From NCBI GenBank assembly GCA_001636495.1, contig KV440964.1, forward strand, positions 1,752,666-1,816,665: DNA of 64,000 nucleotides, written 5' to 3'. The notes beneath the pieces are model-generated. The model was not told the origin of the DNA. It searched no databases and saw nothing but the letters and a program-made list of their open reading frames with translations. The translations under genes were made by a program, and so were the position numbers. Origin of the DNA: Sutcliffiella horikoshii. GTDB taxonomy: Bacteria; Bacillota; Bacilli; Bacillales; Bacillaceae_I. Positions 1-64,000 of this stretch are shown piece after piece. Numbering within the stretch: the stretch's first letter is position 1; each line of letters opens with the position of its first letter.

Positions 1-978
1 AAGATTTTAGGCAAAATGGATATTACCGAACACCGTGTGCCACAGGATGGCAGGATCAAGACGAATGTTGACTTCCATCCTGTGGATGTCCGTGTTTCTA
101 CACTGCCAACGGTCTTTGGTGAAAAAATTGTTATGCGTATCCTTGATATGAGCAGCGCCTTGAACGATATTGCCCAGCTAGGGTTTAACCGGAAAAACAA
201 TGAACGCTTTTTGGACCTGATTCACCGTCCAACGGGGATCATCCTGATTACCGGTCCGACCGGTTCTGGTAAGTCCTCGACCCTTTATGCAGCCCTTAAT
301 CACTTGAACAGTGAAGAGGTTAATATCATTACCGTGGAAGATCCAGTGGAATATCAGCTGGAGGGAATCAATCAAATTCAGGTGAATACCAATGTCGGCA
401 TGACATTTGCCAAGGGTCTACGTGCCATTCTCCGTCAGGATCCAAATGTGATCATGGTAGGGGAAATCCGGGACAGGGAAACAGCAGAAGTGGCCATTCG
501 TGCCTCCCTGACAGGTCATCTCGTTCTTAGTACACTCCATACCAACGATTCTATCAGTACGATTACAAGATTGATTGATATGAAGGTCGAACCATTCCTT
601 GTCGCTTCCTCCATCAATGGGGTACTTGCTCAGCGTCTTGTCAGAAAAGTATGCCGTGATTGCGCCAAAATGGAAGAGCCAACAGCAAGGGAAATCGAGA
701 TTTTCGCAAAACGCGGGCTTTCCGTGGAAAAGGTGCCAAGAGGAAAAGGCTGTGGAACATGTAATATGACAGGCTACAAAGGCCGCCTTGCCATCCACGA
801 ACTTCTCGTCATCAACGATAAAATGAAAAAAATGATTATGAACAATGAGTCCGTTTCCACGATTCGGGAGCTGGCATATGAACAGGATACCGTTTTCCTT
901 ATTGATGACGGATTGGAAAAAGTAAAACAGGGGTTGACGACGACCGAGGAAATCTTGCGTGTCGCCTTGGCGGAGTAG
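1..978 (+). CDS. pilB: PilB/GspE-type pilus assembly ATPase, 5'-truncated by window edge
   Basis: This is the C-terminal 325 codons of the hexameric ATPase that powers type IV pilin polymerisation at the inner face of the membrane. The frame is open from base 1, and the Met codon at 16 is internal (the family has a conserved RxPQDGRI-like stretch here), so the true start lies upstream. Visible motifs are a Walker A (GPTGSGKSS, about 253-279), an Asp box (VEDPVEY), Walker B (IMVGEIRD), a His box (GHLVLSTLHT), and a CxxC...CxxC zinc module (CRDC, CGTC at about 652-762) typical of extension ATPases and absent from PilT. It is followed 10 nt later by pilT, as in type IVa pilus operons. Confidence 0.93.
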   Translation, partial: KILGKMDITEHRVPQDGRIKTNVDFHPVDVRVSTLPTVFGEKIVMRILDMSSALNDIAQLGFNRKNNERFLDLIHRPTGIILITGPTGSGKSSTLYAALNHLNSEEVNIITVEDPVEYQLEGINQIQVNTNVGMTFAKGLRAILRQDPNVIMVGEIRDRETAEVAIRASLTGHLVLSTLHTNDSISTITRLIDMKVEPFLVASSINGVLAQRLVRKVCRDCAKMEEPTAREIEIFAKRGLSVEKVPRGKGCGTCNMTGYKGRLAIHELLVINDKMKKMIMNNESVSTIRELAYEQDTVFLIDDGLEKVKQGLTTTEEILRVALAE

Positions 979-988
979 GTGAAGAACA

Positions 989-2035
989 GTGATTGAAAAA
1001 ATGAATGATTGGCTTCATGCCGCATACGAATACAAGGCCTCCGACATCCATCTATCCGTCGGGGTGGCACCTGTCTTCCGTATAAATGGCGAGCTGAAAC
1101 GCTATGGTCAGGAAACACTTACGCCGGAAGATACAGAGACATTAGCAAAGCAGATGATTCCGGAATTCATGTGGGACCGCTTTGATGAAATAGGCGAACT
1201 GGATTTTTCCTACAGTGTCCCTGGTATCTCACGTTTCCGGGTCAATGCATACAGACAACGGAACTCTGTTGCAATTGCGATACGAATCATCCCTACAAGG
1301 ATACCGTCTTTAGAGGAGCTGCAACTGCCCTCCATCCTGCAGACACTGATGGATAAACCGCAGGGACTGATTCTTGTTACAGGTCCAACCGGTAGCGGGA
1401 AATCTACGACACTTGCATCCATGATTGATTTTATCAACAAGTCCCAGAAAAAACATATCATCACATTGGAAGATCCGATTGAATATTTACACCGCCACAA
1501 TCAGTGCATGATCGATCAACGTGAGGTCGGCTTTGATACGAAGACCTTTGCAACCGGCTTACGCGCTTCCCTAAGGCAGGACCCGGACATCATTTTAGTT
1601 GGAGAATTACGGGATCTAGAAACGATCCAAACAGCCATAACGGCAGCGGAAACAGGACATCTTGTTTTAGGTACATTACATACGACAAGTGCTCCATCCA
1701 CGATTGACCGGATCATTGATGTATTTCCAGGTCCACAGCAAGCACAAATCCGAATTCAGCTGGCATCTGTCCTTGTTTCCATCGTCTCGCAACGACTATT
1801 TCCGACGATTGATAGACAGGGAAGGAAGGTTGCCACAGAGATTCTCGTCAACACACCGGCAGTGGCCAACCTGATCCGCAACGAAAAAATTCATCAGATC
1901 CAGAATGTGATGCAGACAAGTCGTGCGCTTGGCATGCATACGCTGGAAATGAGTATTAAGCAGCTCATCCAACAAGGCGTTATAAGCAGGATATCCGCCG
2001 AGAGCTTCCTACAGGAGACGATGCAAAATGCCTAG
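989..2035 (+). CDS. pilT: PilT pilus retraction ATPase
   Basis: The product is a 348-residue hexameric retraction ATPase that disassembles pili and powers twitching or DNA uptake. Walker A is at residues 132-139 (GPTGSGKS), Walker B at about 200-206 with the PilT-type GELRDLETI sequence, and the His box at GHLVLGTLHT (about 223-232). It lacks the PilB zinc cysteines, which separates it from the extension ATPase upstream. The start chosen is GTG at 989; an ATG at 1001 is possible, but the earlier start gives the usual PilT N-terminus. The 3' end overlaps pilC by 8 nt. PilT is not part of the B. subtilis Com pseudopilus, so its presence implies a true retractable type IVa pilus. Confidence 0.95.
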   Translation: MIEKMNDWLHAAYEYKASDIHLSVGVAPVFRINGELKRYGQETLTPEDTETLAKQMIPEFMWDRFDEIGELDFSYSVPGISRFRVNAYRQRNSVAIAIRIIPTRIPSLEELQLPSILQTLMDKPQGLILVTGPTGSGKSTTLASMIDFINKSQKKHIITLEDPIEYLHRHNQCMIDQREVGFDTKTFATGLRASLRQDPDIILVGELRDLETIQTAITAAETGHLVLGTLHTTSAPSTIDRIIDVFPGPQQAQIRIQLASVLVSIVSQRLFPTIDRQGRKVATEILVNTPAVANLIRNEKIHQIQNVMQTSRALGMHTLEMSIKQLIQQGVISRISAESFLQETMQNA

Positions 2036-3236
2036 GTTCACCTATACCGGCAGAAATACGGCCGGCAAACAGACAGGAAACATCAATAGCAGCTCGCGCC
2101 GGGAAGCGATTGTGATGCTAAAGGAGAAAGGGATCCGGGTGATGAACCTGGAAGAGGTCCCAGAATCCATTTTCACAAAAGAAATCACCATTGGAAACCC
2201 CGTCAAGCTGAGGGATTTCGTTATCTTCTTGCGCCAATTTTCCACGCTGATCCGTGCAGGAATCTCGGTTGTAGAAGCAACCAATGTCCTGGCACAGCAG
2301 ACATCAAGTAAAGCATTGAAACGCGTGCTATTTGATGTAGAGGAAGAGATGAAGCAGGGGAACCCACTTTCAGAAGCGGCAGCCAAGCACCCGAAGGTTT
2401 TCTCCACCATGTTCATCAATATGATCAAGGCAGGGGAGGCAAGTGGAGCACTGGACGACACATTGGACCGGCTTGCCACGCAATTTGAAAAGCAGAACGA
2501 AACAAGGCAGAAGATTGTCTCTGCTCTAACTTACCCATTGGTGCTTGGAGTCATTGCCATTGGGGTAGTCATCTTTTTACTTGTAGGCGTTGTTCCTACC
2601 TTCGTTTCCATGTTCAGCGACTTTGGAGCGGACCTACCGTTAATTACGAGGTTCGTACTTGGTGCAAGTGAGTGGATGCAGAGTTTCTGGTGGTTACTGC
2701 TTTTAATGATGGTCGGCGTTGTAACGGGACTGATGGCAATGAACAAGCAGAAGCATACGAAGTATTATATCGACTATGCATTATTGCGTATGCCAATCTT
2801 CGGCTCCTTATTACAGAAGGCTGTCATTGCAAGGCTGACCAGGACACTAAGCTCCTTGTTTTCAAGTTCCGTACCGATTTTGCAGGCCATCTCCATCGTG
2901 GAAAAGATTGTCGAAAACGAAGTCATTGCGAGAGTGTTGGCACGCAGTAAAATAGAACTAGAAAAAGGGGAATCCCTTACCGGCCCGATGAAAGAGCATT
3001 GGGCCTTCCCACCGCTTGTCACACAGATGATCACCATTGGGGAAAGCACAGGTTCATTGGATTCGATGCTTGATAAAATAGCTGAATTCTATGAAAAAGA
3101 AGTAGACTATGCAACCGATCGTCTCAAAAGTTTAATCGAGCCATTAATGATTGTTTTGCTCGCAATAATAGTCGGGACTATAGTCACATCTATTCTAGTT
3201 CCAATGTTCGATATATTTAACCACATTCAGATGTAG
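2028..3236 (+). CDS. pilC: PilC/GspF-family pilus platform membrane protein
   Basis: This is the inner-membrane platform protein (402 aa) that couples PilB and PilT to pilin insertion. Two GspF/T2SSF repeats are visible, at about residues 65-190 and 270-395. The N-terminal part (MPRFTYTGRN) is typical of PilC. Three hydrophobic segments lie near residues 170-190, 220-240 and 375-395. The gene starts 8 nt inside pilT with an AGGAGA ribosome site, indicating translational coupling. After it come 95 nt with no obvious terminator and then the major pilin gene. Confidence 0.93.
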   Translation: MPRFTYTGRNTAGKQTGNINSSSRREAIVMLKEKGIRVMNLEEVPESIFTKEITIGNPVKLRDFVIFLRQFSTLIRAGISVVEATNVLAQQTSSKALKRVLFDVEEEMKQGNPLSEAAAKHPKVFSTMFINMIKAGEASGALDDTLDRLATQFEKQNETRQKIVSALTYPLVLGVIAIGVVIFLLVGVVPTFVSMFSDFGADLPLITRFVLGASEWMQSFWWLLLLMMVGVVTGLMAMNKQKHTKYYIDYALLRMPIFGSLLQKAVIARLTRTLSSLFSSSVPILQAISIVEKIVENEVIARVLARSKIELEKGESLTGPMKEHWAFPPLVTQMITIGESTGSLDSMLDKIAEFYEKEVDYATDRLKSLIEPLMIVLLAIIVGTIVTSILVPMFDIFNHIQM

Positions 3237-3331
3237 AAACGTGTAAAATCTTATTGAAATTTGAAAGATAGTATAATAGAATTATAGATAGAAAGATTAC
3301 TACATATTTCCATTACGGGAGGAAAATTACG

Positions 3332-3823
3332 ATGTTGCAAAAATGTAGAAAAATGCTTAAAAACGAAAAAGGGTTAACGCTTATCGAATTACTTGCTGTT
3401 GTTGTTATCTTGGGGATTATTGCTGCGATTGCTATACCGAGTATTGGTGGGTTGATTGATAATAGTAAGAAGGATGCACATGTTGCAAATGCACAGCAGA
3501 TGGTAAGTTCAGCAAGATTAGCAATAACAGGTGAACCAAAATATCAAAGCGGAGATTGGTTTATTAGTTTAAATTACTTAGAAAAGGAAAATTATATTGA
3601 GGATTTAAAAGATCCTGATAGCGGATCATATTCTAAAGGTACTTCCACAACAATTGTTAATTCTGTTGCTGGGTTAGGAAATGGAGCATCTTACGTGAAA
3701 GTTGTTGGAGGTAAACCTGAAAGTGTATACCTTGTGAACAGCAAGCCTCGGGGAGTAAGATCGGGAGATACTTTAACTGATCCAGTTGTTGTAAGCTCAT
3801 TAACCAGAGAATCAGTTAAATAG
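3332..3823 (+). CDS. Type IV prepilin, probable major pilin
   Basis: This 163-residue prepilin has a short basic leader (14 aa) ending in Gly14, followed by LTLIELLAVVVILGIIAAI. Glu19 occupies mature position +5, the residue needed for pilin packing. The hydrophobic alpha1 helix is followed by a small polar globular domain without a disulfide pair. A GGGAGGAAAA ribosome site precedes the ATG. A TATAAT hexamer at 3272-3277 in the upstream gap could serve a separate promoter, but no convincing -35 is present. Its place between pilC and the prepilin peptidase gene, and its single ordinary pilin domain, make it the best candidate for the main fibre subunit. It is AT-richer than its neighbours. 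Confidence 0.87.
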   Translation: MLQKCRKMLKNEKGLTLIELLAVVVILGIIAAIAIPSIGGLIDNSKKDAHVANAQQMVSSARLAITGEPKYQSGDWFISLNYLEKENYIEDLKDPDSGSYSKGTSTTIVNSVAGLGNGASYVKVVGGKPESVYLVNSKPRGVRSGDTLTDPVVVSSLTRESVK

Positions 3824-3831
3824 TTTATAGT

Positions 3832-4584
3832 ATGCTTTTACTTTTACTAACAATAATTTTATTCGCCCTCCTCCTAGGCTCCTTCTACAACGTAGTCGGC
3901 CTACGGATACCAAAGGGTGAGTCAATAGTCACACCTAGATCACATTGTACGAATTGCAAGACCACATTGACGGGGCTAGATTTAGTTCCCGTCCTTTCAT
4001 ATGTATTTCTTAAAGGGAGATGTCGGCACTGTCAAAAGTCCGTGTCTCCTATTTATCCATTATTCGAGCTTTTGACGGCTGTGCTTTTTGTCCTAGCTCC
4101 ACTTTTGATGGGATGGACCTATGAATTGATTGTGGCGTGGACCTTCATTTCCATGCTCATTATCATCGTCATCTCGGACCTGCATTATATGCTCATTCCG
4201 AACAAGATTTTGTTATTCTTCTTTGGGCTTTTTATTATCGAACGGTTCTTCATCCCCTATCAAACCATTCCCGATCATCTAATAGGAATGGCAGTCGGAT
4301 TTTTGGTTCCCTTTTTGGTTGCCATCGTTTCTAAAGGTGGAATGGGTGGGGGAGATGTGAAGCTTTTTGCGGTACTTGGCTTTGTTTTAGGATGGGAGCT
4401 TGTCATCCTCACGTTTTTCCTAGCTTCATTGATTGGAATGATTATAGCCCTAATTGGCATGCTACTTGGAAAAGTAAAAAGAGGTGTTCCGTTTCCATTC
4501 GGACCATCGATCGCACTAGCTGCACTTATCACTTATTTTAAAGGGGAAGAGCTAGTTTTTTGGTACTTTTCCTTACTCTTCTAG
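3832..4584 (+). CDS. pilD: Prepilin peptidase / N-methyltransferase (PilD/ComC family)
   Basis: This polytopic aspartic protease (250 aa) cleaves prepilin leaders after Gly and N-methylates the new terminus. The N-terminal domain has the GSFYNVVGLRIP signature and two CxxC pairs (HCTNC, CRHC; about residues 39-68) that bind zinc in this family. The catalytic aspartates are the one in the ISDLHY-like segment (about 117) and the one in GGGDVK (about 177). Several membrane helices are evident. No clear Shine-Dalgarno precedes the ATG, but the first helix is needed for the fold. The gene occupies the position held by comC upstream of spoIIB in B. subtilis and is presumably its functional counterpart for all the prepilins in this window. 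Confidence 0.93.
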   Translation: MLLLLLTIILFALLLGSFYNVVGLRIPKGESIVTPRSHCTNCKTTLTGLDLVPVLSYVFLKGRCRHCQKSVSPIYPLFELLTAVLFVLAPLLMGWTYELIVAWTFISMLIIIVISDLHYMLIPNKILLFFFGLFIIERFFIPYQTIPDHLIGMAVGFLVPFLVAIVSKGGMGGGDVKLFAVLGFVLGWELVILTFFLASLIGMIIALIGMLLGKVKRGVPFPFGPSIALAALITYFKGEELVFWYFSLLF

Positions 4585-4613
4585 TACTACATCTTACATA
4601 AGGAGCTTTCTGG

Positions 4614-5597
4614 ATGGAATTTTCGTTTCTGCAACCTAAGCAAAACAATTTCATAAATTTGATTATCCGTGACCATGTCATTCGAATGGTAGAGTTGAAA
4701 AGTTTAAATCCACTGACCGTCAAGCGCACAAATGAGCGATATTTGCCGCCGAACATCATTCGAGATGGAAAAATTGTCGATGAGAATATTTTTCGGCTGA
4801 TTTTAGAGGAATGTGTAGAAGACTGGGGACTGAAACGGAAGCGTGTCCGCTTTGTTGTTCCGGATCAGTATGTTGTCACTAGAAAACTGACGATTCCCTC
4901 CAATGTCATGGATGACGAAATCATCGGTCATTTGTATCTAGAGTTGGGGTCGACCATCCATTTGCCTTTTGAGGATCCAGTGTTTGATGTGCATGTTCTT
5001 CATCGCTCGGAAAAGACGGAGCTCGTGCTCTTTGCTTCACCGGAGGAGGTGGTGACGCAGATGGCTACCTTGCTTGAGGACAACAAACTTAAACCTGCGG
5101 CAGCAGATGTCTCTTCCCTTTGCTTATATCGCCTGTACTATGAATTTGGCCAGCGTAATGAACAGGATCATCTGTTAATCATTCATTTTGATGTAAGCTG
5201 TATCACGCTGAGCATCTTCATGAACCATGTTCCAGTCTTCATGCGTACCGTTGCATTCCCGCAGGACATGAAGGTTTGGGAAGTGTCTGTAGCGAACACC
5301 CAGCTGGAATGGGCAGGCGATATTATCCAGTTCAATGTGTTCCTGGAGGACTTCATCATTGAAGTGGAGCGTATCATGAACTTTTTCCGATATTCCTTGA
5401 ATCAGGGGAGTGAGGAGATTAACCGCGTTCTTCTTTATGGAGACCATCCGAATCTGCCTTTGATCTTGGCGAAACTGAAAGAGAAGGTATCTATCAAGGT
5501 GGATACGTGCGAACAGGAAGTCTATACACAAGACCAAGAGGTGGTTGACCCGAAATACTACTACTCCTTAGGGTTGGCGTTAAAAGAGGTGCAATGA
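4614..5597 (+). CDS. pilM: PilM-like cytoplasmic actin-fold pilus assembly protein
   Basis: This 327-residue protein resembles PilM, the cytoplasmic actin/FtsA-fold component of the alignment subcomplex, which binds the N-terminal peptide of PilN. The N-terminal half (residues 16-110) has the alternating beta pattern and the IRMVELKSL/KIVDENIF segments common in PilM. The call rests mainly on context: it is followed by overlapping pilN- and pilO-like genes. It starts with ATG at 4614 behind AAGGAG, and its stop overlaps the next start by 4 nt. Sequence divergence from proteobacterial PilM is large, so the assignment is by family and synteny. Confidence 0.82.
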   Translation: MEFSFLQPKQNNFINLIIRDHVIRMVELKSLNPLTVKRTNERYLPPNIIRDGKIVDENIFRLILEECVEDWGLKRKRVRFVVPDQYVVTRKLTIPSNVMDDEIIGHLYLELGSTIHLPFEDPVFDVHVLHRSEKTELVLFASPEEVVTQMATLLEDNKLKPAAADVSSLCLYRLYYEFGQRNEQDHLLIIHFDVSCITLSIFMNHVPVFMRTVAFPQDMKVWEVSVANTQLEWAGDIIQFNVFLEDFIIEVERIMNFFRYSLNQGSEEINRVLLYGDHPNLPLILAKLKEKVSIKVDTCEQEVYTQDQEVVDPKYYYSLGLALKEVQ

Positions 5598-6235
5598 TGT
5601 TAGTAGATATCGATTTATTACCGAAGAAGAAATCCAGAAATATAACCACGCCCCTTGTGTATGGCATTTGTGCATTTTTTCTATTATTCGTTGCCATTAT
5701 CCTTTTTACATTCTCCAATATGATAAATAACGATGTAAAGACTGCACAGCAGGATCTTGAAATAGTCCAGCAGCTGAGGATTGCCAAAGAAACATCTATG
5801 AACCGTCCACAAAACTCCTCCTCTGCGAAACGTCTAGAAGATACGGTTGCATGGGCAGAAGAGTACCCGCTTGAGATGGTGCCTGTTATGCAGGACCTAA
5901 TCAGATTGTTACCGGAACGGGGATTCATTCAAAGCTTTACCTATGATGAAACAGGACTATTGAATTTATCCGTCCAATTCGATGAGTCCCGCGATGCTGC
6001 TTATTTCCTTTATCACTTGAACGAATCTTCGCTCTACCATTCTATCGATCTCTCCTCCATATCGACGGTGGAGGTTGGAGAGGAAGAAACGGTCGGTGTG
6101 CTGCCAAGGTATATCGGACAATACACTTTGGGCTTTGACCGTCATGCATTCCAAACGGTTGAAGAAGAATTGGAAGATGAAGTGGAAGAAGAGAACGATA
6201 CCGTTACGGAAGAGGAGGAGGACGAAGAGCTATGA
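5594..6235 (+). CDS. pilN: PilN-like bitopic pilus assembly protein
   Basis: This 213-residue membrane protein has the short cytoplasmic VDIDLLPKKK peptide that matches the INLLP-type PilM-binding motif of PilN. A single transmembrane helix follows at about residues 20-42, then a coiled-coil-prone and ferredoxin-like extracellular part. The C-terminus is extremely acidic (runs of Glu and Asp from about residue 190). The gene overlaps pilM and pilO by 4 nt each (ATGATG junctions), which implies coupled translation of a PilM-PilN-PilO complex. Confidence 0.83.
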   Translation: MMLVDIDLLPKKKSRNITTPLVYGICAFFLLFVAIILFTFSNMINNDVKTAQQDLEIVQQLRIAKETSMNRPQNSSSAKRLEDTVAWAEEYPLEMVPVMQDLIRLLPERGFIQSFTYDETGLLNLSVQFDESRDAAYFLYHLNESSLYHSIDLSSISTVEVGEEETVGVLPRYIGQYTLGFDRHAFQTVEEELEDEVEEENDTVTEEEEDEEL

Positions 6236-6942
6236 TGATTGAACTGGAAAAGAAACACTACATCCTGCTAAGCTCATGCGTTCTCCTGATTGTATTGGGT
6301 ATCGTTGGCTTCTATTATTTAACCTATGCGCCAAAGGAAGTGAGAGCACAACAGCTTCAGGACGAGAAAAGAATTGAGGAGCAGCTAATCCAAGTGTTGG
6401 AGCAGCAAGAGGAAACCGCTAACGCTACAGGCGATACTACGGTTGAGCTGCAACGTAAGATTCCTGTTACCCCTTATTTGGAGCAACTTATTTTGGAATT
6501 GGAAAAGGCTGAAGTTCTTTCTGATAGTCGTATCGTAAGTATGACCTTCGGGGAAGGGGAGTTCATTCCTGCTGGTACAACTTTGGAAGAGTATGAGACG
6601 ATGCATGAAGACGAAGAGGAAACAGTCCAGGAAGAAGTATATTTACCAGAAGGACTGAAAAAAGTGACGGTGAATCTATCTGTGGAATCGGATGTGTATG
6701 AAGACTTGACTACTTTTCTTTCTTCCCTGGAAAGTCTAACACGGATTACGCAGGTTGAATCTGTAAGCTTCTCAGGTCTGCCGGAAGTGACGTCCACCGA
6801 ACAAGAACAGGAATCTCTTACTTACTCAGTAACTCTATCCGCTTTTTATCATCCGGAGCTTGATGATTTGGTGGAAGATCTTCCTCCATTGGCGGTACCG
6901 GAGCCAAGTAATAGAACGAATCCATTTATCGACACCAACTAA
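6232..6942 (+). CDS. pilO: PilO-like bitopic pilus assembly protein
   Basis: This 236-residue protein has one N-terminal transmembrane helix (about residues 9-30) and a following coiled coil. Its C-terminal domain (about 130-215) shows the beta-alpha-beta pattern of the PilO ferredoxin-like fold. It follows pilN with a 4-nt overlap and ends the pilus operon just before a strong terminator. Similarity to PilO is weak at the sequence level; the size, topology and order M-N-O carry the call. No secretin or PilP gene follows, as expected for a monoderm. Confidence 0.78.
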   Translation: MMIELEKKHYILLSSCVLLIVLGIVGFYYLTYAPKEVRAQQLQDEKRIEEQLIQVLEQQEETANATGDTTVELQRKIPVTPYLEQLILELEKAEVLSDSRIVSMTFGEGEFIPAGTTLEEYETMHEDEEETVQEEVYLPEGLKKVTVNLSVESDVYEDLTTFLSSLESLTRITQVESVSFSGLPEVTSTEQEQESLTYSVTLSAFYHPELDDLVEDLPPLAVPEPSNRTNPFIDTN

Positions 6943-7005
6943 TTTTATTTCCGTGGAAATAGTCGAATTTTTCATTGAGTTGGATAATGTGTCGGAAAAG
7001 AATTA

Positions 7006-7038
7006 GGACAAGACGACAAAAGTCTTGTTCTTTTTTTT
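7006..7038 (+). terminator. Intrinsic terminator of the pil operon
   Basis: A 9-bp stem (GGACAAGAC paired with GTCTTGTTC, one G-U pair) with a 7-nt loop is followed by eight T residues. It separates the pilus cluster from spoIIB. Confidence 0.85.
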
Positions 7039-7108
7039 ATGGCCTATGATAGGATAAAACAAATCTAACCAATACAAAATTTGTCAAACGTAAACGGAGG
7101 TGGGAAAT

Positions 7109-8209
7109 GTGGACAATCACCAAGTGAAGATAAAGATAAATGGGAAAGAAAAACCGTACGGAAATGGAAAGAAGAAAAAAAAGTGTTTTAAAGAGAAAGT
7201 GCTGTCCCAACTAAAAGAGGTCCCGATTAAGGAGGACTTCCCTGAAGGAGAGCTGCCAATCATTATTGTGGACGAATCAGCCGCAGCAGCAGAAAAAAAG
7301 GAAGACGAGTTTGAGTGGGTGCTTCCGAAAGAACCCCAAAAAGACTCCAAAGAGTCATCAGAGAACACCTCTTATATTGAAGATCTTCGTCAGCTGAAAA
7401 AGGACAAGGCACCAAAAGTGAGTTCGCCCCCTTTTGGAAAAAAGAAAAAGCTTGCTCCTCCGTCCTTCTCCAAGCAATTGCTAGTGTCCATTGGGATGGC
7501 AATCGGAATTGGTACATGCTTAGGCTTTCTTATACTTGCAGTCATGAATATGTCCGGAACACCAGTTAATCCAGAAGTGCCAGTCGCTGCACCGGTAACA
7601 AATCAAACGAATGATACACCAACAACTCCTGCAGTTAGCGGGGACGGAAATGCCACCATTCCTGCTCAAACTATTTCTGTCCTTCAAGCAGGTGCGTTTT
7701 CAACGGCTGAAGGAGCGAACGCTGAAATTGACCGCCTAAAAGCTGCCGGTTTTCCAGGAGTTGCGATAGGCTCTGAACCCACCTATGTTTTCATGGCTGT
7801 CGGACAAAATGTAGAAGGCATGAAGCAGATTGCCGGGGAGGCTCAAACGAAGGGATTTGAACCGTATGCAAAAGACCTGGCTCTCTCAGAAAAAACGATT
7901 GATTCCCTAACTGAACAGGACGTCCTTCTTCTTCAGGAAGGCCAGGTTTTGTACAAACAACTTACCGTTGCCACGGCTCTTCTTTTACAAGGAAGCTCCT
8001 TGGATGCTTCAACCACTGACACCCTGGGGGCATCCTTCGAAAAAGTAGCTGCCATCCAGGACTCAGAGCTGACAGAAGCTATGAAAGAATGGAAGGCGTC
8101 ACTCTCTGGAGCCTATGAAAACCTACAATCCCACCAAGCATCCAATAACACCCAAGCACTCTGGGATGCCCAACAAAAACTGTTGGATGCAACCAAATTC
8201 TTCTATTAA
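7109..8209 (+). CDS. spoIIB: SpoIIB, SPOR-domain sporulation septum/engulfment protein
   Basis: SpoIIB localises to the sporulation septum and helps SpoIIDMP start septal peptidoglycan thinning and engulfment. The protein has a charged cytoplasmic region beginning HQVKIKINGKEK, one transmembrane helix at about residues 125-147, a Thr/Pro/Asn linker, and a SPOR-like domain at about 185-255 (SVLQAGAFSTAEGANAEIDR). I chose the GTG at 7109, 366 aa, because GGAGGT at 7096-7101 is spaced correctly for it; a GTG at 7100 would sit on that site. The position directly before maf matches B. subtilis spoIIB. The C-terminal 100 residues are a helical extension of unknown role. Confidence 0.85.
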   Translation: MDNHQVKIKINGKEKPYGNGKKKKKCFKEKVLSQLKEVPIKEDFPEGELPIIIVDESAAAAEKKEDEFEWVLPKEPQKDSKESSENTSYIEDLRQLKKDKAPKVSSPPFGKKKKLAPPSFSKQLLVSIGMAIGIGTCLGFLILAVMNMSGTPVNPEVPVAAPVTNQTNDTPTTPAVSGDGNATIPAQTISVLQAGAFSTAEGANAEIDRLKAAGFPGVAIGSEPTYVFMAVGQNVEGMKQIAGEAQTKGFEPYAKDLALSEKTIDSLTEQDVLLLQEGQVLYKQLTVATALLLQGSSLDASTTDTLGASFEKVAAIQDSELTEAMKEWKASLSGAYENLQSHQASNNTQALWDAQQKLLDATKFFY

Positions 8210-8251
8210 TTCAAGGGTTGTGTCCTTGTCGTTTTGAAAATCATATAGAAA

Positions 8252-8605
8252 AGTGGATTGAAGCGGAAGTCACTTGACTCCTGCGGGAGGAATGGACAGG
8301 GGAGACCTCGCAACGAAGGAGGCCACTGAAAAAGTAACGAACTTTAATAATCTGATTAACACCGCTGTTGATTTCCGCAAACGGCTTCGCTTTCCGCGGG
8401 GCGACCTTGAGCCTCCTCGGGCTACGCCCTGCGGGGTCTCAAGATTGTCGCTATCCCCCCGCTGGAGTCTTCGCCTATTGCTCCAATCAACAGCTAGAAA
8501 CCATAAAAAAGATAAGTTTTTAGATTTTTTTGTGGCCTCGAAGCGTTGTGAGGAGGCTCCCGGACCGCCCGCGGAAAGCAAGTGACTGCAGCGGAAAGCA
8601 ACGTC
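8252..8605 (+). repeat. Composite palindromic repeat element, copy R1 (nested)
   Basis: The left half begins with a GACTCCTGCGGGAGG motif at 8277-8290 and runs to CAACGAAGGAGG. The right half begins GGCCTCGAAGCGTTGTGAGG and ends CCGCGGAAAGC. Flanking arms GTCACTTG (8269-8276) and CAAGTGAC (8579-8586) are complementary. The two halves are separated by an inserted 216-nt module (8321-8536). It occupies the gap between spoIIB and maf and contains no convincing gene. The family recurs at 12.8, 24.0, 31.0, 35.7, 38.7 and 39.9 kb. Confidence 0.8.
8321..8536 (-). repeat. Inner 216-nt module of R1, inverted relative to R7
   Basis: The module is bounded by GGCCACTGAAAAA on the left and TTTTTTGTGGCC on the right, an inverted-repeat pair. 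Read on the minus strand it is almost identical over its whole length to 39949-40165. Within it lies a repeat element like R5, with GCTGTTGATT and AATCAACAGC arms. Confidence 0.85.
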
Positions 8606-8632
8606 AAACTTATCACCAATTTTCAATAGAAG

Positions 8633-8670
8633 AAGGCCGCCTCAAAACAAGATTTTGGGGCCTTTTCCCC
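8633..8670 (+). terminator. Probable intrinsic terminator before maf
   Basis: AAGGCC pairs with GGCCTT and CTCAAAA with TTTTGGG across a small bulge, followed by a T-rich tract. It lies about 420 nt after spoIIB, beyond repeat R1, so it would end transcripts that read through the repeat. Confidence 0.5.
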
Positions 8671-8784
8671 CTCCAAAAAACAATCTTTCCAATCTGTGGG
8701 AAGATGTTTGTTCACCCCACTTTCTTTATGATAGGATTAGAATGTATCTCTCATTTAAAAGACTATTGCGGAAGGTGATAAAAC

Positions 8785-9342
8785 ATGAAACCTCTTATCT
8801 TAGCCTCAGGATCCCCAAGAAGAAAGGAACTTCTCCAACAAGTACATCTCCCCTTTACCGTGAAGGTGAGCAACATCGAAGAAACCTTCGACCCATCCTT
8901 GGCACCGGAGGAAATTGCCACAACCCTTGCCTATCAGAAAGCCCAGAATATTTTTCAAGAAAATCGCGAGTCCGTTGTTATCGGTTCCGACACCATTGTA
9001 GTCCTTGGCGACAAGGTGCTTGGAAAACCGGAAAGTGAAGACGAGGCCAGGGCCACACTCCGGACCTTAAGCGGCAACACACACCACGTAATAAGTGGAG
9101 TCGCCATTCTGAGTGAAGAAAAAGAGGTGACTTTTTTCGAGAAAACTTCTGTCACATTCTGGGAACTGACCGATGAGGATATCGAGTTCTACATCCAATC
9201 AGGAGAACCGATGGACAAGGCAGGTTCCTATGGGATTCAGGAAGTCGGAGCGCTTTTTGTCAAAGAAATCAAAGGAGACTACTTTTCAATTGTGGGGCTT
9301 CCGCTTTCAAGAACGATTCGTGAGTTGAAAAGCTTTCAATAA
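8785..9342 (+). CDS. maf: Maf family nucleotide pyrophosphatase
   Basis: Maf (185 aa) hydrolyses non-canonical or methylated nucleoside triphosphates (dTTP/UTP and modified forms) and affects septum formation when overproduced. The signature ASGSPRRKELL is at residues 7-17, and the conserved SDTIVVLGDKVLGKP segment contains the catalytic Asp. KAGSYGIQEVGA closes the active-site region. It is followed by radC and mreB in the order known from B. subtilis. Confidence 0.95.
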   Translation: MKPLILASGSPRRKELLQQVHLPFTVKVSNIEETFDPSLAPEEIATTLAYQKAQNIFQENRESVVIGSDTIVVLGDKVLGKPESEDEARATLRTLSGNTHHVISGVAILSEEKEVTFFEKTSVTFWELTDEDIEFYIQSGEPMDKAGSYGIQEVGALFVKEIKGDYFSIVGLPLSRTIRELKSFQ

Positions 9343-9389
9343 AACGGTCGTGGCATGACCCTCCATCCGTAAAAAGGGGAGGAAGAAAA

Positions 9390-10088
9390 TTGGAATCCAC
9401 TAAAACGACTGCACTGATGATCAAAGACTATCCTGAGGATCAACGGCCAAGGGAACGAATGATACAGGATGGACCAAAAAGCCTGTCTAACCACGAATTG
9501 CTTGCCATACTTCTTCGTACAGGATCAAAAGAAGAATCGGTCTTGCAACTGGCCAATAAACTCCTTGTGAATTTTGAAGGACTGCGTCTGTTGAAGGATG
9601 CTTCTATTGAAGAGATAACCGATACAAAGGGGATCGGAAAGGTGAAGGCGGTCCAGATTATGGCAGCTGTGGAACTCGGGAGAAGAATACACCGTTTGCA
9701 ATATGAAGATCGCTATGTGATCCGATCTCCTGAGGATGCTGCGAATTTTGTGATGGAAGACATGCGCTTTTTATCACAGGAGCATTTTGTTTGTCTCTAT
9801 TTGAATACGAAAAATCAGGTTCTTCATCAACAGACCATTTTCATTGGGAGCTTGAATGCCAGCATCGTCCATCCGCGCGAGGTCTTCAAGGAAGCGTTCA
9901 GACGATCTGCCGCCTCATTTATCTGCATCCATAATCATCCATCAGGTGATCCCGCGCCGAGCCGCGAGGACATTGATGTGACAAAACGATTAAGTGAATG
10001 CGGAAAGCTGATCGGCATAGAGCTTTTGGACCATTTGATCATCGGCGATCAGAAATTCATCAGTTTAAAAGAAAAAGGCTACGTGTAA
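9390..10088 (+). CDS. radC: RadC family JAB/MPN+ protein
   Basis: The product (232 aa from a TTG start, with GGGGAGGAAG ahead of it) has an N-terminal helix-hairpin-helix region (about residues 40-85). The C-terminal JAB1/MPN+ metalloprotease-like domain carries the HNHPSGDPAPSxxD motif (about 178-190). RadC was named for a supposed repair role that has not held up generally, and its biochemical function is still unclear. It sits between maf and mreB as in B. subtilis (ysxA/radC). A small GAAGG-CCAA-CCTTC hairpin after the gene lacks a T tract. Confidence 0.93.
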   Translation: MESTKTTALMIKDYPEDQRPRERMIQDGPKSLSNHELLAILLRTGSKEESVLQLANKLLVNFEGLRLLKDASIEEITDTKGIGKVKAVQIMAAVELGRRIHRLQYEDRYVIRSPEDAANFVMEDMRFLSQEHFVCLYLNTKNQVLHQQTIFIGSLNASIVHPREVFKEAFRRSAASFICIHNHPSGDPAPSREDIDVTKRLSECGKLIGIELLDHLIIGDQKFISLKEKGYV

Positions 10089-10257
10089 TACTAGGCATTT
10101 TTCATATCCTACGCTATAATATTACTCATGAGTTTCGAAGGCCAACCTTCTTAATCCATCAAAATTCTACAAATTAACGTTATCCACATGTTTATGAAAA
10201 TATAAGGGCATGCTTCGTCCGTTTTATCACTTTTCATTTACCATTATTACGCATTAG

Positions 10258-11298
<1,041 letters not shown>

Positions 11299-11312
11299 GT
11301 AGGTGTTAAGTC

Positions 11313-12200
11313 ATGCCACAATTTTTCCTCAATAAAAGGTTGATTATTTTGTTGGTGAGCTTAATTTTTCTGGTGGCATTGATTGGTTTCTCTTTAAAAG
11401 AACGGGACGATTTGACATGGCCTGAACAGTTCGTAAAGGACTCGACAGGCTTTGTCCAATCTATCTTTTATAGGCCCGCACACTTTGTCGCGGGCTTCTT
11501 TGATAATGTAGGCTATCTAAAAGATACGTATGAAGAGAATAAACTGCTGCGTGCTAGACTAGAAGAATATGCTCTTTTAGAAACGAAGGTACAGAAGCTG
11601 GAACAAGAAAATGAAGAATTCCGTGAAGTGATCGGGGAACTCGATTCGCTTCGTGATTATGAACCAAAGCCTGCCACTGTCATTGGCAGAAACCCTGATC
11701 AATGGGTCGAGCAGATCACGGTGAATAAAGGGAAGCAGAATGGTGTGGAAAAGGATATGGCTGTCATCACTTCTGGTGGATTGATCGGTAAGATCAAGCA
11801 TGCCAACGCCTTCACCTCCACCGTACAGCTCCTAAGTTCATTGGACCCTAAGAACCGGATCTCTGCGTACATACAAGGAGAAGAGGACATTTTTGGTCTG
11901 ATCGAAGGATATGACGAAGAGAAGGGTGCCCTGCTGCTTAAACGTATCCCTCACCAAGCGGAAGTTAAAGAAGGGGAGACTGTTTTATCCTCCGGGCTTG
12001 GCGGTGTATTCCCTGAAGGTCTGATGATTGGGGAAGTGACAGAGGTTGTAGCAGATGAGTACGGGTTGACGCAGATGGCCTATGTCAAACCTGCTGCCAA
12101 CTTCTATAACATCAGTCAGGTGATGATAGTAAAACGAACATTAATATCGGGAGATGAGCCGGTAGAAGAGGAAACAACAGAAGAGGGGGGCTCTGAGTGA
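11313..12200 (+). CDS. mreC: Rod shape-determining protein MreC
   Basis: MreC (295 aa) is a bitopic elongasome scaffold with a transmembrane helix at about residues 9-27. A coiled coil follows (about 70-110, Glu- and Leu-rich), then the two beta-barrel lobes (about 120-275) ending in a short acidic tail. It starts 14 nt after mreB and overlaps mreD by 4 nt. Confidence 0.95.
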   Translation: MPQFFLNKRLIILLVSLIFLVALIGFSLKERDDLTWPEQFVKDSTGFVQSIFYRPAHFVAGFFDNVGYLKDTYEENKLLRARLEEYALLETKVQKLEQENEEFREVIGELDSLRDYEPKPATVIGRNPDQWVEQITVNKGKQNGVEKDMAVITSGGLIGKIKHANAFTSTVQLLSSLDPKNRISAYIQGEEDIFGLIEGYDEEKGALLLKRIPHQAEVKEGETVLSSGLGGVFPEGLMIGEVTEVVADEYGLTQMAYVKPAANFYNISQVMIVKRTLISGDEPVEEETTEEGGSE

Positions 12201-12718
12201 GAAAATATATCTTACCAGCCCTGCTTCTTTTCTTGTTTATCCTCGAAAGCATGAGCATCGACTTCTTTGGCCTTCAGGGGATCAAGGAAGACTGGATTAT
12301 CGTACCTAGGTATATGATGATTGTCATCGTCCTCTGTGCCATCTACACGAGCCCATATGTGGGCCTGATTTGTGCCATGCTGTTCGGGTTCCTCTATGAT
12401 ATCGTCTATACGGATATCCTCGGTGTCTACCTGTTTGCATTTGGCGTATCTGTGTATATTGTCTCCGGTATATTGCGGTTTGTGAACACAAATTACCTGA
12501 TATCCTTTCTGATGGTGCTGCTTTCCATTACCATAATGGAGCACCTCGTCTTTGGAATTCACTCCCTGATTGGGACAACACAGTTGACACATTCCGATTT
12601 TTTATCCATGCGTGTGGTGCCAACACTAGTGTTTAATGCCATCATCGCAGGAATGCTATTATTTCCAATCAAACTGTTCATGGAAAAACTCGCAATCGAA
12701 CAAAAGGATGAACTATAA
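12197..12718 (+). CDS. mreD: Rod shape-determining protein MreD
   Basis: MreD (173 aa) is a small polytopic membrane protein of the elongasome with about five predicted helices and very few charged residues between positions 5 and 160. The start is GTG at 12197, overlapping the end of mreC. After it come repeat R2 and a terminator before minC. Confidence 0.92.
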   Translation: MRKYILPALLLFLFILESMSIDFFGLQGIKEDWIIVPRYMMIVIVLCAIYTSPYVGLICAMLFGFLYDIVYTDILGVYLFAFGVSVYIVSGILRFVNTNYLISFLMVLLSITIMEHLVFGIHSLIGTTQLTHSDFLSMRVVPTLVFNAIIAGMLLFPIKLFMEKLAIEQKDEL

Positions 12719-12760
12719 GAACATATTTTTAGTCATTGGCTCTAGCTATAAAGAAACCAA

Positions 12761-12890
12761 GCTTTTGATTGTAGCAGAAGGCGAAGACTCCTACGGGAGG
12801 TAGCGCTTAGGGGAGACCCCGCAGGCTTGCCGAGGAGGCTCCGCAAGCGCCCCGTGGAAAGCGAAGCCTGGTGCGGAAATCAAAAGCGGC
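12761..12890 (+). repeat. Palindromic repeat element, copy R2
   Basis: The core reads GACTCCTACGGGAGGTAGCG through CCCCGTGGAAAGCGAAG. Perfect 10-bp arms GCTTTTGATT (12761-12770) and AATCAAAAGC (12878-12887) enclose it. This gap between mreD and minC (about 330 nt) otherwise holds only a terminator. Confidence 0.8.
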
Positions 12891-12914
12891 GTTTAAAGTG
12901 AACGGAAGATATAT

Positions 12915-12950
12915 AAAAGCCCCATCCCCAACAAAGGGACGGGCTTTTCC
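12915..12950 (+). terminator. Intrinsic terminator after mreD/R2
   Basis: AAAAGCCCCATCCC pairs with GGGACGGGCTTTT around a 7-nt loop (12915-12928 with 12936-12948). The T tract is short. Confidence 0.75.
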
Positions 12951-13049
12951 ATTACATAAAAAATCTAGCAATCTTTTTTTATTTTATGGATATAGGAAAA
13001 AGGAAATAGAAGGACGATGTCGAATTATATACTTGTTGAGGTGAACGTC

Positions 13050-13736
13050 GTGAATAGACAAAAACAACAGTATGTAACCATTAAGGGCACAAAAGAGGGC
13101 CTAACCCTGCATCTCGATGATACATGCTCGTTTCCAGAGCTTTTAGCTGAAATAGAAGCAAAATTAACGTCGAATAGCAATCCGGACGAAGCTCCACTCT
13201 TAGGTGTACGTCTAAGAGTCGGAAATCGTTACTTAACCAATAAGCAGCAGGAACAATTACGTAATGTAATTCGAAGCAAGAAAAACTTTATTGTGGAAGA
13301 CATTGAGAGTGATGTTGTAACAAAAGAACAGGCCATCCAATGGAAAAAGGAATCCGAGATCGTTCCGGTCGCAAAGATGATTCGTTCCGGACAAGTGCTC
13401 GAGGTGGAAGGAGATCTCCTGTTGATAGGAGATGTCAATCCTGGTGGCACGGTAAAGGCAGGGGGCAATGTGTTTGTTATGGGCGCATTGCGCGGAAGTG
13501 CCTACGCCGGGCTCCAAGGAAAAAAGGATGCCATCATTGCAGCAAGTTTGATGAAGCCTACGTTGCTTTCAATTGATAACACAATAAACCGCGCTCCAGA
13601 TTTAAGTGAGCAACTAGAAGGAAGCAGTGAAATGGAATGCGCCTATATAAATGATCAAGATCAAATTGTCATAGACCGCTTACAATTGCTTTCACAACTA
13701 AGACCGATGTTAACACGGCTTGAAAGGAGAATGTAA
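13050..13736 (+). CDS. minC: Septum site-determining protein MinC
   Basis: MinC (228 aa) blocks FtsZ assembly away from midcell. I chose GTG at 13050 because a GAGGTGA site lies just upstream and the resulting N-terminus ([17 protein letters not shown]) aligns with B. subtilis MinC; an in-frame ATG at 13017 would add 11 residues without a good ribosome site. The N-terminal FtsZ-inhibitory domain covers about residues 5-95. The C-terminal right-handed beta-helix (about 110-215), with [17 protein letters not shown], binds MinD. minD follows 3 nt after the stop. Confidence 0.95.
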
Positions 13737-13739
13737 CAA

Positions 13740-14540
13740 GTGGGAGAGGCTATCGTAATTACTTCTGGTAAAGGTGGAGTCGGCAAAACGACAACTTCTG
13801 CAAATATAGGAACGGCTCTTGCTTTACAAGGAAAAAGAGTATGTTTAATAGATACAGATATCGGGCTAAGAAACCTCGATGTTGTCATGGGGCTAGAAAA
13901 CCGAATCATTTATGACTTGGTAGACGTTGTGGAAGGTCGTTGTAAAACACATCAGGCCTTGATCAATGATAAACGCTTTGAATGCTTGAAGCTCTTGCCT
14001 GCAGCCCAAACAAGTGATAAGTCGGCTGTAAAACCGGAACAAATGAAGAAACTCGTGATGGAACTGAAGCAAGACTATGATTATATCATCATAGATTGCC
14101 CTGCAGGTATTGAGCAAGGCTTCCAAAATGCCATTGCCGGAGCTGACAGAGCCATCGTTGTCACAACACCTGAAGTGTCCTCTGTACGTGATGCAGACCG
14201 TATTATTGGGTTGCTCGAAAAAGAGGAGAACATCCAACCGCCACGCCTTGTCGTCAATCGTATCCGTAACCATATGGTAAAGAACGGCGAGATGCTTGAT
14301 GTAGATGAGATTGTATCCATACTTGCAATTGACATCATTGGTATCGTTGCAGATGACGACAGTGTCATCCGCGCATCAAACAGCGGAGAACCAATTGTCA
14401 TGGATCCGACAAGCAAAGCGTCCATCGCCTATCGTAACATTGCGCGACGCATCCTTGGCGAGTCTGTTCCTTTGCAATCTCTTGAAGACGAAAACAAGAG
14501 CGTTATTTTTAAAATTAAAAAATTCTTTGGTGTACGCTAA
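13740..14540 (+). CDS. minD: Septum site-determining ATPase MinD
   Basis: MinD (266 aa) is a ParA/Mrp-type ATPase that recruits MinC to the membrane. The deviant Walker A GKGGVGKTT begins at residue 10 and the switch region contains DTDIGLRNLD. The C-terminal KSVIFKIKKFFG stretch is the amphipathic membrane-targeting helix. The start is GTG behind AAAGGAGA. In B. subtilis spoIVFA follows minD; here a minor-pilin island intervenes. Confidence 0.96.
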   Translation: MGEAIVITSGKGGVGKTTTSANIGTALALQGKRVCLIDTDIGLRNLDVVMGLENRIIYDLVDVVEGRCKTHQALINDKRFECLKLLPAAQTSDKSAVKPEQMKKLVMELKQDYDYIIIDCPAGIEQGFQNAIAGADRAIVVTTPEVSSVRDADRIIGLLEKEENIQPPRLVVNRIRNHMVKNGEMLDVDEIVSILAIDIIGIVADDDSVIRASNSGEPIVMDPTSKASIAYRNIARRILGESVPLQSLEDENKSVIFKIKKFFGVR

Positions 14541-14597
14541 AGATTTAATGAAGCCGTCTCTTAAATAGGGGCGGTTTTGTTTTGGAGAATATAAGAA

Positions 14598-14626
14598 AAA
14601 ACCACCTCAAATTTTGTGGTGGTTTT
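14598..14626. terminator. Bidirectional terminator between minD and a minus-strand pilin gene
   Basis: AAAACCACC pairs with GGTGGTTTT around an 11-nt loop, with A and T tracts on the two sides, so it can act in both directions. It overlaps the stop codon of the convergent minus-strand gene. Confidence 0.82.
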
Positions 14627-15914
14627 ATTGGTTATTTAATACGTAAATAGTACCTTCTGGCTGTCCTTGGCAAGAAGACATCGTATAAATTCTACTAGTA
14701 TTTTGAGAAGGGGAAAAGCTAGCAGTACCCTGAATACAGACTCTACCTCCATGACCTCCGCTAAGCTCAATAGGTGATTGGAAAACTGCATCACCGAAAA
14801 TTTCTAATTGTGTGTTATGTTGTAGCTTTGTTAACCCCTTAATAGTGTAGTCACCACTGATTTCCACAATAGCGTTACCTTTTATATCAAGTGAGTCGTT
14901 AAAAAAAGCATCTTTTCCTACATGGATATTGCTACTATTCTCTAAAGTTACTTGTTTATGGACAGTAAGGTTTCTTCCGATATGCAGCTCTGAATTTGTA
15001 TACATATTTAGTTTTTCGTGTATGGTGACATCTTTTCCTACAGTTAAATTGCTATTGTTTTGTAGCTCAACATTTCTTTCGGCAATCATACTACTTGTAA
15101 TAAATGCCGAAGTTGCTGTGAAGAGACTAACGTTGTTTTTAAAAATCGCACTTTGTCCAACATATAGATCAGCGGTGTTATCCATTCTAAACGATTTTGT
15201 AGCAATAAAATTATGGTCAACATTTATATGAGAGAAAACAGTAACATCTTTTAATAACATAAAACTGCCATTATTAACTTTTGTAACCGGACAATTTGTC
15301 CCCCAAGTTGGTGCGAATGTTGTAGCATTAGTTTTAGTATTCCCTTCATATGTACATCTTCCTGCGGTATCACCTTGATAGTTATCCGGATTATCGTCTA
15401 TCTCTTCCTTAACATCCTCATCTTCAACAGGCTGTTGGGTAAACTCAAGAGGTTTCAATCTATTAATAACTGTATTCATTTCGAATTGTTGCCCATTCTC
15501 GTTATGTAGAGTAAATTTTATAAACAAAGGAGCTAATACATCCACATTTTCTATGCATTGCCCAGTACTTTCAATAGACTTATTCAAGTTCTCAATGACA
15601 ACATTGGAAAAATTGTATTTATCTAAAGCGAGTTGATTTGATAATTGACTGTCTAAATATAGTTGATAATTTGATTCATAACAGAGATTGTAAGAATTAT
15701 CTTGATGATTTTGTCTCAATTTGCTAATAATAAGATTAGCTTCCTGTCTTAAGTTATTATGGTTATTAACTAGTTCATTTTGCTTAAAGCTTGAAATGAA
15801 GACACTTGTAATCAAGCCGATGACCATGGAGCTTATGACAATTGTCGCCAGTAATTCAATAAGTGTAAGGCCGTGGTCATTAAGTATTCTTTTAGGAGAC
15901 ACATTTTTCACCAT
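14625..15914 (-). CDS. PilW/GspJ-like minor prepilin with beta-helix-like C-terminal domain
   Basis: This 429-residue prepilin has a leader ending in Gly15, then LTLIELLATIV with Glu20 at mature position +5. A PilW-like middle follows (about 45-160). An acidic linker (about 162-180) leads to a region with two cysteines (187, 208). From about 215 to 420 there are repeated short strands with alternating hydrophobic residues and recurrent (N/G)-x-(V/I)-x-(V/I)-G-(K/R) turns, as in bactofilin or right-handed beta-helix folds. The family assignment of that part is inference. The gene runs opposite to its neighbours and diverges from the next pilin gene across a 59-nt gap. It is AT-rich. The likely role is a pilus-tip or priming subunit with an adhesive head. 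Confidence 0.72.
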   Translation of the reverse strand: MVKNVSPKRILNDHGLTLIELLATIVISSMVIGLITSVFISSFKQNELVNNHNNLRQEANLIISKLRQNHQDNSYNLCYESNYQLYLDSQLSNQLALDKYNFSNVVIENLNKSIESTGQCIENVDVLAPLFIKFTLHNENGQQFEMNTVINRLKPLEFTQQPVEDEDVKEEIDDNPDNYQGDTAGRCTYEGNTKTNATTFAPTWGTNCPVTKVNNGSFMLLKDVTVFSHINVDHNFIATKSFRMDNTADLYVGQSAIFKNNVSLFTATSAFITSSMIAERNVELQNNSNLTVGKDVTIHEKLNMYTNSELHIGRNLTVHKQVTLENSSNIHVGKDAFFNDSLDIKGNAIVEISGDYTIKGLTKLQHNTQLEIFGDAVFQSPIELSGGHGGRVCIQGTASFSPSQNTSRIYTMSSCQGQPEGTIYVLNNQ

Positions 15915-15973
15915 CTTTTTAGGTAATTAGTAGCATGTATTAAAGTTAACTGTAGAAAAGTGGGTAGGTAATA

Positions 15974-16459
15974 ATGGAAAATTTCAAAGAAGAAAAAGCA
16001 TTCACTTTACTGGAGGTTTTATTATCCATTGTTATACTTAGTATTATAATTCTATCATTTTTGAGCTTTTTTTCACAAGCGTTATTGCATTCTGTACGAG
16101 AAGAAGATAATTTAACTAGCATGAATATTGCTGATACTATTTTGTATAGTGTGGAAAAAAGCAGTATAATAGACCTATTGAAAGAAAACTCTAACCGCAA
16201 TTTATCATGTCTTACTCCACTCTCAATTAGTTCTTACCTCTCTGAAGATTTACAACTGCAACCAGATGCTACTGACCCTGATAAACTAGTTCTTCATATT
16301 AATAGCAAAGATTACTTTACATATATTGACGTTTGTCAAACTAGTAGCGAAGAAACTTTAGATTTATACCGTCTTCATATTCGCATAAGTCAACCATTGA
16401 AAAATGAAAAAGAACGATTTATTTATGACACATTTCACTATATTAACCAGAAAGATTAA
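15974..16459 (+). CDS. PilV/GspI-like minor prepilin
   Basis: This 161-residue prepilin begins MENFKEEKAFTLLEVLLSIV. The predicted cleavage is between Ala9 and Phe10, with Glu14 at mature position +5; Ala replaces the usual Gly at -1, which is tolerated in some prepilins. The hydrophobic helix extends to about residue 33, and the soluble part is small with two cysteines. It has no extra C-terminal domain, unlike its two neighbours. It is probably co-transcribed with the following gene (17-nt gap) and belongs to the minor pilin priming set. Confidence 0.75.
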   Translation: MENFKEEKAFTLLEVLLSIVILSIIILSFLSFFSQALLHSVREEDNLTSMNIADTILYSVEKSSIIDLLKENSNRNLSCLTPLSISSYLSEDLQLQPDATDPDKLVLHINSKDYFTYIDVCQTSSEETLDLYRLHIRISQPLKNEKERFIYDTFHYINQKD

Positions 16460-16476
16460 GAGGAGGGAATAACTAA

Positions 16477-17454
16477 TTGAAAGAGATATTCAAGAACGAA
16501 TCAGGATATACACTTCTAATAGCCTTATTACTGATAGTTGTTATTGGTTTGATTACTCCACCATTAGTAAGTGGTGTCATGAACAGTACCATGCAAAATA
16601 AAAAATCAGAAACGATTATTCAATCAGAAAATCTTTTAGATATGGGAAAACATTACTTTAGAAATGAGATTGGTACTAAAGTTGGAGAACTGAACGGGGA
16701 AACAACGATGAGCCTTAGCGAAATACGTAATAGGTTAGTCTCAATTGAAGAATCCCTACCAATCATATTGCCTTCCGAATCAAGTGATCAATCTTTCCAA
16801 GTTGGATTTAGTGCAATCACGGAAGAGGACGGGTACGTTCTTATTGAATATACTAGCAGGGCAATAATTGATGGGCAAATTTACGAAGAAAAAGAAGTTG
16901 TTCAAGTTAAAAGCAATGCAAGTAGTTACAACCCGAATCCTGAAAACCCAGATCCAGACCCAGATCCAGACCCAGATCCAGACCCAGAAATAATACCGGA
17001 TCCCGATACTGATCCAGAAATTGAAAATCCATCTACTCCTCCTGTTGTTAACGAGGGAGAAAGTTGTTTGTTAAATAAAAAGAAAAATGGAACCATTACT
17101 CTAAAAGCAAAAGATCACTGTATATTAAGAGGAAGCTTTGTAATTAATGACCATGTAGATATAAGAGCTCAGGCAAAATTAGAAATATATGGATCAGTTA
17201 TTTTTAATGGGAATGTAGATTTAAAAGGTTCTCCTAAAGGTTTTTTATTAATTGAAGGACCAGGAGTTTTTAACAAATCATTAGATATTGGTGGTAGTAA
17301 TGAAGTTCGAATAAAAGGTTCTAGTGTTTTTCAGCAAAATGTTAGTGTAAAAGGGAACGGTTTGATAGATATTCAAGGAAGTGCCAGTTTCGTCAAAAAA
17401 CCTAGTAAAAGTGGAAACGGTAGTATAAAAATAAATAATTTAGAACATAGATAG
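16477..17454 (+). CDS. GspK/PilX-like minor prepilin with Asp-Pro linker and beta-helix-like domain
   Basis: This 325-residue protein starts at TTG behind a strong GGAGG site. The leader ends in Gly10 and is followed by YTLLIALLLIVVIGL. Mature position +5 is Ile, not Glu, a feature of GspK-type tip subunits. A DPDP-rich linker (about 153-190) separates the pilin part from a C-terminal region with Cys197 and Cys215. About 100 residues of short repeated strands follow (GSVIFNGNVDLKG, GSSVFQQNVSVKG), resembling the domain in the divergent 429-residue pilin. I infer a pilus-tip protein displaying a beta-helix head. It ends the AT-rich island just before a terminator. Confidence 0.72.
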   Translation: MKEIFKNESGYTLLIALLLIVVIGLITPPLVSGVMNSTMQNKKSETIIQSENLLDMGKHYFRNEIGTKVGELNGETTMSLSEIRNRLVSIEESLPIILPSESSDQSFQVGFSAITEEDGYVLIEYTSRAIIDGQIYEEKEVVQVKSNASSYNPNPENPDPDPDPDPDPDPEIIPDPDTDPEIENPSTPPVVNEGESCLLNKKKNGTITLKAKDHCILRGSFVINDHVDIRAQAKLEIYGSVIFNGNVDLKGSPKGFLLIEGPGVFNKSLDIGGSNEVRIKGSSVFQQNVSVKGNGLIDIQGSASFVKKPSKSGNGSIKINNLEHR

Positions 17455-17482
17455 ACTTTCTCTTTTAAGGGAAGGTCTTTTT
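17454..17482 (+). terminator. Intrinsic terminator closing the minor-pilin island
   Basis: GACTTTCTC pairs with GGGAAGGTC (G-U pairs allowed) around a 6-nt loop, followed by five T residues. It begins at the last base of the pilin stop codon. Confidence 0.72.
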
Positions 17483-17557
17483 GTTTGGTAGACCCGTCAT
17501 ATCCTCCCCGGACAAGTCATAAAATGGTACAAACCTATTTGCGGGAAGGGTGTTTGT

Positions 17558-18337
17558 ATGAATGATCGGATAGCGGAGATTAAGAGAAGGGCCGCAAAAC
17601 GTAGAAAGCAACGGCAGAATCAGCTGCCGAAAAGGAAAGATATTGGCTCATCGCACGTTTTACGAGATGAGGAGAGGTATGGAGGATCAGGCTATTCCTC
17701 TTATGAAAGTGGACCTGATGAGAATGGTGGACATCCGTTATTCAACAAAGAACTATTCTTGTTCAAGATCCTGGCTTCAGCAATTCTAGTGCTGGTGGTG
17801 GCTATCATGTTTCAAAACCCTTCCAGTGCGTTTGAAAAGCCGCGTCAGTTTGTTTCGAAAACGATGGATCAAAGCTTTCAGTTCGCCGCTTTTACTAGCT
17901 GGTATGAAGAGAAATTTGGGAAGTCTTTGGCACTCTTGCCGTTACCGAATAATAGCGCACAGCCCCAAGTCAATCCAGATGATTTTGTCATCCCGGCTTC
18001 GGGTCGGGTGTTTGAGAGTTTTGAGGTGAACGGGCAGGGTGTGATGGTGGAAACGATGGCGCACTCCAATGTGGAGGCGATGAATGGTGGTTTTGTGTCG
18101 TTCGTTGGTGTGAAGGAGGACACAGGAAAAACGGTCATCATACAGCACTCAGATAATAGCTATACGTGGTATGGGCAGCTTGGGGAAGTGGAAGTGAAAC
18201 TCTATGATTATATTGAGACAGGCGATGTGCTGGGAAAGACGACGGTGCTTGAGGATGGATCAAAAGGGATGTTCTATTTTGCTATCCAAAAGGATAATGA
18301 ATTTATCGACCCTATGCAGGTGATATCATTTGAATAA
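17558..18337 (+). CDS. spoIVFA: SpoIVFA, regulator of the SpoIVFB intramembrane protease
   Basis: SpoIVFA (259 aa) holds SpoIVFB inactive in the outer forespore membrane together with BofA until SpoIVB signalling. The N-terminus is very basic (residues 1-30). One transmembrane helix lies at about 66-86. The C-terminal part (about 165-255) resembles an M23/LytM domain without evident zinc ligands, as in known SpoIVFA. The stop overlaps the spoIVFB start. Confidence 0.9.
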   Translation: MNDRIAEIKRRAAKRRKQRQNQLPKRKDIGSSHVLRDEERYGGSGYSSYESGPDENGGHPLFNKELFLFKILASAILVLVVAIMFQNPSSAFEKPRQFVSKTMDQSFQFAAFTSWYEEKFGKSLALLPLPNNSAQPQVNPDDFVIPASGRVFESFEVNGQGVMVETMAHSNVEAMNGGFVSFVGVKEDTGKTVIIQHSDNSYTWYGQLGEVEVKLYDYIETGDVLGKTTVLEDGSKGMFYFAIQKDNEFIDPMQVISFE

Positions 18338-19199
18338 TAAGTGGCTAAGGCTTTTTCAAAAAATACATGTCCATCCTCTCATGTGGTTTTTGGTGGGACT
18401 GGCCATTATGACTGCGAACTTTCGGGAGCTGTTACTTCTATTTTTCATCGTACTGGTTCATGAACTGGGACATGGGGTGGCGGCTACACACTATAATTGG
18501 CGAATTAAGCAGGTGTTGCTATTGCCGTTTGGTGGGGTGGCTGAAATGGAGGAGCATGGGAACCGTCCCCTAAAAGAAGAGCTGGTTGTCACACTCGCGG
18601 GCCCGTTGCAGCATATATGGCTGGGAGCGGGAGGGTTTCTTTTATATAAGATGGGATATTTATCCCTGGGGATGTGGGAACTGTTTTTTACATTTAATTT
18701 GATGATTTTTCTGGTGAACCTTCTGCCCATCTGGCCGCTTGATGGCGGGAAGATTATGGGGCTTTTGTTAAGCAGGTTCTCGGCTTTTGCACAGGCTCAT
18801 GAAAGGACGTTGCAAATGTCCTTTGTATTTCTGGCGATTTTTACGGCGACGTACCTGTTCATTGATCCGTTGCATATCAATATCTGGATCATCACGGTCT
18901 TCCTCTTTTTTTCCTTATATACGGAATGGAAACAAAGGCATTTCATGTTTATGCGATTCCTGATGGAGCGGTATTACGGAAAGAATAATTCTTTTTCGAC
19001 CATCACTCCGATTGTCGTGGATGAGAAGGAGAAAATCCATCAGGTACTTCAACGGTTCAAACGCGATTGTAAGCACAATATCATTGTGATGAAGGGGAAT
19101 GACAAACAGCCACCGCTCGATGAAAATGAGCTGTTGCATGCTTATTTCAAGGAGAAGTTGACGACAATTGATATAGGAGATATCCTGTATTCATACTGA
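18330..19199 (+). CDS. spoIVFB: SpoIVFB, S2P-family pro-sigma-K processing protease
   Basis: SpoIVFB (289 aa) is the intramembrane metalloprotease that cleaves pro-sigma-K in the mother cell. The zinc motif HELGH is at residues 44-48 and the third ligand Asp138 lies in NLLPIWPLDGG. Six hydrophobic segments are followed by a soluble CBS-like C-terminal domain (about 225-289). The start is TTG at 18330, overlapping spoIVFA by 8 nt. bofC and spoVB elsewhere in this window belong to the same sporulation programme. Confidence 0.93.
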   Translation: MNNKWLRLFQKIHVHPLMWFLVGLAIMTANFRELLLLFFIVLVHELGHGVAATHYNWRIKQVLLLPFGGVAEMEEHGNRPLKEELVVTLAGPLQHIWLGAGGFLLYKMGYLSLGMWELFFTFNLMIFLVNLLPIWPLDGGKIMGLLLSRFSAFAQAHERTLQMSFVFLAIFTATYLFIDPLHINIWIITVFLFFSLYTEWKQRHFMFMRFLMERYYGKNNSFSTITPIVVDEKEKIHQVLQRFKRDCKHNIIVMKGNDKQPPLDENELLHAYFKEKLTTIDIGDILYSY

Positions 19200-19227
19200 T
19201 ACTACTTCGAAAGCTGAGGCTAATTCA

Positions 19228-20679
19228 TTGATAGAGTTAATTATGGATATGAAAGCGACAGAGAAACGGGTCGCGATAAAAGAGGATGACAAAATTGTCG
19301 AGTTATTGATTGACCGGCCAACTTCTCATCCGATTGAAGGAAATATATATGTGGGTCGCGTTGTGAATGTTCTGCCAGGCATGCAAGCCGCTTTTGTTGA
19401 TTTTGGACAAAAGAAACCAGGATATCTTCATCGCGACCATTTGTGTTCTTATCAAACCTCCACCCTCTCCAAATCGGAAAAGGAACAGAAGGGCATTTCC
19501 CATTTTGTCCACCAGGGGGAAGCGATTTTGGTACAGGTAGTAAAAGAGAGCGAGGGGGCAAAAGGGGCCAAGCTCACTGGTCTCCTTGAGTTTCCAGGGA
19601 CACATATTGTGTACCAGCCATACGGGAAGTATAAAGCCATTTCTAAAAAAATGTCCGATGCTAAAAGGCAGGAATGGCGCAAGCTTTTACAAGAATGGCT
19701 GACTTCAGAAGAAGGGGTTATTTTACGTACCGCAAGTGAGCATGTTTCTGCTGAGGTGGTGGAGGCGGAACTGTTGGAATTGCAACGGCAGTTCTTGGAA
19801 GTCCAGGAGAAGCAAGGCGCGGCTGTAAAGGTTCCTCTTCTTGTCCACCAAGAAGATCATTTTTTATCAAAAATACTTAGAGAGATATCTGCTGCTGATG
19901 TGAAGCTTGTAGAGGTGGATGAGGTCCATACCTCCCAGCTTTTGAAAAAGAAAGGCTATCCTGTCCGTTTTTATCAAGGGAAAGAAGGCATCTTCAAAAG
20001 AAGGGGCATGGAGCAGGAGCTTGAGAAAGCATTGAAGCGGATTGTGTGGCTGCCAAGCGGAGGGTATATCATCATTGAACATACCGAAGCGATGACGGTC
20101 ATTGATGTGAATACCGGAAAATACATAGGGAAGACAGGACAAAAAGAAACGGTGCTGAAAACCAACCTTGAAGCGGCAGTCGAGATAGCGAGACAGCTTC
20201 GCCTAAGACAAATCGGCGGTATCATTATTGTCGATTTCATCGATATGGCAAGTGAAGGGGAACGTCAGCAGGTGCTCCGTTCTGTGCAGCATGCGGTTCA
20301 GAAAGACCGCTCCCATGTGAGGGTGATCGGGTTCACCGAATTGAATCTGTTGCAGCTTACACGCAAGAAGGTACGTGAACCGTTGACGAAGATGCTCCTG
20401 CAGCCATGCGAGCCGTGCGATGGCAAAGGGGTCGTGTTCTCTCTGGATACCGTCACCTATCAGCTGGAGCGGGAGTTGCTGGAGCTTAAAGGAAGCGATG
20501 TCGAAGCGGTAGTGGTGGAAGCGAGCACAGAAGTTGTCGACAAACTGATGAGACTTTCTGATATAATGGAAAGAACGGGCCTTGAGGTTTATTTTTTGAA
20601 AAATGTCGGAGTGCCCCGTTTTGAAGTCAGGTTTGCCGGGTCTGTTGAGGACGCGAAAGAAAGGTTAAAAACGCTCTGA
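19228..20679 (+). CDS. rng: RNase E/G family endoribonuclease
   Basis: This 483-residue RNase E/G-type enzyme cleaves single-stranded AU-rich RNA and matures rRNA. An S1 domain covers about residues 36-125. The catalytic Mg-binding pair is Asp293 (VIDVNTGKYIG) and Asp336 (GGIIIVDFIDM). The zinc-link cysteines are Cys394 and Cys397 (CEPCDGKG), after which the protein ends with the small domain, as in RNase G rather than long RNase E. The start is TTG with a GAGG site. B. subtilis lacks this family, but some other Bacillaceae have it. Its place before rplU echoes the rng-like neighbourhood of ribosomal L21 genes in other bacteria. Confidence 0.93.
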   Translation: MIELIMDMKATEKRVAIKEDDKIVELLIDRPTSHPIEGNIYVGRVVNVLPGMQAAFVDFGQKKPGYLHRDHLCSYQTSTLSKSEKEQKGISHFVHQGEAILVQVVKESEGAKGAKLTGLLEFPGTHIVYQPYGKYKAISKKMSDAKRQEWRKLLQEWLTSEEGVILRTASEHVSAEVVEAELLELQRQFLEVQEKQGAAVKVPLLVHQEDHFLSKILREISAADVKLVEVDEVHTSQLLKKKGYPVRFYQGKEGIFKRRGMEQELEKALKRIVWLPSGGYIIIEHTEAMTVIDVNTGKYIGKTGQKETVLKTNLEAAVEIARQLRLRQIGGIIIVDFIDMASEGERQQVLRSVQHAVQKDRSHVRVIGFTELNLLQLTRKKVREPLTKMLLQPCEPCDGKGVVFSLDTVTYQLERELLELKGSDVEAVVVEASTEVVDKLMRLSDIMERTGLEVYFLKNVGVPRFEVRFAGSVEDAKERLKTL

Positions 20680-20686
20680 AACCTTA

Positions 20687-20716
20687 TTGACATAAGGGTT
20701 TGGAATGTGCTAAGAT
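20687..20716 (+). promoter_or_regulatory. Sigma-A promoter of rplU-prp-rpmA
   Basis: TTGACA at 20687-20692 and TAAGAT at 20711-20716 are 18 nt apart, with an extended TGC directly before the -10. It begins 7 nt after the rng stop. Confidence 0.75.
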
Positions 20717-20723
20717 GTTCTTT

Positions 20724-20841
20724 GTTAGTTTGTAGCACCCGTGCTACAACCGCACAGTCCAGGTTCCATGAAATATGAACGTGAATTCGTTACATATACC
20801 TGATACTGGCGAGTCTGAGTCTATTGAGGAGGTGCAAGAGA
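20724..20841 (+). ncRNA. Ribosomal protein L21 leader RNA
   Basis: This roughly 118-nt untranslated region before rplU contains a GTAGCACCCGTGCTAC hairpin (about 20732-20747) and a CAGTCCAGG...CCTGATACTG segment. It lies in the position of the known L21 leader of Bacillaceae, thought to bind L21 for autoregulation. I recognise it from position and overall pattern; a covariance-model search would settle it. Confidence 0.7.
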
Positions 20842-21150
20842 ATGTACGCAATTATTGAAACAGGTGGTAAGCAAATCAAGGTTGAAGCAGGTCAAGCGAT
20901 CTACATCGAAAAGCTTGATGGCGCTGCTGGAGATGTAGTAACTTTCGACAAGGTTCTTTTCGTTGGTGGCGACGATGTTAAAGTCGGTAGCCCACTAGTA
21001 GCGGGAGCAACTGTAACGGCTAAAGTTGAAAAACAAGGTCGTGCGAAGAAGCTTACTGTATTCAAGTACAAAGCGAAGAAAAACTACCGTAAAAAACAAG
21101 GTCATCGTCAACCTTACACTAAAGTTACTGTTGATGCTATCAACCTGTAA
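20842..21150 (+). CDS. rplU: 50S ribosomal protein L21
   Basis: L21 (102 aa) binds 23S rRNA in the large subunit. The start [11 protein letters not shown] is at ATG 20842 behind GAGGAGGTG; an upstream in-frame TTG is part of the ribosome site. The C-terminal basic [15 protein letters not shown] signature is present. It heads the rplU-prp-rpmA operon. Confidence 0.98.
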
Positions 21151-21165
21151 TTATAAGGTGATCGT

Positions 21166-21492
21166 ATGATTAAAGTTACAATTAAACGAGACGATCACAA
21201 GTTGATCCAATCGTTTACCATAACTGGACATGCTAACTTTGCCAAAAAGGGTGCAGACATTGTGTGTGCCGGTGTTTCTGCTGTATCATTCGGTGCGGTG
21301 AACGCGGTCATGTCATTATGTCAGGTCACTCCTGATATTGAGCAGGGTGCAGATGGATTTTTAAGGTGCTCGGTCCCATCCGGTTTGGATGAGTCGACAC
21401 ATGAGAAAGTACAGCTGTTGCTAGAAGGTATGGTTGTGTCTTTAGAGACGATTGAACGTGACTATGGAAATTATATAACCATTTCTAAGTAG
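21166..21492 (+). CDS. prp: Ribosomal-processing cysteine protease Prp (YsxB)
   Basis: Prp (108 aa) removes the N-terminal extension of ribosomal protein L27 in Firmicutes. The catalytic His22 (GHANFAKKGADIVCAG) and Cys34 are at the positions known for the family. The gene lies between rplU and its substrate gene rpmA, whose product carries the matching cleavage motif. Confidence 0.95.
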   Translation: MIKVTIKRDDHKLIQSFTITGHANFAKKGADIVCAGVSAVSFGAVNAVMSLCQVTPDIEQGADGFLRCSVPSGLDESTHEKVQLLLEGMVVSLETIERDYGNYITISK

Positions 21493-21504
21493 GAGGTGGA
21501 ATAC

Positions 21505-21795
21505 ATGTTAAGATTAGATCTTCAGTTCTTTGCTTCCAAAAAGGGAGTAGGTTCTACTAAAAACGGTCGTGACTCTCAGTCCAAGCGTCTTGGCGCTAAG
21601 CGTGCAGACGGTCAACAAGTTTCTGGTGGTTCTATTTTATACCGTCAACGCGGTACTAAAATTTACCCAGGAGCAAACGTTGGACGTGGTGGCGACGATA
21701 CATTGTTCGCGAAGGTTGACGGAATCGTTCGTTTCGAGCGTCTAGGCCGTGACCGCAAACAAGTTAGCGTATATCCTGTTGCTCAAGAAGCATAA
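21505..21795 (+). CDS. rpmA: 50S ribosomal protein L27 with Prp-cleaved extension
   Basis: L27 (96 aa) reaches the peptidyl-transferase centre. The product starts [17 protein letters not shown], with the Firmicute cleavage site after FFA; Prp cuts here to expose the functional N-terminus. I chose ATG at 21505 (GGAGGTGG upstream) over the in-frame ATG at 21496. Confidence 0.97.
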
Positions 21796-21806
21796 TTCCA
21801 AAGGAA

Positions 21807-21838
21807 CTCTAGCCTAAATTTTAGGTTAGGGTTTTTTT
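21807..21838 (+). terminator. Intrinsic terminator after rpmA
   Basis: CTCTAGCCTAAA pairs with TTTAGGTTAGGG (two G-U pairs) with almost no loop remainder, followed by seven T residues. Confidence 0.85.
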
Positions 21839-22025
21839 ATTGGAAATGAGGATTGCGATTTTGGCTGTGCTAGCTCGATTTGGTACCCCTTCGACATGAA
21901 TGCCGAAAATCCTTTGGGGGTCTGACCCCTTTTCTTTCTTTTCGCCCTTTTTCTCCCTTTCTATGCTATAATCGACATAGTTAAGAAGGAATTGGAATTA
22001 AAGTTGGGACTAGGAGTACGGTATT

Positions 22026-22556
22026 ATGAGAAAAAGAGGGACGTTGGATGTGTTGCGTCATTCGAGGCATGATTGGCTTAATCGTATTCAGTTGATTAAG
22101 GCGAATTTGTCGCTTGGGCGTTTGGAACGTGTGAATAATTTGATAGATGAGATTGTGCTCGAGGCCAATCATGAATCCAATTTGACTAATTTGCATGCAC
22201 CCACATTTGCGGAATACTTGATCACCTTCCATTGGGAGCCAAGACTTTTTTCGATGGAGTACGAGGTCATTGGGCAGCCTGTGAACTTGTCAAAAGTGGA
22301 CGAGATGTTGTACAAATGGATTTCTTCTTTGTTTACCGACCTGGAAAATGCGGTAAACAAAAAAGCAGATAACCATTTGTTTTTAAGTTTGCATGTAGAA
22401 GAGACGGAAGTTCGTTTCTTTTTTGATATAAATGGAATACTAGAAGATACAGACTTTTTAACGGAGTGGCTGCAAACACAGCCGGATGGATTCTCAGTGG
22501 TTCTACATGAGATAACATCTGATGAGAGTACCATTCAAGTGTCTTACAAGCTTTAA
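22026..22556 (+). CDS. spo0B: Spo0B sporulation phosphotransferase
   Basis: Spo0B (176 aa) passes phosphate from Spo0F to Spo0A in the sporulation phosphorelay. The N-terminal four-helix-bundle segment RHSRHDWLNRIQLI carries the phosphorylated His (His15), and the C-terminal domain is the degenerate kinase-like fold. It starts at ATG 22026 behind AGGAG. It lies directly before obg, as in B. subtilis. Confidence 0.92.
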   Translation: MRKRGTLDVLRHSRHDWLNRIQLIKANLSLGRLERVNNLIDEIVLEANHESNLTNLHAPTFAEYLITFHWEPRLFSMEYEVIGQPVNLSKVDEMLYKWISSLFTDLENAVNKKADNHLFLSLHVEETEVRFFFDINGILEDTDFLTEWLQTQPDGFSVVLHEITSDESTIQVSYKL

Positions 22557-22629
22557 AAAATGAACGCAAAAGGCGATGAAGCGGCAATTAGTGTCGGCAC
22601 GTCTTTTGACATATCGGAGTGAATAATCA

Positions 22630-23913
22630 ATGTTTGTCGATCAGGTCAAGATTTATGTAAAAGGTGGCGACGGCGGGAACGGAATGGTTGCCTTTCGTCG
22701 TGAAAAATATGTACCAGATGGTGGACCAGCCGGCGGTGATGGTGGTAAAGGAGCGGACGTCATTCTTCAAGTAGAAGAAGGCTTGCGCACACTGATGGAC
22801 TTCCGTTACAAACGCCACTTTAAAGCAACGCGTGGAGAGCACGGAATGTCCAAAAACCAGCATGGAAGAAACTCAGAAGCGATGGTTGTCAAGGTTCCGC
22901 CGGGAACTGTCGTCATGGACGATGATACAAAGGAAACATTGGCTGATTTAACAGAGCACGGCCAGCAGTATGTTGTAGCAAAGGGTGGACGCGGAGGACG
23001 CGGTAATTCGCGTTTTGCAACACCTAGAAATCCTGCTCCAGAAGTGGCTGAGAACGGGGAACCAGGTCAGGAACGTTATGTTGTCCTTGAGCTGAAAGTA
23101 CTTGCTGATGTTGGGCTTGTTGGTTTCCCGAGTGTAGGAAAATCCACACTTCTTTCCGTTGTTTCTGCAGCAAAACCGAAAATTGCGGAATATCACTTCA
23201 CAACAATCGTACCGAATCTTGGAGTAGTGGAAACAGAAGACGGCCGAAGTTTTGTTATGGCCGATCTACCTGGATTGATTCAAGGTGCACATGAAGGTGT
23301 GGGACTTGGGCATCAATTCCTTCGCCACATCGAACGTACTAGGGTTATCATCCATGTCGTGGATATGGGTGGATTGGAAGGCCGTGATCCTTATGAGGAT
23401 TACCTAACAATTAATGCGGAGTTGAAAGAATATAATATGCGTCTGACAGAGCGTGCTCAACTTGTTGTAGCAAACAAAATGGACATGCCTGATGCAGAGG
23501 AAAATCTTGAAATATTCAAAGAGCAGCTTGGCGAAGATGTGAAAGTCTTCCCTATCTCGGCCCTTACTCGCAGCGGTCTGCGTGACCTATTGTATGCGGT
23601 GGCAGACGAGCTTGAGCATGCACCGGAGTATCCGCTTTATGAAGAAGAAGCGATTGAGCAGCGTGTAGTGTACAAGCATGAAAAAGAAGAAGCAGGCTTC
23701 TGGATTACAAGAGAACCAGACGGTGCGTTTGTACTTTCAGGTGAAAAGCTTGAAAAACTGTTTGTCATGACGAACTTCAATCACGAAGAGTCGATCAAAC
23801 GTTTTGCCCGTCAACTTCGCGGTATGGGTGTTGATGAAGCATTGCGTGAACGCGGTGCGAAAGACGGCGACATCGTTCGTCTACTGAAATACGAATTCGA
23901 ATTTGTAGAATAG
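22630..23913 (+). CDS. obgE: GTPase Obg (CgtA)
   Basis: Obg (427 aa) is an essential ribosome-assembly and stress GTPase. The glycine-rich OBG fold covers residues 1-158. The GTPase domain has G1 [10 protein letters not shown]3 DLPGLI and G4 NKMD. The C-terminal OCT domain (about 345-425) is present. It forms a unit with spo0B and is followed by repeat R3, with no classic T-tract terminator. Confidence 0.97.
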
Positions 23914-23983
23914 ATTGGCCAGAGGGGATAATTCATTTTATCCTCTCTTCTTTACATATACCAATTTTTAGCAGAGATTTCCT

Positions 23984-24110
23984 CCTGTTGACTGAAGAGG
24001 AAGGTGTGAGACTCCTGCGGGAGGTAGCGGTAGGTTGAGACCCCGCAACGAAGTGAGGAGGCTCAAGCACCGCCCCGCGGAAAGCGAACACCTGGAACGA
24101 AGTAAACAGG
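23984..24110 (+). repeat. Palindromic repeat element, copy R3
   Basis: Outer arms CCTGTTGACT (23984-23993) and AGTAAACAGG (24101-24110) match with one change. Inner arms AGGTGT and ACACCT flank the GACTCCTGCGGGAGGTAGCG and CCCCGCGGAAAGCG core. It lies between obg and pheB. Confidence 0.8.
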
Positions 24111-24169
24111 AAGTAAACCAGATCATTTAAATTAATCAAATGCCCTATGAAAAAAAGGAGTGTTATCCG

Positions 24170-24613
24170 ATGTTAGAGGAGAAGTTCTTTTTAGTGCGGG
24201 AAGATGTCCTGCCAGAAGCGATGAAAAAATCGCTTGAAGTGAAAGAAATGCTTGCACGCGGGAAGGTAGATTCCATTGCCGAAGCAGTCCAGAAAGTCGA
24301 TCTCAGCCGCAGTGCATTTTACAAATACCGCGATACCGTCTTTCCGTTTCACACCATGGTAAAAGAAAAAATCATGACCTTGTTTTTTCACCTAGAAGAT
24401 CAAACAGGTGCATTATCGCAACTTCTGGCAACCGTCGCAACTGTCGGCTGTAACGTGTTGACCATTCACCAGACCATTCCACTACAAGGGAAGGCAAACG
24501 TGACCCTTTCTCTTGATATGTCTGGGCTAAAAGGGGATATCAACGCTTTACTTTCGATGCTGAAGCGATTAGAATTTGTAGATAAAGTAGAGATCTTGGG
24601 GACAGGCGCTTAA
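24170..24613 (+). CDS. pheB: PheB-like ACT domain protein
   Basis: This 147-residue protein has an N-terminal helix-turn-helix-like region (about residues 20-60) and a C-terminal ACT amino-acid-binding domain (about 70-145). PheB is encoded next to prephenate dehydratase in Bacillus; its role is not firmly established. I chose ATG at 24170, with AAGGAG nine nt upstream and the length of the B. subtilis protein, over an in-frame ATG at 24140. Confidence 0.9.
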
Positions 24614-24677
24614 TTCCGGATTCCAACTGGAAGGTGCTGCCCTGAGTAAGCATAGTTTAGATAGGGGAGTAGAGAGC

Positions 24678-25550
24678 ATGACACCATTACAACAAAGAAT
24701 CGGATTTTTAGGACCGAAAGCAACGTTTACCGATATGGCCGTTACGAAATTTTTTCCGAAAGCTAGCAAAAAAGCTTTTTCCACGATACCGGAATGTATG
24801 GATGCGGTGTTGGAGGGGAAGGTGGACGTGGCGGTTGTTCCACTTGAAAATGCCATAGAAGGGTCGGTCAATGTCACGCTTGATTATCTGATTCACGACT
24901 GCCCTCTTCCGATAGTAGGGGAACTTACGATTCCCATCAGTCAGCATCTCTTGGTGCATCCGGAAAATGTGGATCATGGCGAGGAGTTGGAAGTGATTTA
25001 TTCGCATTCCCATGCCATTGCACAGTGCCATAAGTTTTTACATAAGAAGTACCCAAATGCGGTCTATGAAACGACGTCGTCGACTGCTGCAGCCGCTAAA
25101 TTAATTTCTGATCACAGGCTTTCCAAAAAGGCTGCGTGTATCGCCAATTCCCTTGCCGCCAAGGAATACAATCTGAAAATCCTTCAGGAAAACATCCACG
25201 ATTATGACAACAACCACACCAAGTTCATCATTCTCCATCGGGATGAAACGGTGAACTTATATAATGAGGAATACAAAAGCTCAGGCGAGAAGACTACCAT
25301 GATGGTGACACTGCCGACCGACCAGTCCGGTGCACTGCACCAAGTCTTATCCGTGTTTGCCTGGAGGAAATTGAACCTGTCCAAGATTGAATCAAGACCG
25401 ATGAAAACGGGTTTAGGTAATTATTTTTTCATCATTGATGTCAATGAGGATATGAATCATCCGCTGATTCCGCCAGCCATCGAAGAGTTAGAGGCGCTGG
25501 GTTGTTCGGTGAAGGTATTGGGGAGATATAATAGTTATTTATTAAGATAA
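24678..25550 (+). CDS. pheA: Prephenate dehydratase
   Basis: PheA (290 aa) converts prephenate to phenylpyruvate in phenylalanine synthesis. The periplasmic-binding-like catalytic part covers about residues 5-185 and includes the TSSTAAAAKL catalytic segment. The C-terminal ACT domain (about 205-285; ESRPMKTGLGNY) provides phenylalanine feedback. It follows pheB and ends at a bidirectional terminator shared with the convergent niaR. Confidence 0.96.
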   Translation: MTPLQQRIGFLGPKATFTDMAVTKFFPKASKKAFSTIPECMDAVLEGKVDVAVVPLENAIEGSVNVTLDYLIHDCPLPIVGELTIPISQHLLVHPENVDHGEELEVIYSHSHAIAQCHKFLHKKYPNAVYETTSSTAAAAKLISDHRLSKKAACIANSLAAKEYNLKILQENIHDYDNNHTKFIILHRDETVNLYNEEYKSSGEKTTMMVTLPTDQSGALHQVLSVFAWRKLNLSKIESRPMKTGLGNYFFIIDVNEDMNHPLIPPAIEELEALGCSVKVLGRYNSYLLR

Positions 25551-25602
25551 CAAAAGCCTGGCTAGGATGCAGAGAGGTGCATGTCTAGACAGGCTTTTGT
25601 TA
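25550..25602. terminator. Bidirectional terminator between pheA and niaR
   Basis: ACAAAAGCCTG pairs with CAGGCTTTTGT (25550-25560 with 25590-25600). An inner stem GATGCA/TGCATG and CTAG/CTAG segments make a long hairpin between convergent genes. Confidence 0.82.
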
Positions 25603-25624
25603 TGCAAAGAATTTCTTCTCGAAT

Positions 25625-26161
25625 TTACTCCACAATCATCCCAGCTTCCTTCAATGCCGCACACGCTGCATCAAGTTTTTCCTCGGAATCCGCTTCTATC
25701 GTATGAAGGTGGGTGCCGTCTGTCAGCTGGGAAAGATAGGATGCGTTGGTCTGTTTTATTTTACGGATGAAGGCATCCACTTCCGCGCGGCTGCTTACCA
25801 TGACAGAAGCGTTCAAGTCGCCGTAAACCGGGTGTTCAATCCGCACATCCTTCACCGTTACGCCGTGATCGACTAAAATGTACAATTCCTCTTTTGTCCG
25901 ATGCGGTTCATGGAAGGAAACGATGATGCGCTCCTTTTTCACCTGCTCCCCAAAAGGTTTCATGTAGACGTACCCTTGGCTTGTTGCCAAGATTGGCTCG
26001 TTTTTAGCTTTCAAGAGGGAGATGTCCTGGACAATAACCTGTCTGCTGACATTGGTCCGTCCAGCCAACTCTCCGCCGGTCAGCGGCTTGTCTTCCGTCT
26101 GCAGCCAGTGCAACAGCAGGTTTCTTCGTTCTTCCCCTAGTACTTTCTTTTCTTGGGTCAT
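25625..26161 (-). CDS. niaR: NiaR (YrxA) niacin-responsive transcriptional repressor
   Basis: NiaR (178 aa from ATG 26161; a TTG at 26164 is also possible) represses NAD synthesis genes when nicotinate is plentiful. The N-terminal winged helix (about residues 10-65, TNVSRQVIVQDISLL) is followed by the C-terminal 3H domain with three conserved His residues for metal and nicotinic acid binding (FHEPHR, EHPVYGD and HLHTIE segments). It follows nifS with no gap on the minus strand. A palindrome matching the NiaR operator lies before nadB. Confidence 0.92.
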   Translation of the reverse strand: MTQEKKVLGEERRNLLLHWLQTEDKPLTGGELAGRTNVSRQVIVQDISLLKAKNEPILATSQGYVYMKPFGEQVKKERIIVSFHEPHRTKEELYILVDHGVTVKDVRIEHPVYGDLNASVMVSSRAEVDAFIRKIKQTNASYLSQLTDGTHLHTIEADSEEKLDAACAALKEAGMIVE

Positions 26162-26164
26162 CAA

Positions 26165-27307
26165 TCAGCCGCTCCTTTTCATCCGTTCTTCTATGATTTC
26201 TTTTAATGCCTGCACAGCAAGCTCCAGATCTTTTATAGTAGTCTGTTTTCCAAATGAGATGCGAACAAATTCACGGGCTTCATCCGCTGTTTTTCCCGTA
26301 GCAAGCATGGTGCGTGAAGGTGATTGCGATCCGACCTGACACGCGCTTCCTGTAGAGATTGCGATGCCTTTCCTGTTGCATTCCAGCATCACGTGCTGGC
26401 CTTCCACCCCGGAAAGCCTCAGGCCAAGAATATGTGGCAGTCCTTTGACATGCTCGCCTTCTACAGATATCGGGAGCCATGCCTTCTGGATCTGTCTTAA
26501 GAAAAAAATTCGCAGCGTCTCATATTTTTCTTTCATATCCTGCATCGATGGTGCCAACACCTGGGCTGCAGTCAAAAAGGAGGCGATAGAAGGAACATCT
26601 ACAGTGCCTGGTCGCATTCCTTTTTCATGACTGGCTCCTTCGTACGGGGACTTCCATGATGCTTTCGGATTGATATAGATTGCCCCCACACCTTTTGGAC
26701 CATAAATTTTATGGGCGGATATGGATAGGCTTGTCAGATGAAGCTTTTCAACATCTATTGGTATTTTACCAAATGTCTGGACACAATCGCTATGAAAGAG
26801 GATGTTTTTTTCCTTTAAAAGCGAGCCGATTGCTTCAAGCGGCTGGAGGACCCCTGTTTCTGAATTGGCATGGTGGATGGTGACAAGGCAAGTGTCCTCT
26901 CTCAGTGCTGCTTTTAACTGGGATAAGGCAAGGATTCCATTTGAGTCCACAGGCAACCATGTTACTTCAAAACCCTCTTTTTCGAGAGTCTTGCATTGAG
27001 CATGGATGGATGCGTGTTCGGTTTGGGTGGTGATGATATGCTTGCCTTTATGTTCGTTTCCTTTCAGAAGGGAGCGGATTGCCAGGTAGTTGGCTTCACT
27101 TCCACCGCTTGTAAAATAGATCCCCTCTGCTTTTCCGGCAATCAACCGGGCAAGCTCGATTCTGCATGTTTCTAGAAGATTGAAAGAGGCAGAACCTTGG
27201 TCATGTAAACTGCTGCTGTTGCCGTAGTATTGACGTGCTACCTGTTGATAGGCCTCCAAGGCTTCCTTGCTCATCGGGGTAGTAGCCGCGTAATCCAAAT
27301 AAATCAT
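26165..27307 (-). CDS. nifS: NifS-like cysteine desulfurase (NadA cluster-associated)
   Basis: This 380-residue PLP enzyme transfers sulfur from cysteine. The PLP lysine is Lys200 (SAHKIYGPKG) and the catalytic cysteine is Cys323 (STGSACQVGS). In Bacillus the nifS copy divergent from nadBCA is required for NAD synthesis because it supplies the [4Fe-4S] cluster of NadA; the same arrangement here supports that role. It starts at ATG 27307 behind AAGGAG. Confidence 0.93.
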   Translation of the reverse strand: MIYLDYAATTPMSKEALEAYQQVARQYYGNSSSLHDQGSASFNLLETCRIELARLIAGKAEGIYFTSGGSEANYLAIRSLLKGNEHKGKHIITTQTEHASIHAQCKTLEKEGFEVTWLPVDSNGILALSQLKAALREDTCLVTIHHANSETGVLQPLEAIGSLLKEKNILFHSDCVQTFGKIPIDVEKLHLTSLSISAHKIYGPKGVGAIYINPKASWKSPYEGASHEKGMRPGTVDVPSIASFLTAAQVLAPSMQDMKEKYETLRIFFLRQIQKAWLPISVEGEHVKGLPHILGLRLSGVEGQHVMLECNRKGIAISTGSACQVGSQSPSRTMLATGKTADEAREFVRISFGKQTTIKDLELAVQALKEIIEERMKRSG

Positions 27308-27420
27308 CTATATAAACTCCTTCCCCATTGAAGTGTGCCAAACTGCTTCATCTAGCAATCTTCTGTTCTTTATAAGAGCTAAAAAAAAATCTCTTGTCAT
27401 CAGTATAAAAATATGTAAAT

Positions 27421-27441
27421 ATAGGTGTCAAGACACTTATA
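27421..27441. promoter_or_regulatory. NiaR operator before nadB
   Basis: A perfect palindrome GTGTCAAGACAC at 27425-27436, with AT-rich flanks ATAG and TTAT, matches the known NiaR site pattern (GTGTC-N2-GACAC). It lies 23 nt before the nadB start in the divergent nifS/nadB gap, so it could control both directions. Confidence 0.85.
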
Positions 27442-27459
27442 TACACAGGAGGTTTTTTT

Positions 27460-29088
27460 GTGTCTATTTTACAGCCCAATGTCATTGTAGTTGGAAGCGG
27501 ATTATCCGCATTGCTGACTGCAAATTATTTAAGTGAGCATATGAATGTGATTATTTTCACAAAGTCCAGCAAAAATGATAATAATTCTTTTCTCGCACAA
27601 GGCGGTGTTGCTTGTGCCATCGAACATACAGATTCATGGAAATTGCATTATGAAGATACCCTTTCGGCAGGCTGCTATCATAACGAAGAAGAAGCGGTGG
27701 AGATACTGACGAAAATGGGTCCTGGTGAATTGCAGGCGTTGATCCATAAAGGAATGCAATTTGATAAAAACGGTCAGGGGGAATTTTCACTCGGTATGGA
27801 GGGTGCGCACTCGAAAAGGCGCATTTTGCATGCTGGCGGTGACCAGACAGGTAAGGAGCTGATGGAGTGGCTGCAATCAACGCTCTCTGAGAAGGTACTG
27901 ATGGTAGAGCATGAAACCGTCATCAAGCTTTTGGTAGAAAACCAACGTTGCTACGGGGTGCAGACTTTTAATTCCAACGGAGAAAGAACGAATTACCTCG
28001 CATCTTACGTAGTGCTGGCTACAGGTGGTGCCGGAGCGCTCTATCCTTATACTTCCAATAATGAGAGTATTACCGGAATGGCTTTGTCCCTTGCGTATCA
28101 GGCAGGTGCGGCATTGACGGATCTTGAGTTCATGCAGTTTCACCCGACGATGCTCTCTGTGGAAGGAAAAGCGGTGGGGCTTATTTCAGAAGCGGTGCGA
28201 GGTGAGGGCGGCTATCTACAAAACAGTAAAGGTGTCCGTTTCATGGAAGCGACTCATCCACTTAAAGATTTGGCACCAAGAGATGTGGTATCAAGGGCCA
28301 TTTTTCATGAGTTGGAGCAAGGGGAGACGGTGTATTTAAATATTGAAGAAGTGGATAAATTCGAAGAGAGGTTCCCTGCCATAACCAATCTTTGCAAAAA
28401 GCAGGGCATCCACCTAGAAACAAAGCGTATCCCGGTTGTTCCCGGTGCCCATTTTTACATGGGAGGAATATATACGACGATTCATGGGGAAACGACATTG
28501 CCTGGTTTATATGCCGTCGGGGAGGCTGCTTGTAATGGAGTCCATGGAGCAAACAGACTGGCAAGCAACTCCTTGCTGGAGACCATTGTATTTTCCAAAA
28601 CGCTTGCCGAACATCTTCTGAAAATAACCACTTCCAATCATGAAGTTCCTTGGAACAAACATTCATCTGTCATGAGGGATTTGGATGTGCTGCAGCAACA
28701 AGCTGTCCCGCTTCCGACTAAAGCTGACATCCAGCAGATGATGATGAAGCATGCGGGGATTGTCCGCCATGCGGAAGGGTTGACGGAATTAAAGGATTGG
28801 CTGCTTACCTTCCAACCTTATTGGAAGGCGATTCATCATTTTACAGAAATCTTTGGTTTAGAGGAAATAGAGAAAATCCATATGCTTCATTTATGCTATC
28901 TGGTTACGGAAGCGGCACTACAAAGACAGGAAAGCAGAGGAGCACATTACCGATCTGATCACCCAGTATCCAAGGAGTCGTGGAGACAGGTCAGAATCAT
29001 GCATGCCATAGAGAAAAACGCAGGGCTAAAGGAGAGGGATTTAGATGAATTCAATCATGCTGCAAGAGATGCTGCGTGGTTTCTTTAA
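27460..29088 (+). CDS. nadB: L-aspartate oxidase
   Basis: NadB (542 aa) is a flavoprotein that oxidises aspartate to iminoaspartate, the first step of de novo NAD synthesis. The FAD-binding dinucleotide motif VVGSGLSALLTA is at residues 10-21. The QGGVACAIEHTDS, HPTMLSVEGK and GANRLASNSLLE segments are family signatures. The start is GTG 27460 behind AGGAGG. Its 3' end overlaps nadC by 44 nt. Confidence 0.95.
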   Translation: MSILQPNVIVVGSGLSALLTANYLSEHMNVIIFTKSSKNDNNSFLAQGGVACAIEHTDSWKLHYEDTLSAGCYHNEEEAVEILTKMGPGELQALIHKGMQFDKNGQGEFSLGMEGAHSKRRILHAGGDQTGKELMEWLQSTLSEKVLMVEHETVIKLLVENQRCYGVQTFNSNGERTNYLASYVVLATGGAGALYPYTSNNESITGMALSLAYQAGAALTDLEFMQFHPTMLSVEGKAVGLISEAVRGEGGYLQNSKGVRFMEATHPLKDLAPRDVVSRAIFHELEQGETVYLNIEEVDKFEERFPAITNLCKKQGIHLETKRIPVVPGAHFYMGGIYTTIHGETTLPGLYAVGEAACNGVHGANRLASNSLLETIVFSKTLAEHLLKITTSNHEVPWNKHSSVMRDLDVLQQQAVPLPTKADIQQMMMKHAGIVRHAEGLTELKDWLLTFQPYWKAIHHFTEIFGLEEIEKIHMLHLCYLVTEAALQRQESRGAHYRSDHPVSKESWRQVRIMHAIEKNAGLKERDLDEFNHAARDAAWFL

Positions 29089-29887
29089 AGAGGATATAGG
29101 GGAAAGGGATGTCACTTCCGAAGTCCTCTTTCAAGAAGAGGAGAAAGGGACTGGAACATTTCTTGCCAAAGAGAATGGCGTATTTGTCGGACAACAAGTG
29201 ATTGAGGAAGCATTTGGCATGCTCGATTCACATGCTGCAGTGACCCTTTACAAAAAAGATGGCGAGCGGATGGAAAAAGGGGAGGTCATTGGAACGGTGG
29301 AAGGAAGGATGAGGGCATTATTGGGGGCAGAGCGTGTATCGCTGAACATAATCCAGCGACTTAGCGGAATTGCCACGTTGACCTCTGAAGCTGTTTCCAC
29401 ACTTGCAAGTGATCATACCAAAGTGTGTGATACGAGAAAGACGACGCCGGGATTGAGAATGCTGGAGAAATACGCTGTCACATGCGGAGGGGGATACAAC
29501 CATCGTTTTGGATTATATGACGGAGTGATGATCAAGGACAACCATATAGAATTTGCCGGTTCCATTACAGAAGCGGTGAAACGGGTACGGGAAAAAATCG
29601 GACATATGATCAAAATCGAAGTGGAAACCGAAACGCTGGCACAGGTTCAGGAAGCAGTGGAAGCCAGAGCGGACGTCATCATGTTCGATAACCGGACTCC
29701 AGAAGAAATCAAAGATTACATCCAACATGTACCGAAGCACATCATTACGGAAGCGTCCGGAGGCATTAACCTCAGAAATATCGCATCCTACAGGGAAACA
29801 GGTGTTGATTATATCTCCCTCGGGTTCCTAACCCATTCTGCACGAGCGTTGGATATCAGTTTTAATGTTGGGACGAAAGGGGTTTAA
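29045..29887 (+). CDS. nadC: Nicotinate-nucleotide pyrophosphorylase (QAPRTase)
   Basis: NadC (280 aa) converts quinolinate and PRPP to nicotinate mononucleotide. The N-terminus [14 protein letters not shown] and the active-site segments [15 protein letters not shown] and [20 protein letters not shown] are diagnostic. The start ATG 29045 lies inside nadB behind an AAGGAGAGG site and matches the usual NadC N-terminus. The 44-nt overlap is longer than usual for this operon. Confidence 0.96.
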
Positions 29888-29891
29888 CAGG

Positions 29892-30995
29892 ATGAATATA
29901 TTAGACTTAGTGAAAAAAGACAACGGGATGCTGCCCGCAAAATATCGTGACATGACAACAGACGAAATGAAAGCAAAAGTAACGGCAATAAAAGAAAGAC
30001 TGGGAGCCGACCTTTTCATCCCAGGACACCATTATCAAAAAGATGAAGTGATCGATTTTGCCGATGCCACAGGGGATTCCCTTCAGCTGGCCCAAGCGGC
30101 TGCTAATACAACCGCTTCTTATATCGTTTTTTGTGGAGTTCACTTTATGGCGGAAACGGCAGATATCCTGACTGATCCGAACCAGGTGGTAGTGCTTCCT
30201 GATATGAGAGCAGGCTGTTCCATGGCGGACATGGCGGACATCCATCAGACGGAGCGAGCCTGGACAAAGCTCGAGCAGGTTTTTGGCGATACGATGCTGC
30301 CACTTACTTATGTAAATTCGACTGCTGCCATCAAGGCCTTTTGTGGAAAAAGAGGTGGGGCTACCGTCACCTCATCTAACGCGCACAAAATGGTAGAATG
30401 GGCATTCACCCAAAAAGAAAGAATCTTATTCTTGCCAGATCAACACCTTGGGAGAAATACTGCTTACGACTTGGGAATACCATTAGAAGAAATGGCTGTT
30501 TGGAACCCCATTACGGACGAATTAGAATACGATGGGGATCCGTCCAAAGTAAAGGTCATCCTCTGGAAAGGGCATTGCTCCGTTCATGAAAAATTCACGC
30601 TCGGCAATATTGCCCAACTTCGAACGGAAAAGCCTGACATGAATATAATCGTCCATCCGGAATGTACGTGGGAAGTGGTCCAGCAAAGTGACCTCGCAGG
30701 TAGCACGAAATATATCATCGAAACAATTGAAGGAGCTCCCGCAGGAAGCAAGTGGGCAATCGGGACCGAAATGAATCTTGTCAACAGAATCATTCAACAG
30801 CACCCGGACAAGGAAATAGTATCGCTCAACCCGAATATGTGCCCATGTCTCACCATGAACCGCATCGACCTACCGCACCTATTATGGGCCCTTGAATCTA
30901 TTGAAAACGGAGAAATCATCAACAGAATAACAGTAGAAAAAGAAGTAGCCGACCACGCCATATCCGCCTTAGACAAAATGCTTGAACATGCTTAA
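29892..30995 (+). CDS. nadA: Quinolinate synthase A
   Basis: NadA (367 aa) condenses iminoaspartate with dihydroxyacetone phosphate using a [4Fe-4S] cluster. The expected ligand cysteines are at about residues 109 (GCSMAD), 229 (GHCSVH) and 319 (MCPCL), as in the Bacillus-type long NadA. I chose ATG at 29892 because it gives the usual length; an upstream in-frame ATG at 29865 lies inside nadC. It starts 4 nt after the nadC stop, completing nadBCA. Confidence 0.95.
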
Positions 30996-31000
30996 TTTCC

Positions 31001-31131
31001 CCCTGTAGCCTGAAGTGCAGGATGGTCGACTCCTGCGGGAGGTAGCGGTAGCTTGAGACCCCTGAAGCGTTGTGAGGAGGCTCAAGCACCGCCCCGCGGA
31101 AAGCGACCATCCGGAACGGAAGGCTACAGGG
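31001..31131 (+). repeat. Palindromic repeat element, copy R4
   Basis: Outer arms CCCTGTAGCCT (31001-31011) and AGGCTACAGGG (31121-31131) are perfectly complementary. Inner arms GGATGGTCG (31020-31028) and CGACCATCC (31104-31112) are also perfect. The core is the family GACTCCTGCGGGAGGTAGCG through GCCCCGCGGAAAGCG. It begins 6 nt after nadA. Confidence 0.85.
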
Positions 31132-31174
31132 AGTTATCCAAATAACTTACAAAAGTATAGTCAATATAAAAATG

Positions 31175-31222
31175 GGCGCCGCAAGGAAAATAAACTTTTT
31201 TCCTTGCGGTGTCCATGTTTTT
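31175..31222 (+). terminator. Intrinsic terminator after nadA/R4
   Basis: GGCGCCGCAAGGAAAA (31175-31190) pairs with TTTTCCTTGCGGTGTCC (31198-31214), followed by a T-rich tract. It separates the nad operon from safA. Confidence 0.75.
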
Positions 31223-31325
31223 TATCATAAACTCCCTATTTCACGCATATGTTGAGGTGAAGAATAGTGGCAAAATGCCTACTCGACTCATAGACTGTAG
31301 AGACTTTGCTAAGGAGGGAAAATCC

Positions 31326-32804
31326 TTGAAAATCCATATTGTCCAAAAAGGGGATACATTGTGGAAGATTGCCCAGAAATATAATGTGAATTTTGAAGAA
31401 CTAAAGAAATCGAATTCACAACTAAGCAATCCTGACATGATTATGCCTGGAATGAAAATAAAAGTGCCGATGGCAGGGGTACCTGTCAAGAAAGAAAGCC
31501 AAGTGATGGGTGTGACGAAAGAAGCGCCTCAACAAGTGATGGGAGTACAGGCACCGAAAGCGCAGCATCCATACAAAGAGATGCCCAAGAAGCCTGCGGT
31601 GAAAGAACAACCGGTTAAAGAGGCGCAGAAAACACCATATACACCGAAAATGCCTCAGCTGAAACCGTACTTTCCTGAAGTGGAAGTAAATAATTACTTT
31701 CAGAAACAGCCGACGAATGTGAAAATGCCTAACGAAAAAATGCCGAACGAAAAAATGCCGAATGAAAAGATGCCAAACATGAAGATGCCTAATGTCAAAA
31801 TGCCGAACATGAAAATGCCGAACATAAAAATGCCAAATGTTAACATGCCTGTGAACATACCAAAACCGAAAGAGGAAAGTCCTGAGCAAGTGATGGGTGT
31901 ACATCAGCCAGCTCCTCAGATGGAAGAGTGCTATCCTGTATCACCGGTTTTACCTGGTAGCGGATTATGTCCACCACCTTGTCCACCTAAACACCATCAC
32001 CATCACCATGGTTGGGGACCAGGATGGGGAGCTCCAGGAATGGGAATGCCAGGGATGATGCCTGGAATGCAAGGAATGGGAATGCCAGGGATGATGCCTG
32101 GAATGCAAGGAATGGGAATGCCGGGGATGATGCCTGGAATGCAAGGAATGGGAATGCCAGGGATGATGCCTGGAATGCAAGGAATGGGAATGCCAGGAAT
32201 GATGCCTGGAATGGATGGATCGCAAGTGATGGGAATTCAACAAGGCGAAGAATCTCCAGACGTGGATTATGGTCAAATGCAACAGCAAATGATGCAGCAA
32301 ATGCAACAGCTGCAACAAATGGGCCAAATGCCGAACATGAGTCATGAAGACATGGAAAGTGCCGTAATGGGCATTCAGGATCAAATGGGTCAAGAAGGCA
32401 TGCAAGGAATGGGAATGCCTCAAATGATGCCAGGGATGCAGGGAATGGGAATGCCAGGAATGATGCCACAAGGAATGCCGATGGGACCTATGGGAATGGG
32501 ACCAATGGGCGGTTATCCGTGCTATCCAATGGGACCGGTTTCTCCAGGTGCAGGATTCGGACCAATGGGTGAAGGTCAAGGGCAAGGTCAGCAGCAAGTG
32601 GCAGGAGCCAGCTCAGGTGGAGACTGCGGCTGTGGAGCGCCACAGGGCTATCGAAACGATGTACCATATGGTTATGCTCCATATGGCTATCCGATGGCAT
32701 CTCCAGGCTATTATAACCCGCAAGGATATGGCTATGGATACGCCAATGAAGAGCGGAATGAAGGATCAGATTTTGAAGGTCCGGAATTTGATGATGAAAA
32801 CTGA
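31326..32804 (+). CDS. safA: SafA, LysM spore coat morphogenetic protein
   Basis: SafA organises the inner spore coat and anchors it to the cortex through LysM and SpoVID. I chose TTG at 31326 behind AAGGAGG: the product then starts LKIHIVQKGDTLWKIAQKYN exactly at the LysM domain (residues 1-47), as in B. subtilis SafA. The 492 residues exceed the roughly 387 of B. subtilis. The extra length is low complexity: eight KMPN-x pentapeptides (31722-31841), five GMGMPGMMPGMQ dodecapeptides (32037-32216), five scattered QVMG(V/I)-like motifs, a natural run of six His, and a Gly/Tyr/Pro-rich tail. It follows nadA as in B. subtilis. Confidence 0.92.
   Translation: MKIHIVQKGDTLWKIAQKYNVNFEELKKSNSQLSNPDMIMPGMKIKVPMAGVPVKKESQVMGVTKEAPQQVMGVQAPKAQHPYKEMPKKPAVKEQPVKEAQKTPYTPKMPQLKPYFPEVEVNNYFQKQPTNVKMPNEKMPNEKMPNEKMPNMKMPNVKMPNMKMPNIKMPNVNMPVNIPKPKEESPEQVMGVHQPAPQMEECYPVSPVLPGSGLCPPPCPPKHHHHHHGWGPGWGAPGMGMPGMMPGMQGMGMPGMMPGMQGMGMPGMMPGMQGMGMPGMMPGMQGMGMPGMMPGMDGSQVMGIQQGEESPDVDYGQMQQQMMQQMQQLQQMGQMPNMSHEDMESAVMGIQDQMGQEGMQGMGMPQMMPGMQGMGMPGMMPQGMPMGPMGMGPMGGYPCYPMGPVSPGAGFGPMGEGQGQGQQQVAGASSGGDCGCGAPQGYRNDVPYGYAPYGYPMASPGYYNPQGYGYGYANEERNEGSDFEGPEFDDEN
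31722..31841 (+). repeat. 15-nt tandem repeat in safA (KMPN-x)
   Basis: Eight uninterrupted 15-nt units encode Lys-Met-Pro-Asn followed by Glu, Met, Val or Ile. The fixed pitch puts a charged residue at regular spacing in an otherwise Pro/Met-rich stretch. Confidence 0.85.
32037..32216 (+). repeat. 36-nt tandem repeat in safA (GMGMPGMMPGMQ)
   Basis: Five nearly identical 36-nt units encode a Met/Gly-rich dodecapeptide; two diverged units occur again near 32400-32465. The near identity of the DNA suggests recent slippage expansion and a length likely to vary among strains. Confidence 0.88.
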
Positions 32805-33768
32805 TCAGACGATCTTTAGAGACGATTTCAATCGAAATCGTCTTTTCTTCCGTTTGACCCATGAAACGGAACTGCAAATTCAATCCTACAGCAAAATAAA
32901 ACAAAACCTGTTCAAAATCCATACGGATGAAGGTATCTATATTTTAAAAGGCTATCATGAATATGGAAACCTCGATTCGATCATCCAATTCAGTTGCCTC
33001 CTACATAAAAACGGTTTCCGTAGAGGGGCTATGTATCAGGAATTCAGCGATGGAAGGTATGTCCTAGAAGAACAAGGACTTTTTTGGGTGCTCACATATT
33101 TTATCCCGTCCAGTAGGCGGTTCACTTACTTGAAGGAAGAGGACAGGGTAGATGGATTGCTTGCTCTCAGGGAATTCCACCACTATTCCAAGCAACTTAT
33201 CCCAGAACTTACTTGCGATATTCCATCTGAAACGACCGTGCAAAAGTGGGGAAATCGCCTTGAATTGTTTGAGCAGTATGCACCTTTTTTGGAAAAGTGG
33301 TTTAATCCCGGAGTAATTAGTGAAATTCTATATTATAGTCACTTTTCACTTGATGCATTAAGTGCGAATTTTACTGATTCGGAAGATGTTGTTCTCCACG
33401 GGGATATCGCAAGTCATAATTTAATCAGGAGTACAGATAATATAGTGTATTTGATCGATTATGATCTTCTCTCAGTAGGGAATGCTGAATGGGACTATGT
33501 TCAGTATGCAAGCAGAATACTCCCTTTCCTGAAATGGAATAGAACCCGGTTTAAAATGCATTCCTTTCTAGAGGAGAACTTTAAGGATCATCCGTGGTTT
33601 TGGGTTGCGCTTTCTTTTCCGATGGACATCCTGCGAGAGGGAAACCGGTTCTCCCAAACGATGGATGAAGATGGGGGACCAAGCAGTTATGCAAATCTCT
33701 CCTTTTTTATTTCTACCTGGAATCTACGCAAACAATTTTTGACGAATTACAACAATCTGATACAATAA
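32791..33768 (+). CDS. CotS/YutH-family spore coat kinase-like protein
   Basis: The protein (about 325 aa, start ATG 32791 or 32794 behind GAAGGT) belongs to the aminoglycoside-phosphotransferase-like fold used by CotS, CotI, YsxE and YutH coat proteins. The catalytic loop LHGDIASHNLI and the metal motif LIDYDLL are intact. It overlaps the end of safA by 14 nt, so its translation is probably coupled to SafA. Adjacent coat genes support a spore coat role. The substrate is unknown; I cannot tell which named paralogue it matches. Confidence 0.8.
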   Translation: MMKTDQTIFRDDFNRNRLFFRLTHETELQIQSYSKIKQNLFKIHTDEGIYILKGYHEYGNLDSIIQFSCLLHKNGFRRGAMYQEFSDGRYVLEEQGLFWVLTYFIPSSRRFTYLKEEDRVDGLLALREFHHYSKQLIPELTCDIPSETTVQKWGNRLELFEQYAPFLEKWFNPGVISEILYYSHFSLDALSANFTDSEDVVLHGDIASHNLIRSTDNIVYLIDYDLLSVGNAEWDYVQYASRILPFLKWNRTRFKMHSFLEENFKDHPWFWVALSFPMDILREGNRFSQTMDEDGGPSSYANLSFFISTWNLRKQFLTNYNNLIQ

Positions 33769-33800
33769 TCAATAATGCCAAATGGAGGGAAGAATACGTA

Positions 33801-34541
33801 ATGGAAGAAAAAATTGCCAAGTTAGTACAATGGATTCAAGAAAAAGTGAAGGATGCAGGGTTGAACGGAGCGATTGTTGGAGTTAGTGGAGGAATCGATT
33901 CCGCCGTTGTCGCACACCTGATCAAAAGAGCATTCCCAGAAGATTCTCTAGGTGTGATCATGCCATGCAAAAGTGATCCTAAAGACCAAGAATTTGCCCT
34001 TGAAGTAATTGAAAGCTGTGGAATTTCCCACACGACAATCGACCTTTCTGAAACACATACCGTGCTTTTTTCCGCCATGGAAAAACAACTGAAGGAAAAA
34101 GGCGAATGGAACGAGGAAACATCCCGTCTTGGTGACGCCAATACTCGTGCACGCCTTCGCATGACCACTCTTTATGCAGTAGCCAACAACTATGGCTATC
34201 TTGTCGTTGGAACAGATAATGCAGCTGAATGGCATACTGGATATTTCACGAAGTATGGAGATGGCGGGGTAGATCTGGTTCCTCTTGTTAATTTCACTAA
34301 AGGCGAAGTCCGCGAAATGGCAAAGGTACTTGGAGTACCGGATAGCATCGTTAACAAGCCGCCAAGTGCAGGACTATGGGAAGGTCAAACCGACGAAAAT
34401 GAAATGGGAACAACTTACAACATGATTGACAGCTACCTAAAAGGCGAGGAAATTCCTGAAAAAGACAAGCAAATCATTGATAGAATGCATAAGCGCACCG
34501 AACATAAACGTCAATTGGCTTACGGCCCTCCAAAATTTTAA
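33801..34541 (+). CDS. nadE: NH3-dependent NAD synthetase (short form)
   Basis: NadE (246 aa) amidates nicotinate adenine dinucleotide to NAD. The PP-loop SGGIDSA is at residues 29-35. GTDNAAEWHTGYFTKYGDGG and the ending KHKR-like segment are characteristic. It is shorter than the roughly 272-residue B. subtilis NadE and resembles the compact form seen in clostridia and archaea. Its place a few genes after nadBCA puts a later NAD-synthesis step nearby, although no NiaR site is seen directly before it. Confidence 0.92.
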   Translation: MEEKIAKLVQWIQEKVKDAGLNGAIVGVSGGIDSAVVAHLIKRAFPEDSLGVIMPCKSDPKDQEFALEVIESCGISHTTIDLSETHTVLFSAMEKQLKEKGEWNEETSRLGDANTRARLRMTTLYAVANNYGYLVVGTDNAAEWHTGYFTKYGDGGVDLVPLVNFTKGEVREMAKVLGVPDSIVNKPPSAGLWEGQTDENEMGTTYNMIDSYLKGEEIPEKDKQIIDRMHKRTEHKRQLAYGPPKF

Positions 34542-34570
34542 GAACTTGGAGAGAACTAACAAAATAAAAC

Positions 34571-34634
34571 ACCCCTTAACTAGTCACCCTAATGGAGAGT
34601 ACATCTATTGTACTCAACTGACTCGTTAGGGGGT
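34571..34634 (+). promoter_or_regulatory. Long hairpin spanning the ribosome site of the coxA-like gene
   Basis: ACCCCTTAACTAGTCA (34571-34586) pairs with TGACTCGTTAGGGGGT (34619-34634) with one mismatch, and an inner perfect stem GAGTACA/TGTACTC (34597-34603, 34609-34615) is stacked inside. A TTTTT tract follows, so it could terminate nadE transcripts. The 3' arm also contains AGGGGG, the only ribosome site for the TTG start at 34642. Confidence 0.65.
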
Positions 34635-34641
34635 TTTTACA

Positions 34642-35394
34642 TTGAGGAAGTCACTATTCACTGTAACCTCTGCGGCACTTTTACTTGGCGGTCTAGCCGG
34701 CTGCGGCCAAAAGGAAAGTGCAACAGACAATAGGTATTATGAGGAAACTACACCTATTGGGTACTACACAAGCGAACACAATCCTTATGTAAACAATGAC
34801 CGCACACGTCGCGAACCAGAAGAAAGAGGAAATGCTCGTCTTCTGGAAGATAATGATGGTCCGTTAAACGAAATTCTGGACCGTTCTGTCATCTATGACG
34901 AAAAGAGAGTAAGACGTAACACGGACGAGGGAGTCAGACAAACAAGAAATAGAACGGATAACAGAGGGTTCATGAACATCGGGTATGATACGCCGCGATT
35001 TAGCCGAACAGATAGAAATTATCACGAAAGCTTGAATGGCATTGATCATGTTGGCAACCCATCTTATTACAATAATTATGATGGAAGATTAGCCGATCGA
35101 TTGGTGAAGCGTGCGGAACAGGTGGATGGCGTGAAGAACGCCCGTGCCCTTATCAATGGGGATGAGGTTATCGTCGCGGTAAATCCTGAAAACAATGACA
35201 ATACACGTAATTTAAAGCGTGAGGTCAAACGTGCGGTACAACCTCTTGTGGAAAATAAACAGTTACGTATCTCTACGGAGGAAAGTGTCTATAACACGGT
35301 CCAAAGTGTGGATAATGACTTGAGGGACGGCGAATGGCATTTACGCGACTTAGATGATACAATGCGTGGACTTACTCGCACGATGACAAGATAA
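34642..35394 (+). CDS. YhcN/YlaJ-family sporulation lipoprotein (CoxA-like)
   Basis: This 250-residue lipoprotein has a signal peptide ending in the lipobox LAGC (Cys at about 21). An Asn/Arg/Asp-rich middle follows, then a C-terminal YhcN/YlaJ domain (about 145-215; LVKRAEQVDGVKNARALINGDEVIVAV). B. subtilis has the cortex-associated coxA directly after safA, so this is the likely counterpart, though it is longer here and separated by two genes. It is expected in the forespore or cortex region. Confidence 0.82.
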   Translation: MRKSLFTVTSAALLLGGLAGCGQKESATDNRYYEETTPIGYYTSEHNPYVNNDRTRREPEERGNARLLEDNDGPLNEILDRSVIYDEKRVRRNTDEGVRQTRNRTDNRGFMNIGYDTPRFSRTDRNYHESLNGIDHVGNPSYYNNYDGRLADRLVKRAEQVDGVKNARALINGDEVIVAVNPENNDNTRNLKREVKRAVQPLVENKQLRISTEESVYNTVQSVDNDLRDGEWHLRDLDDTMRGLTRTMTR

Positions 35395-35402
35395 CCCTTT
35401 TG

Positions 35403-35435
35403 AACAGCCTCTGATTTTTGGAGGCTGTTTTTTTT
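35403..35435 (+). terminator. Intrinsic terminator after the coxA-like gene
   Basis: AACAGCCTC pairs perfectly with GAGGCTGTT around a 9-nt loop, followed by eight T residues. Confidence 0.88.
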
Positions 35436-35460
35436 AAGTGAAAGTATAGGATTAAGTGGT

Positions 35461-35720
35461 TATGAAGACCTCTTTGGCGCAAAAACCGAAGTAGAGAGGT
35501 CTTCATCCAGGTTATGAGGACCTCTCTGGCCCGAAAACCGAAGTAGAGAGGTCTTCATCCAGGTAATGAAGACCTCTCAGGCGCGAAAACTGAAACGGAG
35601 GGGTTTTCATCCGGGTAATGAAGACCTCTCTGGCGCGAAAACCGAAGTGGAGAGGTCTTCATCCAGTTTATGAAGACCTCTCTGGTGCGAAAACTGAAAC
35701 GGAGAGGTTTTCATCAAGCT
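35461..35720 (+). repeat. Tandem array of five 52-nt hairpin units
   Basis: Units start at 35461, 35513, 35565, 35617 and 35669, each exactly 52 nt. Each unit is an inverted repeat; the clearest has ATGAAGACCTCTCT-like and AGAGAGGTCTTCAT-like arms around a GGCGCGAAAACCGAAG-type loop. Units differ in arms and loop, several changes keeping pairing through G-U. There are no spacers of the CRISPR kind and no T tracts. It sits between the coxA-like gene and repeat R5. Confidence 0.9.
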
Positions 35721-35734
35721 TATCTCCTGTTATC

Positions 35735-35863
35735 AGCTGTGGATTAGAGCAAATGGCGTAGACTCCAGCTGGGGAGTAGCGACAATCTTGAGACCCGCAA
35801 GTGTTGCGAGGAGGCTCAAGGTCGCCCCGCGGAAAGCGCAGCCATTTGCGGAAAGGAACAGCG
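35735..35863 (+). repeat. Palindromic repeat element, copy R5
   Basis: Arms CAAATGGC (35750-35757) and GCCATTTG (35841-35848) are perfect, with weaker outer GCTGT/AACAGC pairing. The core is GACTCCAGCTGGGGAGTAGCG through GTCGCCCCGCGGAAAGCG, the subtype that also forms the inner module of R1 and R7. The remaining sequence to bofC shows no gene. Confidence 0.8.
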
Positions 35864-36055
35864 GCGATTAACCAAACAACTAAAGTTTATAGCTTTAAAA
35901 GGACCGGGTGTAATCTGCCCGGTTTTATTGTTTAGAAAAATTCCCCACAATGCATGGTTAATATTCCTAAATGTGGTCAAACTAAAAAAGATAAGACTAG
36001 CAAAATACTTCAGTAGGATATTAAACTAAACAGAATGTGAGGGGGCAATGTAACA

Positions 36056-36622
36056 ATGAAACCCATCATACTTAAAAAGTGGATTTTACTTGTCACAGTT
36101 TTTGCAACCGCGTTTGGATTGTTTTATACGTTTGCCACTTTCGAAGGTGCTGCAGATGAGAATGAATATGTAGATGAAGAGGTTCTCGAGGATGCGTTTG
36201 AGGTCAGCGGTCCTGTGACTCTGAAGGTCGTGTTGGAGCGAATCTATCTTGATGGAGAAGTCAGTGAGGAAATACTAGATGAAACCGTTTGGGCGATGGA
36301 GGATTTTTGGGCTCAGTATGAAGAGTGGCAAGTCATCGATCTTGACGGAGAACAGGTAGTATTTCAACAGTATATTGACGATATTTCACCACTACTGAAA
36401 TCCAACGGCTACTTCGGCATCTCCGAAGAAGGCATACTGACGATCTATGAAGGTAAACCGACGGAAGCATCTAAAATCATCCAATCCTTTTTCCAAATTG
36501 ATGTAGGCAAGCTGGAAAGCCACCAGCACGAACAGTTAAAAGGCGGTATCAAAGTGGTAAACAAAGATGACTATGTACAAGTGCTTGAAACGTTCAAGCC
36601 ATATACCACAAAAAAACAATAG
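36056..36622 (+). CDS. bofC: BofC, forespore regulator of the sigma-K checkpoint
   Basis: BofC (188 aa) is a secreted forespore protein that restrains SpoIVB, and so delays SpoIVFB-mediated pro-sigma-K processing. It has an N-terminal hydrophobic signal segment (residues 8-27), an acidic linker, and the BofC C-terminal domain (about 105-180; DDISPLLKSNGYFGISEEGILTIY). Its position upstream of ruvA matches B. subtilis. Confidence 0.88.
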   Translation: MKPIILKKWILLVTVFATAFGLFYTFATFEGAADENEYVDEEVLEDAFEVSGPVTLKVVLERIYLDGEVSEEILDETVWAMEDFWAQYEEWQVIDLDGEQVVFQQYIDDISPLLKSNGYFGISEEGILTIYEGKPTEASKIIQSFFQIDVGKLESHQHEQLKGGIKVVNKDDYVQVLETFKPYTTKKQ

Positions 36623-36651
36623 CAGACCGGCATTTATGCTGGTCTGTTTTT
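36623..36651 (+). terminator. Intrinsic terminator after bofC
   Basis: CAGACCGGC pairs with GCTGGTCTG around a 6-nt loop (36623-36631 with 36638-36646), followed by five T residues. Confidence 0.82.
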
Positions 36652-36826
36652 GGTGTTGTTGGCAGGATTGGAATATGGTCTTCCTAACCTTTGTGTAAAA
36701 CATGACAGCTTTTGTATCTTAACAATTAGACTAAAATATGCTATCTTTTTCTTTTGAGCCGATTGTTTGTTCTATTCATGGTAAAATGGAGAATAGAAGT
36801 TGAACATAAAGGGGAGTATTTTTACG

Positions 36827-37438
36827 TTGATCGATTTTATTAGAGGTTTTGTAGAATATGTGTCACCGGAATATGTAGTGGTAGAAGTGATGGGAGTGGG
36901 CTATCAGGTTAACACTCCAAACCCTTTCATCTACAGGGTGGACAAGGATAAAGAAGTGACAATCTATACATATCAGCATGTAAGAGAAGATATATTGGCC
37001 CTTTATGGCTTTAAAACGCGCGAAGATAAAAATCTGTTCATGAAACTGTTGAATGTGACAGGCATCGGACCAAAAGGGGCGCTTGCCATTTTGGCATCCG
37101 GACAGCCGGCCCAGGTCGTACACGCCATCGAGAATGAAGATGAAAAGTTCCTGGTGAAATTCCCCGGAGTTGGGAAGAAAACAGCAAGACAAATCATTCT
37201 GGATTTAAAAGGGAAATTGAACGACCTTGTTCCAAGTGCTTTTCCAGATTTGTTCCAACCGGATGTGGACGTTAGTGTCCCGGGAGGAAGCAGTTCCGCT
37301 TTGGATGAGGCGTTGGAAGCATTGAAGGTTCTTGGCTATGGCGATCGGGAAATCAAGAAAGTCGTTCCTGCCCTGCAAAAAGAAGATCTCTCAACAGATC
37401 AATATGTTAAAAGAGCATTACAGCTACTATTAAAATAA
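36827..37438 (+). CDS. ruvA: Holliday junction branch migration protein RuvA
   Basis: RuvA (203 aa) binds Holliday junctions and loads RuvB. I chose TTG at 36827 because the protein then begins [20 protein letters not shown], the normal RuvA N-terminus, with AAAGGGG upstream. The OB-fold covers residues 1-63, followed by two helix-hairpin-helix motifs ([25 protein letters not shown]) and the C-terminal RuvB-binding domain. ruvB follows 39 nt later. Confidence 0.95.
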
Positions 37439-37477
37439 TCAGGGACATGCATTCCTGTCCCAGAAAGGGGGAACCCA

Positions 37478-38482
37478 ATGATGGATGACCGCATGGTATC
37501 ACAAGATGCGACCTTGGAGGAGCATTCCTTGGAATACAGTTTGCGTCCACAGACGCTCCAGCAGTATATAGGTCAGGATAAAGTGAAAGAAAATCTGGAA
37601 GTATTCATCCAGGCGGCAAAAATGCGCCAGGAAACCTTGGACCATGTGTTGCTCTATGGCCCGCCAGGACTTGGTAAAACGACGCTTGCAGCGATCATCG
37701 CCAATGAAATGGGGGTGCAACTCCGTACGACAGCCGGTCCTGCGATTGAAAGACCGGGGGATCTTGCCGCAATCCTTTCTGCACTTGAGCCGGGGGATGT
37801 ATTATTCATCGATGAAATCCACCGCCTTCATCGCTCCATAGAGGAGGTCCTTTATCCTGCAATGGAGGATTACTGCCTGGATATTGTGATAGGAAAAGGA
37901 CCAACCTCTAAATCAGTCCGTCTGGATCTTCCTCCTTTCACGCTGGTCGGGGCTACTACAAGGGTAGGGTTGCTGACAGCACCTTTAAGAGACCGTTTCG
38001 GAGTACTGAGCAGGTTGGAATATTATAACGAAGCACAGCTTACCGAGATTTGTCTTCGTACCGCCCAAATCCTCGAGATAGGTCTCGAGCAGGATGCGGC
38101 AACAGAGATAAGCCGAAGAGCGAGGGGAACCCCGCGGATTGCCAACCGCCTATTGCGTCGCGTCAGGGATTTTGCGCAGGTGTTAGGAAAAGATACCATT
38201 AGCGCTACCCTTGCCAAAGAGGCACTGGACCGTCTGCAGGTGGACAAACTCGGACTAGATCATATCGACCATAAACTGTTGATGGGCATTATCGAAAAGT
38301 TTCGTGGAGGACCTGTCGGGGTTGATACGATTGCTGCTACGATCGGAGAGGAATCACACACCATTGAAGACGTATATGAACCATACCTGCTCCAGATCGG
38401 ATTTTTGCAACGAACCCCGCGTGGCCGCGTTGTAACAGACCTGGTATATCGTCATTTCAATATGGAGGTGCCAAAAGAATAA
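37478..38482 (+). CDS. ruvB: Holliday junction helicase RuvB
   Basis: RuvB (334 aa) is the AAA+ motor of branch migration. Walker [10 protein letters not shown] is at residues 61-69, Walker B LFIDEIH at about 109-115, sensor 1 in [10 protein letters not shown], and the arginine finger in PLRDRFG. The winged-helix C-terminal domain is complete. Its final base overlaps the ATG of the next small gene. Confidence 0.97.
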
Positions 38483-38679
38483 TGGAACTGCCTAAAATGC
38501 TGATGGTGCTAGGAGCGGTTCTCCTGATCGTGGGACTGCTATGGCAAGTGGTAGGAAAGATACCGGGAGACATCGTCGTGAAAAAAGGAAACATGACCTT
38601 CTTCTTTCCCATCGTAACCTCCATCATCATCAGCATCATACTCAGTCTAATATTTTATTTCATTGGCCGATTTAGATAA
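38482..38679 (+). CDS. DUF2905 small membrane protein
   Basis: This 65-residue protein has two hydrophobic helices (about 5-24 and 43-62) joined by a KIPGDIVVKKGNMTFFFP loop diagnostic of DUF2905. It overlaps the ruvB stop by 1 nt, so it is translated with ruvB. Its function is unknown; the family is widespread in bacteria. Confidence 0.88.
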   Translation: MELPKMLMVLGAVLLIVGLLWQVVGKIPGDIVVKKGNMTFFFPIVTSIIISIILSLIFYFIGRFR

Positions 38680-38688
38680 AAATATTCT

Positions 38689-38768
38689 ACCTGTAGACTG
38701 AAGTGCAAGGTGTGAGGCTCAAGCACCGTCCCGCGGAAAGCGAACACCTGGAACGGAAGGATACAGGA
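38689..38768 (+). repeat. Internally deleted palindromic repeat, copy R6
   Basis: The ends ACCTGTAGACTGAAGTGCAAG and GGAACGGAAGGATACAGG are like R4 and R7, and AGGTGT/ACACCT arms remain. The central GACTCCTGCGGG...GAAGTGAG portion present in R3 is missing. The junction GGTGTGAGGCTCAAG can be explained by recombination between two GAG triplets. Confidence 0.75.
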
Positions 38769-38810
38769 GTCAACAAGATATTAAGATAGCAAACAAGAAA
38801 AGGTGACACT

Positions 38811-39839
38811 ATGAAGATAGATTTATTTGATTTCCACTTACCAGAAGAACTGATCGCACAAACTCCACTAGAACAACGAGAAGCATCACGCCTAATGGTA
38901 CTAAACAAACAAACTGGAGAACTAACACATGAACCCACTTTCCGCTCCATATTGGATTACGTGAAAGAAGGCGATTGCCTTGTCTTAAATGATACAAGAG
39001 TGCTGCCGGCACGCCTTTTTGGAGTCAAAAGTGAAACAGGAGCCAAAATCGAAGTGCTCCTTTTGAAACAACTCGAAGGCGACACATGGGAAACGCTTAT
39101 CAAACCTGCCAAGCGAGTAAAAGAAGGCACCATTGTCTCGTTCGGCGACGGACGTTTAACTGCCATTTGCACAGGAGAAAGCGATCATGGTGGCAGAAAG
39201 CTTGACTTCCGCTATGAAGGCATCTTTTATGAAGTGTTAGACAGCTTGGGAGAAATGCCGCTGCCTCCATATATCAAGGAGCAATTGGAAGACCGTGACC
39301 GTTATCAGACCGTTTTCGCGAGAGAAACAGGTTCAGCTGCAGCTCCGACTGCCGGTCTTCATTTTACAGAAGAACTGCTTCAAGCCCTAAAGGATAAAGG
39401 CGTTCATACCGCATTCATTACCCTACACGTAGGACTTGGAACATTCCGTCCGGTTAGCGTCGATTCAGTGGAAGAGCATGATATGCATGCAGAGTTCTAT
39501 CAGATGTCAGAAGGCACTGCCAGACTTCTGAATGAGGTCCGCAGTAAGGGCGGAAGAATTATTACAGTCGGCACCACTTCTACAAGAACACTCGAAACGA
39601 TCGCGCGTGATCACGGTGAGTTTAAAGAAGCAAGCGGTTGGACAAACATATTCATATACCCAGGTTATAAGTTTGCTGCCATTGACGGCATGATAACCAA
39701 CTTCCACCTGCCAAAATCAACACTAATCATGCTTGTAAGCGCACTTGCAGGACGCGAAAACGTCATGCACGCCTACGAAGAAGCCGTCAACCAACGCTAC
39801 CGCTTCTTCAGCTTCGGCGACGCCATGCTAATACTGTAA
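38811..39839 (+). CDS. queA: tRNA preQ1(34) S-adenosylmethionine ribosyltransferase-isomerase
   Basis: QueA (342 aa) transfers the ribosyl part of AdoMet to preQ1 in tRNA, making epoxyqueuosine. [14 protein letters not shown] at the N-terminus, the [13 protein letters not shown] segment, and [11 protein letters not shown] with VGLGTFRPV are signatures of the family. It precedes tgt, which inserts preQ1 at the same wobble position; repeat R7 separates the two genes. Confidence 0.96.
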
Positions 39840-39877
39840 TAAAAAATGTAAGAAGCTGTTTCTTTATAATACTAACC

Positions 39878-41421
<1,544 letters not shown>

Positions 41422-41465
41422 AATCTCTTCCCATACATGACTTAAGAGAAAGGAGGCGTTACAAC

Positions 41466-41729
41466 ATGGAAGGAATGGCTGGTGCTATTTTACCTTTAGT
41501 ATTAATGTTTGCTATTTTCTACTTCTTGTTAATTCGCCCACAACAAAAGCGTCAAAAGCAAGTTCGTGAAATGCAGACTAACCTGCAAAAAGGAGACAAG
41601 GTCGTAACAATCGGTGGATTACACGGTATCGTGGATGCATTGGATGAGGACAAGATTGTCATCAAAGCAGGAGACGGATCTCGTCTTACATTTGACCGTC
41701 AAGCGGTTAGAGATGTAAACCAAGACTGA
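41466..41729 (+). CDS. yajC: Preprotein translocase subunit YajC
   Basis: YajC (87 aa) is a single-span membrane protein associated with SecDF. A hydrophobic helix at residues 6-22 is followed by RPQQKRQK and the small soluble domain (GDKVVTIGGLHGIV). It follows tgt as in many bacteria; secDF lies about 3.6 kb downstream. Confidence 0.95.
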   Translation: MEGMAGAILPLVLMFAIFYFLLIRPQQKRQKQVREMQTNLQKGDKVVTIGGLHGIVDALDEDKIVIKAGDGSRLTFDRQAVRDVNQD

Positions 41730-41737
41730 TTTTCCAT

Positions 41738-41776
41738 AAAAAGAGCATGAATCCCTCGGGGACCATGCTCTTTTTT
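41738..41776. terminator. Bidirectional terminator between yajC and a minus-strand gene
   Basis: AAAAAGAGCATG (41738-41749) pairs with CATGCTCTTTTT (41764-41775) around a 14-nt loop between convergent genes. Confidence 0.87.
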
Positions 41777-41792
41777 ATGCCGGAAAATAGGC

Positions 41793-42182
41793 TCATGCTT
41801 TTGAAGTATATCCCCCGCTCAGGTTCACCCCGATAATTCCCCCAAGAGCGGCCGCTCCGATAAACCCAAGATGGAACAACATTTGGTACAGGGTAAACAA
41901 GGAGTCGTTTCCTAAATATTGAAAAAGGAAGATGACCAGTGTATAAGCTCCACCTGTTGCTCCTCCTAGTAACCAACCTTTTTCTTTCCCTTTCCCTCCA
42001 GACACAAAGCCTCCGATGAAAAGCGTGATAAAAGATAAGGTCACGATGATCCAGGCGACACTTGTTTCCTGAAGAGAGGTGAAGCGTAAGAGTAAAGAAA
42101 ATATAAAACTGATTGCTATTGCGAACATAAAAACGGTGATCAGGCCATACATGATGGCCAATCCAAGTCGTTTTGATTCCAT
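41793..42182 (-). CDS. TIGR04086/YrzE-family membrane protein
   Basis: This 129-residue protein has four predicted membrane helices (about residues 8-30, 42-60, 68-88, 97-118) and few soluble residues. Its position between yajC and a DUF421 gene and its opposite orientation match B. subtilis yrzE. Its function is unknown. Confidence 0.8.
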   Translation of the reverse strand: MESKRLGLAIMYGLITVFMFAIAISFIFSLLLRFTSLQETSVAWIIVTLSFITLFIGGFVSGGKGKEKGWLLGGATGGAYTLVIFLFQYLGNDSLFTLYQMLFHLGFIGAAALGGIIGVNLSGGYTSKA

Positions 42183-42395
42183 CCGAATTCTACCCCTTTC
42201 TTAGTACATGCTAAGTAATACAAGCATATTCACCAGGTGGAACAAATAGAATACAAATATATTTTTAGACATGCCTTTGAAGTTGTTTACGGAATTTGGT
42301 AAACACTTCATGTCATGAAAACCGTTACTTCGTTTAAGACTAAACATAATCGTGTTTACTTAGGGGCTTAAATGTCGTTTTAGGGGGCGGACTGA

Positions 42396-43070
42396 ATGGA
42401 AGAGTACGTGCTGATAATAGCGAGAACTATTTTTCTTTATATTCTCATTCTCATTATCTTCCGTGTCATGGGAAAAAGGGAAATTGGTGAGCTCAGTGTC
42501 CTGGATCTTGTTGTCTTCATCATGATTGCCGAAATGGCCGTGATGGCGATAGAGAACCCAAAGGATCCACTTATCCATTCCATGCTGCCAATGTTTTTAC
42601 TGATGTCGATTCAGATATTCCTCGCTTATGTATCCTTGAAGAGCCAGCGGATCAGGGATGTCATCGACGGGAAAGCCAGTGTCATCATAAACAATGGAAA
42701 AATTGATGAAAAAGCGATGAAAAAGCAACGTTATAACTTTGACGACCTGCTTATCCAGCTTCGAGATAAAAATGTTAAAAATGTGGCCGACGTAGAGTTC
42801 GCGATTCTTGAACCCTCCGGAAAACTGTCGGTGTTCCAAAAGCAAAAGGCAGAAGGGACATCCTCCGATGATCAACAAGAGGAGGAGGCTTCCTTGAACC
42901 TTCCACTGATTATGGACGGTGAGATACAGGAGGAACATCTCAAACGAATCAATAAGACCAATCTTTGGCTCCGGCAGCAATTAAGGTCCTTGGGATATAA
43001 GGATTACAAAAACATATCCTTCTGCAGCTATGATAATGGTGTGTTTTTTATTGATTTGAAGGATGAGTAG
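42396..43070 (+). CDS. DUF421 (YetF/YrbG-family) membrane protein
   Basis: This 224-residue protein has three N-terminal membrane helices (about 4-80). FRVMGKREIGELSVLDLVVF is typical of YetF-like DUF421 proteins, and the C-terminal beta domain contains LIQLRDKNVKNVADVEFAILE. B. subtilis paralogues include spore-associated GerMN-independent and SpoVAE-linked members, but the role of this copy is unknown. It corresponds by position to yrbG. Confidence 0.85.
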   Translation: MEEYVLIIARTIFLYILILIIFRVMGKREIGELSVLDLVVFIMIAEMAVMAIENPKDPLIHSMLPMFLLMSIQIFLAYVSLKSQRIRDVIDGKASVIINNGKIDEKAMKKQRYNFDDLLIQLRDKNVKNVADVEFAILEPSGKLSVFQKQKAEGTSSDDQQEEEASLNLPLIMDGEIQEEHLKRINKTNLWLRQQLRSLGYKDYKNISFCSYDNGVFFIDLKDE

Positions 43071-43167
43071 TGGATAAAACCTTATGCCCCCAGCGCTAGT
43101 TACCATAAAAAAGAACCCTGCCCAAAAGCCGGATTCCTAAAATCAATTCAAAGATAGTAACTTTTAC

Positions 43168-44724
43168 TCACCTAGTCAGCCATTTCTTCAAAAAAGGCAG
43201 CCTGGCAAGTTCTTCTCTTTTCACCAGTCCAAAAATCAGCAATAACACCATATACAACAGGCAGGTCAGCAAGATCATCAACAAGCTGCGCTGCCCCACA
43301 CTTACATCCAGCCAGAGATGTTCATGCATCCACATGCCAAACGCCACGCACACACCCATTGTTATAAAACTTTTCACATAGTCCCGAATATAAAGGGAGT
43401 AGGAGAGGACCTTCATGATGGTAGCCATATGCAGCAAGGTGACAAGCATCATGCCAATGACAATCCCGAGCGCTGCCCCCATGATTCCAAATTCGGGCTT
43501 GCTTGCCAGAATGAAAATGACTGCCGTCTTTATCGCAGCCCCGATAAAGCTGTTAATCATCGCTGCCTTGGCAAGATCCAATGCCTGAAGGGTTGCCTGA
43601 AGGGGTCCTTGGAAATAATAGAACAAAAAGAATGGTGCCATCACTTTAATATAGATGGCGGCCTTGCTGCTACCGTACATGAGTAACATGATCGGCTCTG
43701 CGTACACAAAGAGAAGCACAACCGCAATTCCACCTGTTGCAAAAGATAGCCTTAAAGCTTGTTGGAGACGGTGTTCGATAAGGATGTTATTTTTTTTTGC
43801 TGCTGCTTCACTTATAGCAGGAACAAGGGCGGTGGATAAGGAATAAGTAATAAAGGACGGGAGCATCATGAGCGGGAGGGCAAAGCCTACCAGTTCCCCG
43901 TATTGCTTTGTGGCCATTGAGGTTGCGACACCGGCGATAGCCAAGCTTTGTACGACGACAATCGGCTCAAAAAACCAGGCGATGGACCCGATCATCCTGC
44001 TTCCGGTTGTTGGTAGTGCGATTCGCATAAGATCTCGGAAGGTTTCCTTTCCTTCTCCCACGTAGTTAAAGAACTTTGCACGCAATCGGAATTTCTTTTT
44101 ATTTTTGAAAACGAATAGCATGTACAGCAAGGACATCAGTTCCCCTACGACAGCGGAAAGCATGGCGCCAGCTGCCGCATATTCAATGCCGTATGGTAGC
44201 AATGCTTTGGTACAGGCTGCTACAAGAGAAATTCTAACAACCTGCTCGATGACCTGAGAAATGGCCGACGGTTTCATATTCTGCCTGCCTTGGAAATATC
44301 CTCTCAGAACGGAAGAAATGGCGATAATCGGTACGACGGGCGCTATGGCCATCAATGGGTAATAGGTTCTTGGATCTGTAAACAAGTGGTTGGATAAATA
44401 AGGAGCGAGGAGAATCATGGCGGGAGTGAAGACAAGGCTGAGTGCTCCGGTTGTTGCTAGAGAAACCACCAGTATTTTTTTTATTTTACGATGATTGCCT
44501 TGGGCTTCCGCCTCCGCGACCAGTTTAGAGATCGCAACAGGTAACCCAAGTTGTGTGATGGTGATGGTCAGTACAAGAGTTGGAACGGCCATCATATACA
44601 GTCCCACGCCCTCTTCCCCGATAAACCTTGCCACCACGATCCTATTTACAAAACCTAATACTCGCGTAATTAGTCCTGCCACAATCAATATTAAGGTCCC
44701 TTTTAAAAATGTTTGCTTTGTCAT
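43168..44724 (-). CDS. spoVB: SpoVB, MurJ/MOP-superfamily sporulation flippase
   Basis: SpoVB (518 aa) is a polytopic MATE/MOP-superfamily transporter needed for spore cortex synthesis, probably flipping lipid-linked precursors. About 14 hydrophobic segments are visible. GLITRVLGFVNRIVVARFIGEEGVG at the N-terminus contains the family signature. It is transcribed opposite to its neighbours, as in B. subtilis. Confidence 0.92.
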   Translation of the reverse strand: MTKQTFLKGTLILIVAGLITRVLGFVNRIVVARFIGEEGVGLYMMAVPTLVLTITITQLGLPVAISKLVAEAEAQGNHRKIKKILVVSLATTGALSLVFTPAMILLAPYLSNHLFTDPRTYYPLMAIAPVVPIIAISSVLRGYFQGRQNMKPSAISQVIEQVVRISLVAACTKALLPYGIEYAAAGAMLSAVVGELMSLLYMLFVFKNKKKFRLRAKFFNYVGEGKETFRDLMRIALPTTGSRMIGSIAWFFEPIVVVQSLAIAGVATSMATKQYGELVGFALPLMMLPSFITYSLSTALVPAISEAAAKKNNILIEHRLQQALRLSFATGGIAVVLLFVYAEPIMLLMYGSSKAAIYIKVMAPFFLFYYFQGPLQATLQALDLAKAAMINSFIGAAIKTAVIFILASKPEFGIMGAALGIVIGMMLVTLLHMATIMKVLSYSLYIRDYVKSFITMGVCVAFGMWMHEHLWLDVSVGQRSLLMILLTCLLYMVLLLIFGLVKREELARLPFLKKWLTR

Positions 44725-44891
44725 GCGATTCCCTGCCTTCTCAATTACGGAGATTTCATATACAATTATCTATATGCAAAGAAGTGGGCCAAGCATGACA
44801 AGTATTATGAAGGTGCAGTGATAGGGAAAGAAGGTTATCCGGAATAAGCATTATGAAAAAGAGAGTGAATTGAATGGGGGTTCAATGAACA

Positions 44892-45173
44892 ATGAAAAAG
44901 GAAACCAACGAACATGCTTATGATCTTTTCCGACACGAACTGGGGCCAGTCCTGCAAAGCAAGTTGGAGGAATTTCAGCTATTCGGATATGATACCGTAT
45001 CCGAAGATGAGTTGTGGGAGTGCTTGACTAAAAAGAAATGGAAGCGCCCTGAAACCAAAAGGCTGTATGAACTGGTCAACGATGTGTACAGTTTATCTAT
45101 CACCGATTATATGAGTTACATCACAATTGAAGCATACAAAGCACCAAACTACTTTGAAACGCAAAAAGATTAA
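44892..45173 (+). CDS. comN: ComN-family post-transcriptional regulator
   Basis: This 93-residue protein matches the ComN/YrzD family, which in B. subtilis promotes accumulation of comE mRNA together with DivIVA-dependent localisation. Key segments are LFGYDTVSEDELWECL and KWKRPETKRLYELVNDVYSLSITDYM. It lies between spoVB and secDF as in B. subtilis. It may link to DNA uptake, for which the pilus genes at the left edge would be relevant; that connection is inference. Confidence 0.82.
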   Translation: MKKETNEHAYDLFRHELGPVLQSKLEEFQLFGYDTVSEDELWECLTKKKWKRPETKRLYELVNDVYSLSITDYMSYITIEAYKAPNYFETQKD

Positions 45174-45187
45174 ATTTTCAGCAAAAA

Positions 45188-45216
45188 TTGACAGGCATTA
45201 ATGGATGAATCATAAT
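45188..45216 (+). promoter_or_regulatory. Probable sigma-A promoter of secDF
   Basis: TTGACA (45188-45193) and CATAAT (45211-45216) are 17 nt apart in the 191-nt gap upstream of secDF. Confidence 0.65.
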
Positions 45217-45364
45217 GGTACATGATGGCATGAAACGGCTTTTATTGAACATTTTTACATAATTATACATACAGGAAATGTGAAGCATGTAAGCTGGCCA
45301 GGTGTCCATAACACCATTTATTTCATTTCATCGATTGTAAGAGCAGAAGGAGGATATTTTACGC

Positions 45365-47620
45365 ATGGTCAAAAGAGGACGGATCGTTGCATTCTTTTTA
45401 CTTCTTATTTTAATCGGAAGCACAATAGGAGTGTTTACGAACCCAATTACAAAAGACATTAAACTTGGCCTTGACCTTCAAGGGGGCTTTGAAGTTCTTT
45501 ATGAGGTTACGCCAATAAATGAAAATAGTGAAATAAGCAGGGATGTACTTCTCAGCACCGTCAGCGCGTTAAATAAACGTGTCAACGTGCTTGGAGTAAG
45601 TGAACCGAATATCCAGATTGAGGGAGATAACAGGATCCGCGTCCAGCTTGCCGGGGTGGATGACCAGTCAAGAGCAAGGGAGCTTCTATCAACTGAAGCG
45701 AAGCTGACCTTCCGTGATGTGGACGACAAATTGTTGATGGACGGTTCTTCCTTAGCGGAAAACGGTGCTTCCCAATCCTTCGATCCGAATAACAGACCTA
45801 GTGTTTCCCTTACATTGAGAGATGCTTCTGAGTTTGCAGAAGTAACTCGTCAAGTCCGTGACATGGGTATTGGTACCGGTCGCAACCTGATGGTTATCTG
45901 GCTGGATTTTGAAGAAGGCGTGGATTCTTACGAGGCGGAAGCAGGGAAGGCTGATCCTAAATACCTTTCTGCTGCCGGTGTAGATCGTGTTTTTAATGAT
46001 ACGAGTGTACAGATTACAGGTAACTTCTCTATTGAAGAGGCAAAGGAGCTTTCGGAGCTGCTTAATGCCGGTTCACTACCAGTAGAATTGGAAGAAATCT
46101 ATTCCACATCTGTCGGAGCGAAATTTGGGGAAACAGCCCTTCAGAAAACGGTATTGGCGGGAATGATTGGTATCATTGCCATTCTGCTGTTTATGCTTGT
46201 GGCATACCGTTTACCTGGATTAGTAGCTGTTCTCACATTAAGTGCTTATATATTCTTAATTCTTTTAGTGTTCGAATTGATGAACGGGGTCCTTACCCTG
46301 CCAGGAATTGCCGCCCTGATTTTAGGGGTGGGGATGGCGGTAGATGCCAATATCATCACTTATGAACGGATAAAAGAGGAATTGAAACTTGGAAGGTCGG
46401 CGATGTCCGCTTTCCGGGCAGGCAACCGTAATTCGTTGTCCACTATCCTGGATGCGAATATTACGACCTTACTTGCAGCAGGTGTCATGTTCGTCTATGG
46501 AACAAGTTCAGTAAAAGGCTTTGCGACCATGTTGATTGTAAGTATCCTGTTGAGTTTCTTAACGGCGGTACTTGGTACACGATTATTGCTCGGCCTTTGG
46601 GTGAGCAGCAAGTTCTTGAACAACAAGCCGCATCTGTTTGGTGTGAAGAAAGAGGATATACTTGATATTAACAATACGGATGAGAACACGGAGCCACCTA
46701 ACCGTTTCTCCCATTGGGATTTTGTCAAACACCGCAAAAAGTTCTTCCTGTTCTCAGGGGGAATGATTGTAGTGGGAATCATCCTTCTTGCAGCTTTCCG
46801 TCTGAACCTTGGTATTGATTTTGCAGCCGGAACGCGTGTAGAAATCATGAGTGACAACAGATTAACTGCAGAGGAAATTACCGAAGAGCTTGCATCTATC
46901 GACTATGAGCCGAAAGATGTTGTCTTGGCTGGTACAAACAATGAAATTGCGGTTGCTCGATATGTGGATGACTTCTCCCAATCGGAAATTGCAGAAATCA
47001 AGCAATACATTGAAGGGAAATACGGATCTGAACCTAGTGTTAGTACGGTTTCCCCGACGGTTGGCCAGGAGCTTGCACGTAACGCATTCTTTGCGGTGTT
47101 GATAGCGGCTGTTGGAATCATCATCTATGTAACAATCCGCTTTGAGTGGCTCTTTGCTGTAGCGGCCATTGTCGCATTGTTCCATGATGCATTCTTTATC
47201 GTTGCATTCTTCAGTCTCGTCCGCTTGGAGGTTGATATCACCTTCATTGCCGCCGTCTTGACCATTGTCGGGTATTCGATAAATGATACGATCGTCACCT
47301 TTGACAGGATACGTGAAAACCTGAAGCGGAAAAAGCGTGTCAAAACATTTGAAGACCTAGCAGAAGTGGTGAATCGAAGTCTCCAGCAGACTTTCGTCCG
47401 ATCCATCAATACAGTCGCGACGGTCATGGTTGCCGTAATCGCCCTGTTGATATTCGGAAGCGAGTCCATCACCAATTTCTCCGTCGCGTTATTGGTCGGA
47501 TTGGTAGTTGGGACATACTCTTCCTTGTTCATCGCAGCGCAGTTATGGTTGATCTGGAAACACAAACAGTTAAGCAAACCGAAAAAGGCACCGGTGGAAG
47601 ATCCGGAACCAGAGGTATAA
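45365..47620 (+). CDS. secDF: Fused SecDF protein export membrane protein
   Basis: SecDF (751 aa) is the RND-like proton-driven component of the Sec translocase, with SecD and SecF fused in one chain as in Bacillus. The SecD part (about 1-440) contains GLDLQGGFEVLYEV and GMAVDANIITYERIKEEL. The SecF part (about 460-735) contains GIDFAAGTRVEI and GYSINDTIVTFDRIREN. Twelve membrane helices are expected. Confidence 0.96.
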   Translation: MVKRGRIVAFFLLLILIGSTIGVFTNPITKDIKLGLDLQGGFEVLYEVTPINENSEISRDVLLSTVSALNKRVNVLGVSEPNIQIEGDNRIRVQLAGVDDQSRARELLSTEAKLTFRDVDDKLLMDGSSLAENGASQSFDPNNRPSVSLTLRDASEFAEVTRQVRDMGIGTGRNLMVIWLDFEEGVDSYEAEAGKADPKYLSAAGVDRVFNDTSVQITGNFSIEEAKELSELLNAGSLPVELEEIYSTSVGAKFGETALQKTVLAGMIGIIAILLFMLVAYRLPGLVAVLTLSAYIFLILLVFELMNGVLTLPGIAALILGVGMAVDANIITYERIKEELKLGRSAMSAFRAGNRNSLSTILDANITTLLAAGVMFVYGTSSVKGFATMLIVSILLSFLTAVLGTRLLLGLWVSSKFLNNKPHLFGVKKEDILDINNTDENTEPPNRFSHWDFVKHRKKFFLFSGGMIVVGIILLAAFRLNLGIDFAAGTRVEIMSDNRLTAEEITEELASIDYEPKDVVLAGTNNEIAVARYVDDFSQSEIAEIKQYIEGKYGSEPSVSTVSPTVGQELARNAFFAVLIAAVGIIIYVTIRFEWLFAVAAIVALFHDAFFIVAFFSLVRLEVDITFIAAVLTIVGYSINDTIVTFDRIRENLKRKKRVKTFEDLAEVVNRSLQQTFVRSINTVATVMVAVIALLIFGSESITNFSVALLVGLVVGTYSSLFIAAQLWLIWKHKQLSKPKKAPVEDPEPEV

Positions 47621-47624
47621 ATGG

Positions 47625-47664
47625 AATGTCGCAGAGCATATAGTTGCTTTGCGGCATTTTTTTA
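47625..47664 (+). terminator. Intrinsic terminator after secDF
   Basis: AATGTCGCAGAGCA pairs with TGCTTTGCGGCATT (G-U allowed) around a 6-nt loop, followed by seven T residues. Confidence 0.85.
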
Positions 47665-47734
47665 AGCATTTTTTTTCGGAGAATTTGCTTCTGTTCGGGT
47701 ACAATAGAAAATAAGAATAGAAAGGGTGTGCGGT

Positions 47735-48625
47735 ATGGACCATAATGAGCGTTTTAAGAAAGCTGAATTTGCCGCATTGGTTGGTGTGGTCGGAAACATC
47801 GTATTGGCCATTTTGAAAGGGTGGGTAGGCGTTGTTGCCAACAGTCGGGCGCTTGTTGCCGATGCTGTGCATTCTGCTTCAGATGTAGCGGGTTCAATGG
47901 CAGTATACATAGGCCTCAAAGCGGCTAAGCAGCCTCCTGATGAAGACCATCCATATGGCCATGGAAAGGCTGAAAATATAGCGGCAATCATCGTTGCTGT
48001 CCTTTTGCTTATCGTAGGGTTTGAAATTGGAAAGTCTTCGTTTCAGGCCTTCTTTGAACCAATCGAAGCACCAAAGGCGATAGCCATCTATGCAGTGGTC
48101 ATTTCCATCATTGTCAAAGAGGCGATGTTTCGATATAAGTACAATTTGGGAAAAAGAATTAAGAGTGATGCCATTATCGTCAATGCGTATGAGCACCGTT
48201 CAGATGTGTTTTCTTCCATTGCGGCATTAATCGGGATTGCCGGAGCCGTCCTTGGGGGCTATATCGGAGTGGACTGGCTTGTTTATCTTGACCCGGTAGC
48301 GGGATTAGTGGTTGCTCTCCTTATTATAAAAATTGCTTGGCAGCTGGGATCTGAATCCATCCATAATACAATGGATCATGTTATGCATGAAGAAGACACA
48401 GAAGAGTTCCGGAATGTTGTTGTCACGGTCCCGGGTGTTATGAAACTCGATAGCCTGCACGCGAGGGAACATGGTCATTATGTCATCATTGATCTGAAAA
48501 TTTCAGTTGACCCCCATATTACAGTGGAAGATGGCCATATGATAGGCAAGCGGGTAAAGGCGAAGTTAATGGAAAACAAAGAGGTGCAAGATGTGTTCGT
48601 GCACATAAATCCATACTCTGAATAG
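47735..48625 (+). CDS. Cation diffusion facilitator family efflux transporter
   Basis: This 296-residue CDF protein exports divalent cations such as Zn, Mn or Fe by proton antiport. The ligand motifs are DAVHSASDVAGS in helix 2 and DAIIVNAYEHRSDVFSS in helix 5, plus DEDHPYGHGKAE in the loop. The cytoplasmic C-terminal domain is present (about 210-296). I chose ATG at 47735 behind AAAGGG. The metal specificity cannot be read from the sequence with confidence. Confidence 0.9.
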   Translation: MDHNERFKKAEFAALVGVVGNIVLAILKGWVGVVANSRALVADAVHSASDVAGSMAVYIGLKAAKQPPDEDHPYGHGKAENIAAIIVAVLLLIVGFEIGKSSFQAFFEPIEAPKAIAIYAVVISIIVKEAMFRYKYNLGKRIKSDAIIVNAYEHRSDVFSSIAALIGIAGAVLGGYIGVDWLVYLDPVAGLVVALLIIKIAWQLGSESIHNTMDHVMHEEDTEEFRNVVVTVPGVMKLDSLHAREHGHYVIIDLKISVDPHITVEDGHMIGKRVKAKLMENKEVQDVFVHINPYSE

Positions 48626-48649
48626 TAAAAAGTAGAGGGGGAGATGAAC

Positions 48650-48973
48650 ATGAAAACTCAATGGTATTTACTAGCCGGAGTGTTGTTCACAATTGTGATC
48701 GCTATTTTTGCGGTTCTCAATGTGGCTCCTGTTGAAGTGAATTTCCTATTTGGGACAGCGGAATGGCCTTTGGTACTCGTCATTTTATTTTCCACGTTAA
48801 TGGGAATCGTGATTGCAGGTTCTATAGGGATCTATCAGGTAATGATGGTGAAAAGAAGGCTGCAACACCAGCGTGATGGTGCTAGGGAAACAGCTGGAAC
48901 AGATGCAACGGCAGCCAAAAAAGAAAACGAACATACAGTAGAATCGGTAGGGGAAAGACGCAGGTCCAGATGA
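48650..48973 (+). CDS. LapA-domain small membrane protein (YrvD-like)
   Basis: This protein of about 107 residues has two hydrophobic helices (about 5-25 and 40-63) around the VNVAPVEVNFLFG-type segment of the LapA/DUF1049 domain, then a charged tail. The gene lies directly before recJ, as yrvD does in B. subtilis. I prefer ATG 48650, nine nt after GGGGGAG; ATG 48644 sits too close to it. Confidence 0.83.
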   Translation: MKTQWYLLAGVLFTIVIAIFAVLNVAPVEVNFLFGTAEWPLVLVILFSTLMGIVIAGSIGIYQVMMVKRRLQHQRDGARETAGTDATAAKKENEHTVESVGERRRSR

Positions 48974-48987
48974 TGGGCCTGTTTTTT
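48961..48987 (+). terminator. Intrinsic terminator overlapping the lapA-like stop
   Basis: CAGGTCC (48961-48967) pairs with GGGCCTG (48975-48981), followed by six T residues. The stem includes the last codons and stop of the gene. Confidence 0.7.
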
Positions 48988-49033
48988 AATTTCACTCTCT
49001 AGTATAATTAGGAAAGTTAAGGGAGGAATTAGA

Positions 49034-51379
49034 TTGTTAGCTTCTAAATCAAGATGGAATGTGAAAGAGCCAAAGAGTGAACAAGTTGAACAATTAGTCC
49101 AATCATTGAAAATTGCCCCGCTTATTGCTTCCCTTTTAGTAAACAGAGGGCTTGATACAATAGACGCAGCCAAGGAATTTTTATATACAGAAGATCAAGA
49201 TTTTCACGATCCGTTCCTGATGGAGGATATGGACAAGCTTGTTCAGCGAATCGACCAAGCGATGGAAAACAGTGAAAAAATTCTTGTGTTCGGGGATTAT
49301 GATGCAGACGGAGTGAGCAGTACGACCGTTATGGTAACGGCGCTCCGTGAAAGAGGAGCTTTGGTCGATTTTTATATACCTAACCGCTTTACAGAAGGAT
49401 ATGGACCGAATGAGCATGCTTTTAGACAGGCAAAAGAAAACGGATATTCTGTCATCATTACAGTTGATACAGGTATTTCAGCCCTTCATGAAGCGGAAAT
49501 TGCCAAAGAATTGAACATCGACCTGATCATTACCGACCACCATGAACCCGGTCCGGAGCTGCCTGATGCTTTTGCCATCATCCATCCGAAAAAGAAAACC
49601 TGCTCCTATCCATTTGATGACCTGGCTGGTGTCGGGGTTGCCTACAAGGTGGCTCATGCGCTTCTCGGGAAAAATCCAGAGCATCTTTTGGAGGTAGCGG
49701 CAATCGGGACCATTGCTGACCTTGTACCATTAGTGGGCGAAAACAGGTTGCTGGCTTCCAAGGGCATCAAAAAAATGCAGCAGACCACAAGGGTCGGGCT
49801 TAAAGCGCTATTGCAAAAATGTGGAGTGGAGCTGCATACGATTACAGAGGAAACAGTTGGATTTTCCATCGGGCCAAGAATCAACGCTGTGGGACGTTTG
49901 GATAATGCAGATCCTGCCGTGCACCTTCTAATGACAGACGATGTGGAAGAGGCAAAAATGCTTGCCGAGGAAATGGAAAGCTACAATAAAGAGCGGCAGC
50001 AGATTGTCACGCAGATTACAGAAGAAGCTATATCGCAAGTGGAAGAGAAATATCCTCCGCAGGAAAACAGCTTCATCATCGTGGAGGGCCACAATTGGAA
50101 TGCTGGAGTTATCGGGATAGTGGCATCTCGCCTTGTTGACCGGTTTTACAGACCGACTATCGTTCTGAGCCTGGATCAAGAAAAAGGGCTAGCAAAGGGA
50201 TCTGCCCGATCGATTGCAGGTTTTGATCTGTTTGAAAACCTCTCGGAATGCCGAGATATCCTTCCTCATTTTGGCGGCCATCCAATGGCAGCCGGTATGA
50301 CATTGAAGATGGAAGATGTGGAAGAACTAAGGCAAAGAATGAACGAAAAAGCATCCGAAATCTTATCGGAAGAGGATTATACACCCATCACCGATGTGGA
50401 TATGGAATGTAGAGTCGATGAGGTTACACTTGAAACGATTGAGCAGCTAGAAATGCTTGCTCCATTTGGCGTGTCCAATCCGAAACCAAAAGTGCTTGTC
50501 AAAGGTGTGCTTCCCCAGCAAATCCGTCAGATCGGCAACAAAAGCAATCACCTGAAATTGGTGATAGAACAAAAAGGAAGCTCCATGGATTGTGTGGGAT
50601 TTGGATTCGGGGAAACGTACCATCACGTTTCGCCGGGAGCATCGCTTGATGTTTTAGGAGAGCTGTCCATTAACGAATGGAATAATTTCCGTAAGCCTCA
50701 AATTTTTTTAAAAGATATTAGGGTAACAGATTGGCAGCTTTTTGATATCCGTTCTATTAAACAGCTGAACCAGACACTGGCAGGAATAGATAGAGAGAAA
50801 CTTCATATCCTATATTTTAACGAGAGTACGTTGGATGATGTAAAGCTCCAGGCGGAACTGCATCCGTTTGCCACGCATGTCAATGGTGATGACACATTGG
50901 ATGTCACAGGGAAGTATATTGTCATTTTGGATATTCCTGCTGAGGAGGCATTGCTTTCAAATCTATTGAAAAACGGCACTCCTGAGAGAATTTATGCTTC
51001 GTTCTATCAAAAAGAGAATCATTTCTTCTCCACCATCCCGACAAGAGAGCATTTCAAATGGTTTTATGCACTGCTATCCAAAAAAGGATCGTTTGACTTG
51101 AACAAGCATGCAGAAGATATTGCCAAACACCGAGGCTGGTCAAAAGAAACAGTAGATTTCATATCACAGGTGTTTTTTGACTTAGAATTTGTTACAATAG
51201 ACAAGGGTTTTATCGCTTTAAACCATGCAGCGAAAAAACGGGACTTCGAAGAGTCTCCAACTTATCGTAAAAAGCAGCAGCAAGTGGTGCTTGAAAACTT
51301 GTTTTTATACTCATCATATAAACAATTGAAAGCGTGGTTTGATCAGCATCTAACCAAGCAATGCACTGTTCATTCATAG
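49034..51379 (+). CDS. recJ: Single-stranded-DNA-specific exonuclease RecJ
   Basis: RecJ (781 aa) is a 5'-3' ssDNA exonuclease in recombination and repair. The DHH motifs are present: GDYDADGVSSTTVM (about 83-96), VDTGIS, and ITDHHEPG (about 157-164), followed by the DHHA1 domain with GGHPMAAGMTL. The long C-terminal extension (about 560-781) is typical of Firmicute RecJ. The start is TTG 49034 behind AAGGGAGG. It lies directly before apt. Confidence 0.95.
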   Translation: MLASKSRWNVKEPKSEQVEQLVQSLKIAPLIASLLVNRGLDTIDAAKEFLYTEDQDFHDPFLMEDMDKLVQRIDQAMENSEKILVFGDYDADGVSSTTVMVTALRERGALVDFYIPNRFTEGYGPNEHAFRQAKENGYSVIITVDTGISALHEAEIAKELNIDLIITDHHEPGPELPDAFAIIHPKKKTCSYPFDDLAGVGVAYKVAHALLGKNPEHLLEVAAIGTIADLVPLVGENRLLASKGIKKMQQTTRVGLKALLQKCGVELHTITEETVGFSIGPRINAVGRLDNADPAVHLLMTDDVEEAKMLAEEMESYNKERQQIVTQITEEAISQVEEKYPPQENSFIIVEGHNWNAGVIGIVASRLVDRFYRPTIVLSLDQEKGLAKGSARSIAGFDLFENLSECRDILPHFGGHPMAAGMTLKMEDVEELRQRMNEKASEILSEEDYTPITDVDMECRVDEVTLETIEQLEMLAPFGVSNPKPKVLVKGVLPQQIRQIGNKSNHLKLVIEQKGSSMDCVGFGFGETYHHVSPGASLDVLGELSINEWNNFRKPQIFLKDIRVTDWQLFDIRSIKQLNQTLAGIDREKLHILYFNESTLDDVKLQAELHPFATHVNGDDTLDVTGKYIVILDIPAEEALLSNLLKNGTPERIYASFYQKENHFFSTIPTREHFKWFYALLSKKGSFDLNKHAEDIAKHRGWSKETVDFISQVFFDLEFVTIDKGFIALNHAAKKRDFEESPTYRKKQQQVVLENLFLYSSYKQLKAWFDQHLTKQCTVHS

Positions 51380-51393
51380 GAGGAAAATAGAAG

Positions 51394-51906
51394 ATGGATT
51401 TAAAGAAATTCGTAACAATCGTTCCTGATTGGCCAAAACCTGGAATTCAGTTCAAGGATATAACAACGTTAATGGACAATGGTGACGCATACCGCTATGC
51501 AACCGACCAAATCGTTGAATATGCTCGCGATAAAGAAGTAGATTTAATTGTTGGGCCGTAAGCACGTGGATTTATCATCGGTTGTCCGGTAGCGTATTCT
51601 CTTGGAGTAGGCTTTGCGCCGGTTCGCAAAGAAGGAAAGCTTCCACGTGAAGTAGCTCGTGTGGAATACGGTTTAGAGTATGGGAAAGATGTACTGACTA
51701 TCCACAGAGATGCGATCAAGCCTGGTCAACGCGTATTAATCACAGATGATCTGCTTGCAACAGGTGGTACAATTGAAGCGACAATCAAGCTTGTTGAAGA
51801 GCTTGGCGGAGTAGTTGCAGGGATTGCATTCTTGATTGAGCTGTCCTACCTTGATGGACGCGACAAGCTCGACGGATTTGATATCCTTACATTAATGAAA
51901 TACTAA
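51394..51906 (+). pseudogene. apt: Adenine phosphoribosyltransferase gene with one in-frame TAA
   Basis: The reading frame encodes a full 170-residue Apt (adenine plus PRPP to AMP) except that codon 56, at 51559-51561, is TAA. The surrounding translation is DLIVGP[13 protein letters not shown], whereas the family has Glu there (GPEARGF), and GAA to TAA is a single G-to-T change. Everything else is intact, including the PRPP-binding [12 protein letters not shown] (about 120-131) and the normal C-terminus, with no frameshifts and no other decay. Upstream GGAGGAAAA and the recJ-apt-rel order are normal. It is either a recent nonsense mutation or a sequencing error. Re-initiation at ATG 51664 would give only a fragment without the N-terminal hood. 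Confidence 0.9.
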
Positions 51907-51920
51907 TTTTTAGGTGAACG

Positions 51921-51952
51921 AACTAGGGCAATTGAATTGCTCTAGTTTTTTT
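51921..51952 (+). terminator. Intrinsic terminator after apt
   Basis: AACTAGGGCAA pairs with TTGCTCTAGTT around a short loop, followed by seven T residues. Confidence 0.85.
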
Positions 51953-52283
51953 CATATATGATAAAAACTACCCAGTACTATTTTCTGTCCCCTCAAATAG
52001 AATAAAATGATAGGAAAAAAGAACGCTTTTATTAGAAAAGTATTTTTTTTACACCAATTCCTGAAAAATCTGTCGACAAATCTTTATTTTTCCCTCATAA
52101 TCTCTTTACATCTACATAAAATTTCACGATAATAAAAACAATATACTTTTTTGTTATATCTAAGTAAAGAACGAAAGAATCTTGTCCATAATGGTAAGAA
52201 TTAACGAGACTACTATAGCGCGTGCGCTTTTTTAATAGGTTTTGCTAAATAAAAAAAAGAAAGTCAAAAAGGTGAGTAGAAAT
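51953..52283 (+). promoter_or_regulatory. AT-rich upstream region of rel with probable promoter
   Basis: This gap of about 330 nt has no gene. TTTACA (52105-52110) and GATAAT (52128-52133), 17 nt apart, form a plausible sigma-A promoter. A small AGCGCGTGCGCT palindrome followed by six T residues lies at 52217-52233, just ahead of the ribosome site; it is too short to call a terminator confidently. Confidence 0.5.
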
Positions 52284-54482
52284 ATGGCAAATGAGCAAGT
52301 ATTAACTGCAGACCAGGTGATAGATAATGCAAGGCGCTATCTAAAGGGTGAGGACATCGCCTTTTTGGAAAGAGCGTATGAGTTTGCTAAAAACGCTCAT
52401 GCAGAACAGTATCGAAAATCCGGTGAGCCTTATATCATACATCCAATACAGGTCGCAGGAATCCTTGTGGACCTTGATCTAGATCCATCCACCATTGCGG
52501 CTGGGTTTCTTCATGATGTGGTGGAAGATACGTCCATTTCCTTGGAGGAGATCAAGGATGCCTTCAATGCCGAAGTGGCAATGTTAGTTGACGGTGTAAC
52601 AAAGCTTGGGAAAATCAAGTATAAGTCTCAAGAGGAACAACAGGCAGAAAATCACCGTAAAATGTTTGTGGCGATGGCTCAGGATATCCGTGTCATTTTG
52701 ATCAAACTTGCGGACCGTCTTCATAATATGAGGACGTTGAAACATCTTCCGCAAGAAAAGCAACGCCGTATCTCTAACGAAACCCTTGAAATTTTTGCGC
52801 CACTTGCCCATCGACTGGGTATCAGCAAAATCAAATGGGAGCTTGAGGATACTGCCTTACGCTATTTGAATCCACAGCAATATTACCGTATCGTCAACTT
52901 GATGAAGCGAAAGCGTGCGGAGCGCGAGCAGTATATTTCAGAAGTAATGAATGAAGTGAACGACCGTTTGGAAGAAGTGGAAATCACTGCGGAGCTTTCC
53001 GGACGTCCAAAGCATATTTATAGCATCTATCGTAAAATGGCTAAGCAAAACAAGCAGTTTAGCGAGATTTACGATCTCTTAGCTGTGCGCATCATCGTAA
53101 ACAGCATTAAAGATTGCTATGCGGTACTTGGAATCATTCACACATGCTGGAAACCGATGCCAGGTCGCTTCAAAGACTATATTGCTATGCCAAAACCGAA
53201 TATGTACCAATCCCTGCATACAACTGTAATCGGACCAAAGGGCGATCCGCTAGAAGTCCAGATTCGTACAAGCGATATGCACCAAATCGCAGAATATGGA
53301 ATCGCAGCACACTGGGCATATAAAGAGGATAAAGAGGCGGACGACCGAGCTTCTTTCGAGGAAAAACTGACTTGGTTCCGTGAAATTCTCGAGTGGCAGA
53401 ATGACGCCACCAACGCGGAAGAATTCATGGAATCTCTGAAAATTGATCTATTTTCAGATATGGTATTCGTGTTTACGCCTAAAGGGGACGTCATCGAACT
53501 GCCTTCCGGATCTGTACCGATTGACTTTTCCTACCGTATCCACTCGGAAATAGGGAACAAAACAATCGGTGCGAAAGTGAACGGCAAAATGGTGACCCTG
53601 GATTATAAATTGAAAACAGGTGACATCATCGAGATTCTGACATCCAAGCATTCCTATGGACCGAGCCAAGATTGGCTGAAGCTTGCCCAGACCTCCCAGG
53701 CGAAAAACAGAATCCGTCAGTTCTTCAAAAAGCAGCGCCGGGAAGAAAATGTGGAAAAAGGCCGTGACCTTGTTGAAAAAGAAATCAAGGGAATGGACTT
53801 TGATTTAAAAGAAATTTTGAATGCAGAAAATATCAACCGCGTGTCAGAAAAATTCAACTTCATGACAGCAGATGACATGTTTGCTGCTGTTGGTTATAGC
53901 GGAATTACCGCTCTCCAGGTGGCAAATCGTCTGACAGAAAAACAGCGACGTCAACGTGACAAGGAACAGCAGATTACAGATATCACCGAAAATGCCGAGA
54001 AGAAGAAAACGGCTCCGGTAAAGAAACGCAAAGACGCAGGAGTCGTCGTTCAAGGGATTGACAGCTTGCTTGTCCGTCTATCCAAGTGCTGTAATCCGGT
54101 ACCTGGTGATGACATCGTCGGATTCATCACAAGAGGTCGTGGGGTTTCCGTCCATCGTGCGGATTGTGCAAACGTTGAAGCAGAGGGGACAAACGACCGC
54201 CTCATCGATGTTGATTGGGAAAGTGATGTGAAAGATAACCGCGAGTACAACGTGGAAATCGAAATAACAGGCTATGATCGCCGTGGCTTGTTAAATGAGG
54301 TCCTGCAGGCGGTCAATGAAACGAAAACCGATATTACCGCGGTATCTGGCCGATCGGACCGAAACAAGATGGCTACCATTCATATGGCCATTGCCATTCA
54401 TAATATCAACCACCTGCACAAAGTGGTAGAGCGGATCAAACAGATATCCGATATTTATGCGGTTCGAAGAATTATGCAGTAA
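52284..54482 (+). CDS. rel: Bifunctional (p)ppGpp synthetase/hydrolase Rel
   Basis: Rel (732 aa) makes and degrades the stringent-response alarmone. The N-terminal HD hydrolase domain is intact (HPIQVAGILVDL, FLHDVVEDT; about 45-150). The synthetase domain follows (about 230-340), then TGS (about 385-450), a zinc-finger/helical part (CCNPVPGDDI) and a C-terminal ACT domain. I chose ATG at 52284 behind AAGGTGA, which gives the normal N-terminus; an upstream in-frame start at 52242 adds only Lys-rich residues. dtd follows 15 nt later. Confidence 0.96.
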   Translation: MANEQVLTADQVIDNARRYLKGEDIAFLERAYEFAKNAHAEQYRKSGEPYIIHPIQVAGILVDLDLDPSTIAAGFLHDVVEDTSISLEEIKDAFNAEVAMLVDGVTKLGKIKYKSQEEQQAENHRKMFVAMAQDIRVILIKLADRLHNMRTLKHLPQEKQRRISNETLEIFAPLAHRLGISKIKWELEDTALRYLNPQQYYRIVNLMKRKRAEREQYISEVMNEVNDRLEEVEITAELSGRPKHIYSIYRKMAKQNKQFSEIYDLLAVRIIVNSIKDCYAVLGIIHTCWKPMPGRFKDYIAMPKPNMYQSLHTTVIGPKGDPLEVQIRTSDMHQIAEYGIAAHWAYKEDKEADDRASFEEKLTWFREILEWQNDATNAEEFMESLKIDLFSDMVFVFTPKGDVIELPSGSVPIDFSYRIHSEIGNKTIGAKVNGKMVTLDYKLKTGDIIEILTSKHSYGPSQDWLKLAQTSQAKNRIRQFFKKQRREENVEKGRDLVEKEIKGMDFDLKEILNAENINRVSEKFNFMTADDMFAAVGYSGITALQVANRLTEKQRRQRDKEQQITDITENAEKKKTAPVKKRKDAGVVVQGIDSLLVRLSKCCNPVPGDDIVGFITRGRGVSVHRADCANVEAEGTNDRLIDVDWESDVKDNREYNVEIEITGYDRRGLLNEVLQAVNETKTDITAVSGRSDRNKMATIHMAIAIHNINHLHKVVERIKQISDIYAVRRIMQ

Positions 54483-54497
54483 GCGAGGTTTTTTTAA

Positions 54498-54938
54498 ATG
54501 AGAGTTGTTTTACAAAGAGCGAAAAGAGCGGAAGTCCGTGTTGATGGCGAAGTTATTGGGAAGATTGATCGCGGATTGATGCTTCTCGTAGGTGTTACGC
54601 ATGAGGATACACTTGAAGATGCTGCCTATGTTGCTGATAAGGTGGTCAACCTTCGTATCTTTGAGGATGAACAGGACAAGATGAACCTTTCATTGTTGGA
54701 TGTCGAAGGTCAGATTCTTTCAGTTTCGCAATTCACGTTATATGGGGACTGCCGGAAAGGTCGCCGTCCCAATTTCATGGGTGCAGCCAAACCGGACCAT
54801 GCAGAAACCATCTATGAATCGTTTAATGACGCGTTGCGCAGCAAAGGTGTATCCGTGGAGACGGGGAGCTTCGGTGCTATGATGGACGTGGATTTTGTCA
54901 ATGATGGACCGGTGACGTTGATTGTGGAAAGTAAATAA
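54498..54938 (+). CDS. dtd: D-aminoacyl-tRNA deacylase
   Basis: Dtd (146 aa) removes D-amino acids mischarged on tRNA. The active-site motifs [10 protein letters not shown] and the cross-subunit GPVTLIVES (Gly-cisPro) are present near residues 75-84 and 135-143. It follows rel as in most Firmicutes. Confidence 0.96.
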
Positions 54939-55086
54939 AGTTGTGGTTTTGTCTTTTGGACGCCAGTTGCATGCCTTATGGATGAGGTGTGTGGTTGGCG
55001 TTTTTTTTGTGTTGTCGGAGGGGGGAGGTGGAATACGGTGGATATGTGGCCGGGCTGGTTGGGTGGGTTGGTCAAATTGTACCATT

Positions 55087-55203
55087 GTTACAATCACCAT
55101 GGGAAAAGTTACAATGACCTCTGGAAAAGTTACAATCACTTCGGAAAAAGTCACAATCACCTCTGAAAAAGTTACAATAACTTCTTAAAAAGTCACAATC
55201 ACA
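55087..55203 (+). repeat. 21-nt tandem repeat, about 5.5 units
   Basis: Units of the form GTTACAATCACTTCTGAAAAA start at 55087, 55108, 55129, 55150 and 55171, with a partial copy at 55192. The period is a multiple of three, so several frames on both strands stay open with 7-residue repeats, but none has a good start site or ribosome site. The 412-nt gap between dtd and the amidase otherwise holds only the amidase terminator. Confidence 0.85.
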
Positions 55204-55268
55204 AAAATATCTGAACAAACACTTCCCTTTAAGTACCTGAAAACCCAAAAAACTTACCATAACCCAAC

Positions 55269-55300
55269 AAAAAAGAGGACTCTCATTTCGAAGGTCCTCT
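55269..55300 (-). terminator. Intrinsic terminator of the amidase gene
   Basis: On the minus strand AGAGGAC pairs with GTCCTCT around a 13-nt loop (55294-55300 with 55274-55280), followed by a T tract. Confidence 0.78.
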
Positions 55301-55350
55301 ACTTTACTCTAAATTTCCCTATTACTATATTATTTTATGTCAAAATTCTA

Positions 55351-57129
55351 TTAGTTTCCTCTAAAATACTGAGCCAGTCCCTGATAAATGGCGGTGGAGG
55401 CCCTTTCCTGGAAATCACCGGAGAGCACTGTTATTTCTTCTCCCCGATTACTGATATAACCTAATTCCAGAAGTAAGGAAGGCTGCATGCTTTCTCTCAA
55501 AATCAAGTAATTTTCCTGCCTCACACTTCGATCCCTTAAGTTGGTAAATTGAACAAGGGAAGAATGTACGCTGTCAGCAAGGTTTTTGTCAGAATGGCTA
55601 TAGTAATACGTTGTTGTGCCTGTAACACTAGAATCGTCAATGCTATCATAATGAACACTGATAAAAGCATCCGCGCGATGGTAATTAGCCATCTGTGGCC
55701 TTGCTTGCAGTGGGACAGATGTGTCGTTCTGTCTTGTCATGTACACAGTGGCTCCCGCAGCCCTTAACTTATCTTGTAGCAGCAAGGAGGTTCTAAGCGT
55801 CAAATTCTTCTCGTACGTTCCTTGCACCCCGATTGCTCCCACATCTCTGCCACCATGTCCTGGATCGATAACAATCACCTTGTTAGCAAGGTATTGTTCG
55901 GCACCGGCCCTTGAAATGCTTGGTGTGTTTCCTTTTGTGGCGACAATCCAACCGGCAACATATGCTTCCGAGCCATCCTTTAGCTTTATCTTATACCAGT
56001 TATCTTCCACAGCGACAATCGAAAATTCCTCTCCTTCGTTAGCCCGCAAAACGACTTTTGCATTGGTGGATGGGGCGGTTCGGATATTGGTGCCATCGTC
56101 AACAATAACTATTGTTCCTTCATTGCTTGTTGTGGAAGGAGCAGGGGTTGTGACACCGCTTCTTTCTAGAAACCAGCCTGCAATCCAACCTGTTTCCCCG
56201 TTGCCATATTCAATTTCACACCAATTGTTTTTTTCGCTAATAATCGTTACATTGGTTCCCTTTGGAAGTTGCTCCAATACTTTTCCATTAAGAGATGGTT
56301 CACTTCGCACATTAAGTCCGGACACCTTGATGGTTGCACCTGTTTTAGGTGTGTTCCCTCCATGGCCGCCAGAACTGGAGGACCCGATAGTTGCATAATC
56401 GCTGTGAACCCAACCAACCGTGCCATTATAGGAAATGTTCAACCAATCTCCTCGAATTGCCAACACATCGACTTGTTGCCCATCAGATAATGTCCCAAGT
56501 ACCTCACTTTGAGTGGAAGGTTCGCTTCGGATGTTCAGGCCGTCTGTCGTAATGGTGGCAACCTGGCCTTTAGCTTCTTCCACAGGCACATCGGGTTGTT
56601 CCGTGTTTTCTTCTTTCTTTTTGGCAAGGATGGTGACGTACTCTTTGGCAACCCATCCTTCCATACCGTCGAAATGAACCTTTACCCAGTTTTCATTTTC
56701 TTCAAGATACTGAACGGACGCAGCGGATGAATGGAGAGATCCTACCACGGAAAAATTGGTCCCAGGACCTGATCTCACCCGGAGGTCGTCTGTCAGGATT
56801 TGTACAGCAGCATCACTTGCAGCTCTTGAAGCGGTGGAACGGGCTCCTTGGCTGCTTTCTGTTACAAGGAACGATGCCACCCAGCCCGCCTTGTCCGAAG
56901 TGACTTGTATCTTCAGCCATTCCCCTTGGCTATCCACTACAGGATACGATTCTCCTCTTAGGACTTTTGCAATGACTCTCCCATCCGCATCGGGGGTTTC
57001 ACGGACATTCAATACATCAGTCGCAACCACGACGGTTCTATTGGCCTCTGCTGGTGAAGCATCCATAAAAGAAAAGATGGTAGTAAATAATAATAGTGCA
57101 GTAAGAAAAATATGTAATTTATGACGCAA
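55351..57129 (-). CDS. Secreted multi-SH3 N-acetylmuramoyl-L-alanine amidase (YrvJ-like)
   Basis: This 592-residue cell-wall hydrolase has a signal peptide (about 1-28) and five bacterial SH3 domains (starting near residues 30, 105, 190, 265 and 340; repeated LNVR/LRVRSxPS and GWV motifs). A C-terminal Amidase_3 domain follows (about 415-590). Zinc ligands are visible in VIDPGHGGRD, the EKNLTLR glutamate and the SVHYDS histidine. The start is TTG at 57129 behind GGAGG. Its place between dtd and hisS matches B. subtilis yrvJ. A perfect palindrome lies just upstream. Confidence 0.92.
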   Translation of the reverse strand: MRHKLHIFLTALLLFTTIFSFMDASPAEANRTVVVATDVLNVRETPDADGRVIAKVLRGESYPVVDSQGEWLKIQVTSDKAGWVASFLVTESSQGARSTASRAASDAAVQILTDDLRVRSGPGTNFSVVGSLHSSAASVQYLEENENWVKVHFDGMEGWVAKEYVTILAKKKEENTEQPDVPVEEAKGQVATITTDGLNIRSEPSTQSEVLGTLSDGQQVDVLAIRGDWLNISYNGTVGWVHSDYATIGSSSSGGHGGNTPKTGATIKVSGLNVRSEPSLNGKVLEQLPKGTNVTIISEKNNWCEIEYGNGETGWIAGWFLERSGVTTPAPSTTSNEGTIVIVDDGTNIRTAPSTNAKVVLRANEGEEFSIVAVEDNWYKIKLKDGSEAYVAGWIVATKGNTPSISRAGAEQYLANKVIVIDPGHGGRDVGAIGVQGTYEKNLTLRTSLLLQDKLRAAGATVYMTRQNDTSVPLQARPQMANYHRADAFISVHYDSIDDSSVTGTTTYYYSHSDKNLADSVHSSLVQFTNLRDRSVRQENYLILRESMQPSLLLELGYISNRGEEITVLSGDFQERASTAIYQGLAQYFRGN

Positions 57130-57143
57130 TTCTCGGCCTCCTT

Positions 57144-57165
57144 AAAGAAAGTTTAAACTTTCTTT
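57144..57165. promoter_or_regulatory. 22-nt perfect palindrome upstream of the amidase gene
   Basis: AAAGAAAGTTTAAACTTTCTTT is fully self-complementary and lies directly ahead of the amidase GGAGG site in the divergent gap. It could be an operator or a small hairpin in the leader; I see no match to a known box. Confidence 0.6.
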
Positions 57166-57261
57166 TTCTACAAAAGTGGAAAAAATTCCTGCTAAACCTG
57201 AAAGAAATAGGAAAAAAGGGACAGGATATATACTAGTGTAGCAAAAAAGGAGCGTAAAAAG

Positions 57262-57438
57262 ATGAAATTCAGTGATAAACATAATCGTGCTTATGGCAGT
57301 AGGGATGTTTTTGGAGTAAGTTTTCATGATTTTATTGAAAAAGAGAAGGATTCCACCTACGTGGAGCTGGCATCTGAGTTTGGAATTACGATGCGTGATG
57401 TAAAGTCGTTAAAAAAACAATTGAACCGAATTCAATAA
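57262..57438 (+). CDS. Small conserved-looking protein, 58 aa, function unknown
   Basis: This is an ATG-to-TAA frame of 58 codons beginning MKFSDKHNRAYGSRDVFG, preceded by AAAGGAG at good spacing. The C-terminal half (STYVELASEFGITMRDVKSLKKQLNR) looks like a helix-turn-helix with a basic end. It is divergent from the amidase and lies just before the hisS promoter. I do not recognise a named family. The strong ribosome site and the helix-turn-helix-like pattern support a real gene. Confidence 0.7.
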   Translation: MKFSDKHNRAYGSRDVFGVSFHDFIEKEKDSTYVELASEFGITMRDVKSLKKQLNRIQ

Positions 57439-57442
57439 AGCC

Positions 57443-57472
57443 TTGACAATTAGAATTGAAAGTATATATACT
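57443..57472 (+). promoter_or_regulatory. Sigma-A promoter of the hisS T-box transcript
   Basis: TTGACA (57443-57448) and TATACT (57467-57472) are 18 nt apart, upstream of the T-box leader. Confidence 0.7.
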
Positions 57473-57479
57473 AGCAAGT

Positions 57480-57866
57480 ATCTTACATAACAAACAGTCG
57501 CGTTAATGGACTAAAATACTAGATACCGATGATGGAGAACAGTAATTGGGAACCACATGGAAAGAGAAGAAATGCCCTGGGCTGAAAGCATTTCCCCTTG
57601 ATGACTCAATGAATGAACACTCCGTAGGATCCACTCTGAAAAAGCATGATTTCACATGTTTGCCGCACCATAAAAGCAGCAGACTTTGAAAATGCTCTAC
57701 TAGGAGATGGACGTTGCAGGCGTTAACTGCTTGAGTGGAAGTAACCGAAGGAACAAAGCATAAAGCTTATATTCCTTCAACCTACTTCAATTAGGGTGGC
57801 ACCACGGGACATACAACTCCCGTCCCTTGTTTAATAATTAAACAAGGGACGGGAGTTTTTTTGTAT
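57480..57866 (+). ncRNA. T-box riboswitch controlling hisS-aspS
   Basis: The conserved T-box AGGGTGGCACCACGGG is at 57793-57808. A 19-bp perfect terminator stem follows (57815-57833 with 57839-57857) with a T tract. Upstream, stem I has an AGTA-containing specifier loop, an AGAG bulge and a GGGCTGAAA apical loop between AAATGC and GCATTT. The 3' side of the specifier loop reads GAACACTCC, giving CAC (57618-57620), a His codon. Uncharged tRNA-His would therefore stabilise the antiterminator. Confidence 0.9.
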
Positions 57867-57913
57867 TTAAAAATGGTGAAATACTTTGATGATGTAACGA
57901 ATTAACGTAGAGA

Positions 57914-57963
57914 GGGTCAGACCCCTCTTTACCACTTTAAATAATGAAAGAGGGGTCTGACCC
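57914..57963. repeat. 17-bp inverted repeat between the T-box terminator and hisS
   Basis: GGGTCAGACCCCTCTTT (57914-57930) is the exact complement of AAAGAGGGGTCTGACCC (57947-57963), with a 16-nt loop. Both arms contain the GGGTC-ASACCC self-palindrome. A T-poor tail and AAGGAGG follow. A GGGGTCTGACCCC copy also occurs at 21917-21929. Confidence 0.8.
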
Positions 57964-57984
57964 CTTTACAAGGAGGAACCGTAA

Positions 57985-59265
57985 ATGGCGATTCAGATAC
58001 CGCGTGGTACGCAGGATATTTTACCTGGTACGGTGGAGAAGTGGCAGTATATTGAGGCGAAGGCGAAGGAAATTTGTGAGTTATATAATTATAAGGAGAT
58101 CAGGACGCCGATTTTTGAGAGCACGGAGTTGTTCTTAAGAGGTGTTGGGGATACGACGGATGTGGTACAGAAAGAGATGTACACTTTTGAAGACCGAGGT
58201 GGCAGAAGCCTTACGCTTCGTCCAGAAGGAACAGCTTCAGTGGCGCGTTCTTATGTAAACAACAAAATGTTCGGTTCTCCTACGCAACCGACAAAACTTT
58301 ACTATATTGGCCAGATGTTCCGTTATGAACGTCCACAGGCAGGCCGCTTCCGTCAATTTGTACAGTTCGGAATCGAAGCACTTGGAAGCAATGATCCATC
58401 CATTGATGCAGAAGTAATTGCATTGGCAGTAGAATTATATAAAAGCTTAGGTCTTAACAACTTAAAGGTAGTCATCAATAGCTTAGGTGACAAAGAAAGC
58501 CGACAAGCTCACAGAGATGCATTGATCAACCACTTCCAACCGAGAATCAACGAATTCTGTGGGGATTGTCAAGGCCGTCTTGAGAAGAATCCATTAAGAA
58601 TCCTTGATTGTAAGAAAGACCGTGATCACGAGTTGATGGCAACTGCACCATCCATCCTTGATTACTTGAATGAAGAATCCAAGGTCTATTTTGATAAAGT
58701 GGTAGCTTATCTGTCCGCACTGGGCATTCAATATGAAATTGACCCGAACTTGGTACGCGGACTTGATTACTATTACCACACAGCATTTGAAATCATGAGC
58801 ACATCTGAAGGCTTCGGTGCGATCACGACACTTTGTGGTGGAGGTCGCTACAACGGCCTTGTGCAAGAAATCGGCGGACCGGAAACACCTGGTATCGGAT
58901 TTGCTTTAAGCATTGAGCGCCTTTTATCGGCTATGGAAGTAGAGAATGTGAAGTTTCCTTTTGAAGATTCCATCGACTGCTACGTGGTGGCGCTAGGAGA
59001 CAAGGCAAAAGAAGCAGCAGTAAAGCTACTATTTGATCTAAGAAAAGCTGGAATTGTAGCGGAAAAAGACTATCAGGACAAAAAATTGAAAGCCCAATTT
59101 AAAGCGGCCGATCGCCTGCAAGCCAAATACACCATCGTATTTGGCGATGATGAGCTAGATAAAGGCGTTGTTTCTATTAAAGAAATGGAAACAGGCGAGC
59201 AACAGGAAGTTTCTTTTGAAGAAGCTGTAAAATACATCGCAGAAAAGAAAAGTGGGGAGAGATAA
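57985..59265 (+). CDS. hisS: Histidyl-tRNA synthetase
   Basis: HisS (426 aa) is a class II synthetase. Motif 1 lies in the [14 protein letters not shown] region. Motif 2 includes the [14 protein letters not shown] segment, and the His-specific [14 protein letters not shown] and motif 3 [12 protein letters not shown] are present. The C-terminal anticodon-binding domain covers about 330-420. It begins behind AAGGAGG and ends immediately before aspS. Confidence 0.97.
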
Positions 59266-61041
59266 ATGATGCAAGGTAGAACATATAACTGTGGCGAAGT
59301 CCCACAATCATCCATCGGAGAAACAATTGAATTAAAAGGCTGGGTGCAAAAGCGCCGTGACCTTGGAGGACTTATTTTCTTAGACCTTCGTGACAGAACA
59401 GGAATCGTTCAAATCGTATTCAATCCAGACGTATCCGCAGAAGCTCTACAAACAGCTGAAAATGTTCGTAACGAGTACGTTTTATATATTAAAGGAAAAG
59501 TGGTTGCGCGTGACGAGGCAACCGTAAACCCTAACCTGAAAACAGGTGCAATCGAAGTGCAAGCAGAAGCAATTGAAGTCTTGAATGCTGCGAAAACACC
59601 TCCATTCGTATTGGACAGCAAAACAGAAGTGAACGAAGATATCCGTCTGAAATACCGTTACTTGGACCTTCGCCGTCCGGTTATGTTTGACACATTAAAG
59701 ATGCGTCATGATGTAACGCGTTCTATCCGTGAGTTCTTGAACGATCAGCAGTTCATGGAAGTGGAAACACCTATTTTAACGAAAAGCACGCCAGAAGGTG
59801 CTCGTGACTATCTAGTACCTAGCCGTGTACACCCAGGTGAATTTTACGCGTTGCCGCAGTCACCACAAATTTTCAAGCAGCTGTTGATGGTTTCCGGTGT
59901 GGAGCGCTACTACCAAATCGCCCGCTGCTTCCGTGACGAGGATCTTCGCGCTGACAGACAGCCTGAGTTCACACAAGTCGACATCGAAACTTCTTTCTTA
60001 TCTCAAGAAGAAATCATCGGCATGATGGAAGATATGATGAGAATGGTAATGAAAAATACGAAGGAAGTGGACGTTCCAGAAAACTTCCCGCGTATCACGT
60101 ATCAGGATGCGATGAGCAGATACGGTTCCGACAAACCGGACACTCGTTTTGACATGGAGCTTGTTGATCTGTCCGAGCAAGTTGCTGACTGCGGATTCAA
60201 AGTATTCAGCGCAGCTGTTTTAAACGGCGGCCAGGTAAAAGCAATCAATGTTAAAGGTGCTGCAAGCAAATATTCCCGCAAAGACATCGATGCCCTGACT
60301 GAATTTGTCGCTGTTTACGGAGCAAAAGGGTTAGCATGGTTAAAAGTAGAAGCAGAAGGATTGAAAGGACCTATCGCAAAATTCTTTAATGAAGAAGAGC
60401 AACAAGGTTTCATTCAAACTTTAGACGCTGCAGAAGGGGACTTGATCCTATTCGTGGCAGATAAAAAATCTGTTGTTGCAGATGCGCTTGGCGCTCTTCG
60501 CTTGAAGCTTGGAAAAGAACTTGGTCTGATCGACGAAAGCAAATACAACTTCTTATGGGTTACAGACTGGCCGTTACTGGAGTATGACGAAGAAGCAGGC
60601 CGCTACTTTGCTGCTCACCATCCATTCACGATGCCGGTACGTGAAGACCTGCCATTGCTTGAAACAAACCCAGGTGAAGTTCGTGCTCAAGCCTATGACT
60701 TGGTATTGAACGGATATGAGCTTGGCGGAGGATCCTTACGTATTTATGAACGTGACATCCAGGAAAAAATGTTTGAAGTACTTGGATTCAGTAAAGAAGA
60801 GGCAACAGAACAGTTTGGCTTCCTTCTTGAAGCATTCGAATACGGAACACCTCCACATGGAGGAATTGCTCTTGGACTGGACCGTTTAGTCATGTTGTTG
60901 GCTGGCAGAACAAACCTACGTGACACCATTGCATTCCCTAAAACGGCAAGTGCTAGCTGTATCCTTACAGAAGCGCCAAGTCCTGTCGCAGGTGGGCAAT
61001 TAGACGAGCTACATTTGTCGCTAGCTGTCAAAAAAGAGTAG
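59266..61041 (+). CDS. aspS: Aspartyl-tRNA synthetase
   Basis: AspS (591 aa) is a bacterial-type class II synthetase. It has an N-terminal OB fold (about 1-105), motif 2 [16 protein letters not shown], a GAD insertion domain (about 290-415), and motif 3 [13 protein letters not shown]. It shares the hisS T-box transcript, so both enzymes respond to histidine starvation. The ATG abuts the hisS stop. Confidence 0.97.
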
Positions 61042-61063
61042 AATTTTCCTATACGGTGATAGC

Positions 61064-61092
61064 TTGAAAATAGCACTTCCCTGTGTTAAGAT
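61064..61092 (+). promoter_or_regulatory. Sigma-A promoter of 6S RNA
   Basis: TTGAAA (61064-61069) and TAAGAT (61087-61092) are 17 nt apart, with an extended TGT before the -10. Confidence 0.7.
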
Positions 61093-61099
61093 TATTTCA

Positions 61100-61306
61100 A
61101 GAAGTCGCAAGTCCTGATGTGTTCGTCGTATAACCTATTGTTTTGACCGAACAATAGATTATACGGGAGCTCAGAGTTTTCGTCGCTGCGTAAATGCCTT
61201 CCTCGTGAGGACTTACTACATGCATGAAACAGAGCACCCACCTGCTGTGAGCGGGGATCAAAACGAAGGCATCGACGACGGCACGATTGGGACTTGCCTA
61301 CATACG
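61100..61306 (+). ncRNA. ssrS: 6S RNA (bsrA/6S-1 type)
   Basis: 6S RNA binds sigma-A RNA polymerase and mimics an open promoter. The terminal helix is formed by GCAAGTCC (61107-61114) and GGGACTTGC (61290-61298). The sequence between has the long imperfectly paired stem with a central bulge expected of 6S. Its place between aspS and tcdA matches B. subtilis bsrA. A promoter and a terminator bracket it. Confidence 0.87.
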
Positions 61307-61311
61307 GATCA

Positions 61312-61350
61312 AAAACCGGTACTTCGCCATATGGCGGGTGCCGGTTTTTT
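61312..61350 (+). terminator. Intrinsic terminator after 6S RNA
   Basis: AAACCGGTACTTCGCC pairs with GGCGGGTGCCGGTTT around ATAT, followed by seven T residues. Confidence 0.88.
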
Positions 61351-61401
61351 TGATGTCAGTTATCTAAGATTTGATTGAGACATAATGGTTTTACCAGCTC
61401 T

Positions 61402-61651
61402 ATGACGCCCGTCAAACCAAAAAACCAGGTAACATTGTCCTCATAGCAGCCCAATGACGCCCGTGGAGTGAAAAACCCAGGTAACATTGTCCTCATAGCG
61501 TGCCTATGACGCCCGTGGAGTGAAAAACCCAGGTAACATTGTCCTCATAACAGCCCAATGACGCCCATGGAGTGAAAAACCTAGGTAACATTGTCCTCAT
61601 AGCAACCCAATGACGCCGTCGAACCAAAAAACCACCCAACATTGTCCTCAT
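61402..61651 (+). repeat. Tandem array of five 52-nt units downstream of 6S RNA
   Basis: Units begin ATGACGCC at 61402, 61454, 61506, 61558 and 61610, exactly 52 nt apart, and each ends ATTGTCCTCAT. A roughly 10-nt joining segment varies (AGCAGCCCA, AGCGTGCCT and similar). The period is not a multiple of three, so it does not encode a protein repeat. The sequence is unrelated to the 35.5-kb array despite the same period and unit number. Confidence 0.9.
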
Positions 61652-61715
61652 TCCCACATCAGATATACAAAAAAACAACCCCCACTAATCATGAAGGTTG
61701 TCTATTAAAATTCTA

Positions 61716-62147
61716 TTATCTCGCAGACTTCCGATACCCTTTTGCCTGCGCCTCTTCTTCTGTATGAAACCATTCCACCGGAGTCGTTCGGTTATAAAAA
61801 ACTCCTCCAGGAACATGATAGATGTATTCGCCACGCGCGTTCTTGTTTGCTTTTATCAAAGGGGGATTCGCTTGTTGCTCCACGTCTTCTGTTTGTTCAT
61901 TTTGCGTTTCTACCATTTTTGAGCTCTGGACATTCGATTGCTCTTTCAAATCCTCAACTTGCACTAAACGCTCATTTTCCTTTGTCTTTTCCAAGGTCGC
62001 AGCAATTGCTTCTAATGTTTGCTTCACCTGAAACGAAGTAGTCTCCCTTGCCATCAACTGCTTATTTGTTCTGTTCAAGCGAAAGATTGTTACTAACCCA
62101 CTGCCAATCACTAAGAAGAAAGATAAGGCCTTAAACAGATTTTTCAT
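61716..62147 (-). CDS. Membrane-anchored protein with C-terminal sunset-like domain
   Basis: This 143-residue protein has an N-terminal transmembrane helix (about 5-23), a Glu/Gln-rich coiled coil (about 35-90) and a C-terminal motif of about 38 residues, GEYIYHVPGGVFYNRT followed by EEWF-like VEWFHTEEEAQAKGYRKS. The same module is found at the C-terminus of some secreted nucleases and phage proteins and is often called a sunset domain. Its function is unknown. The start is ATG 62147. Confidence 0.75.
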   Translation of the reverse strand: MKNLFKALSFFLVIGSGLVTIFRLNRTNKQLMARETTSFQVKQTLEAIAATLEKTKENERLVQVEDLKEQSNVQSSKMVETQNEQTEDVEQQANPPLIKANKNARGEYIYHVPGGVFYNRTTPVEWFHTEEEAQAKGYRKSAR

Positions 62148-62253
62148 TACAAACTCCCCGCCTTCAATAAAAAATAAATATCCAGTAACTATTCCCTTTA
62201 TTATAAGGCATATAAACCCATTTCGTAAAAAAGAAAAATTCCTATCCGACTAC

Positions 62254-62281
62254 TTGCTTTTCATCCAAAGTATGTTATATT
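62254..62281 (+). promoter_or_regulatory. Possible promoter of tcdA
   Basis: TTGCTT (62254-62259) and TATATT (62276-62281) are 16 nt apart, with an extended TGT before the -10. Confidence 0.4.
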
Positions 62282-62347
62282 CGATTTCGGGTACAATCTT
62301 TAAAAGACAAATGAAATGAAACAAGCGATAAATGGAGTTGATATGCA

Positions 62348-63115
62348 ATGTTACACCAATTTTCAAGGAATGAATTGGCAATAGGTATAGAAGGTTTAGA
62401 GACCCTAAAGAACAGTACGGTTGCTGTATTAGGGATAGGAGGAGTGGGATCTTTCTCCGCTGAGGCATTGGCACGTTCTGGTGTAGGTCGTCTCATTCTT
62501 GTGGATAAAGATGATGTGGATATTACAAACGTGAACCGCCAGATCCATGCACTTATGTCCACTGTAGGACAACCTAAAGCTGATCTGATGAAAGCGCGTA
62601 TCCAGGACATCAATCCTGACTGTGAAGTAATTGCTCTTAAAATGTTCTACACTGAAGAAACGTACGAAGAGTTCTTCAGCTACGGTCTGGATTATGTCAT
62701 TGATGCATCAGATACGATTTCTTATAAAATCCACTTGATGAAAGAATGTTTAAAGCGAAAGATACCAATGGTCTCCAGTATGGGGGCGGCGAACAAGATG
62801 GATCCTACACGTTTCAAAATGGCAGACATCTCAAAGACCCATACAGATCCAATTGCAAAAGTAATACGAACACGACTTCGTAAAGAAGGAATCCACCGCG
62901 GAATTAAAGTGGTATTCTCGGACGAAAGCCCGATTGTCATTCGTGAGGACGTGCGTAAAACAGTTGGAAACGACAAGGCGGAAATTCGCAAAGCGAAAAT
63001 GCCACCTTCCTCGAACGCATTCGTACCATCTGTTGCAGGTCTTATTCTTGGCGGATATGTAATCAACGATATCCTGAAAGATGTAAAAATTCAGCGTGTT
63101 GGTGGTCAACAGTAA
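62348..63115 (+). CDS. tcdA: tRNA threonylcarbamoyladenosine dehydratase (YrvM/TcdA)
   Basis: TcdA (255 aa) is an E1-like ThiF/MoeB-fold enzyme that cyclises t6A37 of tRNA to ct6A using ATP. The nucleotide motif GIGGVGSFSAEALARSG is at about residues 30-46 and VDKDDVDITNVNRQ at about 55-68. KMDPTRFKMADISKT and the C-terminal GGYVIND segment are typical. It lies after aspS and 6S RNA as in B. subtilis. Confidence 0.94.
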   Translation: MLHQFSRNELAIGIEGLETLKNSTVAVLGIGGVGSFSAEALARSGVGRLILVDKDDVDITNVNRQIHALMSTVGQPKADLMKARIQDINPDCEVIALKMFYTEETYEEFFSYGLDYVIDASDTISYKIHLMKECLKRKIPMVSSMGAANKMDPTRFKMADISKTHTDPIAKVIRTRLRKEGIHRGIKVVFSDESPIVIREDVRKTVGNDKAEIRKAKMPPSSNAFVPSVAGLILGGYVINDILKDVKIQRVGGQQ

Positions 63116-63121
63116 ATTAAA

Positions 63122-63153
63122 AGAAGGTCCCGTCAATTTTGACGGGACCTTCT
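63122..63153. terminator. Terminator between convergent tcdA and the RsfA-like gene
   Basis: A 13-bp perfect stem AGAAGGTCCCGTC/GACGGGACCTTCT has a 6-nt AATTTT loop. The flanks are AT-rich but lack a long T tract. Confidence 0.78.
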
Positions 63154-63160
63154 ATAGTTA

Positions 63161-63853
63161 TCACATGACTTCATCCTGCACGCCGCCGGTCATTCTTCGT
63201 GCGCGGTCCATGATTTGGACGAGCATTTCATAATCTTCGTTTATCGCAACTTGTTGTTCTTCTAAATTCTTAAGTTGTTTTTCAAGAGATTGATTCTTTT
63301 GTTTCAGCAAGTGGTTTTCTCTTTGCAATCTTTCACTTTCCAACTGCAAGCGGTAATCAGAGTTTTGACTTTGTTGTAAGTTTTGCAGAAAATGTATGCA
63401 GTCATCCAGGGTGATGGAGGAAGCAACAGCTGCATTTCTTACCGGAAGTGGTGCATACTCTTCATCTTCCATATCATATTCGAATGGAAGTTTGTTATCA
63501 TTTTCGCTTGAAGCGGCTTTTGGTGCAGGCAGCCACTGCATTTCCAGAGGCTGATTTTCGACTTTCCTTTTAGGAACTGGCCCGCTTTTTTGTTTTTGAT
63601 CCATTTTCGCCAGCTTTTCCTGCGCTCGCTTCTTTTCTTTTCGTTGCTTCTTGGCGATGGCAACTGCAGGTTCATATTTCTTTCTTACTTCGGCATTCCA
63701 TCTGAAACCACAAGCTGCTGATGTGCGGTTTAACGCATCCCCGACCTCTTCAAAAGCTGCAAGCTGTGTACCACCATCTCTTATGTATCGTAAAACAGTC
63801 TCTGCAAGTAATAAATCATCTTCGTGAGACCATGCATCCTGTCTGACTTTCAT
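63161..63853 (-). CDS. RsfA/YlbO-family Myb-like regulator
   Basis: This 230-residue protein has an N-terminal Myb/SANT-like domain (MKVRQDAWSHEDDLLLAETV ... AACGFRWN; about 1-60) shared with B. subtilis RsfA, a forespore sigma-F-dependent regulator, and other prespore-specific regulators. A basic linker and a C-terminal coiled coil (about 150-215) follow. I chose ATG at 63853, which has GGAGTG seven nt upstream and starts at the domain; an in-frame ATG at 63889 adds 12 residues. Which paralogue this is cannot be decided here. Confidence 0.82.
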   Translation of the reverse strand: MKVRQDAWSHEDDLLLAETVLRYIRDGGTQLAAFEEVGDALNRTSAACGFRWNAEVRKKYEPAVAIAKKQRKEKKRAQEKLAKMDQKQKSGPVPKRKVENQPLEMQWLPAPKAASSENDNKLPFEYDMEDEEYAPLPVRNAAVASSITLDDCIHFLQNLQQSQNSDYRLQLESERLQRENHLLKQKNQSLEKQLKNLEEQQVAINEDYEMLVQIMDRARRMTGGVQDEVM

Positions 63854-63937
63854 TTCAATCCACTCCTTAAAACGGTCGTTTTCTACCATCTTTTCCAGAA
63901 TAGAGAAATAATATACGAAAGTTTACTAGATTAACAT

Positions 63938-63973
63938 AAAAAATAAGGGATACTCGCTCAGCCCTTATTTTTT
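63938..63973. terminator. Bidirectional terminator at the right edge
   Basis: AAAAAATAAGGG (63938-63949) pairs perfectly with CCCTTATTTTTT (63962-63973) around a 12-nt loop. Confidence 0.85.
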
Positions 63974-64000
63974 CCTCTTCGTATTCTCATATATCTGCGC
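63965..64000 (-). CDS. Possible 3' end of a minus-strand gene cut by the window
   Basis: The minus strand entering the window reads 11 codons (AQIYENTKRKK) and then TAA, with the stop inside the terminator stem, as is common at gene ends. The fragment is too short to identify. By B. subtilis order rarA would be near, but the residues do not prove it. Confidence 0.3.
   Translation of the reverse strand, partial: AQIYENTKRKK

Follow-up and report, generated by a model that had tools for sequence, protein, structure and literature searches.

The type IVa pilin island of Pseudomonas is a variable, horizontally moving set of minor pilins linked to pilA and pilY1. GspIJK and PilHIJK (PilVWX) fill three minor pilin roles from genes that lie together, with a cap that lacks Glu5. 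In two accounts of tip complexes, the capping subunit without Glu5 is the K subunit (PMC9934059, PMC10191384); according to the second, those minor pilins that assembly requires are more conserved than the others. Modular pilins are widespread: one survey gives 264 architectures and describes GspI and GspJ as non-modular and GspK as carrying an extra alpha-domain within its pilin sheet (PMC8179133). Streptococcus sanguinis, a Gram-positive, has three minor pilins, PilA, PilB and PilC, of which two are modular with C-terminal heads and one lacks Glu5, and its tip is adhesive (PMC9934059, PMC8179133); the heads are vWA and lectin modules, and the Glu5-less PilA is headless and I-like, not K-like (PMC9934059). 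In Thermus thermophilus, ComZ/PilA2 is a minor pilin proposed for the tip, with one beta-solenoid inside its pilin sheet (PMC6561018).

The locus compared here lies in the window, the whole 64,000-nucleotide stretch of Sutcliffiella horikoshii DNA that was analysed. Between minD (13740-14540) and spoIVFA (17558-18337), which we take to be adjacent in B. subtilis, sit three genes, W, V and X, in the order W<-V->X. We propose that this trio probably encodes a two-headed tip, or priming, complex of the type IV pilus of the pil operon and forms one exchangeable cassette. The features discussed below are:

16-6942, plus strand: pilB (3' part), pilT, pilC, pilA, pilD, pilM, pilN and pilO, open reading frames whose order is kept in relatives
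3832-4584, plus strand: pilD, within the pil operon
14547-14581, plus strand: minD terminator hairpin, left cassette edge; fold -17.9 kcal/mol, z -6.1
14598-14626, both strands: bidirectional terminator hairpin at the 3' end of W; folds z -3.0 and -3.4
14625-15914, minus strand: W, pilW/GspJ-like minor prepilin, 429 aa; Pfam N_methyl above cut-off; Glu5 present
14628-15356, minus strand: C-terminal head of W, residues 187-429; about nine 20-residue repeats and four cysteines, from period and alignment
15974-16459, plus strand: V, pilV/GspI/ComGE-like minor prepilin, 161 aa; Pfam N_methyl above cut-off; Glu5 present
16477-17454, plus strand: X, pilX/GspK/ComGG-like minor prepilin, 325 aa; TTG start; without Glu5
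16927-17064, plus strand: acidic Asp-Pro/Asn-Pro linker of X, charge -15 in 46 residues
16946-16988, plus strand: 12-bp tandem repeat coding the Asp-Pro run of X, 3.6 copies, 100%
17065-17451, plus strand: C-terminal head of X, residues 197-325; about five repeats of 20-22 residues, charge +9, pI 9.8
17453-17478, plus strand: terminator of the V-X operon, right cassette edge, from a consensus scan; fold z -3.1

The preliminary description of this DNA had reported three prepilins, one of them divergent, in AT-rich DNA bounded by terminators at both ends. All three open reading frames exist, the minD-spoIVFA gap has a GC content of 0.336 against 0.447 for mreB-minD, and hairpins lie at both edges, the one at 14598-14626 having 14-nt arms that are 93% complementary. 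The consensus scan for terminators was near chance (4 found against 3.3 expected) and listed only 17453-17478 of the three edge hairpins; the terminators are better supported by their folds (z -3.0 to -6.1). An Rfam search at gathering scores over 8000-21500 returned the L21 leader only. Apart from the trio and antisense frames, the gap holds no further open reading frame of at least 80 aa. Neither an integrase (open reading frames of at least 80 aa) nor flanking repeats (direct repeats of at least 14 nt bracketing both cassette ends), the marks of a mobile genomic island, were found at 14540-17560. The dN/dS ratios against the relative G009 (0.16-0.27 for all three genes) indicate that purifying selection keeps W, V and X functional.

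Type IV prepilin (class III leader) features were recognised in W and V by Pfam N_methyl and in X by our own parser alone, X having no N_methyl match in the Pfam search and no score with any prepilin model. The leader of W has a predicted cut after G15, and V has Ala instead of Gly at position -1, a residue that may slow cleavage. X, whose TTG start is preceded by GAGGAGG, has a prepilin-like layout of leader and helix, with KNESG before the predicted cut, YTLLIALLLIVVIG after it, and I at position 5.

None of the three has a full-length curated equivalog match to PilVWX or GspIJK, and their roles are assigned by likeness. V matched the profiles of ComGE (3e-6), ComGF (6e-6), GspI (3e-4) and PilV (4e-4), all below the NCBIfam cut-offs; W weakly resembles ComGF, also below the curated cut-off; X matched none of the ComGE, GspI, PilV and ComGF models. 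Glu5 is present in V in 48 of 48 and in W in 50 of 50 parsed open reading frames and in X in 0 of 46, counts from which loci L116, L128 and L131 and five unparsed open reading frames are left out. It is likewise absent from all nine X of this cassette type, five of which are also among the 46. Lacking Glu5, X is K-like and would cap the filament; since the S. sanguinis PilA is Glu5-less and yet I-like, the missing Glu5 does not by itself fix the place of X.

Hydrophobicity in the C-terminal parts of W and X has a period of 20 residues (autocorrelation 0.50 and 0.41, reached by 0 of 2000 shuffles each), and the pilin parts have none (1040 of 2000 shuffles for W, 527 of 2000 for X), so that the layout of a modular pilin, with pilin module, linker and separate C-terminal module, can be read from the sequence. 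The linkers ahead of both heads are acidic, and two cysteines stand at each head entry (C187/C208 in W, C197/C215 in X); the plan of linker, two cysteines and repetitive domain that had been noted for W and X is thus there, Asp-Pro run included. The period extends to relatives: 20 or its double (39-40) leads in six of seven W heads, G007 peaking at 14, and 20 leads in six of eight X heads, those of G010 and G001 having no significant period (321 and 77 of 500 shuffles). The W of G001 at minD-spoIVFA is headless. A clear period is absent from most heads of other trio types, which suggests that the 20-residue plan is particular to the present type of cassette; the linker-coding part of W in G011, which has another trio type, contains a 15-bp repeat, as judged by translation. 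Some indels between relatives, as counted by eye, are close to one or two coils in length (W: 19, 20 and 40 residues; X: 20 and 22 residues), and others are shorter.

Repeated short beta coils are the plan of AIDA and bactofilin. The heads of W and X are best read, from their periodicity and from weak HMM matches, as beta-solenoids behind acidic linkers. Among eight W heads, AIDA was matched in three (1.4e-5), Bactofilin in two (8.6e-5) and the PIC/HAP1 solenoid in one (0.003), and a profile search of the PDB matched autotransporter beta-helices (3syj, E 0.003). Many of the weak matches were to solenoid proteins, but they carry little weight, because unrelated families also appeared (HCV NS4a at 5e-4 in four of eight X heads, HROB at 0.01 in the W head). 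Scores to Bactofilin (PF04519), DUF7305 (PF23981) and the AIDA stalk (PF16168) were below the curated cut-offs wherever a cut-off was printed. Membership in Bactofilin is ruled out at the sequence level: the Pfam search gave no match for the window's W or X, the best E-values were 8.6e-5 among the eight W heads and 0.032 among eight X heads, the W of G003 reached 20.1 bits against a gathering score of 27.9, and hhalign to the family's own bactofilins gave probabilities of 9% (W) and 5% (X). Of the earlier suggestion of bactofilin- or beta-helix-like heads, the repetitive, beta-rich character is supported, and the likeness to bactofilin is at most one of fold. An hhalign comparison of the W head with the X head gave E 1.6e-9, but a reversed-sequence control also reached 1.9e-6, so a common ancestor of the two heads is not established by this comparison.

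Against S. sanguinis, the Sutcliffiella trio differs in that its Glu5-less subunit, X, bears a head, and in that both heads consist of 20-residue repeats with no domain above the Pfam cut-off; no vWA or concanavalin-like lectin module was found by Pfam in the window's pilins. Unlike ComZ, with its single solenoid inside the pilin sheet, the trio has two heads that follow linkers, and no sequence match between them was seen. W and X also differ from the non-modular GspI and GspJ and from GspK with its inserted alpha-domain. Although the preliminary description knew of no system of such design, PilABC and ComZ come close to it. What sets the trio apart is the pairing of two regular heads, with one on the presumed cap subunit, and the exchange of the whole set between two main chromosomal addresses. 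The portions available to us of the literature on minor pilins, tip complexes and solenoid pilins (PMC9934059, PMC10191384, PMC8179133, PMC9956873, PMC6668835, PMC3244431, PMC6561018) contain no account of this cassette, which is not proof of absence.

The trio is the only set found in this genome that could serve the pil operon. Pfam recognised PilM in the operon above the cut-off, PilN and PilO just below it, and N_methyl on PilA; the names pilB, pilT, pilC and pilD are those that we presume from the sequences. An N_methyl search of the whole genome returned PilA together with V and W. It also gave two weak matches of 15 bits and, at 2.009 Mb, a cluster of four prepilins, one of them scoring under the cut-off. 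From its spacing, the cluster is taken to be a comG operon. No prepilin lies upstream of pilB, and the N_methyl and V and W profile searches found no second V/W/X-type set in this genome besides the comG-like cluster. Across 18 genomes of the GTDB family (G000-G017, the window's own genome being G000), profile searches gave one strong V (E at most 2.4e-22) and one strong W (E at most 1.1e-9) in each of 17 genomes, while G001 has two of both, some profile rows coming from the same genomes; the margin for W is narrow, with the weakest W at 1.1e-9 and the best PilA row at 4.8e-8. Weaker rows were PilA, further pieces of V, cross-matches among V, W and X, or unlinked short open reading frames taken for ComG-type pilins. 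Together with the Glu5 pattern, this uniqueness supports the earlier proposal of a pilus tip complex served by the upstream pil genes.

In the mechanism that we favour, PilD would cut all three prepilins, and V (I-like), W (J-like) and X (K-like) would form the priming complex of the pilus built by the operon at 0-7 kb, with X as its cap and the complex starting assembly. The two heads would be rods of 20-residue coils, presented on the acidic linkers beyond the cell wall, and may act as adhesin modules. The X head is basic, which suggests an anionic ligand such as DNA, an acidic polymer or a mineral surface. Its charge is +1 to +9 in all nine X of this cassette type, window included, as would also be expected if the trio were a tip for DNA uptake or for extracellular DNA, with a basic X solenoid that binds DNA in transformation or biofilms; ComZ, the proposed tip pilin with a beta-solenoid, binds DNA (PMC6561018). 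We consider this reading unlikely, since the genome has a separate comG-like cluster, the solenoid of ComZ is inserted in the pilin sheet and the heads here are C-terminal, the profile searches listed no ComZ chain from the PDB, and the eight W heads are close to neutral (-5 to +2).

The survey of this locus in relatives, which had been proposed as a check, confirmed the address in part. All 18 family genomes carry a trio, and 17 carry only one. It lies wholly or partly between minD and spoIVFA in 11 of the 18: nine have W<-V->X there (G000, G001, G003, G006-G010, G014), G016 has V-X-W in one direction, and G011 has V-X there and W on another contig. In others the trio is elsewhere, namely upstream of pilB in six of the 18 (G002, G005, G012, G013, G015 and G017, G015 by coordinates only) and at another place in G004; G001 holds its second set upstream of pilB. 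The minD-spoIVFA gap has no gene of at least 70 aa in four genomes (G002, G012, G013, G015) and only a GDPD-like gene, a label from a Pfam test on the G010 copy, in three (G004, G005, G017). A further 53 loci were found in other records with an alignment query (a contig scan with W alone found nothing) and were placed by a script with a name-based rule: 36, including two from distant taxa (L116, L131), lie beside pilB or its neighbour p506, five at minD-spoIVFA, four near folC/valS and eight elsewhere. The five are in the same genomes as G003, G006, G008, G010 and G014. The G004 locus of S. halmapala, L093, was assigned to folC/valS by one loose match.

This spread of addresses bears on a distinctly improbable explanation, in which the products form a short pseudopilus for the expulsion or anchoring of proteins related to the cell wall or the spore, with the solenoids as spacers through the wall, and not an adhesive pilus. 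GspIJK-like roles and a Gram-positive wall that needs spanning would suit it, as would the mre, min and spoIVF neighbours; because the trio lies elsewhere in relatives, however, that neighbourhood is only a location, and a retractile pilus is favoured by the presence of pilT and pilM-O and by the variability of PilA.

Evidence that the trio is exchanged between species came from divergence along the locus. Between G000 and G009, 65 of 272 four-fold sites differ in the trio against 197 of 435 in pilM, mreC, minD and spoIVFA (Fisher p 7e-9), and dS is 0.21-0.43 in the trio against 0.57-1.57 in six core genes. AT-rich codon choice could help to lower four-fold divergence, but G007 and G009 reach 48 of 77 in the same gene. 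With the nearer relative G010, G000 shares 34-53% protein identity in the trio against 98% in minD; the divergence has sharp edges near 14.6 and 17.5 kb, identity falling from 0.89 to 0.46 across about 14.5-14.65 kb, staying at 0.39-0.73 inside and returning to 0.89 at 17.5 kb. A tree of the trio with the heads left out joins G000 with G009 (100/100) and rejects G000 with G010 (AU 3e-15) and G007 with G009 (2e-4). The nine-genome core tree joins G000 with G010 (100/98), rejects G000 with G009 (3e-54) and places G007 with G008 (35/54); in the 18-genome core tree, G007 and G009 are sisters with moderate support (78/87), which they are not in the nine-genome tree. On the 18-genome tree, at least six changes of site and at least seven of type are needed for the 17 labelled genomes (all but G001). 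The trio moves as one cassette, exchanged between species, and the trees reject its co-inheritance with the core genes; acquisition as a unit, as first suggested, agrees with both the trees and the synonymous divergence. Homologous recombination through the flanking minD and spoIVFA genes would let species replace the trio, which others have upstream of pilB, and the motor genes would follow the core tree. A plasmid origin was also considered, but among 72,556 plasmid records tblastn found no match to W at E 1e-3.

A link between trio and PilA type is rejected, for PilA varies independently (43% identity between G000 and G009, where the trio has 86-89%), and in this the trio, unlinked to PilA, differs from the Pseudomonas pilin island. 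The least probable reading, in which an accessory mobile pilin island was added to a pilus that already had its own tip set, so that its loss would change adhesion and leave the pilus intact, accounts for AT-rich, terminator-bounded DNA that is patchy at the site and exchanged between species, but we reject it, and with it the word island as first used, on the lack of a second trio in the N_methyl and profile searches of this genome and of a prepilin upstream of pilB, of any extra open reading frame or bracketing repeat at the sizes given above, and on the presence of a trio in each of the 18 genomes, single in 17, and beside pilB at 36 of the 53 other loci.

In type IV pili, the tip complex primes assembly and can determine what the filament attaches to. 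If the trio is such a complex, closely related Gram-positive species would combine near-identical motors with widely differing tip sets, and the major pilin would vary separately. More tentatively, the minD-spoIVFA junction in Sutcliffiella may be a tip-exchange locus, at which a plug-in cassette is swapped independently of motor and major pilin, the solenoid heads change length by whole coils, and phage or surface selection drives the exchange. Tip genes that lie away from the pil operon can be missed by annotators, and a series of species of this kind would make it possible to test directly whether motors and tips can be interchanged and which ligands the heads recognise.

A gene of the GDPD family adjoins minD in 8 of 17 relatives within the GTDB family (G003-G005, G008-G010, G016 and G017), an assignment for which the Pfam GDPD test was made on the G010 copy. 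In the window, the ORFs between minD and spoIVFA include no such gene. Two genes precede pilB in this genome, neither with a Pfam match, and genes resembling them accompany pilB in many related genomes. The features, with those at loci L048 and L072 (the own-genome region upstream of pilB) in locus coordinates, are:

L048:13831-14829, GDPD-family gene adjoining minD
L072:15031-16952, two genes of 125 and 506 aa, immediately upstream of pilB
20738-20826, ribosomal protein L21 leader (RF00559 match), in its expected place ahead of rplU

Between mreB and the pil operon of G015, radC is split by foreign genes (locus L051:6367-19816) that look like a prophage. A dispersed repeat of about 140-220 bp at 8300-8620 has at least 55 matches in its own genome at E 1e-5 or better, where 40 of 275 first-look candidates were scored.

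Position -1 of the cleavage site in the minor prepilin V (15974-16459) is Ala, while all eight other V proteins of the same trio type carry Gly. The major pilin PilA (3332-3823) is hypervariable past the helix, with 26-57% identity to 16 relatives, and its variation is independent of the tip trio.
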